From: Apus apus
Lineage: Eukaryota > Chordata > Aves > Apodiformes > Apodidae
Assembly: GCF_020740795.1 (NCBI RefSeq)
Contig: NC_067286.1
Span: 17,798,350 to 17,862,349, forward strand
Direction of reading: 5' to 3'
DNA: 64,000 nucleotides
Shown here: positions 1 through 64,000 of the stretch, one piece after another
How positions within the stretch are numbered: position 1 is the first letter of the stretch
How the letters are laid out: every line of letters starts with the position of its first letter
Notes under the pieces: generated by a model
What the model was told of the DNA's origin: nothing
The model's input: the letters and a program-made list of their open reading frames with translations, nothing else
Databases searched by the model: none
Made by a program: the position numbers and the translations under genes

Positions 1-3000
1 TGTGAGGTATCTCATTATTTTGAAGACTGTATCTGATAAATTCCAGAATTATGGACCATTTCTAAGCACCAGGAAAGATAATGCTCTTTGTTTTGGTGAC
101 AAAAAGGAAAGCAGGAAGTGATGATTCTACTGAAATCATTACGTCAATTATTTAGTGTCTGATGGCCCAATTACACTGGGAAAGCTGTTTAAGTGTTTAA
201 AAGCACAAAGAGAGATTAATAGAAAATCACACAGACTGAACATAAATATCAGGGGATTCTAAAGATGAGACATAGGCTGAGGATAAGGGTTATGATTTTT
301 TGGTTACTATTTCTCAGCCCAAAGTTTCTTACTTACCACAACTGGACCATTGATAGATTGTCTATTTTACTGTCAGCTTCTTTGGAAAACGTCTTGACAG
401 CAGGAGTAACCAGATGGCTATGTGGTGCCTGCCTGCTTGGTTGCCTGAAGGCTACTCAGACAACTAGACAGGAGCCCCTGATGTGTGCAATAAGCTTAGC
501 CTAGAGAAGAGAAGCAGCAGTGTATGTGATCCTTTGTATCCTAGGAAAATTCTCCAAAAGCTAACAATGACAAATAGGCAGTAAAAACTGGAGTTAGTTT
601 ACTTACACTTAGCATAGTAATGCCAGATATGTTAATATTTTGGTTTATTTTGAACTAATTGAATGAAATTACTTTGTGTAATGTGAAGCAATAATGTTTC
701 TCCATTTCGTTCTGACTTGACTTGTCATTGCATCCTTCTTTTCCTTCCTCTTGTAAGTTCATAGTACTGAAATTTCTAGAATTTTCTGAATTATTCAAAG
801 AGTTTTGTGTGAAACACCTGATACTGACTCATAGTCCTGCAGGGAATTATTTTTTCTTGGTCTGGAGTCCTGACTTTAATGAAATTGTGATAGATGCTTC
901 AATTAATTGCGTTTACATCATTAGATGTCCTCATAAAATAATGTTACTTGCTGAATCATAAGTATTTAGGCTGATTCAGTTAAATTCCTTCTAGGATAAC
1001 TGAAAGTAAAATCTTTATCCTGACTTCTCACATAGAATGAGAAGAACATAGCTACTAAGAACATAGCTACAAATATGGGGAACAGAAAAAAAATGTTTTA
1101 GGTAAGTGTTTATAATACCTTTTGCCAGTATTTGTATTTAATGAGTTCTTCTCATTAAAGGTTCATGTAATAAAAGGCATAAAATGTTTTTGTGAATATA
1201 AAGGCTACAGAGAAAAGCTTGAAGGCATAGTAATGGAAGAGGAAAATTAGCTGTCAGATGCTATATTAGTGTTTTGGTTCATTCTCACGCATTACTGGTC
1301 ATCATAGTTCCATAAGGTCACTGCACCTTTGATAGCAAAAATACTGCAATACAGTGCCCAGCTCTGGAAATGAGCAAGTCATGGAATTCTCATGAATATC
1401 GGATAATTTATTCCTGATTGATAGAAAGATTGTGTAAATATATAACAAATGAAAACAAATATCTATTTGACAACAATTATGATTTGGGTTTTTTTTTCAT
1501 ATTTTCTGCTAGAGTAAGGTAAGTTTCTGTATGACACTATCAGTGATCAAGTTTGAGCTGTTGGGAAGCACTGCAGTTTCTGATCTTCACAGAGCAGTGT
1601 GACAAATTAAATTCTCTTTTGGATTTCATCAATAAGAACTTAGAGCTGATTTGCCAGAAATTGTTGCAATACATAGAATTGTGAAATCTTAATAATTATA
1701 TATATTCTTTGTATTATCTGTCTAATTATTTAAGGCTGTTTTGAGGACCTAATATTTTTGCACTTTGATATTAGAAGTGAGAAGAAATACTGGGTATTTA
1801 TGTTGAAACCTTTTGGGGAAATGTCCTGTTTATTCAGAAACTGCTGAGCAGTTCTTAAGCACTTACGGAGTATAAGAACTCCTGCATCCCAGAAGAGAGC
1901 TATGTAGAAGTCACACACAAGATTTAAATACTGGAGTCAAATGGTAATTCTGACATTATTACATTTAATTTTTAAAGTTCAATTATTTTAACTACATTAA
2001 GGTGAAACCTGTGGAAAGGATCTGTAAAGGCAATGAAATTGTTCTTATCTTGTAGGAGATTTTAATACTAAATGTTCACAAACCAGTTGAAACTGTGGGA
2101 TATGATAATGATCAATACATAGATGTAATAAAATACTTGGAGTAAAATATTTTCTTAAGTGTCTGGGATTTAACTAGATAGATTTCGTATCTCTCCTATA
2201 ATAATTTTTTCTTGATTTCATAAATCTACTTTGTTCTTTTATACACAGATGCAGAAAATTTTCAACAGAAATTTTGGAATCTAGGGTATCAATTCTGTTA
2301 TCAGCAGTCACATAGTTTACTCTTCAGCTTCTGGGGGTGGGGGTTGAGGAGGAAAGAAAAAATAAAGAAAAAACCAGCACTTTCATTTTCATTAAAATGT
2401 AATGGCTTTATTTTCAGTACAACCAATTTGAGCCAGTGCTGAAGTTACATTAAAGGATAGTCACTGTCTCTCCTGTGCTTCTTCCCATCACTCAGAAGGG
2501 ACTGTGAGAACATGGTGAGGAGCCAGTTTTTAAGCAAAGGAATTATACCAGAGAAGGACAAAACAATAGGAAACCAGTAAAGTAATGAATTACATAAAAT
2601 AAATATTGGATAGGTGAAACAGGAAAAGCTGAAGAAATTAATACAGAGAGGTAACCCATGCCTATTTTATTTAATGAGGAAATTTGTCTTCTGATTAGAC
2701 TATTTTTTCCCGAAGCAATTACAGTGAAAAATGACTGGATCAAGCAAGTAACGTTCTTCTTATATTGTGTTATTTCAGTGGTGGCAGTGATACAGTGAAT
2801 GTACCCAGTGCCTCTGATTTGGAGAGCTCCACGTGCTGAAAAAGAACTGGAATTGATCTTTTGAGATGTTGGTGGGCATTAACTTGTCAAAATTGCCAAA
2901 GTACCACAGTGCAATAGCCTTTCCAGACTGCTCTTTGTACTTCGAAGTGCTAGGGTGGAAGACAAGAGCTTACTTAGTTCACTTGCAAACTCAGGAAAGA

Positions 3001-3560
3001 AGTTGTACCATGGACAGCCCTTTTTACTGAGGCAAAGTTTGTAATTTTACTTAAAAAGTCACATGAGGGAGAGGTGAATACAATCACTCATGAGAGTGAA
3101 TAAAAAGTAGTGAAAGAGGAGTTAATAATAAAAAAAAAATCTGAGATCTGTAACATTCATGCCTTACCATCTTATATCCACTTATATCCACTTATTCTTT
3201 ACAATTCTTACAGTTCCAAAACTCCTGCACTTAATTCTTCCTTTTTGTATACTTGTCCAATATAATTCCTCATCTTACCAGATAGAGCTCTAATTTGTGC
3301 ATTATTTGTCTTTTTGCATATGGCTTTGGGGCATAATACCAAATTTGTCCACTAAATGAAGTTAAATGTGTTTGAGCTGTTACAAATAGAAGCCATTGCA
3401 AGTACCTTGTAAGAGTGATAATGAATGGGAGGAGACTTGTTTTTTATTTTTTCTTTCTAAATGGTATTTAGCTGTGTTGAACTTGATGAAGAGGAGATCC
3501 TGTTTGGCAGGTACTCTGCTGTTACAATTTCTGAGCCATGGGAATGAGGGAGGGCATTGC
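1..3560. other. Intergenic DNA upstream of MUC6
   Basis: I see no exon, RNA gene or clear transposon in this AT-rich stretch. All open frames are short (under 100 codons), lack splice context and resemble no protein I know. By synteny with other vertebrates, where MUC6 and MUC2 are divergently transcribed, it should be part of the shared upstream region of the two mucins; that is inference, since MUC2 itself is not in the window. Confidence 0.6.
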
Positions 3561-3565
3561 AATTC

Positions 3566-3573
3566 TATATATG
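3566..3573 (+). promoter_or_regulatory. MUC6: Candidate TATA box of MUC6
   Basis: The TATATATG element lies about 110 bp upstream of the proposed start codon at 3680. A GCAAT sequence at 3558-3562 sits immediately before it. A start site 25-30 bp downstream would give a 5' UTR of roughly 80 bases. The position fits a core promoter, but no transcript evidence is available here and chance TATA matches are common in AT-rich DNA. Confidence 0.4.
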
Positions 3574-3679
3574 AGGCACCCAAGCTTGAAAAGGTAAGCC
3601 TAGAAAGTGGCAGCAGCAGCACTGCACATTTGGAAAGGAGGAAAGTACTGAACAAAACTCCCCCACTACGGCATGTATC

Positions 3680-3731
3680 ATGTTTCCGATACTAATACTG
3701 CTCATCTTCTGCAGTTTTCTGCAATCTACTG
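3680..3731 (+). CDS. MUC6: MUC6 exon 1: signal peptide
   Basis: Translation starts at ATG 3680 and gives [17 protein letters not shown], a classic hydrophobic signal peptide. The exon ends in phase 1 at a GTAAGT donor (3732). The earlier ATG at 3673 is in another frame and soon stops. This exon is not conserved enough to recognise by similarity; the call rests on the hydrophobic core, the consensus donor, and the phase match to exon 2. Confidence 0.75.
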
Positions 3732-6700
3732 GTAAGTCTGAGATATCTGTCTTCCTTCTGCTATATGATTTGGAATGAAATATGCATCACTGAAACAAAG
3801 TGGGTGACTGTTGTAATATTACAATAAGGTTCAGATCTTGCTCTCCTTTCCCACAACCATCAGAGTTAAGTTTACACATTTTCTTCTACCTCTCTTAAAA
3901 CACACCTGCATATTTAATCAATCCATGACTGATAGAGAACTACTTGTTCTAAATGTCTTTTTGAAATGTGGTTACTGATTTGTTGGATCATTCCCTAAAT
4001 GTGTTTCCCTAGATACAGGGAAATTGTTTTGTGTTCACAAGCTGCTAAGTGCCTTCATTTTTCTCATGTTCATGATGCAGTGCTCTAATGATGTCATTGT
4101 GGAACCTTGTATCTGTGTAGAATAATGATCAAAACTTTCTTCTTTGTTACGCAAACTGCAAAAAGTATTAAGTATGAGCTATGTGATGGTATTACTTTGT
4201 TGAAGAATGATGTGATAGAAAGAATCCTGTGCTGGAGAAGAGGTGAATTATTCCAGTCTAAATATTTTATATGTCCCTTTAAAGTATTCTTCCATATATT
4301 ATTCAATACAATTCTTTAGTCTTTTAAAGGGCTCTGTCATACTTTCTTGATCCAACCTATCTGACCACTGGATGACTCTATAATTTTTTTTAAAACTTGA
4401 CAAGTTCATTGACTCTGTATCTACTCTGCCTTCTTATTCATTCCTCTTCCTGTAGTGTTTTGCTTTGAGAGTGAACCTTTTTTGCCATTCTTTAGCATTG
4501 TTTAAGGTAATGGTTTCTTTTTATCTCTTCTGTATAGTCCCTGTAATTATCTCTGATTTCAAGAACAGGTTACAAACTGCTAAAAAGTGTACTTCACTTG
4601 CTGTAGTTCGAACAAAGCTAGTTTTTCTCTTCTGTATTAGGCTTACTACATTTAATGAACCTTATAGTTCAAATTGTGCAAGGACATGTATTACTCTTAA
4701 ATAATGTGCTTAAACTGTAGCATTAAAACAAAATTAAAACAAGCAACTCAACCCTTTTGTAGACTCTCAGAGCCAATTTCTAATCTCAACTACTTTTTAA
4801 AATCAGGTGGATCCTAACCCCAAATGCAGATGCCTGCAAGTTTTTAATCTTAATTACTTCATATATTAGATTAGTAGGTCTGTTACTATAAATACTAATA
4901 TTGGAAAATGGAAAATTACTGTTGATCCCTACTCAGCCACAAGCTTTATGTTTAAATTTGTCAAATACAAATAGGGCTTCATCTATAAAGGACTGTGTTG
5001 TCTAGGATGGAACTTCAGTTGAATTTAAACATAAAAGCCTAAAAGCAAGGCCTAGAAAACCCTAAAAGTTTAAAACTAGACTTAAATTGTTAGTTCTAGA
5101 TTTTACTTAATAAAAGCTTCTGATTCGTTTAGTAAATTGAGGATTTACTACTTTACTGTTTCAATAGACAAAACTGTGCATGGATCCCTAACAGAAGTAT
5201 ACTTACATTTGTGATATTTATTCTTATTAAGTACGTAACCAGGAAATTACCTTGATTTATGCTGTTCAGCCATCTTGTTTTGCAAGAGACAAAGGGAGTT
5301 AATAATTTCATACTGAAAAGAAATCTTCATGAATATGTGTAACTGATTACTACTATTGCAACTATGACTCAAACACTACCCTTGCTGTTAAATTTAATTG
5401 TAGGCTAATATAATTTTTTTAAAGCTCTTGACTTTTTCAGATTTTTTGACATTTTATATTCTGAAGTCTTTACAGAACATAAATTTAAATTCTTTCTGTT
5501 TGGAAGTACAAAAAAGAATTCATTTCCATGTTTTACTTCAAATAGATTTTTTTTTTTTTTAATTCATTTAGCTGATGTGGAATACTTTGATTGAAGTCAC
5601 TGTCACATAAAATTGCATTTCCTTATAAGGATGTCTCATAGTAACTGTAGGATAGGGACAAAATTACTTATTTATTCACAGTATGTCACCTTCTCTGTCT
5701 GAATTGTATTGCTATAATGAACTAGACAGACTGACCACACAGAAACTACACTTTGACAAATACAATTCTCAAGAAAGTCAGGCCACCTAGAGTAGAGTAG
5801 GAATTGAAAGGAAAATACCTTTACCTTAGAAAAGTGAAAGTTTGTTTAAAGTGCTATTGAGCTAATTCAAAATTAAGTGTTTCATGTTAATTCAAAATAA
5901 TCTCATTGCTCAAAGGAAAACAGAGTATTTGCAATAACAGGAAAATGACAGTAGGGAAGATTTCAGTAGTTTAGAAATCTCATTATCACTAATACAGCCT
6001 TTTCAGTAATAAAATCCTTCATGGTTGCTAGATACGGCTGCTGCATGGGTCTGTAGCACTTACTGCATCTGTAAAATCTGCAATTTAATGTGGTTGTGAA
6101 TGGTTATTAACATTGCCAGGATGATTTTACTAATCTCTTCAGAGTTAAGTAGGAGAGGAAGAATGTAAATGCTGAGAATAATTACCAGGCTGTAATTAGT
6201 TTAATAGTTTAATCTGACAGGAAACAGACTGATTGGCAGACAGTCAGCAAATGCCTCTGCATTTGTTTTACTAGCCATTCCTTGAGTCAAAAGTTAAAGT
6301 GGATTTCATGCCCTTAGTTGTTTTCAATATAACTCTTGCACATCTCCATGTAATCCAGGACAATTATTATAATAATTTTTTTAATCTATATACCATACCT
6401 GGAGTATTTGTAACGTTTTGTAACTGCTTAGCATGCTTAGTCTTGTGAATCATGAGTTTGAAATCCTTATAAATAAGCTTTGTGAATCAAACTGTCCTGA
6501 TCTAAAATATTTGTTCATGAAGTATCAGACTTCTAGTTTTACATCAAGCTCTCCAGATCGATCTCACTTGAAATAACATTAGGCCTATTTTCAATTCCTG
6601 CAAATCGAATATCCTCTGAAGGCAGCTGTTACACACTCTTAAATCCAATTAATATAGTGTTTGTAGTCTGGGATTAAACTATAGGGATTGTAAAACTGTT

Positions 6701-9700
6701 AAATCAACAATAACTGAACAAACAGAGATACCAAAATCAAGGGGTTCAGTAAAGGCAGCAGCAACTCTAAATGTAAAGAGCTATGTTATGTTAGCTTGAT
6801 AGTCGCACAAACTCATTCTATTATTATTATTATGCTGGTAACTGATTCTAACTTAGTACATTTATTTTGCATTTTACTCTTAAATTTCATTTTTGTCTGT
6901 AGGGCATTGTGCCATTGAAATGGACACAATATCTAGGAAGAAGGATAGAGACAATACATGGCATGTACACTGCAGATAGTCACCTAAGGTTTCATTTATA
7001 GCAGAAGAGAGAAATAAAATTATTGTGTGTAATTCATTTATTCTATACTAGACATATATTTTGCAAATAAAATTGTACTCAGAAAATTTGTATTTACTTT
7101 CATAGCCTGTGAAAATAGTCTAGACTACTGGCTGAGATGAATGTCATTTAAAGCTATTAGAACACAGGGTGGGAGCACTTCTGTCACTGAACTTACAACC
7201 TTGTTTTATTTCCCTTCTTTCTAGATATTCTTTGCATACAATTCCACCAGTGCAGTATTTTAGTTATTAAAAGCTTATATGAGTTTATCCTTATAACATC
7301 TTTTTCAATTAGTAGAGAACTGAGACATAGACAGATGGGGAAGCTGGAGATGTCTGGATCTCAGATCCAAAGCGAAGGCACATGCTGAAATCCTTACTCT
7401 CCAAATTGCTGTCTTGTGCCTTAATCTAGCCTACATACAAGGCAGAACCTCACCTGTTTACCTACAATCCTTGAGATACCACATCATAAATACTACTTCA
7501 CATTCAGTAGCATAGTGTAGAATTGCCAGGAGAGTCTATTTCAGTAAAAGCCCTGAAGACTTTTACTCTCTTCAGTAGAAGGCAACAGAGGCCTGTAGAG
7601 CTGTAGTGTATATATAGATATGTTAGGAGGCTTGGTCTGGTTTATGTGACTAAAGAAACCTTCTGCCACAATATTTCTCTTGCAAAAGATCCTAAACGTA
7701 TAATGGAGAACCATATGGTTTCTAGATGATATTTGCACCAGCTATTTAAGAAATGTTGGACCTGACAAACTAAAAATTAGTAGCACATTTCTGAAGCACC
7801 CCAGATTCTTTTCCTTACAGCTTGATTTGGTTGTTACCATCTAGCTATTGACTTAACATTGACTCCATGCATGCACCACCTCTGATTCTGCACAATGCTC
7901 ACCACTTGTAGCTTGGCTGTGATGACCTTTTTCAACATCTATTTTCTCATTTTGAGCAGGAAGCAAGTGTCTAGGTGAAAGAACGTTTGGGTATGTATGA
8001 GAACATGGTGTTGTGCACATGCAGTAGCTCTGGGTTTGTGACGGAAGAGGAGCCATACTATACTACACATTTGCTAAGCACTCCTTGGCTTCTCATAACC
8101 AGAACAGGCTCTGTGAAGAGGTGTGTGGAAGGGAGCTGGTAACATCTTGCAGCATTCTGCCTTAATGTAAAGCAGTAAAAGCAACAACTAGGCCTGCGTG
8201 TTTCCAATTCTTCAGCTACAGATCGCATGATTCTTGTGACAAACATGAGACATTACTTTTCCTATCTCTTCCCAGTTTTGGCCATTTCCTTCACTACTTC
8301 TACCCAGATGGAGGAAAAAACATGAGGAAATATTTATCACACCTTTCTTTTTTCACAAGGAACATAGAATTTGAGGATGAAGTACAGGAAATCCCATATT
8401 GTATAGGATTTCTGGCAGCTTTTGGGAACATTTTACTAGTCACAGAAGAATTGTTTATTACAGACTGAATTATGTGATTTTTCCACTATAATTTCCATTC
8501 CATTTTCTCTGGCACAACACAATTTATATGTGCTGACCCTGCTTTCACTTGTACCATGTTTTAAAATAAATAAATAAATAGATATACAAATATTTAAGTT
8601 TTGTTTGCTCAAAGGATAACTTTTTCTCGTCTTTTTCTCTTCACAGCTTTTGAAGGAAATTATTGGCCCCTCTTTTTTCTCCAAAAACAGAAAGAATCTC
8701 TACAGAGAAGTAAGTGCCCGACCTGATATTTAATGTTCACATTGCAATTAGAAGTAACAACTCAATTCAGCCTCAATTCTATGTTGCAGAAAATACTGAA
8801 CTAATCACATAATAAAAATAACTCCCTGCCTCAAAGAGCATGTGTTTTAAAGCATTGGTTTTAGAAACTGCAAATGAAGAGTTTGCCTAAAAAAACCCAA
8901 ACAGTAAAAAAATGTTGTCTCACTCTTTTAAGTTTTACACTAAATGGAAGGTGCTTTAATGCTCCATGATGAGGTTTTGATGTCTAAAGATAGAGACTGT
9001 GAGCAGATCAGTAACCTTCCACATTACAAATTTGCTATTGAGGTAATTTGTGTGATATGTTTGATTTTCATTCCTGCTGATAACTGTCTAATATTATCTA
9101 GGAATTTAGGAAATGGATCCGTTGATGCTGCAAAATCCAGGATAAGACTATGAGATTATTTTAAAGATTGCAGGTTAAAACAAATTTATGTGCAAGTGAG
9201 AGGTCAGAATATGGAATATTCCTTATCTTTATATCCAGCAGCCAGTGGAGAATCAGGTTATGGACAGATCTCCACTTCAACATTCAGCTGTGCCAGCTGA
9301 AGCTATGCTTGTCACAGTTATGGCAGTTTCCCAAAAGTTTTCCCTTATCTCCTAAGAATGGCTTGTATGCATATACCCAAATCTGTAAGCAAAATTAACT
9401 CCAGCCACCTACTTACTGCAAATTTGCACTAGTCCTTCTGAGTCTAAGAAATACAAAAGGTACTTGCGCAAAAATCTACGCCATGCCAAAGCACAAAATA
9501 ATGAACATATTATAGCTTTAAAGTAATAAGAATATTCGTTATCAAAGGTACTGTTCAAAAGGCAGGTGTCATTAAAACGTTAACTCAAAATGGCTACTTC
9601 TGACCTCAGTGACTATGGCATTTTCTGTTACAAAGAAATTTCACTTTGATTCAAAAGGCGGCTGAACAAGTACTTGGAAGCCAGAGCACAAGTCAGGTAA

Positions 9701-12700
9701 GCAGACAAATACCAGAAGCCTCACAAAACCCCCTGAACTAAAAATAATTGGAGACTAAGAGAGTGTTTGGAGAAGTGTATGTGCTTGACCTGATGGTACT
9801 TTTCCCTTGGAGAGTTTCTGGTTACTACTGAAAATAAAATACTGATACATCAATTGTTGGTCAGAACCAATACAACCTTTCACATGTTACTTTCTGAAGA
9901 ACTGTGAGGCACTGACTTTTCAATTTAAATTTCATTCATTCATTACACATCTAATTTTCCACACACGTGACAAGAGTGAATAAATGTCACCATGCTAACA
10001 TGGTATACTGCATTTTACAGGACATGCTGTTTTTCTGCTAAGACAGGATACAGAAGGCTACAACCCTCCTGAAAACAGAGTTTTCACTAGGTCCTTTCTA
10101 AAATGGATACACACAAATGAAAATAAAATCCATAGCTATCATTTAATAAGAATGGAACTCAAAAGACAAATATATAATCTAGTTTTAAACTCTCTCAGTT
10201 ACTAGCATTCCCATTTGTAACTTTTCTCTGATACAACTTAAATAAAACAAATACCCAGAAGGCACTCCTACATTCATAGAAGGAGACACCTATTGCACTC
10301 TCACCATTGTGCAACCCCAGGTAATCATTCCTTCCACACTCTGAAAAAGTTGGGGTTTGTTGGCCAGTATCATTTAATCATAATATATTAAACTAGCTGG
10401 AGTTAGGCATGAAGAATCAATTATAACAATTAGATGATTCCTATTTTCCAGTCAAACGTTCTGGACAGCAGAGAAGTATGGAAGAGGAGTACTTTTTGCC
10501 AACAGGTAACAGCTTATTGGGAAACAGTGTTTTCTACTTGACCTGAGAAAACCAGTAGCATTCTATAGTAATTTGATCACTCTTTAAGAGTAAATATATG
10601 TTTTGGCTTTTAAGCTGTGAATATAAATTGCAGATAAACTTTGTTAAATTTGGCTGATACTTTGTGCTTCTAAGATATATTCTGAGACATGTCAGCTTCA
10701 TATAACTCCATATGCAAAAATAATTTAAAAATGAAAAGTAACAATCTGGGCCTACAAATATATAGTCTAGGACATGATTTTACTTACTTCTGTAGGTCTG
10801 TCAACTTCAGAGGGACTGTTCAAATGCTTTAAGTAGGTTTAGAAATATCTGATATCAAGTGCTGGAGTTGTATATCTTTTTTATGCTTAATTTCAACCTT
10901 CTAAAATCAATCTATTAATATAAAAATGATTATTTTAAAAAATGAAATCTGATTAAAACATTGCTTATATTTAGAAAGCTATCTGGGTCACACTGTGTGT
11001 CACACAAACATAGAGCAAATACGAGTTGGGCTTTGAAGACAGTCTGAATATCTAATGATGTGACTGCAGAGAGTCCTGATACAGTAATGCCATAGACAGC
11101 TTCATAGCTGTTGTGCCTGAGATGTTAAACATCTCTCCAATAGCAAGCTGCTGCCCTTACAAAGAGATCAGGCAGACTTAAACAGGAAGGTAAACCCTTA
11201 TATTAACAATGAATTAAGTGGAAGTGCATTTCCCAGGGTAGGAAGCTATGGAGCTCTCCACTGCTTACAGTAAATAAGAATATTGCTCTTACTCCAACTA
11301 TTGTTTCACTTCCTGAATTGTGCTAAAATTCTGAGATTATGGAAAAAAAAAAAAAATGCTAGGATGTTATTTACATAATTAATATGACTAGAAAGTTACT
11401 AGGTTTTCCTGCTATGTATAATTGAAATGGCTATCAGAAGGAGAAATTACGCTGTTAGGAGTCCTAAATCCATTTTTCTCTTTCACTTTCATAGTTTTGA
11501 GCAAGGATTCCTGTTCTACCTGGGGTGGAGGGCATTTTTCAACCTTTGATAAATACCAGTATGACTTCATTGGGACCTGCAACTATATCTTTGCAACTGT
11601 ATGTGATGAAACGAGCCCAGATTTCAACATTCAGTTCCGCCGTGGGCTGGACAAAAAAATTGCAAGGATCATTATTGAGCTGGGGCCTTCTGTTGTCATT
11701 GTTGAGAAAGGCAGCATTTCTGTCAGGAGTGTTGGGTAAGATTTTGTGACGAATGAGAAAAAGTGTTTAAAGAAGGAAAGGAGTTATATAGCAGTTGCAC
11801 TGAGGAAGACTACTTGTGTATCAAAAATTAATTAGCAAATTATGGAAGTTCGAACACCTAACTGGACTCTACTCCCATTTCCTCCTATCAAGCATTACAC
11901 CCTCTAGATACTTATTTTCTTTGCAGTTATTTGGATTATGGTTAGAGTACATTTCTGTAGGCAAAGCAATGAACTAACCTACTCAGATCAAAACAGTTCT
12001 TAAGTTGAAACTACAGTCTCCTGGGTATTATCAGTCTGCTTATGCTTATCTCTACTGCAAGCACAGATGAAACAGCTTATACTCTTTACTATATATTAGT
12101 TAAAATTCCAGTGGTTTTTTGGAGTTCATTTGATTTGAGACTTAGATAACTCTGAACCCTCTGTGCTAAAGATAATATATACATAGGATATAAGAGAAAC
12201 TTTGAACTATACAACCAACAGAGAAATATTGGAGGGGCTTACAAAGAAGTCCTTGTGTATGAGACCACTGACTGTTCACATTATTCCAAGGATTACTGTG
12301 CCCAGAAAACAGCTTTTTTACTGAGGAATTGCACTTATGGGAAACTTTGGTTCTGCATCATTCATTCTTTTAGACAAATCGCTCTCATGGCAATGAAACT
12401 TCTCCAGTTTTCAGCATTTTTAGCAGAAAAATGGTATTGAATTTTTGTCTGTGAGTACAAGTGGATACAGGAAATAATTGTGAATTTTCTGCATCATAGA
12501 AATACTTGCCTGGCTACAATAACCATCATGACAAAAAGACAATATGCAGCTATACCTGAATTTAGAAAACTGTATTTCGAAAAACTTGCCATGCTAGTCT
12601 GTGCTTCAGGAGACCTACATAAATCTATGGGCCTAACCCAAAGATCTGTATTTTAAATTTCTGTCCTACATTGACAAGAACCAAATACCATGACTGGTCT

Positions 12701-15700
12701 GGTCTACCATTGCACAAACCCCTGCTTCAGGTGTAAGACTGGCCTGGACAACTTCAGAAAGTCCCTTCTGACCAAATTTTCTATGATTGTATCACAAATT
12801 TACTGAGTAATTAGCTAAATACATGTGTTCTTTAATATTGTTATCTAGTAGCATTATGTTTCTCTAACCTTGTCAGTTTTCAGTTGCAGCATTAATTCCT
12901 ACATAGAAGCTATTCAGGATATCAACAGCAGTTCTACCACACAAACTGCATTGTTACAAGTTCTTGAAATGTATAACTATACCATAATAAAACAAAACCA
13001 AGTGAATATACACAGTCTTGTGCATACATTTTCACTAGTATAATCACTATACAACCATTTCCTGATAATTCTTGCATGCAACTGATGACATTTACTTTCA
13101 ATCAACATGAATTTTAATGTATCTTGAAATGTTACAGTTACAAATGAAAAAAAATTCTATTCCGTGTTGCTGCAAGTACTCAGATTGTTTGTGCATTATA
13201 TCTAAAAAAGATAACTAAATACCTGCATAATATTGGTATGAGGTCAGTTTCTCTTCTTGCCTTATTACAGTGCCATTAAGTTGCCTTACACCAGCAATGG
13301 AATTCAAATAGAACCTTATGGACACAACATCCGTCTGGTGGCCAAGCTGATGGAGATGGAGCTAGTTGTCATGTGGGACAACGATGACTATCTCATGGTT
13401 TGTAATATGTTCTCATAAAGCAAAGAGAATGTTTTCACTGACTTAATGGAATGACAAGGTTTCTTTAGACTTTATGGATACTTTTTGCATGTGTTTACTG
13501 TTTTTGAAATGTATTCTTTTCCTGTTTCATACGATCCTCTTGAAATAAGCAACTTCTCTTTTTATACCTTCCTGCCCTTCAATTTCCAACATTGGTGGTT
13601 AACTGAAGCCATCATTGGTAGTTAACTAAAGACACCGATGTTGAGGTATGTGGTTGCTGTCAGAGATTTTAAACTTTTCTCAGGTTATAAAAGGTTATAA
13701 TGTTTTGCTAAATGGATGTTGAAGTTTGAACTTGTGTAGAATTTAATAGTGTATGCATAGTTTTGCCATTTCTGCTGCGCTTCCCCTGGACATCTTTTAG
13801 TTTCAAACATACCGTGCTCCTACCAGCTCCTTTGTTTCTTTCTTTTTTCTGAATCTTTATGTTTTCCCTCCAAAATCCCTGCTATATTTTAGAGAAGAGG
13901 TTGTATTTTCTGTGATATTAATGCCACAAAAGACACTGAATTCTAGATTGGTACATTTGCTAAAAGAGGAAAATCGTTATGTAATAAATTGTCTGGGAGA
14001 TTTACCAGCATTACTCTCACACATATAAAAGAAAATGTTACTATGATGATACACATTCTATTCTATGTATAGTCAGATTATTTCTGCTGCTCTAAGTTTT
14101 CATAATAATTCATTCATTGTAGCCAGTAGTAATATTACCACTTTACTCTCCAAAGCAATAGAAAATTCAACAACCTTCTTCTGAAAGAAGATTTTCTTCC
14201 TCTGACCAGTTTCTTAAGAGAACGAAGTTGAATTTAATGCTCTGTCAACAAAGATATAAGCAAGGAAACAGCATAATTTCCTTTTCTATTTTTTCTAGCT
14301 CCTTAGATTATTATCCTCCTTCATTTCTATACAAATGTTCTAAAATCTTATTCTTTTATTAAATGAAAAAACACAACAATCACTGTTTATCTAGTGTGAA
14401 AATAAGTTAGCTGCTTCCAAAACTTTTCCTCAGTCAAGTCACTGAAATTAATGAGAAAAATAACTTTTAATTGGATCCCTGAACTGAATTTGTCTGAGGA
14501 AGTTAATGCTGTATAAATAATTTTACTTAGAGTGATCCTTTTGAGTGTTTTATTTTATTTTAGGTTTTGACTGAAAAAAAATACATGGGAAAAACCTGTG
14601 GAATGTGTGGAAATTATGATGGTTATGAATTTAATGAATTTGTGAATGAAGGTAAGATCTAAGAACAGGTCAGATGAAAGACAAACTAGTTAAACTGAGT
14701 CAAGGTGTAAATTTAATACTGTACTAACCTTGCTCTGACTGCTCACTCAGCCTCAGAACTGAGTAAAGGACTCACATAGGTCACCAACACACCTATCATA
14801 TGATTATGCTACACACTGTTATTTGCTATGATGATAATATTGTGGGTTCCTCAGACAAGTGATAAGGACTCTCTCATATTTTAGAAACAGGTGGTAAGGA
14901 TCACATTCTCTCTCACCTAATTTTAAAAACAGTCTAGATCTATAGCAATGCACAGTGAGGGAAATAATTGCATTAGGCAGAAGCAAGAATGAGGCTATAA
15001 TAAGAAGAACATAGTGGACAAGAACATTAACAAGTAATGTGTCTCAGTAAGAGTGGATCTTTAGAACAAAAAAGTTGGTGTTGACAATTTAACATCTGTG
15101 GTATCTGTGGTTTGTGGGGCTCACTCATGAGTTAGTCTACTCTGTTGAACTAATGCCTATTAGTGGTAGAAGCTCATTACACATGCTCTTGGAGCACATT
15201 TTTTGGTGTGGTTTCATCTTAAAGGAATTCTTTATTTCAGGACTTCTCCAAAATGGAAATAAAATTATACAGAGTGGGGATGTTTGGAAGGTTTGCTTTA
15301 AAAGCACACTGCTAATCTGAAGTACAGTGCTAGCGTGGAGACACTAAATTGTACAATAAACTAAGCTCAGATGAATACAGACAGTTTTCTGTACACGTCA
15401 CAGAAAAGAGTTTTAAAAAGTTCTATTTCTTGAAGGGTTTCGATGAGTTTAACCTCACACATAGGAGAAAATATAAGAATGGGCGATGAGGAAAGAGAAA
15501 TTAATTAGAAGCTGGCAGAAGATAACACAGCTGACAGAAAAAGACTAGTGGCTGCTATAATGTAAGGTAAAATGTGATAGATTAGGAAATAGCTCAGAGA
15601 AATGTTCAAGGAGATAAATCTATGCTTTACTGAATAGACTTCAGGTAAAGGGCAAATAAGGTAGCAGCCGTTATCACCAGGAAGTTTAATTAGTACTAGG

Positions 15701-18700
15701 ACCATTCACAGTCAAAGATTAGAATCCGAGTTTTGCTACATCACAACAACAAATCCATGTGGGCTTTTTCCTGACAAATTATGACCCTTCAATTTACAGG
15801 TAAATTGCTGGATACATATAAATACGCTGCATTACAAAAAATGGATGATCCATCAGAGATCTGCCTGTCTGAGGAGATATCAATTTCCAACATTCCTCAC
15901 AACGAATATGTAAGAAAGATCTTTTTGGTTTTTCTGCAGTAGGATTCTTAAGAGAGGTGGAAAAATAGACAGCAAATAATTATAGAGAGGTGGTAGTTTC
16001 ATGAAAATGACTAGCATGGTATGAAAAAGACAATTAGTTCTTTGCATCAAAATACATTTTGAAAAAGACCTGTGGACACTTTTGAGGCTGGATTCATATC
16101 ACTTATATAAATCTATCAGCATTTAGCTCTCATCGTTCTGAAATTTCATGCAGGTCATCACAAGAATTTCAGGAAACCAGTGAATAGTTAAAGAACTTTT
16201 TATTGAACGTCTAAAGGCCTGACATTGTAAGCTGTACAGACTTGAAGACCTGAAGACACTAAAACCATGCTTTAAACATATTTCCAGATAGCAGTGCTCA
16301 TAACAGGGACAACCACTATGAACTGCTATCACTTTGAGGCCTAGATGAAAATAAAATCAGCATACCCAAGACATCATGCATCCATGTAACTACAGTTGAA
16401 AGAGAAAGCTTGGTAGCAGCAAAGATCTAAAGGGCTTCTATTTTTTAAATTTTTCAGATACAGGAACCAAATCCTGCCTAGGATGATTCTGTTGTTTCAC
16501 CCAGGAAACTCAGGTTTTGCATTCCCACACAGATTTTACAGAATCACAGAAGAGTTTAGCTTGGAAGTGATATCTTTAGATCATCTAGTCCAACCCCTCT
16601 GCTCAAGCAGGGTCAGCTAGAGCAGGTTGTCCAGGCTAATGTCAGTAGTTTTTTTAATATCTCCAGGCTGAGGAGATGGTAACTCCACAATTGCTATCAG
16701 CAACCTGTTCTTTTTTTCAACCTAGGTGGTCATAGAGTCACCATATACCTAATGACAAGTACTCATTGCTATCCTCCAAAAAGCATTTTGCTTTGCATAG
16801 AATGATCATGTTCTTTGGTTCCATTTGTACTTACAAGAATGTGACCTTACTTTGCAATTCTCATGTCCTTATTTCTATACACCATAGAAGTTACTAGTAA
16901 TTACAAAATACATACAATTTTCTTCTTGAAACGGAAGATTTTTATTCTTTTTTTTTTTTTCCACAACAGTTTAATCGTATTTTTCTAGCAAACCAAGAAT
17001 CTTATTTTGAACACAGAGACTAGTCCTCTCACTAAAAATTTCAGCTTTCATACTATTGAGGAAGAGCCAGCTAGACTCCTTCCAAGATTCTCCTTTTCCC
17101 ACAACAGAAACACAGAGAAACATTAGTTTTGTAACATGTCTTCAACAAATAGAGCAGGAATAAAGAACAGGGTCCAGGAAGGTACTTCCCTGAAGAAGAA
17201 GTTTGTAGGTATTACTTGTAATCACACTGAAAAGTTACTTTGATCTGGTGGAGAACAACTGTTGGCTGGAAGGTGTAGCCTTTGTTTGCTCAAAGTGGAA
17301 TGAATGTTGCCATCTTCACATTGAGGATGTTTGTCCTGGAATCGAACCTCCAGGAGACAACATACTCCCTGCCTGTAATGTTCTTAGCCATTTTTAGGGG
17401 CATTGATGGTACTGAAAGAATTTGTTGATTTTCAGGTTAATGAGAAGTGGAACTAATTCAACATATCCTTCTGTTATACAGTGGGTTTATATTGCCTTCT
17501 ATTTGAGAATTTCTGATTCTTTTTAAGTCAAACACATATTACTAAACTGGGGGGGCTGGGGGAGGAGAATAACAAACAAACCAACAAGAAAATCATAACG
17601 AGCAGTGATATTCTATTGTGGTTTTTTTACATGAGAAAAAAAAAACTATTAGGAGCGGTTTTCTCTCTCTTTTTATTTAGGCAATAATCTGCTCTCAGCT
17701 GCTTAACTTGGTGTCACCAACCTGCAGTGTGCCAAAGGATGGGTTTGTCATTCGTTGCCAGCTCGATATGAAGGACTGCAGTGAGCCAGGACAAAACAAT
17801 TGCACTTGCTCTACACTTTCAGAGTATTCAAGGCAATGTGCCATGTCCCATCAAATGGTGTTCAACTGGAGAAATGAAAACTTCTGCTGTAAGTTCAAAC
17901 ATTTTATTCATAGGAGATTGTACTTAATCTTGCTAGATCTTACATAAAGGAAGAATTATTATTAACTGAAATTTAAATAAACTGATAGAAAAGTTTCTAC
18001 TGTCTTGAATAAAATTATTTTCTCAAGACAACTACAGTGGTCTTTGGTAAAGCATTAAGAAGGAGAGCATGGAAAACTCAAAGGAGAAGGAGGAAGCATG
18101 AAATGTAGCTCCTGCATCTAGATCAGCAACCATAAAAGAGATAAACTTCCACCAAGTGAAAGCTATTCAATTTCTCAGATTTCCAACAGGAGGCTATCCT
18201 CTCTTAGTGCAGGTTTTTTCATTATTATACTTAGTAAATTGGCCAGTGAAGGGAGAGAACTCTTAAATGGCCTCTGAAGTCTTTGAACCTTTCTGCCAAT
18301 GATTGCCAGAGCCCCTTTTATTCACAGGAGATTTTCTGTCGTGCATAGTCACATGCTCAGCCTTCTTAATTATAACTACTGATAGGAAGTAAACAGGAAG
18401 CAAATCTTCCATTAGTCTGGAAGCTGTACATGGTTAGACATGCTTTTTTTTCAGACGCTTGTTTTTTTACAAGGTTCTGATTCACTTTTTGCAGTCTTTC
18501 TGAATCTACCTGAAGCTCAATCTATAGTTAGTGTTAGGTAGCAGGATTCATTGTTTTACAAGAGAACACGCTAAGCACAAAAAAGGTCAAAAGTAATTTT
18601 AATTGGTGTTATTTCTAAGCCGACTCACACATTAAATTAGCAGAGACACAGATCATGTCAAAAAAGAGGACCTTTCAAAGTGAGCTTTTAAATATGATTT

Positions 18701-21700
18701 TGTTCCTCAGAAGCATACAATTTAACCATATTTTTGTTTAAACTTGATGTGAATATATGGCTATGGGTAGCAAATTAATAAAATAACTTGTTTTGACGAC
18801 AGTATATTTCTTCTTATCCCTTGATTCTTATTCTGTTTCAAAAACCTTTAAGGTTCACTATCATTTAGATTTTAGCATAAGAATAGTGAAATCACAGTTG
18901 AATTATATTCCTGAAGTAATTATTTAATGTGCCATAGTCTCACCATTGTTACAAGTCCTTGCATCCATTTTGCCGTTCCTGAATCTCTGGTGCTATATTC
19001 CTCTGCTCTTCTCTTGATCTCATGTACTGGTGCCAGTCTTCATTTTTTGTTTTGTATTTAACATTGAGTTTTCTTCTATTCTTTCCTCAGACTTAATGAA
19101 AACATTCCCTACTAAGCTCCATTATTATCCCTGACAATTGAGAATTACACTTATTTCTGAATAATTTATTCCCTCCTCTTCTCCAAGGTTACTTGCCTTA
19201 CATAAATTGTTAACCCATTTTATTCTTTGGTTGGTCTGCAATTGGTCTGAATCCTTCAAAAGTGTAAGCTTCTAGTGGCATATTATAGATTCAGATAAAT
19301 ATTAGTAAGGCACTGTGTGCATTCACAGAACTGTGCAATAATGCTTACTAATCACAGTAAAATAATAAGCTGGTCTTCTCCAAGTCATACAAGCTTTCAT
19401 ACTGCCATTACTAGGTCTGGTAGCAAAGTGATAAAAGAGGAAGCTGGAAAGAAAAAAAAAAAAACAACATGGGAAATCCCCTTTTTTTCCCCTCCAAAAA
19501 CCAAAGCTGAGAACGTAAGAATTTGCAAATAAATGCCAAATATACAAAGAAAAATAACTTTTCAGTCTTTATTGTTACTGTGTCAGCCTCATCTCTACCT
19601 ACCTCTGTTTTCCTAGCTCACTGATTTTTATTCTTTCACATAAGGAAAAATCTGCTTGAATTTATCACACAGTCTGAGTTCCATATATTAGAATTGCTAG
19701 GTAGCCGCTTTCTGAAGAGCAAATTGTGTCTGAGAAGCAGGGGCTATGCAGATGATCAAGACTTATATTCTTTAAATCCCTCAAGTACTACAGAAAATCT
19801 TATTTGTTGTAATTAGGCTGCAGTATAGCCTGTTTGTCATTCTTCAGGCTTCTGAAACAAGTTTCTGATAAATAGGGCATGAAAAATGAATAAAAGCTAG
19901 AGTGAATATTATGAACATTCAGATAATAAGAGTATTGGGGCAGGATAAGAGAATATTAGTGCCAGAAATTACAAGGTCTTCTCCATCTTAGGTGGCAGAC
20001 TAGAGATTCTTCTGTCTACACTTTAAAAATCTTAACACTTTCACTGTTTTTTGCAGCTGTGGGAAAATGTTCTTCTAACCAAATCTATGAGGAATGTGGT
20101 TCTCCATGTGTTAAAACTTGTTCCAACCCAGAGTACAGCTGTTCCAGTCATTGTACCTATGGTTGCTTTTGTCCAGAAGGTATCATTTCTGTATTCATCA
20201 TATCCTAAATGACCCATAAAAATATGTAGTAGACTTCTTAACAATGAATTAGCAGTGCATCTCAGAGCATCATGCTGCTAAAACTGCCATTTCTCAAGTA
20301 AAACCATATAACTGGAGTCATGGTCCCTAGAGATCCTTTGTAACTATTTGCAAGAACAGAGTTGTGAAAGCATTTTCCTCACAAGACATTGATATGTGAT
20401 GGGATAATTACATGCTGTCTGCTTAAATTTCTGTACTATAATATACTGAGTAAGCCTAATTAATTTCCTGTCCCAAAGAATTATCTAACCTTACAGGGTC
20501 ATCAAGAGGTAGTATACCCTGGAGAAGTTCTGCAATGTTATGGGCATTTTGGAAAATACCTTTGAAACAGTTTGATTAACTTCCTAGAAATATTGTAATT
20601 ATCATTATTATAATTTGCATAGTTTCTTGAAATTTCAGAACTGAAATATCCTCCAAGATTACTGTGATGTGGGTATTTATGTCAATATAGTAATAATTTA
20701 CTACTAGTCAAAAGTAATGTGTTGTGAGCTCCATATTTAAAACTAGACTTAGTACTCTAGGAAATAGAATGTCTCCACTCTTCCAAATTGCTGGCTTATT
20801 TAGTCAGCAAAAAAACTAAACAAAAATAATACCAAAGAAAACAAACAAATAAACAAAACCAAAAGAGAACAAACAAACGAACAAAAACCCCAAACAAAAA
20901 ACACCAAACACTCAGGCATACTACCATTACAAATCGAGTTCAAATCAAGACATTTGTCTGCCCTTTTCTTTAAGAAAGTAGCCAAAAGTTGGTAAAACTG
21001 GTAGAGTCAGTTTTATAGTAATTAAGAGAAAATATCCTGCAAGTTATATCTCTAAATATGGGCACTTGTGAAAGAATATAATTCTCAAGTTAATATTGGA
21101 AAGAATTCAAGGTATAGTATATTTGGTGCTAAGTAAGGGTATGGAATATATTTTATGTTCTTCGCTAGGAACTGTTCTTGATGATATCTCAAAAAATCGA
21201 ACATGTGTTCACATTAAGCATTGTCCGTGTACACTGAATGGGAAAACATATGCTCCTGGAGAGACAATGAAAGCAGCATGTAGGAGCTGGTGAGTAGCAA
21301 AAGGTGTTTTAATGAGTATTTTAATGATTTTTTTGTGTGTGATTCTCCTGCTCTCATAATTCTAATAACTAAAATAAAGGATAAATAATAGAATTTGATC
21401 CTCAGAACTGTAAAAATGAATGCACTTTTCATGATTAATCTATTCAGGAAAGTTTGCTGACAATCCATATGAGAGTTCAGCAACTTTGGATTAAGATTAA
21501 CAACTTCAACTGATATACAAAGAAAATCAAAGCACAGGAAGTATAAGGGGAAAAGTGATACAAATCACAAACCTTCCATTACTAGAAGGCAGCTGAGTTT
21601 TTAGAGCATAAAGAAATTTCAGTGGAAATGAAAATTCAGAATGTACATGTGTGTTACTCTGTGTTTGCTAACCAATTTTGTATGTTGATCAGCTACAGAA

Positions 21701-24700
21701 AAACCTCCAGACAGGAGGACCAAACCCTCTGCTGGTAAATAGAGCCTTACTATGAGAATAACCTTACACAGAATTGATTGTTTTCCTCAGTAAATGTATG
21801 ATGGGTCAATGGAACTGTGAAGACTTGCCCTGCCCTGGAAGGTGTTCACTGGAAGGAGGTTCCTTTGTTACCACGTTTGATTCTAGATCATACAGGTTCC
21901 ATGGGGTTTGCACTTACATTCTTATAAAGGTAATTTCCTACAGTCTAGAAACACACAATATCAAATATATATATTTAAGTCTGTCATTGGTTTCTATTAC
22001 AATGCAAACCAAAATCTTCCTATGATACATATCCAGTCTCCGAATCATTGCTATTCTGACACGGACTTCCCTTTTCACTGTTTTCCTCCAGAGTTCCAGC
22101 CTGCCACACAATGGAACACTCATGGCTGTATATGAAAAAACAGGTTATTCTTATTCTGAGACGTCACTTAGTGCTGTAATTTACCTCTCTACGAAGGTAT
22201 GTATTCCCACCACATGTTCTATACAGCATTTCCAAAGTCAGATTAGCCAAATAGATACTTAAAGACATTGCTAGTAGCCTGAAATGAAAAATTATGGGAG
22301 ACAGATAATAAAGGTATGTTCAAGTTCATGCATACACAGTAAAGACCTCACTTGCCACATCAACTCTGGAAGTATTTTCAAAGTGAAAACTAAAAACAGG
22401 ATGGAATAATGTGAGGAAAAGCTTAAATCAGTCTTTTCCTTTTATATAGGTCGCTGACAATACATTTCCTCAATTTTAAAGAACATATAAATAACATCAG
22501 TACAGATAATTACTTCTGATTCCATGTCCTTTTCTTATAGGATAAAATTGTGATTTCTCAGAATGAACTCCTTACTGACGATGATGAGCTTAAATGGCTA
22601 CCTTATAGATCAGGTAAAGAAAAGAGAATATATGTAAAATCCAAATTCCATTATATGTCTCTTTTACCCTTATCCAGCATCTCACAATCACGTTTTTAGA
22701 AGAAGGATAAAATCTTTCCTGTTGCATCTGTTCCGCTGTGGAGAGTTGTGTGTGGAAGGAGACTCATAGACAGAATGCTAGAACACTTCCATATGAATCA
22801 AAATAATTACTTGGCAATATCCTTTGCAGCAAATCTCTAATTATCCTCATTCTTCTAGGAGACATCACTGTTTTCAGACAGTCCTCAATGTACATTCAAA
22901 TGTATACAACCTTCGGGCTGGAACTTGTAGTTCAAACATCACCTGTGTTCCAGGCCTATGTGAAAGTTGGATCAGAATTTAAAGGCAGAACCCTAGGTAA
23001 GAAATCTAGTCCCCATATGAAGGAGAAAATGTAGGGAGTGTAATTTTGAAAGCTTACTACACATCCTTTAAGGAATAAACTTTCTTCTCTAGATTAAGAA
23101 AAAACACAAAACAAAACAACAAAAATACCTGCACTGGGAAACCAATGTACTGAGAATTTGGGTTTTGCTAATAACTTTTAAATTAATAAAAAAAATTAGA
23201 TGGGTGACATTTTTCACATATAATGTAATACTATTTTTCACATGTTTTATGTATGTTTTCAATATGTGCTTTACTGCATAATAAAGGGGCAACAAACTAA
23301 TCTCTGTGGTGTCTACATCTTGGAACACATGATGCTTCAAATGCAGTGCACAATCACTGTAAACACAATAAGCCTAAGAATTTAAAAGCTTCTCAGCTGA
23401 TAAGTGCCAGACAGAGATGTTTATGTTTATTGCACAGCAGCATTAGCCACAAAGGCATCTCCTACATCCTAATTATCTTTGAGGATTTCAGAGAAGCTTT
23501 AGCTTTAGCTTTAAAAAAAAAAAAAAGTCTAAATGTATATTCTTTATTATTACAGATTCTATATACATACAAAAACACATGTAACTGCAAAAGTGTTTCA
23601 TGGCTTTTCTCTTTTATATAATTTAAAACGTTTGAAAAAGCCTTTTTTTTTTTTTCTAAAAATGAGACAAAAACTTCTGTATTGACTTGTCATTGAATAG
23701 AAGTGGACAATCTATACTCGAGAAGGGAGACTTAGTGTGTACATAATCAATACCATCCGGCTACTTCACCTACAGTATCCATTGACATTCCATGTAGAAC
23801 TTTTGAATAAATTTTCTCATTATTATAGAATGAAACATACACTATTCTGTACATATTCTTTACATTTCAGCCATCTCTTGCATTTCTGATGTAATTAGGT
23901 CTGTGTGGCAATTACAATGGAGACACTACAGATGACTTTATGACTAGCATGGACATCACTGAAGGAACAGCCTCCCTGTTTGTAGATTCCTGGAGGGCAG
24001 GAAATTGCCATCCTGCTTTAGAGAGAGATACTGACCCTTGTGCTTTGAGTCAACTGAACAGTAAGTAGATGATGCTTTTGTAACTGATCTCTCCAGCTAG
24101 CTTTGTCTGACACTTCCATAGGCCCAGAACAAAGGAATGTGGGAGTCTGAGAGAAGCAAAGACTGAGATGGCTGAACATCACAAACTCTCTCACCAGCAA
24201 GACATTTTTGATTTCTAGAATAAATACCTACTGAAACCTTATCAGATCCCATTCTAGAGATCTGGGATTGAGATTATGAATTAGAGGGTTTTGGAGATAT
24301 TTCCAGTGAAATAGCAATGTTTATGGTTGTCTTAGGCTTGCTTAGCAACGCTGTGACTGAAATCCAGGCTTTGCCTTCTCAAGCCGCTATTGTTATTGGT
24401 CTTAAAAAAAAAAAAAGCCAAAAAAAAAGCACCAAAAAACAAATCCAGGGAAAAAAAAAAGCCCTACTGAGCTCTTTGTATGGAAGTATAGTCTGCAAGC
24501 TAACAAGTTGAGAAATTGTCCTGCTGTTCAATCCATTATTGCCAAAAGCTCTTAAGACTACAGTAGTGTGTCCAGCATTTTGTTTTAAATTCCTTTTCCC
24601 TAACTTTATCTGTTTAATGTCCATGATTTACTTTAATTAGAAATATCTGCTGAGACTCATTGCTCCATTCTTACCAAGAAGGATACAGTGTTTGAGAAAT

Positions 24701-27700
24701 GCCATGCTGTGGTGAACCCTATTCCTTTCTACAAGGTAGGAAATTGTTATGACAGCCATTGTACAGGATTCCAAATATGAACCAGAATGCACTCATCTAT
24801 GATATCCCACTCATTTGGATCAGCAATGCCTAGAATCACACAGAATCACATAATTTTAGGGGTTGAAAGGGACCTCAAAAGATCATCTAGTCCAAACCCC
24901 CTGCCAGAGCAGGATCTTCTACAGTAGCTCACACAGGAACACATCCAGGTGGGTTTTGAATGTCTCCAGAGAAGGAGACTCCACAACCTCTCTGGGCAGC
25001 CTGTTCCAGTGCTCTGTCACCCCCACAGTGAAAAAGCTTCTGCTTATGCTTACATGTAACCTTCTATGCTCCAGGTTGCACCCCTTGCCCCTTGTCCTAT
25101 CACTGGACATCACTGAGAAGAGCCTGGCTCCAACCTCCTGATATCCTTCACATATTTATAAACATTAATGAGGTCACCCCTCAGTCTCCTCCAAGCTAAG
25201 GAGACCCAGTTCCCTCAACCTTTCCTCATAAGGGAGGAGCTAAGTCCAACTGTAAACGTGACACGGCCAAGTCCATCACTAAATCATGTCCCTGAGCATC
25301 ACATTTCCACATCTTTTAAGTTCTCCCAGGGTTTAGCACTTGCAAATATCTGCTCCCCAGTAACTGAGTACTCTCCGTGCATTGGCTTTCAGAGATGTGT
25401 CTACCAAGCCTGTAATTATGAAGAGACCTTTCCTTACATTTGTTCTGCTCTGGGATCGTATGCACGAACATGCAGTTCAATGGGTTTAATCCTTGAGAAC
25501 TGGAGAAGCAGTATGGAAAATTGTAGTAAGTAGCCAAACTAGCTCTTAATAGTCTGGCATCAGATGAATGCATGCACATGCATTTCCCTGTTTCCGTTTA
25601 GAATATTCCCACGTTTAATTCTCCTATGACAAAACTGAATAGGAGTAAGAGCATAGTTTAGAACTACTTGTCAGTCATTAGATACTTATTGCTCAGCTAG
25701 GCCAATCACCAGGTATAAAAGCCATATTCCCAGGACCTGCTGCCCTCACTGATGTGTCATAACACAACCAAAATCATAAACAGAGAAGTAATACTCTAAC
25801 CAGTGTGCAAGAAAATGTAAGAGTAGTAAGAAGTAAGAACAGGAAGGCAGAAATAGTATGACAGATATCCATCTTCTGAATGCCCTTCTCGTCTGTTTCA
25901 GAATAGGAGTGTTTTCTTAAGACTACATGAAAAAGATTACTCATATGCTTCAAGGTGAACATGTGGATGTTTCCAGGACTTGATAATTAAGTGATGGAAT
26001 AAACAGATACATAAAACTACATTGTACCATAAGATGAGAAAGAACTTGGAAACGTTGGTTACAAATGGGATTTTGCTATTACACAATTAGACATAGGCAC
26101 AGGTTTTGCAGGTTCTCAAAAATACATCTGTATTTCTGCAAAGCTTCTCTTTGCATTATCTTATTCCAAGATAAAGGAAGAAACATCAAGACATTTAATC
26201 TTCATAAAACATCAGAACAACTACATAGTTTGTGTCCAGCCCTGGTCTGCAATATTTTTGCTAGGGCTCCACATCCACAGGAAGAGAAGCAATAGGAAGC
26301 AATAAGCATTGAAGCTGTTGACACAGTATATGCAGCATATTATGAGCACAGTTATCTTTCACAAGGAAGAAGATAAGTAAATGAAGTTTAACACACACTC
26401 TTGTCTTGTTTTACAGCCATTACTTGTACTGGCAATCAAACATTCAGCTACAACGCTCAGGCCTGTGACAGGACATGCTTGTCACTCTCCAACCGAGCCC
26501 TGGAATGTCATGCAGCTGACATCCCTATTGAAGGCTGCCATTGTCCCACAGGGATGTACTTAAACCACAAGAATGAGTGTGTTCACAAATCCCATTGTCC
26601 TTGCTATTTAGAAAATAGAAAGTACATCTTGCCTGATCAGTCAACTGTAACTAGTGGGATTACCTGGTAAGTGTGTCAAGTTTAAAGATGGAGAAAATGG
26701 AGATGAAGGGTCTTCATGTGTTCCTGTGAAGGGTTAATGGCAGTAAGCAGCTTAAGCACCACAGCCACTGGCTCACTCCAGCTCAGCTCTATGTGGAAGT
26801 GAATCAGAAGGGCAAAAGTAAGAAAATGTGTGAGTTGAGATAGAGAAAATTTAATAACTTTGTTATTAATAAGCAACATGGTATGTGCAATCAAAGCTAA
26901 GTAAGGAATTAAGACAAGCACCGTAACTCCAAGTATGCCTCTTGCCTCCTTTTTTCCCTGAGCTTTTTTTTGCTGAGCATGATGTTGTATAGTATGGAAT
27001 ATATCTTTGGTCAGTTTGGGTCAGCTGCCCTGGCTGTGTAACCTCCCTTCTTGTACGCTCCCAGACTACTCACTGGCTGGGCAGCATGAGAAATGCAGAA
27101 GGCCTTGACGCTGTTCAGAAACAACTAAAACAACATCATGTTATCAACACTGTTTTCATCACAAATCCAAAACATATCACCATTGAGCTGCTACATAGAG
27201 AAAATTAACTCGATTCCAGCCAAAACTAGTACCGTCTCCTTTACTTTTAATAGCAAAGGTTTGGGCTTGGGGTTTTTTTACATTTTTTGCCCTTTCCTGA
27301 AATACAAAGTTTCTTAAAGAAACAAAAAGCATTTTACTTACCTTACGCTTGGAAATGCTAAGGAAGAAGTTAGGAGTTCATAGGTATATATATAGGAGAT
27401 TTTGTCAACAGCATCTGGACAGCTATATACAAACCTCAAGAATTACTTGAGGCCACCATAATAGCAAATGTTGTACTATTCACTTTCAAAACTGATCTTA
27501 CTCTATTCCACAAAAAAGTAAAGAGAGGCAAGTTAACTTTTTTTCCATTTTGAAGGATGAGGAGTCACTAGTAACATAAATTAAACATTTCCAATGGTTA
27601 GGAATGTGAAATAATTTTGAAAAAAATTTAAAATTTCTTTCTTAGGAGAAAGTGGCATTAAAATTCCCTTAATTCTTTTTTTTTTTCCCCTAGCTACTGT

Positions 27701-30700
27701 GTTAATGGGAGGCTAAGTTGCACGGGCAAACCTCAGAATCCTGCAGGTATGTGTCTGATATGATTTACTTAGAAACATTTTTTCTCCCCCCATGTTGTAA
27801 AATTTCTACTTCTCAATCTCCTCAATGTTTGTTTTTCTTCCTTTTTCCTAGAAAGCTGTAAAGCTCCTAAGAAGTATATATCATGTTCTGTAAGGTTAGA
27901 AAACAAGTATGGAGCTGCATGTGCCCCCACCTGTCAGATGCTGGCTACTGGAATAGAATGTGTGAGTTTCACAGCTCTGCGATATTTATCCTCTTGAGAA
28001 GGGAAGAATGTTCTAGTTGTTACTTAGAACTTGACTATGTTTCTTCTAGTGAAATAAAAGAAGATATTTCTTCAATATGATTCAGTTAAACATCAAAGTT
28101 CTTTCCACAGATTGTGGACACAAATTACATATATTCAATACATGAGTAAAGAATTAAATCTCATTAATTGATTAATTAATTTCTATTAAATGAATGAAAC
28201 CAAAATCCATTACAGATTCTTAACTACATGGCTATTACATCTGGCTCATGTACTCCATAGCTGGAAACTGGTAGAATATGTGGTTTATGTTTCCTGTTCT
28301 ATTCTTTCCAAACTATCTGCTGCTGATAGTCACAGAATGCAGGAGACCTAGGCTATGTGAACTTCTGGTCTATCCTGATAGGACTTTCTTACACCTTCAC
28401 ATTAAGGAAGCAGACTAATTGGAAGAACTGTAATAAGCTTCCTTCATATAAAGAAACTTCTGTGGTACTCTGTCTGAAAGATTGGTAGCAAAGAAATATA
28501 CATTTTTCAGAGTCTTAAAGTATGTTTAATACCTCACACAAGCAGTACATCTTACAACTTTAATGAAACTGGTTCAACTGACTAGTATATTAGTACAAGA
28601 AAAATCACAAAACTGAAAGCAAGAAATAGAACTTAGCACAGGCTGATTCTTGACACCATCCACATACAAGAGGAAAAGCATCTCCATTTTTTTTTCGTTT
28701 TTGCAATGTGTTGATCTCTACCAGATACCCACTAAATGCGAATCAGGCTGTGTCTGTGGTGATGGGCTATACGAAAATCTTGATGGTGTGTGTGTTCCAG
28801 CTGAGGAGTGTCCATGTGAATATGGTGGTCTTGCTTATGGAAAAGGTGAACAGATCCAAACTGAATGTGAGATCTGGTAAGAATCACTCAGTTTTCCATT
28901 GCAGAACCTCTGTTTCACTAAACTTGACAACTACAGAACAAAAGCACTTAGTTGACAGGAGAGTAGGAAAGCTGAATGGAAGGAATACAGTGATATAGCA
29001 CAGAGTTGGTAAAGAGAAGCTCGGCATATGACATATATCTATAGATAAAAGAGTCATGGTACTGGCTTCAAGGATAATTTCTGCCATATACATATCCAGC
29101 AATAAGGGCATCCAGTAGGGCCTGTAATTGTAATTTACGCAAGGTCAAGGATTAACACTTAAATAAAGATGAGGGCAGAATCTTCCTTCTTTTCTGTAGA
29201 TAAAGCAACCTCCATAAAAGATTGTTTCCATCCCTTTAGCAGCATTCTCAAAGTAATTTATTTCCTTTCCAGTTACGAATTAAAATTAAAAAAGACCACC
29301 ACCCCCAACACACACAGAACAGTGACATCTGTTCTCATTGAAAGCAAAAATAAACAAGTTTTGTATTTTTTTTCATTTAAAAAAACCAAACCCCACACCA
29401 AAATTTACTTTATTTTCTAGGAAGTTCATAACTTTTAGTTATATTTCTTTTATTAATTTTAACTAGGTCACATTGTACACAAGTCAGTTCAATGGACATC
29501 TGATCTATAAAGGTGCATGAATGAAAAAGCAGTATGTTAAGGTGGTATTTCTTTGAAACCTAAGTATGGTTTCTCTTCTCACTCCTAGCACTTGCACAAA
29601 AGGCAAATGGAAATGTGTTCAGAAATCAAAGTGTTCCTCAACATGTAATCTCTATGGAGAAGGCCACATCACCACTTTTGATGGACAACGTTTTGTGTTT
29701 GATGGCAACTGTGAATACATATTAGCTATGGTAATCTGCCTCTTTGCTGCTTATTTTGGCAGTATTTAGCATCAAGAAATAGCATTATTTAAATGGCTAG
29801 TGAAAATATTCTAGGCAGTATCTAAAACCAATAGCGTGCACTGAATCTTTATGAACACTTAATGTGTTTCTATATATTTTCCTTATTTCAATACTTAAGA
29901 TTAAAATAATTTACTTCTCAAAACACAGGGATTTTTATGCAAATACAACCAATTTTAGATTTAATAACATGTTTAAATAGACACTGATATGTATATATTC
30001 TGTAGCAATCAACTATATATTTCAGGAAGTTATGTTGGTTTGACTACCAGGTCATCACCTCCCAAAACAGGTAGAATTTGAGTCATTACATGCTTAAATT
30101 TTATTTTTCTATGCTTCTATCTTTTAAGTTTGAAGGTTCCAGTTACAGAGTGTACTGGGGTTTTGTGCTTTTTGTAATTTGTGTTGTTTTTTCTGGGGTT
30201 TTTTTTAGGATGGCTGCAGTGTTAGTAGACCTGTTTCCTTTTTCAAAATTGTTACTGAGAATGTCATCTGTGGGAAATCAGGGGTTACATGCTCCAGATC
30301 CATCAGCATTTACCTTGGGGTAAGATTTTCATTCTGCTCTTGTCCAGCTCAGTAACTATTGTAAGCCCCTGTGTGCTTCCTTTTTGGGAGCTTTATTTGT
30401 GTCTTTGCAGTGATGTCTTGTAGTGAAATTATATGCCAAATCTACAACTTCAGTTTTAGTAGGAATTGCCATCAGATGTTTGGGGTTTTTTTTCAATTCT
30501 CATGTCAATGTTTCAGTCCCAAAACTTCTTGCTTGTGTAGAAGCTGTAGAATTTTGAACTTTATTGAATCAGCAGTGAATTGCTTGGCCAAGGGATATTT
30601 TATTTCCCCCCTGCCGTCCCCCACCAAACTCAGAAAAATAATAGTACAAAATTCAGGAAGTCTCATCATGAATGAGGAGCAAAATCTCTCCAAATTTCTC

Positions 30701-33700
30701 TAAGTACAGGTAATATCTGCAATTCAAAATACATCCATATGTTATCCAAGGTAAGTCCCTGAAACTACAGCAATGAGCAGCTGTCCTCCTTCCTACTGCT
30801 GTGTGACAGCTTCTAGAATTAGATAAGTGTTATTGTTCTTGGTTCTATGGGACAATAATGCCCAGTGGTTTCAGTATGGACAGATTCTATCGCAAGGATC
30901 AGCACTCATCTGCCACATTACTGACTAAATGCTGGCAGTTTCAGCTAGTCAGTGGTGTGGTGAAAAAGTTTGTTTGCCTGGGATCCAGTTTCATAAGTGC
31001 ATGCTCCAGACAAACGTTTCTGTTGGTTATCTAGACATAGAAACACAGCAGTATGAGAGGAGTAAAGTTGTAAGAGTACACATGAGAGTGGGAGATGGTA
31101 ATAGAGTTCAAGACTGGAATTATTTTCCCTGTAACTTTTGAATTATTCTTAGGAATATATTAAAACATACTTCTTCTACTATGCTGGCTGAATGTAGATA
31201 TATTATTTCCACAAAATGAAGTTGGACTGCTAGCACACCTAACAGTGAAGATGGAATAATGACAGATATTTTTGTTTATTGTAAAGTTTTACATATGCAT
31301 AAGAAAATAATTCTGAGGGGGTAAAAAAGCCTTGTAAAATAAAATCATGGAACTTAATCCCACTGTCTATGTCGCTGATCAAGATATTAAACAGTACTGG
31401 TCCCAGTACAGACCCCTGAGGAAACCACTCATTAGTGATCTCCATCTGGACTTTGAGCTCTTGACCACTGCTCTTTGGCTACAGTAGTCCTTTCTACTGT
31501 TTTTAAAAACGAGTGCAATGCTTCCCTTTTTCCAGTCTTTGGGGACTTCAGCTAACTGCCATGACTTTTCAAAAATAAGTGGAAATGTCATGACAGTCCA
31601 CAGTAGCACAGCATCTGATCTTCAGCAGTGTGGCACAGAATAAGGAAAATACAGAAACTTGGTAAGTTATGATATCCAGATCAATTTTCTTCCAGAATTT
31701 GACATTTATATTGCGAGATGAAACCTTCAGTATTTCTGGAGAAAATCCTGGCGTACAATATAAGGTGAAAAATAATGCCCTTCACCTGATGTTTGACATT
31801 ATTATCCCAGGAAAATACAACATGACCCTCATCTGGAATAAGCATATGAATTTTTTCATCAAGATCTCCAGAGAATCACAGGTATTATGAAATAACTTCC
31901 TCAGTAAACTGTCCTTCAATTCTGATTGAACTGCACATTTGATGACAGTTGTCTTGACTCTACAATGGCAAAGGTTTTTCAGAGATGCTACTAGCAATTC
32001 ACTCACGTCATTATCTCCAAAACAACATAGATTTTCACTAGAGGCTGATTTTTAAGTGATCATCCTACTACACTTGGGATTTTTTTTAGATAATGCTTGT
32101 ATTTTATACAACTGCATACTTGAATTTGATCTCTAACAATGAAAGTTTACAATTTTATACATTCATCCGCTGATGAACAGAATCTCGTGTGGAAGACACT
32201 AGAATGCATGAGAGAGTATTTGTAGATCACATTCACTACTAAAAACCAGGAAATTGTCAAAAGGGAAGAAACTTATCAAAAGGGAAGGCGAGTATCTGCA
32301 ACTGACTGAACTGACATTGCTGCTTTGATTTAATCTAGGAAACTATATGCGGTTTGTGTGGGAACTATAATGGCAATATGAAGGATGACTTTGAAACTCG
32401 AAGCAAGTATGTGGCCTCAAATGAATTAGAGTTTGTAAATTCTTGGAGAGAGAATCCTCTCTGTGGGGATGTCTACTTTGTAGTGGACCCCTGCAGCAAG
32501 AACCCTTATCGTAAAGCATGGGCAGAAAAGACATGTTCCATCATCAACAGCCAAGTATTTTCTGCCTGTCACAATAAGGTAAGAGTTGATTTGGTCTCCT
32601 TTTTATTTATAGGCATAACCTGTATTCTTCCAAAATGCTCACACTCCAACGCCTGATCTTCATTTCCCAAAAAACATTTTAATAAAATATTTATTAAATG
32701 TTTTATGGCTTTCATTTATGTTAATCGTCATCCTTTCTTGTTTGTACTTCACCAGCCCTTTTGTAAGAACAAAAGGTAAGTATGGCATTGACTACTTAGT
32801 TAAAATTATCAGAGTGAAAAAAAGAATTAAGACATAAGTATCAGAAGTTAAGCAGTCCATTGATGATGCCTGGTATCAGAAGTTAAGCAGTCCATTGATG
32901 ATAACTGATACCGATCAATTCACTGCTTACTCTTTTGAAACCATTTAGCCTTTACTAGAAAATCAAACTTAGAAAAGCCTGAAAACCCTTGTTCTCACCA
33001 GTTATTGACTGGCATTACTTAAGAATATTGCAAGGTTTATCAGAACCAGGCCTTCTGAAGGAAAATCTCTGCATTCAGTAGGTGAAAACAAGGGACCAGT
33101 GTGGATAATGCTGCAGAGCTCATGCGTATCTATGGAAGGCTGACAAACTTGTGCCTGAATGGATGTATGGATTTGGGGGATTTTTTTAGCTGACTAAACA
33201 GAATATATTCAGGACTAGTATGAATTTAGAAATACTTATCTGGCAAAACAGAATCAGTTTGTATTGTTGATGAGGAGACACCTCCGTTCTTCCTATAAAG
33301 AATCCTATGAAGTGGTACTGTAATTGCTTTGATAAGTGTTCAGAGGAAATACTTTTCACTCTCATGTAATGGAACATGTATTGTTTAATCCAGGGAAAAA
33401 CACCTTCTTAGCAAATAGGCACAAAAGAATCCTAGGAAATGTGTTACTTTATTTTCCAATGCAGGTGAACCGTATGCCCTATTATGAAGCCTGTGTTCGA
33501 GACTCTTGTGGTTGTGACATTGGAGGGGACTGTGAATGCATGTGTGATGCCATTGCAGTGTATGCCCTGGCATGCTTAGATAAAGGTATCTGCATTGACT
33601 GGAGGACCCCTGAGTTCTGCCGTAAGTTTCTTTAAGCTCTCTCTAAACAGGTATTATTGTTACTGTGAGTATATCAATATGACAACATATGTAATGGCTT

Positions 33701-36700
33701 AATAAGCCTCACCTAAGTTGCATTTTCTCTCAGGGCAAACAGTTTACTTCAGTCACCCAGATTCTGAACTCCGTAGTTTTCATTTGTGCTAAATTAACCA
33801 AAATATTATTTCTCTTTTCACCATGGAGTAATGAGAGAGAAAATACTGTGATCACAGAAGGCAGACTATTTCTTCTGCTGCTACAGGATAGTGAGCTGTC
33901 AGTTTGTCAGCAGAGGGAGCACAAAATCGTAAAAAAGTAGGTTTTATTTTAGCAATGATGAAATAGTCTTTTGTGTGGATGTCAAGAAAAGAAAGACAGT
34001 TGTGTTGGCTTCAACACTCTAAAACAGGAAAAAGATATCAAGGTCTTTCAGAACACCACATATGGAGGAAAGAAAGAGGATAAGTGTGTTATAAATCAAC
34101 AGTAATGTCATCTTTGGTGGTTTCTTTTCAGCCTTTTGCTATGTTATACATTAATAATTGTGAAAATGCCTGTATAGTGCATTTGCAAAAAAGAAACTAA
34201 CCTCACTGGAGCATAAATGGCAATTTACATCAGAAGCTAACAACTTCAGTGACAAAATTTTTTATTCAAACTGTTTATTAATTCTGTCCTCCGTTTAGTA
34301 GTTTGAAAATAACATGCCATTAATTTGAAAAATTCTGATTGCTCTCTTGCTTCTACCTTTTTTAGCTGTCTATTGTGAGTATTATAATTCTCACAAAAAA
34401 ACAGGAAGTGGTGATGTTTATTCATATGGCTACAACAATGAGAACTGCATCTGGCATTACAGGCCTTGTAATTGTCCAAATCAAAACTACAAATACGTCA
34501 ACATTGAAGGTAATAGCCTATACTAGTGTAAACCAGGAAACAGCAACAGTAATTATTTTCAATTGTTTTTTTTTTTCTTATCAGTCATACCACAGTTAAA
34601 TAACAGTATTCTAATTGATGCTATCTTTGAAGCAGTTTTGCTGATCTTGACCTTACTACAGCTGTTCCAAATACATTAAAAAAATTCAGCACCTGTACTG
34701 CATCTAGTTTTATCTTGAGCTCAGCCTATCCTGAAGAGAAATTCTGACTTGCACTAAATCAAAAGAATACGCTGTACTTAGGTAAGAAAGTGTGGAGAGA
34801 GCAGTTAATATTTTTATTAGACAAATTTATATGTCATGAGGATGACACTAGAAATGCCTACCATGTATAGGTGATGTTGCAATCAATACAATTTTTAATA
34901 ACAGAAGTGAAAGACCTTAGACTATAAACACTATAAATTAAATGCTGTTCTCTGAGAAATATAAGACAAACTTCTACTTTCTCCAGGCTGTTATAACTGC
35001 TCTTATAATGAATACTTCGACTATGAGAAGGAAAGATGTATGCCATGTGGTAAGCAGCAACCTATATACTCATTCTATTTCTCTAAAGTGACTGGAAAAT
35101 TATACTAAAACATTTGTGTATTCTCAAAGAAAGTATTTTTTCCTAGTAGTTCTCAATTACTAATGAGTGCTCACCCAAACATAACTTTCATTTTAAATAA
35201 CCATATTATTGTACTGCTAGTATGCAAAAACTTCCATTTCATAGAATCATGGAACGGTTTGAGTTGGGAGGGACCTTATAAATAATCGAGATCCAACCGC
35301 CCGGCACTGGCAGGGACACCTCTTACTAGATCAGGTTCCACAGATCCCCATCCAAAGTGGCATTGAATACTTCCAGGGATGGGGCTTCCACAGCTTCCCT
35401 GGGCAACCTGTTCCAGTGTCTCACCAGCTTCATAATGAAGCATCTCCTCCTAATGTCTAAGCTAAATCTCCCTCTTCCAGTTTTGATCCTCCTTGTCCTT
35501 TCACTACACACCCTGGTAAAAAGTCCCTCCCCAGCTTTCCTGTGGCCCCTTCAGGTACTGGAAAGTACTCTAAGGTCTCCCTGGAACCTTTTCGTCTCCA
35601 GGCTGAACAACCCCAACTCTCAGCCTGTCTTCATAGGAGAGGTGCTCCAGCCCTCTGATCACCTTCATGGCCCTCCTCTGGACTTGGTCCAGGAGCTCCA
35701 TATCCTTATCCATATCCTGGGTGCTGTTGGTGGACCCAGAACTGGACACAGTATTCCAGGTGGGGTTTCATGAGAATGAAGTACATGGGGCAGGCCCTTG
35801 ACCTGCTGGGCACACTTCTTCTGATGCAGCCCAGGACTCAGTTGGCTTTCTGGGCTGCAAGCACACATTTTCGGCCCATGTTATGCTTCTCATCCACCAT
35901 CAGCCCCAAGTCCTTCTCCTCAGGGCTGTTCTGAATCCATTCTCCACTCAGTCTATATTTGTGCATGGGATTTCCCCAAGCCAGGTGCAGAACCTTGCAC
36001 TTGGCCTTGTAGAACTTCATGAAGATGGCAGGAGCCCACCTCTCAATCCTGTCAAGGTCTCTCTGGATGGCATCCCTTTCCTCCAGCACATCAACCTCAC
36101 CACACAGTTTGGTGTCATCAGCAAACTTGCTGAGGTTGCTCTCGATACCACTCTCCATGTCACTGACAAAGACATTAAATAGCACTGGTCTGAGTACTGA
36201 CCTTTGGGGAACAGCACTGGTCACTGTTCTATATCTGGACATCGAGCCATTGATCTTTGAGTGCGACTATCCAGCCAACTACTTACCCATTAAGTCGTCC
36301 ATCCATCAAATCCATATCATTCCAGTTTAGATACCAGGATGTCATGCAGAACAGTGTCAAAAGCTTTGCACAGGTCCAGGTAGATAACCTTGTTTGCTCT
36401 TTGTCCACTGATGCTGCTACTCCATCATAAAAGGCCACCAGATTAGTCAGGCAGGATTTGCCCCTGCTGAAGCCATGTTGGCTGTCACCAACCACCCCTT
36501 AGTTTTCCATGTGTCTTAGCAGAGCCTTCAGGAGGACCTGCTCCATGATCTTGCACAGAAGTGAGACTGACTGGCCTCTAGTTCCCTATGTCTTCCTTTT
36601 TCCCCTTTTTAAAAATGGGAGTTGTTTCCCCTTTTCCCGTCAGTGGAAACTTAGCCAGACTGCCAATTCTTTTCAAATATGACGGACAATGGCTTCGCAA

Positions 36701-39700
36701 CTTCAACAGCCAGTTCCTTTAGGGGCCATGGATTAATCCCATCAGGTCACGTGGACTTATATACTTCCATATCCTTCAGATGGTCACAAACCTGCTCTTC
36801 GCCTACAGTGGGGAGATCTTCCTTTTCACAGTTCATGCCTTTGCCTTCTCTAACTTGGATGTTGTGATCAGAGCCTTTGCTGGTGGAGACTGAGGCAAAA
36901 TAGTCATTGAGTACCTCAGCCTTCTCTATGGCCTGCATGACCAGGTCTCCAGTTTCCTTCTGAAGTGGGTCCACATTTTCCTTTGTCTTCCTCTTATTGC
37001 TGACATACCCATAGAACTTTTCTTGTTGCCCTTAGCATCCCAAGCCAAGTTCAATTCTCTCCATGCTTTGGCCTTCCTTACCTGCTTCATTGCTTCTTTG
37101 TCCACTTGTCTGTATTACCCCCCTGATTTTGCTTTCTGTAAACCTTGCTTTTACATTTAACTGTGTCCAGGAGCTCCTTGCTCATCCATACAGGCCTTCT
37201 GGCTCTCCTGCCTGCCTTCTTCTTCACTGGGACACATAGCTCCTGGGCATGGAGAAGGTGATCCTTGAATATGGACCAGCATACATGGGCTCCCCTCCAG
37301 GGCTTTGCCCCACAGTACCCTGCCAAGCAGATCCTTGAAGAGACTAAAATCTGCTCTCTTGGGATCAAGGGTAGTGAGCTTGCTTTGCTCCTTCCTCGCT
37401 GCCCTAAGGACCCTTAATTCAACCATGTCATGGTCACTGCAGCTTAGTCTCCCATTAAATTTCACATCATCAACATAATTTCACATCATTTAAAGGAGGA
37501 AGTTGTCACCAATGCACTCCAGGAACTTCCTGGATTGCTGCTGCTTTGCTGTGTTGTCCCTCCAGCAGGTATAAGGGTGGTTGAAATCCTCCATGAGAAC
37601 TGGGGTTTGTGAGAGTGAAATTGCTCCTGTCTGTCTATACAGAGCCTCATCCTCTTAATCATTCTGGTTGGGTGGCCTGTAGCAGACCTACATTATGATA
37701 TCTCCTGCCCCTGTCTTCCCTTTAACCCTGTCCCATAAGGTCTCAATCAACTTCTCTTCCATCCCCAGGTAGAGCTCCAGGGACTCCAGCTGGTCATTGA
37801 TGCACAGGGAGACACCCCCTCCTCTTCTGCTCTGCCTGTTCTTCCTAAACAGCTGGTACCCAATCATCCCCACACTCCAGTCACAGGAGTCATCCCACCA
37901 CATCTCAGTGATACCAACAATGTCATAGCCCTGCAGGCATGCTCACATCTGCAGTTCCTCTTGTTTATTCCCATGCTCTGTGCATTCACAAAGAGGCATC
38001 TAAGATGGGCCCCCTTCAAAGCAGTCATGCTGGCATGGATTACATTTTGCAGTTCAGATGCTTTCCTGTTGTCTTGCAATCCTCCTGCAGGCCCTGGGCA
38101 TCTGTTACTGGCTCTGTCCTCAAGGTGATGGGTATGGGATGAGTTGAGGGTTCCCTCCCCCAGCATCACCAGTTTAAAGCCCTCCTAACTAAATTGGCCA
38201 GCCTCTGGCCAAAGACTCTCTCCCTTTCTCAGATAAGTGAAGCCCATCAGCCCCAAGAGACCAGGTTTTTCAGAGTCCTGTGGTCTATGGAACTGAAGCC
38301 CTGTAACTGAAGCACCACTCGTGTAACCTTTTGTTGACTTTTCCATTTAGGTCTGTCTTTTCCAGGCCTTTCCATTTGACTGGAAGGACTGATGAAAACA
38401 CTACCTGTGCTTGAGCCCTTCACCACCTCTCTCAGTGCTCTGTAGTCTTTCCTGATAGTCTTCAGGTTACTCCTGTTTTGTAAATAAGGGAATTAGAAGG
38501 ACTAATTAAAAGAAGGATTAGGGTAGGGAATGCTATAGTGAAGCTGGATGATCCTGGTTGATTTTAATTAGCAACATGGAAAGTTATGCACATTGTAGCT
38601 GTGAATACTTTTCAAAATGTGAGTCTTCCTGAAAGTATATTGGTGTTCTGATGTGCATGAGGGGCTGCCTCAGCAGATCTGTGCTTCTTGGGTATATGCA
38701 TCACCTTTCATTAAAAAAGATAACATATACAAGAGAATCATACCTAGCTAATGGACTCGACTTAGCAAATATCTTTTTAGATATATATATATTTTTAATT
38801 ACTTTAAGTTCAAGTTCATTACCATATGTTTTACTTCTTTGAAAACCTATCTTTATTTAACAATGTTTTGGATAGACTAACTGCATAGTTTGTATTTTAA
38901 TGCCAATGTAAATAATTAAAGTACAATTTTTCTCATATTAAAGAATTCTATCTTATGTAATTAGGATCTCAGTTAGAGATCTCTATTCACTTTTCCATTA
39001 TCCCTGGAAAGTGAGGTGCTCTTAAGCATAAAAATCAAAAGAAAGTTACCAAAAACCTACTTGTGTTCATTATTAATCTGAGATGTATTTATTCCATAGT
39101 CTTTGTTTAACTCCTTTGATGTGAAGTTTACTACTGAAATCTGTAATATTAAGCCTTTTCAGGAATATCTCACTGATTAACACAATCCTCTTAATTCAAT
39201 CTGAAATTTGCTTTATTTGGAATATTTTAATATGCTTTCATTCACAAACATAACCTTTACTCAACAGGAGATGAAAGCGCTAGTACCACACCTGAAGCAT
39301 CTCCACCTTCAACAGGTTAGTTTATGTAGTTGACAAACCAGTACTTACATGCTGATATGTGTCCTGGTTTGTGTTTACGAGGTAAGTAATACCTCACATA
39401 CGTTTTTTGCATCATATAGTATTGTTACCAGTTTCACATCCCTTAGAAGTAACTTGGTATCATAATTACCACCAAAAAAAATCAGATAAATATCTGTTAG
39501 ACATCTAAAGAAAAAACAAACAAACAAACAAAAAACCCCAACACAACAAAACTGAGAGAACAGCGTAACCTGAGTATACTCAGGCACTTCCAAATAACAA
39601 TATGAAGTATCTTTGTTAGTAAATAAGGACTTCTGTCTTGTTTCTGGTGAACAATGGAATCAGGGGTCTGTAGTGGGACCAGTACTGTTTAATATATTCA

Positions 39701-42700
39701 TCAGTGACATAAACAGTGGGATTAAGTGCACCCTCAGCAAGTTCATGGATGACATCAAGCTGAGTGGTGCAGCTGAGCCACTTGAAGAACAGCATGCCAT
39801 TCAGAGGAACCTGGACAAACTCAAGAACTGGGCACAGGTGAACCTCATGGGGTTCAGCAAGGCCAAGCACAAGGTTCTGCACCTGGGTTGGGACAACCCC
39901 CAGTATCAATTCAGGCTGGGGGATGAAGAGATTGAGAACAGCCTTGTGGAGAAGGAGCTGGGGGTACTAGTGGATGAAAAACCGAACGTGAGCCATCCAT
40001 GCGTGCTTGAAGCCCACAAAAACAACTGTATCCTGGGCTGCATCAAAGAAGCATGAGCCAGCAGGTAGAAGGAGGTAATTTTGTCCTTCTACTCCACTCT
40101 GGTGAGACCCCACCTGTAGTACTGCATCCAGCTCTGCAGTCCTCAGTGCTCCATGAACTAGTTGAAGATATCCCTGTTCATTGCAGGGAGTTGGACTAGA
40201 TGACCTTTAAAGGTCCCTACCAATACAAACTATTTTATGATGTACAAAATCCCACAAAATTTCATCACAGTTCATAGTGGTGTCTGGCCATATAACACTT
40301 TGACCATTTCAGAAGGCCTTCAAGGAAATGTATGACTGAGTCTACCAAAGCCCTACAGCCTGATCCAGGAAAGGAATCTATATTGCACCCATCTTTGTTA
40401 GAAATTTCGCTTATTTCCCTGAAGACTAATGGTATTGGGAAAAAGTTACACAGTTGACTGTCTGAACAATAAAATGTAATTCCATCTCTGCTGGTATGCA
40501 TAAGTATTTATGCCAAATTTGCTTTAAAGTGATTAAGAATTATGTGTAATACTTTTGCATGAACTCCTGTTTAATCTATTCACTCACAAAATAGCAAAGG
40601 ATTAGACAGATAACTTCTCTCAAATGTTTAGGCTAATAGGTAATGTTTTCTAACAGTAGTTACTACTAATAGTTGTTAATATAGTGTTTTCACTTCAAAA
40701 TAATTTTCAGTTTACATAGGTGTATTATAAATACATTGCCATGTGCTATTTTTTATCCTTTGATTTTTAAATTTTTCTTCTTATTCACAACAGTGCAGCC
40801 TAAAGTAACAAGAAGCTCTATCACAAGTACTCTACCAAAAGTACCTAGTATTTCTTCTTCTGCAGCTATTATATCTCCTCAGACTACAAATCCAACAATA
40901 GCCTCAAAAATCACAGCATCACCTCATGTCACAATGAAGTCAACAACTGGTAGGTTTTTAGTGTTACTGTCTAAAATAAATCATGCTGAACCTACTCTAC
41001 ACACAGTTGAGATGGTTGCTCCACTAGGAAAGCATTGCAAGCTCTCTCAACATCCAAGCATAAGACTCCAAAGCATGAAGCAGGCTTCCAGAAGGGAGTT
41101 TTGTAAACCAGAAATGCTCAGACATGCAGATTGACATTATGTAGAAAAAGAAAGGATATAGTCAGTTAAAAATACAACCAAACCACTTGTGTGAATCAGC
41201 TGAGAAACACATCAGAAGTTTTTTTTAAGCAGTGAGTCAGCTCAGCTCCAGTTGGATTTATTATCTCAGCCTCTTTTCCACTGATTATGCAGTCATATCC
41301 AAGGAGCACCCAACCTATTAGCTAATAATATAAGCAGGCTCCAAAGCATAATCACACAAGCTTTGTGCAGCAGCTTTGTCTAGGATTCTGGAGTCCTGCT
41401 CTCAGGAGGATGACTCCTCTAATATAAATTACTTTCTGATTCTATTGTGGAGAGGCATAATAACATGTAGCTTCCCACCAACATGCACTTCAACTAATAG
41501 ACTAGACTAAGGTTATCAGAGAAAGAAGAGTTAAAAAGAGGTCCCACAGGAGCCAAAGCACAACTTCAAAGGCTGCCATTGTGACAAATTTGTGCACTGG
41601 GACAAGGAAAGTCGTATAGTATTATATTATTTAGTTGAAAAGCTGAAACTAGCTGATTTGGAGCATAAGAATAGCCAATGAAATTGTCATTTTGGGAAAG
41701 CCCTTACAGACTTCAGCCAATAAGTGACAAAAAAGCTAACTTCTCTAGAAAAATTATATCAAAAATAATATAATACAGGAAAAAAATACAGAAAATGAGA
41801 ACAAAGAAATATATTTGACAATAGAAAACAAGTAAGAGTAGAGAAAGATTTGGCAAGCTTATAATAACATTAATACAAACATTTGTGAAAAAGGTATCTC
41901 CAGGATATGGGTAGCTACTTCATAATTAATCTATTTTAATTTATTCAATGAATTGATTAGTCACATTATATTATTTACCTTTACTCCAAAAGAACATATG
42001 ACATCAATTTTTACCACACCAAACATGACTACAACCATTACTACCCCTTCCATAACTATCTCTACAAGAAGAACTGTTACTACCAAACCAACGCATACAC
42101 CTGTTACCTCAACTCCTGCTTCAATAGAGATGGAATAAGGTTCACCACACCACCCTTCAAGACCACTATCAAAAAGGAAATTACAACCACCTCAATACCT
42201 ACTCAAACCACCATATCTCAGATCTCAACTTTCAGCAAGCCTAAACAAACAACAGTAGGTAAATACCACTTTTTGATATCTGCCAGGTGAAGCCATCACT
42301 CACAAGACACATGTCAATGTATTCCTTATTAAAACCCCAAACATTCTTACTACTTTCCTTAACATTGCAAATAGATAAGAAAGGACATGAATAACTGAAG
42401 AACTGTGATAAAAATGGAAATTTATGCATCTTGCTAATGGAGAAAGTACATGACATCCAAATATCATCTTAAACCTAACATTTCTATTCAAGGCCATACC
42501 CTACACTTTCTTCAAATTTAGGCAAAATCTCTATGCTTTGAAGCATGTTTTTGAAAATTCACAGATGTGTTCCCCATAGTAATAGTAACAGATTCTCCTG
42601 AAAAGAAATGTTAAAAAAAGGAAATCATCCTTTGGGATGTCAGCTACTCCATATGCCAAAAAGGACAATCTCTGAGTCTGTACGGCCATGGGAATTACTA

Positions 42701-45700
42701 GGTTAGCAACTGACACCAGAGGCTGAGACAGTGTGCAGGGTGAAGTCTATTGTAGTGGGAGGGCAGGTGCATACTCTCTTCCAGTACATGTATCTCCCAC
42801 AAAGTACTTTTGGGTTGCACATATCTTTGTCTTCTTGTGCCAGTACTTACAGCTTCCACTGAGGAAGTATCACAACCCACTTTAACTAGGAACTTTACCA
42901 GCTCCCAACTGTTACTAATATCCATTCTTCCTTACTTTACAGAGAGTGAGGGAACCCAAGAAACCCCTCTGTCCCACCAACTCCCAGTAGGTGAGTAAGA
43001 GGAAGCTGAAAGATATCCTTGGCCTTAGACTCTACTTCACTGACCCCAGCTTTCCTAGGTAATGTTCTTGCCCAGTCTTGAATGCCTTGGAGGGGAGATG
43101 TACACATCCAGAGAGGCTCTTCTTGCCTCAGGAGCTCCAGGAAGAGGAAAGGGGTGCTGAATTGTCAGAGTGCACCCTTCAGGTTCAGTTCTTGCCCCAT
43201 TTTTTTTTTTTATGGGTAGGCATTGGTCCATTTGTCCATCTTGCCCACTTCAACTCAGTAGGGTCAGGTCCTGCTTTTCTTACCCCCATCTCCATCCTGG
43301 TGATTCTGCCTGGGAATTGCCCACTTCCTTTGCCTTCCCCTCTTGCCCTACCATCCTAAATCAACCTGTGCTTTTCTCTATGTAGTTGTCACCCACAGAA
43401 AACCAACAAAGTCACACCTAGTGCAGCATTTAATCACACAGAAGACCACTCCTGCCACATCCACCAGCAGCACCTCTGTCCCGAGAGAGACCAGCCCTGC
43501 CAGCAGCCCAGAAGTCCCGCTGACAAAGATATCTCCAAGCCCCAGCTCTTTACCTACCACCTCAGCCTCATCTGCTTCTTCCTCCTTCTCAACTGTGTCC
43601 TTGACATGGTTGAGACCATCACATCCTGGTAAGGCTCCCTCTGGCCCTTCCTGCTGCTCAGCCTGCTCCTTCCAGCTCCTATCATTCTCTTCTAAGCAGC
43701 ATGTCCCACAGAAGATACAGTTTTGGTATTTTTTCTCAACTCCCACTGGTCTTGCCATGGGACTCCTGGGACCCAGGCAGGTCCTGAGACTGGGCTGCAC
43801 ATGACCCTGACTGCATCCTCCTCCCATGTCACTTCAGGGGTTTGGCTCTGGAACACAAGCCTTTATCAGGATACAGACATGCAAGTTCCTGCCCTGTAAC
43901 TAGCAGTCAGAAACAAGCTAGAACACTCTCTCTCCCCTTACAGCAGTGCCCTGAGAATACACAGTGGGGGTAACAGAAGTCAGTGAAACTGGAAACTTGT
44001 TCCCAGCTTACACCTCAGGACAGTTTTGGGTGAGAAGCAGAACATAAGGAATACTCTCCATCCAGTGGATGCCCAAGCCCTGCAGCACCCATGACAAGTG
44101 ATGGCCAACATATGCCATCTCTTTGGCCTGTGCTGACCCTGCATGCAAAAGAGCCACCACTGGAGGGTGGGCAAGAAGGTGTACACTCAACTCCAGGATA
44201 AAGTACTCCCACTTACACCCATCAGAATCTGCATGCCTGGGTTGTCTTGCCTACTTTGAGGAGATGCCACAATATGCTTTGCCTAGAATACTTGCCAAGA
44301 CTCAACCATTCTTTTATCTCATCCCTTTCTTTGTAGCAAGAGAGCCAACCAGAGCTAAGACTCCATTTAGTAAAATAGTAACCAGTGGGTGCTCTGGTAA
44401 GGAGAGAGCTAAGAGTCATGCATGGTTAATGACTGTCCCTTCAGTAGCCTCAGATCGCCTTTGGATCCTATCCAGCACAGGCTGCAGCAGGCAAACTATA
44501 TACTATCTGTCAACCAATAGAAACACATACAAAAGTAGAGATACCACTTCCCCTCTCAAGAGCTACAGAAGGAAGAAGACAGGCATAAATTCCTAAAGGA
44601 AATCCTTCAGAGCCATCACAAGCCTGCAATTCTCTGAAGAAGGAGGATGGGATAAGACATGTTTGGGGTCATGGACCCTCCCATTGATCTTTGGAAAAAA
44701 ACACCACAGAATATGTAGAAACCAGTCCTGACTTCCTTGACTGTACACTACAACTATCGTTCTATGCCAGAAATATGCACATCACCCACCTTCTTATCTT
44801 ACATGGTCACCCTCAACCAATATGTGCTTTACTCCCAACAGCCTACACCCGCAAAATGACAACTGTGCCACACATTGTCCCACCTCTTACCACACAGAAG
44901 ACCACCACTACCACCATCACCAGCAGCACCTCCAAGACCTCCGTTTCCAGAGAGGCCAGCTCTGCTAGCAGCACCCAAGTCCCCCTGGCAACAACATCTC
45001 CAAGTTCCAGCTCTACGCCTGCTCTCAGCACCCTGCTCAGCACCCCTCTGCCACCTGCCACCACCTCCAGAGTCTTCTCCACATTGGCCCCAACCACCAG
45101 CCTCAAGCCCACCCCTACAACCCCAAGGCCCAAGCTGTCTTCCTTCATGTCCAGTGCTCCAACAGAGTTGCCTGCAGCCGAGTCCTCCACACTCTCCACT
45201 GCCAAAACCAGCCCACTGCCTTCGCCTGCTTCTTCTCTCTCTTCAACTGCGTCCTCAACATGGCTGAGCTCCTCACTTCCAAGTAAGGCTCCCTCCTACC
45301 CTTCCCAACACCCTGCCTGCTCTTCCCAGCTTTCTCCCTTCCTTTTTAGCAGTGCACTCCACTTAGGCTGTTCTTCTCATAGCTCCTTGATCCCACTTTC
45401 TTGGCATCAGTATGTTGCTGGGGCCTGTGTTTGGTATGGCCCTTGGGAACAGGGTTCTCCCATGGAGCCTGGCATGCTGGACTGGGAGGGGGCACATGCT
45501 ACACTGTGCCTGTTCCTTCAAGGGAAACACCCAGATCTTGAGGGGTCATCTTCCAGGGAGAGAAAGGCAGAGGGTATTCACTTATGCCTTAGAGGGAATC
45601 CTTCAGGTGGTCTTCTTGTCCCCCCTTTTTTGAGGAAGATACCAGATGGGAAGATGAGGCCAGGAGCCAGACACCACTCATCCTTCCCACCAAGCAAGAC

Positions 45701-48700
45701 TCTGTGCAGCACAGTGCTGCCTCTCCTGCATGTGTCCCCTCCTCCAGGATGTTTCCCACCTCTTTTGCCTTCCCAGCTTGTCTCCATCCTCACCAACATG
45801 TGCTTTCCTCCCAACAGCCTACACCCACAAAATGACAACTGTGCCACACATTGTGCCGCCTCTTACCACACAGAAGACCACTGCTACCAGCAGCACCTCC
45901 AAGACCTCCGTTTCCAGAGAGGCCAGCTCTGCTAGCAGCACCCAAGTCCCCCTGGCAACAACATCTCCAAGTTCCAGCTCTACGCCTGCTCTCAGCACCC
46001 TGCTCAGCACCCCTCTGCCACCTGCCACCACCTCCAGAGTCTTCTCCACATTGGCCCCAACCACCAGCCTCAAGCCCACCCCTACAACCCCAAGGCCCAA
46101 GCTGTCTTCCTTCATGTCCAGTGCTCCAACAGAGTTGCCTGCAGCCGAGTCCTCCACACTCTCCACTGCCAAAACCAGCCCATTGCCTTCATCTGCTTCT
46201 GCTCCTTCCTCAACTGTGTCTTCAACATGGCTGAGCTCCTCACTTCCAAGTAAGGCTCCCTCCTACCTTTCCCAACACCCTGCCTGCTCTTCCCAGCTTT
46301 CACCCTTCCTTTTTAGCAGCGCACTCCACTTAGGCTGTTCTTCTCATAGCTCCTTGATCCCACTTTCTTGGCATCAGTATGTTGCTGGGGCCTGTGTTTG
46401 GTATGGCCCTTGGGAACAGGGTTCTCCCATGGAGCCTGGCATGCTGGACTGGGAGGGGGCACATGCTACACTGTGCCTGTTCCTTCAAGGGAAACACCCA
46501 GATCTTGAGGGGTCATCTTCCAGGGAGAGAAAGGCAGAGGGTATTCACTTATGCCTTAGAGGGAATCCTTCAGGTGGTCTTCTTGTCCCCCCTTTTTTGA
46601 GGAAGATACCAGATGGGAAGATGAGGCCAGGAGCCAGACACCACTCATCCTTCCCACCAAGCAAGACTCTGTGCAGCACAGTGCTGCCTCTCCTGCATGT
46701 GTCCCCTCCTTCAGGATGTTTCCCACCTCTTTTGCCTTCCCAGCTTGTCTCCATCCTCACCAACATGTGCTTTCCTCCCAACAGCCTACACCCACAAAAT
46801 GACAACTGTGCCACACATTGTGCCGCCTCTTACCACACAGAAGACCACTGCTACCAGCAGCACCTCCAAGACCTCCGTTTCCAGAGAGGCCAGCTCTGCT
46901 AGCAGCACCCAAGTCCCCCTGGCAACAACATCTCCAAGTTCCAGCTCTACGCCTGCTCTCAGCACCCTGCTCAGCACCCCTCTGCCACCTGCCACCACCT
47001 CCAGAGTCTTCTCCACATTGGCCCCAACCACCAGCCTCAAGTCCACCCCTACAACCCCAAGGCCCAAGCTGTCTTCCTTCATGTCCAGTGCTCCAACAGA
47101 GTTGCTGGCAGCCGAGTCCTCCACACTCTCCACTGCCAAAACCAGCCCACTGCCTTCGTCTGCTTCTGCTCCCTCCTCAACTGTGTCTTCAACATGGCTG
47201 AGCTCCTCAGTCCCGAGTAAGACTCCCTCCTACCCTTCCCAACACCCTGCCTGCTCTTCCCAGCTTTCTCCCTTCCTTTCTTCATTTCTCCATCCTTTCA
47301 TTCCTTCCATGAACAATTCACTGCTTGCACGTTTTTTCATCTTGGACATCCCTTTCTGCTCTCTTTGTCGAGCCTGGGACGTGGTTCATTCCTGGCCTGT
47401 GTACTGCCCTTGGCTGCCATGTACCTCATTTCTGTTCCTAATCAGTTGCCTGGTGCTGTGCTTTACATGTGTCCAAGCAAGTTTTGATCGCACACAAATG
47501 CTTTATATCTGTTACTGAGGAGTGCCAGCACAGCATCCAGGCTTTCTCCCTCCTCCTGCCTGGTAGCTGGCACGGTTGGGCAAGAGGTTGACTGAGGATA
47601 CAGTCAGGATAACTGACCCAAAATGAGTGACCAAGGAGAGACTCCATATTACAGGCCACCTGATCAAGGAGAACCTACTTATGAAACATTCTTATTCCAA
47701 CTCCAGAAGGCATCCAGCTCACAGGCTCTTATCCTGCTGGGGGATTTCAACCACCTCGACATCTGCTGGGAAAGTAACACGGCAAGCTGTAGGAAATCCA
47801 GAAGACTACTGGAGTGCCTTGAGGTCAAATTCTTAAGACAGGAAATAGATGGCCCTACCCAAGGGGATGTGATGCTGGACCTGATGGTCACCAATGCATG
47901 CGAGCTCATCAGGGATGTCAAGATTCTAGTTAAAATGGTCCCTGTGCACTGCAGGGGGTTCTGAACTAGAAGACCCTTGAAGGTCCCTTACAACCCCATA
48001 CATTCTATGATTCTATGACAAGATCCCTTCTCAGTCTCCTCTCCTCTGGCCTGAACAGAGCCAGGTCTCTCAGCCTTTTCTCCTAAGAGAGAGGCTCTAG
48101 TCCCCTACTCATCCTCATAGCACTCTGCTGGACTCTTTCCAGGAGCTGTCTTTTTTGTACTGGGGAGTCCAGAACTGGCCACAGTACTACAGCTGTGGCC
48201 TCACTAGGGCAGAGTAGAGGGAGAGAAGTAGCCATTTCTCAGAGACTGGTTGGGCATTGGCCACCTGTGAGAAGATGCCTTTGTAACTCATGGGTGGTTT
48301 TTGCTTTGTTTTTCCTTTAGTATCTTCACTTCTGGAACCAGTCTGTATCTGGATGTTTGGTTTTTTTCTTTTGCACTTCTTATTCTTTTCCTATTCCTGC
48401 TGAGGGGCAGCGAGTGGCTATGTTGGCTCTTAGCATCCAGGCAGGGTCAACCCACTGTGAACTGGCATACACACTGGTCCCAGCTGAATTTAAGAAGGAT
48501 GGGGACACTCAGGGAAGGAGCCAGAGAACCACTCCTCCCTCTTGCCCAGCAAGACTCAGCGAGATACAGGGCTGCTTTTCTCGCCTGAGGCCCTAGTGCA
48601 GGGCTTGTTTTCACCTCCTTTACCTTGTTCTCTTGTCCTGCTATCCTCAGTTGATTTGTGCTTTCCTTCCAGCAGCCTACACCCACAAAATGACAACTGT

Positions 48701-51700
48701 GCCACACATTGTGCCGCCTCTTACCATACAGAAGACCACTGCCATGTTCTCTGCCAGCAGCACCTCCAAGATGTCTGTCTCCAGAGAGGTCAGCTCTGCT
48801 AGCAGCACCCAGGTCCCTCTGACAAGGATGTTTCCAAGTCCCAGCTCTACACCTGCCCCCAGCACCCTGCTCAGCACCCAGCTGCCACCTACTGCCACTT
48901 CTACGTTCTCTTCTGCTTTGGCCGCAACCATCAGCCCGATGCCTACACCAGTGGCCCTCACTACTTCAACATTTAGCACTGCTGAGAGTACCACATATTT
49001 TTCCTCTGAAAATACATTTACTCCACATGGCAAAACATCTTCATTAGTAGCTCCTGCAAGTATTTCTATTAAGTCCACTCCGGTTTTGATCCCTACTGTT
49101 TTATCTACAACTACTTTTGCTCCCAGTGTTACTACTACTGCTTCTACAAAGTCAGCTGAAAGGACTGCTTTGCAAACAACATTAGCCACGACCCACACTA
49201 CATCACCTCCTTCTTTCACCTCTGTAGTTTCAACATCCTTGTCTTCTGTTGTACCATTAACAGTACCACAAGGTAAAGTATACCCATATCACTTCTGGTA
49301 CCATGGGGGTTTTTTTACCACATTTTTCTTTAATGAATGTATGAATACATATATTACTTTTTTTTTTTTTTTTGCTATGATACCATTTGTATGTTTTGGC
49401 TCCATCTTTTGTGTGTCATTTCTGCAGTAGCTGTCTGAAACCTTTGATTTCGTAACAACAGGTTCCCTGCTATATACTAATGCAAACATGAAAAAGTTCA
49501 AGTTAAGGAGTCTGACAGGTTGCGTATCAGAAGAGTCACAGAATCACTGGGTTTTTAATCCTAAAATCTTAGTTAAACACTGTAGGAGAAATAGCCTGTA
49601 AAAGCTATCTCTTGACTTACCCTGCAGTCCTCCTGATAGCTTTTATATGCTCTTTCTGCATACTTGAGCATTTGTTGGTATTTCTTCTGTGGGATAGTGT
49701 TTTCCCAGATTTGAAGGTACAGTGATGTTCTTGGGCTGCTGAGCGTATTTAAAACCAAGTATGTTTTGGCTGAGGGAATACCACATTCTACAATTTCTGC
49801 AGAACTTTATGTAAAGAGAAGCACACAAAGCAACATCCTCACTACTGGTTTTAAACTGATCTGTCCTATTTTAGGATCTACAGTACAGGAGTCAGGAACA
49901 CTGGTGCAGATGAACAAGAACCATAGAATGGTTTGGGCTGGAAGGGACCTTAAAGGTCATCTAGTTCCAACTGCCTGCCATGGGCAGGAACCCCTTCCAC
50001 TAGACCAGGTTGCTCAAAGCCCCATCCAACCTGGCCTTGAACATTTCCAGGGAGGGGGAATCCACAACGTCTGGGGCAACCTGTTCAAGAGTCTCACCAC
50101 CCTCATAGTGAAGAAACAGTAAGGCAGGCAGTTTTTATTCAACACTTCCTAGGATACCGATTAACTGTTCTACAAATAAAGCAGAATGACATGGGAACTC
50201 AATGTTAAAGCTGTGAATGAAAGGCAGATTCCTCGTGTGGTTCTTGTTGGTATGTTCATTTGTTTTAACCACTGTTTGAGGACCCAGAAAAGAGTTAGCA
50301 TTTCACTTTCAGCTATTTTGCACTTTTGCATTTTTTCTTTGGGAGAGTTCAACATACAAGAGAAACTATCTGGAAAGTATACTTTAGCCATATCATAATG
50401 CATTTTTCCTTGTTGCCTTTTCCACTATCATATGCTACTGTCTAATTTTCTTGGTGTTTTCCTAAATTCCTAAAGAAAGTACAACCTCACCACCAGTAAG
50501 TTAGAACCTTCACTTGCCTTATCATTTTCAAGAATTAGGAGGGATGTGCAGCATCCTAATAGGCCTGCCCTTTTCTATCCTGCTTAATAATGATATTGTA
50601 AGTATTTGCATTTTATCTTTGAAACGTGTTCAAATGTTTTCCACAGAACTATATGCTATTTCCTTAGTTGTTGTGAATCATCACACAAAGTCCTCCATTC
50701 TGTCCTTACAATCAGACCAACTGAACCAGAAACTTAGCTTTAACAGCAAAAAGAACAAGCAAAGCAGTACACCACAGGTAACTCATCACCTACTGTGCTT
50801 ACTCCAGAAGACTGATTTACACAAAGGGTCACAAATAGTCATCTAAGGAAAATGTATTTGTGGCTAATTAATACTCTCAAACAGTGATATAAGAAACAAT
50901 ATATGAGTGGGAATAGTCACCTGTAGCAGAACCTTTCATCCTAAGTGTTTTCACTGTCAATCTTGTCAGAAGAGTGGAGTTTGTACAGGTCAGTCAGCTC
51001 CTTCACAAGGCATGGCAGAATTAATTACTTGCAGAACAAGCAACTGAATACAGTATCTGTCCTTCCTCCCACTGTTAAACAGTAATGCAGGACCAAAGAG
51101 GCTGGTTTCAGGATTTATTTAACAGAAAGGACTCAAATTGACTGACTGCATGAGCATCAGGAAATTATAGTGTGACCCAAGGAGATGGGATTCTTTCTAC
51201 TGCCCCACTCCCTTTCACTGTTTTTCAAGCATCCTCATAATTTTAACCTCACAGAATGGAACTATCATAAGCAGGATTTTTTCCCAGTATACTAATGGCT
51301 TTGGTGCCTGCTTTAAGTTTTATTCACTTTTTTTTTTTTTCCCCTAAGGGAAGTGCTACAGAACAGTATCTTCCCAACTATACCATTACTAGGTTTAGTC
51401 CTTGCAGTTAACAGGAAGTATCTCCCAGTATTTATTTCATGAGTTCACAAAGTTGCAAACAAGTTCTTCTCCTTTATCTGCACATTTTTCAGCCCTTAAC
51501 TGAGCAATTCTGCTACTTTTCAGTCTTGCAGAATATTAACAACACCTTTCAGTCCAGAAAGAAAACTTAAATATGGGCCTGGCTTTGAGCTCTTAATTTA
51601 TGATGCACAGGTATAATACCTAAGTCTACTGTCCAGTTATTAGTTGCCTTATTTTCAAATAACTTCTCAAATTCCTACTACAGGATTAACTGAGCCTTCC

Positions 51701-54405
51701 ACACAACAATGTTCAGGTTTCCTTCATAACCCTTCAAGCAGGGAACCTGAATGTGCTCAGAAGAGCACTGTACAAGAGGTACATAAGTCTGTGCAGTATT
51801 CAACATCTTTGTTCTTCTTTATATAAACTTCAAATACAGTCTTTAAACTTGCTGGAAAACCTGAATTTTCAATCATTTTTCGCTTCATAAAGTGCTTAGT
51901 GTCTTGCTTCAAGTCAGAAAAACATGCAAGATCAATATATATAATAATTACCTGCTATGTAGAATTATACATTCTATCTACTAAGGAAAGACAGACATCG
52001 GTCAGTTTAAGTTGTGAACTTCTGGCTACCTATAAATAAATCCTCAAAATGAGTAAATCATTTTTCAAATAAGTAAAATCTATTATGAAGTCTCTGAACC
52101 AGAAATAACTCCATCAGAATTAGCCAGCTGGTTACTCTATTTGCATCTTTGTGTTCTCATCAGTGGTTTTTTCCTGCTGGACTGAATTCACAGTACATTC
52201 TTAACAAGACTTTTTTTGCTCATTTGCAATTCCAGCAAGTTGCATTAAACTAGTTGTCCTCCAGGGTAACTCTCATGCATCTTCATTGCCTGGTTTAAAA
52301 CTTTATGCTGCTGTGTTACTCACATTTGACTTGCTTCATGTAATAGGAAAGGCTTTGCATTAAACCAACTGGGGAGGCTTCTCATCACTTAAGAAACCAA
52401 GACAAATTTCTGCTATAAATTTTTTCTTTTTACATTTGACAGAGCATTGTAGAGAACTCACATATGAAGAAAAAATAACTTACAAAGGCTGTTCTACAAA
52501 TGTCACTTTAAGCAGATGTGAAGGATCATGTCCATCTTCATCAAAGTAAGATAGCCAAGAAACTGTATTAATATGAAAGTTTTTTCTTATTTGTGATCTG
52601 TAACTAGCAGTGTTTGTTAACTACCACTCTATAAATTCAGGGAAAAAAATGCAGTTGGTATCTACCCAGCAATACAATGTTGCAGTATAAGCCAGCTAAC
52701 TAGAAACAAGTTAATAAGGCCACACAGTACATTGGTATACAATTTGAAAAAGGAATGTTGTCTCACTTCAAGTCTTTTTTTAAAAGGAAAAAAAAAAAAA
52801 AGACAAAAAAAAAAGACCAGTGCTGAACTTTTGGGGGGCTTTTGTTGTTGTTTTTTTAATTTATTTATTTTTTTAATATATAAAAGTTCAGTTAGACTAC
52901 AAACACCTGTTTTCAAAACATCCAAGATAGCAAAATAAGAATTTCTCTCATTGTTTCCTTATGTTCTCCTAATAGTGTAATTCAGGGCTATTTTATAGTT
53001 CCAAGTCGGTTGTCTCAAGTACATGCAGTTCTGATTGCTCTTTAGAAAACTATGCAGACAGGGAATCAAGACTTCGATTAAACTTACTGCAGGAGTATTA
53101 CAGAGTTCACAGTTCTTCGGGAAAAAATTAAAACTGTTATATTCCCAACAACCCAATCAAATACAATGTTCAAGAACAGGATACCAATGAAGGGGTTTGC
53201 TTTTGCAAAAACTAATTTAAATTAAACCTGAATCTAAATGCTGTCCCCCCTCAAATTGACTTCAGCATTTTGAAAATGGAATGACTCACTTCACATCTTG
53301 AGTTTTATGTAAAGTCTGAAAAAAGATTTTGAGAACTACTAAGGTTCATCATAATCACTCAGAAAGTTGTGCTTAAACCAAGCAGACTTTTCTCCCTTTT
53401 GTAGAGATTTTTACAAAAATATTTTTTTCCATAACTCTCTTGTTCCTACAGATGAATTCTAGCCTAAGTTTATACAACTTCACACTGACAAAAGAAAAAA
53501 AAAATTGGAGCAAGTCCAGTAGCCAGTTGGCTGGACATGGTCAGAAAAGCAACAGTATAACAGATCAACATTACTATCAGAAGATGATCTAAATCTCACT
53601 TGCTTATGCAAGCTATAATTTCACCAACCTGTGCTTTATTCCTGTTAATTCAGCAAGACATGTATGTCTACTACTACTTTGATAACTGACCTCACAGCCC
53701 AGAATTGACTATGCAGGCATCAACTTAGATTCTGGCACTAACAGTTAAGAGGAGGAAATGGATTTTCCTTCCTCCACGAACTGTGCAAAAGGATCACATG
53801 CAATTTAGCATCTTTGTTAACAGACCATACCAGGGACCTTTTGCAATTAATTCTAAGTAGTCCAGTGCACAATATTTAAAAAGTTTAAATATATACTTTA
53901 TCATTTTCAAAAGTGCAAAAGCAGAATGGGGAAAACAAATCCTATTAGTGTCCTAGTGAGGTCTAAGGCCTATCATGTGTAAGCCCTTTGCAAACTGCGT
54001 CTTAAGAAGGCAGAAGCTCAGTACACCTGAACGTCTGCAGCACTCATGAGAATTGCTGCACTGTCTGTACTTCTGCAGCTGACGGAACCAGTAAACTCTG
54101 AAGGGTTGTGCTCCTTCCTCTAAATGTTCCACCATCAGGAAAAAAACAAACCTTCAAATACTTGAAAAGCTGTAAGTCTAAAATGCTGTATACAAATCCT
54201 AACTGATCTACTCTCTCTTCCAAACAGGCTGAATGTTGAGAAGATGACAGTCAACACACTATGCAGCTGCTGTAGGCCACTTCAGCTTCTTAAGAAGGAA
54301 TTCCAACTACCATGCCAAGATCCAGACAAACCTAGGAAAAGGCTTGTCACAGAAATAACTATATTTAGTGGCTGTGTTTGTAACTTCGAAAATTGCATAT
54401 ATTAG
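3680..54405 (+). CDS. MUC6: MUC6, secreted gel-forming mucin (avian beta-ovomucin type), 39 coding exons
   Basis: This is a secreted gel-forming mucin that polymerises through disulfide bonds in the secretory pathway. The order is signal peptide, three VWD-C8-TIL assemblies (D1, D2, D'D3), a PTS domain, then a terminal cystine knot. The absence of a D4 region and VWC domains separates MUC6 from MUC2, MUC5AC and MUC5B, and N-terminal similarity to mammalian MUC6 is high from exon 3 onward. Exons 1-20: 3680-3731, 8647-8709, 11495-11735, 13271-13397, 14564-14651, 15800-15909, 17681-17888, 20057-20179, 21169-21289, 21791-21929, 22092-22196, 22541-22613, 22859-22996, 23899-24060, 24641-24735, 25393-25525, 26417-26666, 27694-27746, 27852-27961, 28725-28876. 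Exons 21-39: 29589-29730, 30209-30319, 31696-31881, 32339-32578, 33465-33621, 34366-34509, 34987-35049, 39268-39315, 40794-40949, 41993-42258, 42853-42990, 43386-43628, 44337-44396, 44842-45282, 45818-46249, 46785-47216, 48676-49272, 52443-52545, 54228-54405. Phases agree at every junction except inside exon 30, which is one base short. An intact frame would encode about 2,226 residues. Confidence 0.93.
3732..11494. other. MUC6 introns 1 and 2
   Basis: Two large introns (3732-8646 and 8710-11494) at the 5' end, where regulatory elements often lie. The DNA is AT-rich. I see a short AAAT repeat near 8565-8583 and otherwise no transposon, RNA gene or exon I can support. Confidence 0.55.
8647..8709 (+). 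CDS. MUC6: MUC6 exon 2: N-terminal linker
   Basis: A pyrimidine-rich acceptor (CTTCACAG) and a GTAAGT donor bound 63 bases that enter and leave in phase 1. They encode about 21 residues ([10 protein letters not shown] and so on) between the signal peptide and D1. It joins in frame to exons 1 and 3. Human MUC6 also has a poorly conserved linker here. The call rests on splice sites and phase only. Confidence 0.65.
11495..14651 (+). CDS. MUC6: MUC6 exons 3-5: D1 von Willebrand factor D domain
   Basis: Exons 11495-11735, 13271-13397 and 14564-14651 encode residues about 39-190. The start reads [13 protein letters not shown], followed by the [11 protein letters not shown] strand region, both nearly identical in style to mammalian MUC6. 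Exon 5 holds the CGMCGNYDG motif, with the CxxC pair linked in VWF-type proteins to disulfide multimer formation and the Asn/Asp-rich loop typical of VWD calcium sites. Splice phases are 1, 2, 0 and 1 in order. Confidence 0.95.
12738..12794 (+). mobile_element. CR1 3'-end remnant
   Basis: A short stretch resembles the last bases of CR1 (a GGACAACTTCAGAAAGTCCC-like block followed by TTCTATGATTGTAT). It lies in MUC6 intron 3 and is badly degraded. Confidence 0.5.
15800..17888 (+). CDS. MUC6: MUC6 exons 6-7: first C8 domain
   Basis: Exons 15800-15909 and 17681-17888 encode residues about 191-296. They carry the spacer after VWD (KMDDPSEIC) and a C8 fold with regularly spaced cysteines. Exon 7 contains the conserved LSEYSRQC segment also found in mammalian MUC6. 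Acceptors follow TTTACAG and TTATTTAG; donors are GTAAGA and GTAAGT. Confidence 0.93.
16538..16790 (-). mobile_element. CR1 fragment
   Basis: A - strand CR1 3' region in MUC6 intron 6, starting with ACAGAATCACAGAA and the GATCATCTAGTCCAACCCC block. It is diverged and 5'-truncated. Confidence 0.7.
20057..21289 (+). CDS. MUC6: MUC6 exons 8-9: first TIL domain
   Basis: Exons 20057-20179 and 21169-21289 encode residues about 297-377, a trypsin-inhibitor-like cysteine-rich module. It contains [14 protein letters not shown] and GCFCPEG, then [14 protein letters not shown] at the start of the E-type linker. Exon 9 ends in phase 2 within a Cys codon that exon 10 completes. Confidence 0.93.
20808..20915. 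repeat. A/C-rich low-complexity tract
   Basis: A-rich DNA with AAACAAAC-like units in MUC6 intron 8. No retrotransposon body is visible beside it. Confidence 0.7.
21791..24060 (+). CDS. MUC6: MUC6 exons 10-14: D2 von Willebrand factor D domain
   Basis: Exons 21791-21929, 22092-22196, 22541-22613, 22859-22996 and 23899-24060 encode residues about 378-583. The start of D2 reads [13 protein letters not shown]. Exon 14 reads [16 protein letters not shown], so the first cysteine of the CxxC pair seen in D1 and D3 is absent here; human MUC6 lacks it too. The exon ends within the conserved spacer ([17 protein letters not shown]) that leads to the second C8. Confidence 0.95.
24641..25525 (+). CDS. 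MUC6: MUC6 exons 15-16: second C8 domain
   Basis: Exons 24641-24735 and 25393-25525 encode residues about 584-659. They include [15 protein letters not shown], joined to [17 protein letters not shown], both hallmarks of the MUC6 second C8. The intron between them (24736-25392) is largely a CR1 element whose nearer edge lies about 150 bp from the exon 16 acceptor. Confidence 0.93.
24831..25240 (-). mobile_element. CR1 fragment
   Basis: A 5'-truncated - strand CR1 in MUC6 intron 15, with the AGATCATCTAGTCCAAACCC block and the CTGGGCAGCCTGTTCCAGTG block well preserved. It fills most of the intron between exons 15 and 16. Confidence 0.9.
26417..27746 (+). CDS. MUC6: MUC6 exons 17-18: second TIL domain and E linker
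   Basis: Exons 26417-26666 and 27694-27746 encode residues about 660-760. The TIL module is seen in [19 protein letters not shown] and [11 protein letters not shown], and the E segment in [10 protein letters not shown]. Exon 17 ends in phase 2 inside a Cys codon; exon 18 continues with [10 protein letters not shown]. Confidence 0.93.
27852..28876 (+). CDS. MUC6: MUC6 exons 19-20: D' module (TIL')
   Basis: Exons 27852-27961 and 28725-28876 encode residues about 761-847. Exon 19 contains [20 protein letters not shown] and exon 20 [17 protein letters not shown], matching the D' region of MUC6. Exon 19 ends in phase 0 at a GTGAGT donor; exon 20 ends in phase 2 within a cysteine codon. Confidence 0.93.
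29589..32578 (+). CDS. MUC6: MUC6 exons 21-24: D3 von Willebrand factor D domain
   Basis: Exons 29589-29730, 30209-30319, 31696-31881 and 32339-32578 encode residues about 848-1074; all four end in phase 0. The domain opens with [19 protein letters not shown]. Exon 24 carries [18 protein letters not shown], an intact CGLC pair of the kind linked to multimer formation, and runs into the third C8 ([17 protein letters not shown]). Similarity to mammalian MUC6 is highest here. Confidence 0.95.
31345..31620 (-). mobile_element. CR1 reverse transcriptase fragment
   Basis: A - strand piece of CR1 ORF2 in MUC6 intron 22. Translated on the - strand it shows [14 protein letters not shown] and [14 protein letters not shown], typical of the CR1 reverse transcriptase, with frame breaks between them. 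It has no 3' end. Confidence 0.75.
32839..32902 (+). repeat. 35-base tandem duplication
   Basis: The segment starting TATCAGAAGTTAAGCAGTCC occurs twice, 35 bases apart, in MUC6 intron 24. The copies are identical over about 29 bases, so the event looks recent. Confidence 0.85.
33465..35049 (+). CDS. MUC6: MUC6 exons 25-27: third C8 end, TIL-like module and D3 tail
   Basis: Exons 33465-33621, 34366-34509 and 34987-35049 encode residues about 1075-1195. Exon 25 finishes C8 ([31 protein letters not shown]). Exon 26 is a cysteine-poor TIL-like stretch ending [11 protein letters not shown]. Exon 27 is a short cysteine-rich piece ([13 protein letters not shown]) at the boundary with the PTS domain. 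The order is as in human MUC6. Confidence 0.93.
35050..39267. other. MUC6 intron 27, mostly CR1 insertion
   Basis: This 4.2 kb intron separates the D3 tail from the PTS exons. Most of it (35240-38480) is a single - strand CR1 copy. The remainder is AT-rich DNA with no exon I can support. Confidence 0.8.
35240..38480 (-). mobile_element. CR1 element, about 3.2 kb, with broken ORF2
   Basis: A long - strand CR1 in MUC6 intron 27, with its 3' end at 35240. ORF2 is split into several frames. From its 5' side there are endonuclease pieces (near 37690-37900), a linker, [14 protein letters not shown] (36283-36495), and the reverse transcriptase core with the catalytic motif FADDTKL (35838-36242). 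Stops and frameshifts make it inactive. It is the largest mobile element in the window. Confidence 0.92.
39268..40949 (+). CDS. MUC6: MUC6 exons 28-29: start of PTS domain
   Basis: Exons 39268-39315 (48 bases) and 40794-40949 (156 bases) are both phase 1-1 and encode residues about 1196-1263. The composition switches from cysteine-rich to Ser/Thr/Pro-rich ([22 protein letters not shown]), the substrate for mucin-type O-glycosylation. Both have consensus acceptors and GT donors. A + strand CR1 fragment lies in the intron between them. Confidence 0.85.
39640..40243 (+). mobile_element. CR1 fragment, 5'-truncated
   Basis: A + strand CR1 in MUC6 intron 28, with a 147-codon open frame (39613-40056) covering part of the reverse transcriptase. 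The catalytic block reads FMDDIKL, where a related copy in this window has FADDTKL. The 3' end lies near 40243. It is inactive. Confidence 0.88.
41993..42258 (+). CDS. MUC6: MUC6 exon 30: PTS exon with internal frameshift
   Basis: The exon enters in phase 1 after CCAAAAG and leaves in phase 1 at GTAAAT. Its length is 266, one base short of a multiple of three, whereas every other PTS exon is a multiple of three. The upstream frame reads [19 protein letters not shown] and reaches TAA at 42136-42138. Downstream, PTS-type coding resumes in a different frame ([18 protein letters not shown]). The change of frame lies between about 42119 and 42138. As written, the product would end after about 1,311 residues, with no cystine knot. 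A single-base deletion or assembly error fits best; skipping the exon would also keep the frame. Confidence 0.7.
42853..42990 (+). CDS. MUC6: MUC6 exon 31: PTS exon
   Basis: Phase 1-1, 138 bases, between TACTTACAG and GTGAGT. It encodes [17 protein letters not shown], then a hydrophobic stretch, then [11 protein letters not shown]. The hydrophobic part coincides with a second pyrimidine-rich acceptor that would start the exon at 42943 in the same frame, so the true exon may be the last 48 bases only. Confidence 0.6.
43386..43628 (+). CDS. MUC6: MUC6 exon 32: PTS exon, divergent relative of the exon 34-37 family
   Basis: Phase 1-1, 243 bases, between CTATGTAG and GTAAGG. The protein ([30 protein letters not shown]) is recognisably homologous to exons 34-37, and the first 60 or so bases of the following intron resemble the introns after exons 34 and 35. 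It therefore looks like an older member of the same exon-plus-intron duplication family. Confidence 0.8.
44337..44396 (+). CDS. MUC6: MUC6 exon 33 (candidate): short PTS exon
   Basis: Sixty bases, phase 1-1, between TTTGTAG and GTAAGG, encoding about 20 residues with Thr/Ser and a cysteine (KIVTSGCSG). Good splice sites and a frame that fits both neighbours support it, but the composition is only weakly mucin-like. It could be an unused exon. Confidence 0.45.
44842..45282 (+). CDS. MUC6: MUC6 exon 34: PTS repeat exon, copy 1
   Basis: Phase 1-1, 441 bases, acceptor CCCAACAG, donor GTAAGG. It encodes about 147 residues rich in Ser, Thr and Pro. It differs from copies 2 and 3 chiefly by nine extra bases (three codons) in the TTTTIT stretch near 44910. 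The open frame continues into the intron but would not join exon 35 in its mucin frame. Confidence 0.88.
45818..46249 (+). CDS. MUC6: MUC6 exon 35: PTS repeat exon, copy 2
   Basis: Phase 1-1, 432 bases, acceptor CCCAACAG, donor GTAAGG. By eye it is nearly identical to exons 34 and 36, apart from the nine-base indel near the start relative to copy 1. The high identity extends into the following 535-base intron. Confidence 0.88.
46785..47216 (+). CDS. MUC6: MUC6 exon 36: PTS repeat exon, copy 3
   Basis: Phase 1-1, 432 bases, acceptor CCCAACAG, donor GTAAGA. A few substitutions separate it from copy 2, including CCC to TCC and CCT to CTG codon changes near 47040 and 47105, and a changed 3' edge. 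Identity to copies 1 and 2 stops about 60 bases into the next intron (near 47277). Confidence 0.88.
47600..48018 (+). mobile_element. CR1 fragment with internal deletion
   Basis: The + strand endonuclease region ([27 protein letters not shown]) is joined near 47940 directly to a CR1 3' tail ending CATTCTATGATTCTATGA. Everything between, including the reverse transcriptase, is missing. It lies in MUC6 intron 36. Confidence 0.85.
48019..48240 (-). mobile_element. CR1 fragment, inverted next to the previous copy
   Basis: A - strand CR1 segment begins immediately where the preceding + strand copy ends, with blocks such as CCAGGAGCTGTC and GTGGCCTCACTAGGGCAGAG. It lacks the extreme 3' end, so the pair probably reflects insertion of one into the other or a rearrangement. 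Confidence 0.75.
48676..49272 (+). CDS. MUC6: MUC6 exon 37: last PTS exon
   Basis: Phase 1-1, 597 bases, the longest coding exon. The first third is homologous to exons 34-36 ([16 protein letters not shown]); the rest diverges but stays Ser/Thr/Pro-rich ([16 protein letters not shown]). The acceptor is a CAGCAG tandem, so the start may be 48673 or 48676. It ends at GTAAAG in phase 1, which joins directly to exon 38 and makes a Glu codon before His-Cys. Confidence 0.85.
49273..52442. other. MUC6 intron 37
   Basis: This 3.2 kb intron holds a - strand CR1 fragment (49921-50122). It also has two short acceptor-led stretches, from 49875 and from 51684, that open in the right phase; neither has a convincing phase-compatible donor. 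I treat it as one intron, because exon 37 joins exon 38 in frame. Confidence 0.6.
49921..50122 (-). mobile_element. CR1 3'-end fragment
   Basis: A well-preserved - strand CR1 3' end in MUC6 intron 37 (CCATAGAATGG, AAGGGACCTTAAAGGTCATC, ACTAGACCAGGTTGC). It is among the least diverged CR1 ends in the window. Confidence 0.9.
52443..52545 (+). CDS. MUC6: MUC6 exon 38: cystine knot (CTCK), first half
   Basis: Acceptor TTTGACAG, donor GTAAGA; enters in phase 1, leaves in phase 2. It encodes [11 protein letters not shown], then [17 protein letters not shown], the first strands of the C-terminal cystine knot, including the GC..NVT..RCEG.C signature of mucin and VWF knots. CTCK domains dimerise mucin chains in the endoplasmic reticulum. 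Confidence 0.93.
52546..54227. other. MUC6 intron 38
   Basis: A 1.7 kb AT-rich intron splitting the cystine-knot domain. It has A- and T-rich tracts (52785-52880) but no transposon or exon that I can recognise. Confidence 0.6.
54228..54405 (+). CDS. MUC6: MUC6 exon 39: cystine knot second half and stop
   Basis: The acceptor CCAAACAG completes a Lys codon, and the exon continues [17 protein letters not shown] and ends CVCNFENC-Ile-Tyr before TAG at 54403. The CSCC motif and the final CxC..C are the expected closing cysteines of the knot. The arrangement matches human MUC6, where the protein also ends directly after CTCK. Confidence 0.95.
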
Positions 54406-54616
54406 CTAGACAGACCTCCAGATGGCCCGAGATACCAATATTTTTTATTTTTATTTTTTTTTTAATTAAACACTGATCACAACTTAGTACTTTCACAGTG
54501 ACTGCTCATTGCTGGGAGTTCTCTTGTATTGATTATATAGGATAGCCTTGCAGTGAGGCTTCCTGAGCAGCAACCTGGAGTGTCAATGAAGTTAACTGAT
54601 AAATTATCCCTGTACA

Positions 54617-54690
54617 GGAGGGGGTTGAGGGGGGCAGAGGGTGCAGGGGGGCGAAGGGAAAGGAAAGGGCAGGGTGGGTATTGGGAGGGA
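54617..54690 (+). other. G-rich tract, potential G-quadruplex
   Basis: At least eight runs of three or more G, separated by loops of 1-7 bases, lie on the MUC6 sense strand, so both the DNA and the 3' UTR RNA could fold into a G-quadruplex. The surroundings are AT-rich, so the tract stands out sharply. Confidence 0.75.
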
Positions 54691-54784
54691 AAACCCTGTC
54701 AGAGACTGTGCGGCCTTGCCCAAGGTGATAATTTGACTAGAGGCTAAGAACTGGCGTATGCACTGTACAATAACGTGACTTTCA

Positions 54785-54790
54785 AATAAA
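54785..54790 (+). terminator. MUC6: Polyadenylation signal of MUC6
   Basis: A perfect AATAAA (in TTCAAATAAAGTAG) lies 380 bases after the stop. It is the first canonical signal I see downstream of the coding end on the + strand. Confidence 0.7.
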
Positions 54791-54805
54791 GTAGAAGGAA
54801 CTGAA

Positions 54806-57800
54806 TTTGCTAACTTCTCAGTATTTGATCAATTAATTTTACTGAAAATAGTCTGTTAGGTTCACTACAGTTGAACTAGGACCTGTGGAACAGCCCATTA
54901 CTTCACTGGATGAAGAAACAACTAGGGTATCGTATTCCTTTTCCTTTCAAAGTGGACACAGCACTTGTGCTTGTCATGCATACACAGCTGCTGTCAGAAA
55001 GCATGATGCCAACCAAAAGCTGTTAGGTCTCTACAAGCACCCTTAATGTGGTGAGATGTTTCTAGAAATATCATTAACACAGATGTGTGGCTTTTGGCCA
55101 AAGCAGAAATTTGCAGGACACTTCTCTGGAAGAAATCAAAGATCATATGTGTCTTAACAGGACACCAGTAGTTACCTGACAACCAATTTCTACTTTCTGC
55201 TAATATACAGTATTCTTTACTGCTTTTTTGCAATTAATTAAAAAAAAAAGTTATATCAATACACAAAAGCTCATAGTACCCAGGTATTTAATTTTTTTTA
55301 GTAAGTTGTGGAGAAGTACTGAAAATCTGAAGCATGCATTTAAAGCTTCAGTGAGGTTAATTAGAAATTTAGATATTCTAAACAAACTTTTTTACAAGTC
55401 TGTGCTTCACAGCCTCAACAATACCCCACCGCTACACCACTTTACCTCAGCAGGTAGTTAATATACTTACTGTTGTTAAACACTACAGGAACAAAGACTC
55501 TACATCAAGTTTTTTTGGGTTTTTTTTACAGCAGAATATTTGTACCATGTGAACAAACACACCCACAAAAAATCCATAAACAACCTCACTGTGGAGCAGA
55601 GAATCTGCTGGCCAAGTAAGACTAAAGTGAACACAACCCACCAGTAGTTTACAGAAAAGAATTTACCATTATACATCAATTGTTGTTCCATGTAAGTATT
55701 CTTTACACTTCCATGCCTCCAGACAAAAAAGGACAGTTTGATTACTGTTCTAATCTTTTATTTAATCTTAATACATCCTTCTGATGAATATAGTCTAATA
55801 TATAGTCTTCTATATGAAAATTATCCACTTAATTTGACAGAACTTTGTTTTATACAAATAAGACAATCACCATAAATGTTACATACTGGAGTGTAGGTCA
55901 AGAATGAACATAGGCTACCTATTTTGCTATTCAGTTATTTTCACATGTCAATGCCTGAAAATACTGTACTTAGAAACAATAACACTGTTTACTGCAGAAA
56001 TTACTTTGTCTGCTTGACAGGATACATCACTTTGGTAAATTAACCATCATTCACAAAAAAAACAATCAAGTACTTGTCCTTAATTTGTTCACTTTTCTGC
56101 TCATGGTTTCTTTGAGCTGACATTTAATACAAAGCGTGAACAGTGATAAGCTTAATACAGTCACCACTGAAAAAGACATGTTCCCTTACTCCCCTCCTTC
56201 CCACATTTTTAATGCATATTTTAGCACAGCTTGAACCAAAGCAAAGTTAACACAAGTAGTGCAGTGTCTTGAGGTGTCCTGAGGGCACACAACATTTTCA
56301 GAGGGACATATATACAACAGGATTTGGAACAACTGAAATAGAAGCTCCTCTCCATATTTGCCAAGACTCCCTTTATTTCAACACACTGGATTTTTAATGT
56401 CGCAGCCAACAGCAGAGTTAAGATAAAAGTACTAAAAGAGCCATATGGCATCCAAAGCACAAAACATAAGCTAGTCCATTAGTATTTTGCCAACTGCCCA
56501 ACCTGACTGCAGGAACTGCTCATGAAGATTTTCAAAGACAATGTCTGTGATCAAGGAGTCGTGATTAACTACTTAATAGTCCATAAAAGGGTCAATTGTT
56601 CAGGAGAACTTTTGCAGAAAGACCAGGTCTACAGCCAAGTTTTCTGTCTTAACATCCATAGCTACCAGCAATTTCTGATAGCTATGAAACAAAACTATCT
56701 TCCAAAATCTACACAGCACACCCAAACCTTTCTTCCTCATTTTTCACTTGCACACAAGTACCATCACTAGCCTTCAACCAAACCAAACTATAATCACCCA
56801 GTTCCATAATTCAACTCAAAAACAGAGGGGAAAAAAAAAATGAAAGGCACACTGAATCATGCAGAATCCTGTCCCCTGCTGTGCACCAGTCAGCATGAAA
56901 TAACTTTTAAGTGTATTTTCAGTATCATCACTATCACTCAAAACCTTTATTTCACGGGCATACTTGGCTGTATGTATTGTGAGACACCAGACTCAGGCTT
57001 CCTTTAAGTAAGCTTGAGAAAACCTTGATCTGAGGTTCAATTCTCATGTCAGCAGCAGCTGACTTCCTTCATTGTGACCTATAGTACTCACTGACAGCTG
57101 CCAACAGCTTCTAACTGCACTACCTCACCTGCTTTGTTTCAGCAGCCTTTGTTGCATCTCCAGGTTTTCAGAGTGTGAGCCAAAGTTGTTGCCACTTACT
57201 TCTGCAAAGAGGCTGCTGATGTGGAACAAGTTACAAAGGCTCTGGTTGTAAAAAGCACTACAAAAGCTTAACACTTTTGGGCGTTCTACTCTCCATTTTA
57301 ACACAAGCCTTTATACCATGTTGGATCTATTTACCACCACTGACAGACAAGAAACTGCTCAGGTATCAGTTACTCACTCTCTTGAGTTTTAACATTACTG
57401 TACACTGGGGAAAAAAAATATTTAAAATTACTCTTTCATCTAAGTGCAGGATTTACAGCACTTCCAGGGCCCATTTTTTCCCACTTCTACTTTTATACAA
57501 TACCAGACTCTGCAGTTAGTTATATCAAATCATTAGGACTATCACTTGCTAAGTCTGATGGGAAACAGAAAAAACACGGAATGGAGTATTTAACTTCAGT
57601 TTTACTAACAATGAACACGCATGTATTCATTCACCACCTACCAGAGAAGCTCACCTCATTATTTGCAATAAACAGAAGGATTAACAATAGCTTTTGTGTT
57701 CAACCCACTTTCACGAGATCAAAAAACACAAAGATGTAAAGGATTACAAGATTAAGTCTCGTCCTGTTGTATTTAGCAAATAGGAAAATTGGTGATACTG

Positions 57801-58403
57801 AACATAAATTCTTACTTAAATCATATTTAAATACATTTTGGATTCTGCCCTTCCATTCAGTACAAGATCTGTGACAATGTGCAACTTGACAGAATTTTGA
57901 CTCTACATTAACATCTGAATTCAAAATTATATTGGTTTATTTCAGCTCAGAGCAGAGGGAGTACCTGTTAAAAGGCACTAAGCAGAATATTACTAGCCAT
58001 TTCCAGTTGAAATCCTTGGGTACTGCATCTAAATAAATTTCCCTTTAACAAGTCTAAAAGCCTGACCTCTGAAAAAAAAAAAAAAACAAACACAAAAAAA
58101 CCCCAAAAAAACAACAACAAAAACAACCACCAACAAACCAAGAACAAAAAAAAACAAAAAAGAGACCACAAGACAGCCCTCACACCCTTTGTGTAACACA
58201 CTAAAAGCCATTTTTAATGTAAAAAGTCACTTCCCTGTTCTTCACATTTTATAGTCTTAATTTCAAACAAGGGTCAAGTCCTATTAAGGCAGGGAGCTGG
58301 TACTTGTTAACATCGCATTACTCAGACAGTGATGTACAAGACATTTATTTGCAGTATGATGACAGTGATGTAAATGGAAAAACCCAAACTGACATGGTTA
58401 ATA
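54806..58403 (-). other. Space between MUC6 and AP2A2, including AP2A2 3' UTR
   Basis: There are 4.0 kb between the two stop codons. The part next to 58403 must be AP2A2 3' UTR. Candidate - strand AATAAA signals (TTTATT on the + strand) lie at 57936-57941 and 55757-55762, and further ones fall in the T-rich stretch inside the MUC6 3' UTR near 54448-54465. I cannot tell which is used. An A/C-rich low-complexity tract occupies 58067-58165. No coding gene is visible. Confidence 0.5.
58067..58165. repeat. A/C-rich low-complexity tract
   Basis: Nearly all A and C on the + strand, including runs of A up to 15. It lies 240-340 bases past the AP2A2 stop, so on the - strand it would be a T/G-rich part of the AP2A2 3' UTR if that UTR extends so far. 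Confidence 0.8.
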
Positions 58404-60405
58404 TTAAAACTGTTCTGACAGCAATTCACATAATCTCTGAGATACAGCTTCTTTACTTGTTCGTAGTGTGAGCCTGTACATCTGAAAAAGAACATAAAGC
58501 ATTATTTACTTCTGAAACAGTTTGGCATTAAGTGAATGCACAGTCAACTACTGAAAACTACTAGTTAACTCTTACTTGATTTTGTAGGAAAAAGATGTCA
58601 ACTTAAAACATTCAGAGGCAGCTACCCACTAAGTAACACAGCTTTTTCAAACCATGGGCTAGAGTGGATCTTCAAGCCCCTGTTCAGAGTTACCATTGGT
58701 CTAGTATTTCTAGGCTTTAACAGCAAGGCATTGTCCACATTTTTTCTTTAATAAATAAATAAATCTAGTGGAAAAGTCCAGAGACTCTCTACCACCACTC
58801 AGTTCAGGAAACAGGAGACTTACCACTCAAAACTTTAGTCTTCAGTTAACTTTAATAAAGCCTCTATCAAAATGCTTGAGGAAGAATATTCTTAATATTG
58901 TGTTTGTTTGCTCATGCCTTCTCTTTTGACCTATCATTCTTTTAGTAATTTAAAATGGCAAAGGGAATTATACTTAATCTTGTCTCAATGTACACAAGAC
59001 AGAAACACAGTTTCCAACATTCAAGAGAAGATGAGACTCCATGGACAGTCTGGAGTAATACAGCCATCTCTTCCAATAGGAAAGAGAACTGCTATTAAGA
59101 AGCAGCTTACAAAATTAGGCCAGGACTGGCTGCTACAATTTAATTTGTTGTTGGACTGTGCAGCCACATAGTTAGCTACTGCAATACTGATTTTAAATAA
59201 AATATATATACTGGCAATTAGTTCAAACAAGAACTTGTATACTTTAACAGATACCTGTGCCTGGAGGTTGGGTTCAAGGCGAAGCAAGCATCCAATCTGA
59301 GTCGTTTTTGTATGTATGATACCAGCACCAACAAAGTTAGCAGGATTGGGATCTACCTCCTCAAGAAGGGCTGATCCAAAGCCAATTATCTATGACATAA
59401 ACCCAGAAGACTTAGGTGTGGGGACAGCAGGACACCAATATCAAGTTTATCCAAGCAAAGCCATCAACAACTAGCAAAAAAGTAGTAGACTAATTTTTAG
59501 TTGGAAGTATTCAAGACACTAAAGAATTATGCAATACCAATTTAACAACAAAAAATTTTTGAAGCAACAGTAATGCTGACAGTGCCCTGTTCCTGAAAAA
59601 AGGTTCCTCTTGAAAACCGAGAACTAAAACAGATTAAGTAAGTCTTTCCAGTTTTTGATAAAGCCATTCCTGACTTACACAAGTCTCTTCTGTTTTGCCT
59701 AAGGCAGCCAGTTCTATAAAAAGTCACTTGTTTTCATTTCTAACTAGTAACTCTAGTATAAATAAAGGCTTGAAGTATCTTTCAGTTTTAAGCCCTGAAT
59801 TTCTCTTCTCTTAGATAGCTTCAAGCTGCTATTGAAGACAACATCTAAATTCAAGCCACACTGAGAAACAGTCCATTCAACCCAGCACTGCCACGGGTCT
59901 GAGGTCTGTTACACAACATCAGCTTACATTTTAACAGGATGATCCAACTGCCATTTAAACCAAGTTGAACAAATTTTGCTTATACCACTACAAATTAAAA
60001 ATACCACAACACCACCCACCTTTGCTTTTGTGATCTCTGCATCCATCGGGTGTTTTGCTTTAAAGATATTCTGTACTTCTTGTTTTGGACTGCAAGAAAA
60101 GGAAGATGAATACACAGTGTAACACATATACTATATGTTCAATAGCAACATATTGGGAAGTTTGTAACTCACAGGATTAAGTATGTGATGGGGCACCGCC
60201 CCAGCTACTAACACAAATACACCCTTCTTCTTCCCTTGGCCAACCACAAGGGGCTCAGGCCCAAGCCCAAGCCCAGACAAGGTCTTACTTGCTCAGTTGC
60301 TTCCAGCGCTGGAAAAAGTCTTGAGAAGACATCTCTGTTGGCTGGAAAAATTTATTCAGTGTGATGGGTAATTTTACTGAAAGATTTTGAAATGTTCCGC
60401 CATAC
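58404..60405 (-). CDS. AP2A2: AP2A2 exons: appendage platform subdomain and stop
   Basis: Exons 60289-60405, 60020-60089, 59255-59389 and 58404-58481 encode the platform, which binds DPF/W-type motifs of endocytic accessory proteins. The FFQRWKQL motif with the key Trp (Trp840 in mouse alpha-C) is in exon 60289-60405. The last exon ends [12 protein letters not shown]. All donors are GT and all acceptors AG. Confidence 0.95.
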
Positions 60406-63400
60406 CTGCACATGGAAAAGAAAGAACACAGCGTATGCAACACAGTATCAGCAATCTCTCAGCCTAAATCAACCACAGAATTGAGGATGAACACTAAGGT
60501 GCAACTGTTATGACTAATATCCATCAACTGGAACAAGTTATTTTCTGTGAGGGTGGCAAGATACTGGAACTGGTTGATCAGAGAAGTTGAGGATGCCCCC
60601 TCCCCTAGAAGCGTTCAAGGTGAGGTCAGATGGGGCTTTGAATGACCTGGTCTAGTGGAAGGTGTCCCTACCCATGGCAGGGGGGTAGAAATCACAGAAT
60701 CTTAGAATGGTTTAGGTTGGAAATCTTCTAAGATTCCTTCCAACACAAGTCACTCTGATTCTACGAACTGCAAATAATGTTATTTCTAAGACAGTTTTAA
60801 TCCACGGTTAAATATATGCCTATATATGGTTATATGTTACATATATGCTTTTATATATATGCTTAGATGGCACACAAAAGTGAATAGGCAGAACTTCTAA
60901 TAAAGATCTCTCAGTTTCAACATAGGATATTATCCCTTTAGATAACACCCAAAGGAGTGAAAACATATCCCTGTAGAAAGCATACCAGTAAGAACAAGTA
61001 TAGAGTAAAATAACAGAATGTAGCTCAGAAATCAGGATTTTCCAAAGGCTGATGTTGAGCAGACATAAGATTCTATGTCTGACTGCATGCATTTCCAGGT
61101 CAAGTTGTATGCAGAATGCTCTTAGTTTCCAAAAGGGAGAAGTTACTGTGCATATTCCTGTCAAGATTTCTTAAGCAAACAGGAAGTCTGCTGTTTTATA
61201 CAGATAGCAGAAAGACAAGTCATGGAGACAATTCATCAGTAGCTGTTTCTTGATTAGCTTATTGTTGGTTTTCTTCCAACCATATTGTTCCAAGTGGATT
61301 TTCCTGTTTCCCCTAGTAGCTTAAAGCTTAGTTAGATCAATTTTTCACTAAGTCAGGTACTCAAGACAAATCTCTGTGTGTGCATATTCTACACTTCAGT
61401 GAGGGAACAAGAACAAACTTAACATCTGTCATTTCACTAATTTACTAGCATTTGAATCCTATGTTTTTACCTGAATTGAATGTTCAGGATTGGAGCTTCC
61501 ATAAAGTCTGACACACATTCGATGTTCACAACCTGTTGAACCTGTGCACCTCCATCAACTGTGGGGTCAACAGGTTTTGTCTGAAGATTCAGGCATAAGA
61601 ACTGGTTAAGGAAAATGATCAATGAATTTATAACTTAAAAAAAATGGCAGATCCTTTGACATGCTATATAAGGAATTAGCATCATGTCCACACATTCTCT
61701 ATATAATCTTCCACATCTGCTCATGACTTGTTCTTTCTGCAAGAACTTCAGAAAACTATCAGCAAGCTTCTCATTTCATGTCCTAGGACACCAGGTCTTT
61801 ATCCAGCAGCTGTATCATAATTTGGCATGGCATAAAACACAGAACCCAAATAAGATCACATACGCTACTGCATTTAAGGATATTTGACTGTAAGTCATCT
61901 GAGCAGATTACTGTTGGAGTAAAATTCAAGAATTGTGTTGATGTCTTATTACCATAGAATATGAACATACGTCCTAGAAAAAAGAATGAAAGACAGAATT
62001 TTTAGGTATGTCAAATGTAATCATATTGAATTACCTGTACACCCAGTCTCTACTACTTCGTCTTTCTACCTGTCATGAAGACAACTTTTAAAAACAAAAC
62101 ATAGTTTACATGGTTTATCTTGCCAAGATATTCACAGTTCAAGATGAAGTAACAGATTAAACAAAACCATCAGACCTCTCCCATAGTGGCTGTCACACAG
62201 TTAGTTAGATAATCAGTGGAAGTCCTTCAGTAGCCCGAGCATGTTACTTTTTATGTAAAGAAGCTACTGCAGTACCAGAAGTGATGCAGAAGGGGAGAGG
62301 CAAGCAATCCGGGTACTGGTCTGTGGTTGATTCCCAGCTCTTTCCTAGATGTTTTCAGTATCTTGTGCATTAATGTATTATGATAAGCATGTCCAGTATT
62401 TATTGTGTATCATGTTATCACAATAAGTTATGCTGCAACATGAAAATTGAGGAAACTGGTCCTTTATAATCCTACCTGTACCAGCCTTTCAACTAGGCAG
62501 CAAGAGCTGGAGCTTACAGTACCATTTAACACTCTCATTTCATCTTTGCTACTAAAAAACCCAACAAGTTCATGAGAACAAGAACCCATGCACAGAAGCC
62601 AGGGTTGCAGAGGATACACAGGGAAGATTCTAAGACACATTAGGCCTGAAATCACATTTCCCTCTTAAGCAGGTGGAAAGTAAGTCCTATCTATTGTGCT
62701 GGTGCTGGGGTTGGTAACACAGACAGCTAACCACTTGGCCTGAAAGGTCTTACCCAGGTTCTGTCGAAATTCAGATTTCAATCCAATTTGCAGCAACTGA
62801 TTTTCAAATAAGACTCCATTATTTTTACACACAAACCTAGGGGAAGAGAGGCAAAGTGTGTTTTAAATTGAGTGATATTAAACAATATTTAGAACCCCAA
62901 ACTTCAGGGTTTACACAGAGGATGAAGATTGTGGTTAACCTAGAGTGAATCAGTCTGTGAGAGAGGCCTTTGCACAAAACTGGTTAGGAAACAATTTTAC
63001 AAAAAAAAAACAACACCATTTGTAGGACACTAAAAAAAGATTTTTGATAGGATGTCTGAGAAACTATGAAGGAAGTCACAATATGCTATACACACACACA
63101 CACACTGTCTCTATAAAGGACCAGGCAACAGACTAGGATTTCTTATTCAGATTCTTCAGAACTTCTGAAACTCATTAGGTTGATGCAGAACTGAAAAGTT
63201 TGAAGATTTGACTGTTTAAACCTGAAAGAAAAAAGAATCCCTTGTTTTATCGGTTCTGTATCACAGAAGTCAACTGAGAGCTGGTTTTTTTCTTCCCCTT
63301 TGAGAAAAGAAACTCATCCTGCAGTGATTTCAGTCCTGTCACCCTTCACTTAAAAGTAGAAGAGGTGGTCAGCAAACATCCACCTTCTGTGTATAAGGCA

Positions 63401-63806
63401 CTTATTACATATTCCCAAATATCAGTACTTTTGACACATTACTCTTCTGTTTTTCCTTTATTTGTGAATAGTTGCAAAATTTAAAATACAACTGTCATTG
63501 CCTCATTTCAGAGCAGTGTGTGATAGCACCGACTCAAAAGGAAATTCTAACCTGTGTATTCATGATTTTGTCACAAAATCCAGAGCATCTACAGACGTGT
63601 TCTAGTCACAGGTCTGGCAGTGTATGTTGTTCCAGTTTTGCTGGTATTAAGTTAATGCACAATATAGTTTTGCTTTATAACTATATTCTGGAAGTTGCCC
63701 AGCCTTGCAAGGTTTTAGTATTGCTTACTTGTGAAAATGCTCATCAGCATCATGCACAGTATCAGCTGGTTCCTCAGAAACTACCTCAGATGAAGCCAGG
63801 TCAGGA
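58404..63806 (-). CDS. AP2A2: AP2A2, AP-2 complex alpha-2 subunit, C-terminal part (8 exons)
   Basis: The alpha-2 large subunit of the AP-2 clathrin adaptor acts at the plasma membrane in endocytosis. The window has the end of the flexible hinge and the complete appendage (ear), about 257 residues; the 5' exons lie beyond the right edge. Exons in reading order: 63729-63806, 62754-62836, 61884-61973, 61471-61594, 60289-60405, 60020-60089, 59255-59389, 58404-58481. Phases fit at every junction (2, 1, 1, 2, 2, 0, 0). Signatures are [50 protein letters not shown] and [12 protein letters not shown]. The [10 protein letters not shown] stretch identifies alpha-2 rather than alpha-1. The end is ELLSEQF followed by TAA. 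Confidence 0.95.
60537..60770 (+). mobile_element. CR1 3'-end fragment with inverted internal segment
   Basis: This is in the AP2A2 intron between 60405 and 61471. Mostly + strand CR1 3' region (GGTCTAGTGGAAGGTGTCCC), but about 40 bases from 60691 read as the CR1 end in the opposite direction, before the + strand end resumes. Confidence 0.75.
61471..63806 (-). CDS. AP2A2: AP2A2 exons: hinge end and appendage beta-sandwich subdomain
   Basis: Exon 63729-63806 encodes an acidic Ser-rich hinge end ([18 protein letters not shown]); it is the least conserved part, supported by phase and by the residues running into FVCKNNG. Exons 62754-62836, 61884-61973 and 61471-61594 encode the immunoglobulin-like sandwich of the ear. 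The intron between the last two (61595-61883) has U12-type signals instead of a GT donor. Confidence 0.9.
61595..61883 (-). other. AP2A2: Probable U12-type (minor spliceosome) intron of AP2A2
   Basis: On the - strand the intron starts ATATCCTT, exactly the U12 AT-AC donor consensus, with no GT donor that keeps the conserved reading. Near its end TTCCTTAAC (61613-61605) matches the U12 branch-site consensus, with the branch A 12 bases before the exon. The required exon start (GC, then the CTG of LNLQTK) implies a non-standard 3' end of AT, or GC if the boundary shifts by two bases, rather than AC or AG. Confidence 0.75.
63090..63105. repeat. (AC)8 microsatellite
   Basis: A perfect 16-base dinucleotide repeat in the AP2A2 intron between exons 63729-63806 and 62754-62836. 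Confidence 0.85.
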
Positions 63807-64000
63807 CTAGTTCAGGCAGCACAAAAGGAAGAAAGGCAGTAGCAACAGAGATAGCAGGAGTTAGTAAAGACAGCTTAGTGCTTAGTTATTTCTTTTACCT
63901 CCTTCCTCAAAAATGGCACTGCTGAGTTTAATGCATGAAAATTTATTAGCTGCCCTAGCTCAGTACACCTAGAAAGGTTTTAGGCATTAGGCAATGTTTT

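Follow-up and report, generated by a model that had tools for sequence, protein, structure and literature searches.

Near-identical introns point to recent duplication or exchange within a PTS exon array of a bird MUC6 gene

How does a mucin gene come to carry successive PTS exons that are almost the same not only in their coding sequence but also in the introns between them? The question is raised by a stretch of 64,000 nucleotides from Apus apus (the window, to which all coordinates refer; contig NC_067286.1, positions 17,798,350 to 17,862,349 of the forward strand), in which five related exons, E0 to E4, lie on the plus strand, with the middle three near-identical and separated by two near-identical introns. 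The array data are a single assembled sequence from one bird. The three central exons are E1 (44842..45282, 441 bp, 147 codons, phase 1-1), E2 (45818..46249) and E3 (46785..47216), the last two with 432 bp and 144 codons each; their borders are placed by splice sites called by eye, and E1 also by frame and composition. Their lengths are all divisible by 3, and they are homologous, symmetric predicted exons with one PTS unit each.

Intron 1 (45283..45817, GT-AG) and intron 2 (46250..46784) are equal in length at 535 bp; 4 substitutions, and not a single indel, set them apart, so that the count of about four differences in an earlier note on this DNA was right. The periods of 976 and 967 bp given there are exact, and the offsets of 967 and 1934 bp top the exact 24-mer matches in the whole window; the two spacings differ by 9 bp because E1 has an in-frame length difference of that size. 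In a self-BLAST the copies align at 97.1% identity across 1505 bp (E = 0), far beyond chance, and the copies have exact stretches of 257 to 390 bp in common. The homology of the array begins near 44808 and stops near 47279, that is, outside the exons: the head of intron 3 (47217..47279) is identical to intron 2 at 60 of 63 positions, and then the similarity ends. The triplication of an exon plus its intron that had been proposed is thus present as three near-identical exons but just two full near-identical introns.

The gene itself is, as judged from sequence, a bird orthologue of MUC6 (beta-ovomucin), a call based on its domains, PTS exons, cystine knot, a tail-to-tail AP2A2 neighbor and matches to chicken MUC6 primers. 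The N-terminal exons (11512..33620, plus strand) carry three VWD starts, three C8 and two TIL domains in a D1-D2-D3 pattern; these VWD, C8 and TIL matches (Pfam) are partial, lie on the plus strand from 11.5 to 33.6 kb, as in a gel-forming mucin, and include two single-exon VWD matches just under the Pfam cut-off. The D3 piece matches Mucin-2, FCGBP, Mucin-5AC, Mucin-5B and VWF chains in PDB. PTS exons span 40.8 to 49.3 kb, among them a small upstream exon of 52 codons (40794..40949, plus strand), and frame, composition and domains agree with the earlier placement of the array within a mucin gene. Two 3' exons (52443..52545 and, with the stop codon, 54228..54405, both on the plus strand) form a cystine knot when joined (Pfam DAN, 7.1e-6; Cys_knot, 0.0076, below cut-off), with weak PDB matches to bursicon first and then to VWF and norrin. 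Pfam detects no VWC, CysD or VWD in the plus frames of 48600-58601, and no CysD is seen in 41002-48599, as judged from the translated frames and, by Pfam, from one E2 translation. This agrees with the arrangement of MUC6, in which the PTS region lacks CysD and leads to a cystine knot with no more VWD or VWC. Pfam covered the plus frames of 1-8003, where it gave nothing, of 11000-41001 and of 48600-58601, and the minus frames of 54001-64000; the PDB search covered one frame each of 1-12000 (plus) and 54001-64000 (minus).

Beyond the mucin, and tail-to-tail with it, lie alpha-adaptin 3' exons (59252..61974, minus strand; Pfam Alpha_adaptin_C, Alpha_adaptinC2 below cut-off). One of them is identical at 45 of 46 residues to a PDB alpha-2 chain; the assignment to AP2A2 is made against PDB chains, among which the best matches are alpha-2 wherever an isoform is named, with AP2A1 left out of the comparison. 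AP2A2 tail-to-tail beside MUC6 is also the human arrangement. The qPCR primers for chicken MUC6, with a 105-bp cDNA amplicon (PMC6440466), have one match each (23/24 and 18/20, together 41/44 bases), where none is expected by chance. The amplicon after splicing is 105 bp, as in chicken, with a genomic span of 991 bp against 1287 bp in chicken; the sequence comparison with chicken MUC6 covers these 44 bases only. MUC19 was first considered (window GC 38%, no CysD or D4 seen) and was dropped on account of the AP2A2 neighbor and the chicken MUC6 primers.

Since the near-identity of the copies is also found in the introns, recent duplication or exchange, not selection on the protein, explains it, much as the earlier note had argued. 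Introns 1 and 2 differ at 4/535 sites (0.75%, 95% CI 0.2-1.9%), and silent divergence in the exons is higher, at 5-7%: 6/121.5 silent sites between E2 and E3 (p = 0.004 against the introns) and 8/121.7 between E1 and E2 (p = 0.0003). The excess arises because the differences are clustered. Between E1 and E2, the 14 substitutions and the 9 bp are confined to clusters at exon positions 10-66 and 366-404, and along the copy the differences number 8/34 in the flank, 5/66 in the first exon sites, 0/299, 9/39 and 4/563 (exon end plus intron). The core without differences (0/299) departs from the remaining exon sites (14/133) with p = 4e-8 for segments picked post hoc, as are all the segment boundaries in these mosaic tests. 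Among the 26 differences are identical runs of 299 and 390 bp, whose joint length was reached in 0 of 100,000 random placements. The array therefore gives no support to a simple triplication: the outer flanks differ and are older, and E1 and E2 form a mosaic with a 299-bp identical core.

E2 and E3, each taken with its preceding intron, have 13 differences over 967 bp, and these are unevenly placed (longest run, p = 0.016), which a single clean duplication would not lead one to expect and which counts against the reading preferred below. Over whole exons, E2 and E3 differ at 9/432 sites compared with 4/535 in the introns (p = 0.09), and if E2 is split at position 404, E3-like before and E1-like after, the two divergences agree, with 6/404 exon sites against 4/535 (p = 0.34). 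One CT-rich patch at 46183-46221 (E2 positions 366-404) has 9 variable sites in 39 bp among E1 to E3, and may reflect either conversion or a locally raised rate of change.

The array is flanked by E0 and E4, which are 74-82% identical to the repeated exon over the aligned parts. E0 (43386..43628, plus strand, 81 codons) is an older and internally shorter relative, aligned in two pieces at 74% and 82%, and E4 (48676..49272, plus strand, 199 codons) is an older relative of which the first 274 bp are homologous (82%), followed by a different PTS tail. This second half of E4 (48950-49272) is PTS-coding without a match to the second half of the repeated exon, as if E4 were two different exons joined by an old exchange. 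The intron edges are related as well: the head of intron 2 resembles the intron after E0 (71% identity in 72 columns), and its tail resembles that of intron 3 (69% in 180 columns); the last 178 bp of intron 3 (47217..48675) are the older relative. Intron 3 also has a CR1-type 3' end motif at 48002. As both flanking exons are related to the central ones and have related intron edges, the newest unit is the most recent stage in a longer history.

When E0 and E4 are used to polarize the changes, E1 alone carries those at positions 10, 38, 41 and 65 and E3 alone that at 258, and the 9-bp gap, whose bases are present in both outgroup exons, is a deletion common to E2 and E3. This outgroup is sound only to about position 265, beyond which E0 is gapped and E4 unrelated. 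Position 404 seems to be shared and derived in E2 and E3, with the end of E0 read by eye. At positions 426, 428 and 431, E1 equals E2 and E3 differs, but E0, again by eye, carries the E1/E2 state at 426 and 428, so this agreement looks ancestral and gives no support to a hybrid origin of E2.

E2 has its start and the 9-bp deletion in common with E3, and its full downstream intron in common with E1. We consider it probable (roughly 0.6) that in this MUC6 array an unequal crossing-over between two older neighbors added a 967-bp unit, and that gene conversion acted as well. The starting state would have been E1 and E3 adjacent to each other with a single 535-bp intron in between. If E3 of one chromatid paired with E1 of the other, the product would be E1-intron-E2-intron-E3, in which E2 is a hybrid with its start from E3 and its end and following intron from E1; the switch point would lie in the exon between positions 404 and 426. 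Conversion over some 300 bp would also have homogenized the core of E1 with E2. The stretches of 257 to 390 bp in which the copies agree exactly would be the substrate for such exchange. Shared derived states give the hybrid thin support, so that the case for it comes mainly from the 9-bp deletion, from position 404 and from the way in which the introns are distributed, and conversion alone could yield a similar mosaic.

Three other explanations of the array have to be weighed against crossing-over with conversion. The real bird might have two exons and one intron, with two haplotypes, or one repeat twice, assembled in tandem. Ordinary heterozygosity in birds spans 0.75%, so the intron difference is within its range, and a misjoin within the core shared by E1 and E3 would make a hybrid E2 of the kind that we see. 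Against such an artefact, E2 is unlike both E1 and E3 at positions 366, 374 and 389, every copy has states of its own, and the array is free of frame-breaking indels; none of this is decisive, as heterozygous sites would look the same. We regard an assembly artefact as unlikely, though it is the main doubt about the array.

We give little credence to two ordinary tandem duplications of exon plus intron, without exchange between the older copies and with outer flanks altered later by insertions or deletions. They would account for near-identical units lying head-to-tail, and the CR1-type end motif inside intron 3 suits an altered flank, but they leave unexplained why 13 of the 100 sites in the start of E1 and its flank are unlike E2 when the next 299 are identical, and the excess of silent exon divergence over intron divergence in both exon pairs is unlike duplication at a single age. 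Finally, an old array held similar by selection on protein or splicing is hardly credible: it fits exons that remain open and symmetric, but not introns that are the most similar part of the array, nor flanking exons E0 and E4 that have drifted so far. The avian neutral rate is near 1.9e-9 per site per year, and under this rate the intron divergence would correspond to about 2 million years (0.5-5), an estimate that may be too young because conversion makes an array look younger than its true age.

The array also bears on the protein. E0 to E4 are each a multiple of 3 in length and have the same phase, and therefore gain, loss or skipping of an exon preserves the frame. The step of 144 residues that had been predicted agrees with what is found, one unit being 144 residues with the frame kept. 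The E2 unit contains 67 Ser/Thr, 20 Pro and no Cys in these 144 residues, and every extra unit would make the mucin 144 residues longer, with about 67 more Ser/Thr and an unchanged frame. Copy number may plausibly be polymorphic among individuals. We suggest, tentatively and as something we would not yet expect to hold, that in this bird the length of beta-ovomucin varies in 144-residue steps through unequal exchange of exon-plus-intron cassettes, that alleles with different cassette numbers segregate, and that in-frame skipping tunes the gel. If this were true, the number of sugar-bearing cassettes would tune the gel properties of egg white or mucus. The five coding indels among 12 breeds reported for chicken MUC6 (PMC4136736, in the part consulted) speak neither for nor against a polymorphic array.

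PTS repeats that extend over several exons are already known from chicken MUC13 and MUC2, and uneven exchange between copies is a known route of mucin length change. Where tandem arrays undergo unequal crossing-over and gene conversion, the inner copies are homogenized, the outer ones diverge and length changes stepwise, and the array described here shares these features with tandem arrays generally. Chicken MUC2 resembles it as a bird gel-forming mucin with PTS cassettes over many exons (32-44 or 32-45) and repeats in the genomic DNA around them, which defeated PCR, but differs in having ten 69-residue cassettes in three blocks split by CysD domains (PMC3549977, relevant sections), compared with units of 144-147 residues, one per exon and without Cys, in the Apus array. 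Chicken MUC13 likewise has one PTS repeat per exon with near-identical encoded sequences, but it is a transmembrane mucin with 20-residue repeats, and the part of the report examined does not mention intron identity (PMC1552070). In the orthologous human gene, the 169-residue repeats of MUC6 exon 31 vary in number between individuals and sit in one exon, in contrast to the separate exon per unit found here (PMC6269512, sections consulted); human mucin arrays are also the subject of PMC13345508, as far as its available part indicates. A MUC6 orthologue with exon-sized repeats thus combines features known from chicken MUC13, chicken MUC2 and human MUC6, and it sets a bird many-exon array against a human one-exon array in the same gene. 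No bird MUC6 exon array or copy number was described in a title or the opening of an abstract among the best literature matches listed, a search for which subscription papers were mostly outside the scope. In the portion considered of a paper on mapping egg-albumen QTL, MUC6 is only named in a list of albumen genes (PMC3847062).

In birds MUC6 is a gene of egg white and of gut mucus. Its product is the beta-subunit of ovomucin, and the gel of egg white is ascribed to this subunit and one other (PMC1552070). An array of exons that are young, in frame and interchangeable would be a concrete length variant to relate to albumen thickness and mucus properties, and it is a clear case in which intron identity tells recent exchange apart from selection on protein.

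Some further observations concern the introns and the region upstream. Reading of the 535-bp intron as coding sequence was rejected, as its splice sites are usable and its length is not divisible by 3. Intron 1 (45283-45817) has no stop in the frame that continues from its exon, a frame open in 14 of 3000 dinucleotide shuffles (37 of 3000 for any frame), and the list of open reading frames gives the same for intron 2 (46250-46784); translation of either intron, if retained, would run through and then shift frame. Upstream of the PTS exons, an intron contains a reverse-transcriptase fragment at 39658-39895 (Pfam RVT_1, below cut-off). At 41993-42258 a short PTS-coding segment measures 266 bp between its likely splice sites, a length not divisible by 3, and changes frame mid-way; it may be an exon that was disrupted, or reflect an indel error or an exon modelled wrongly.
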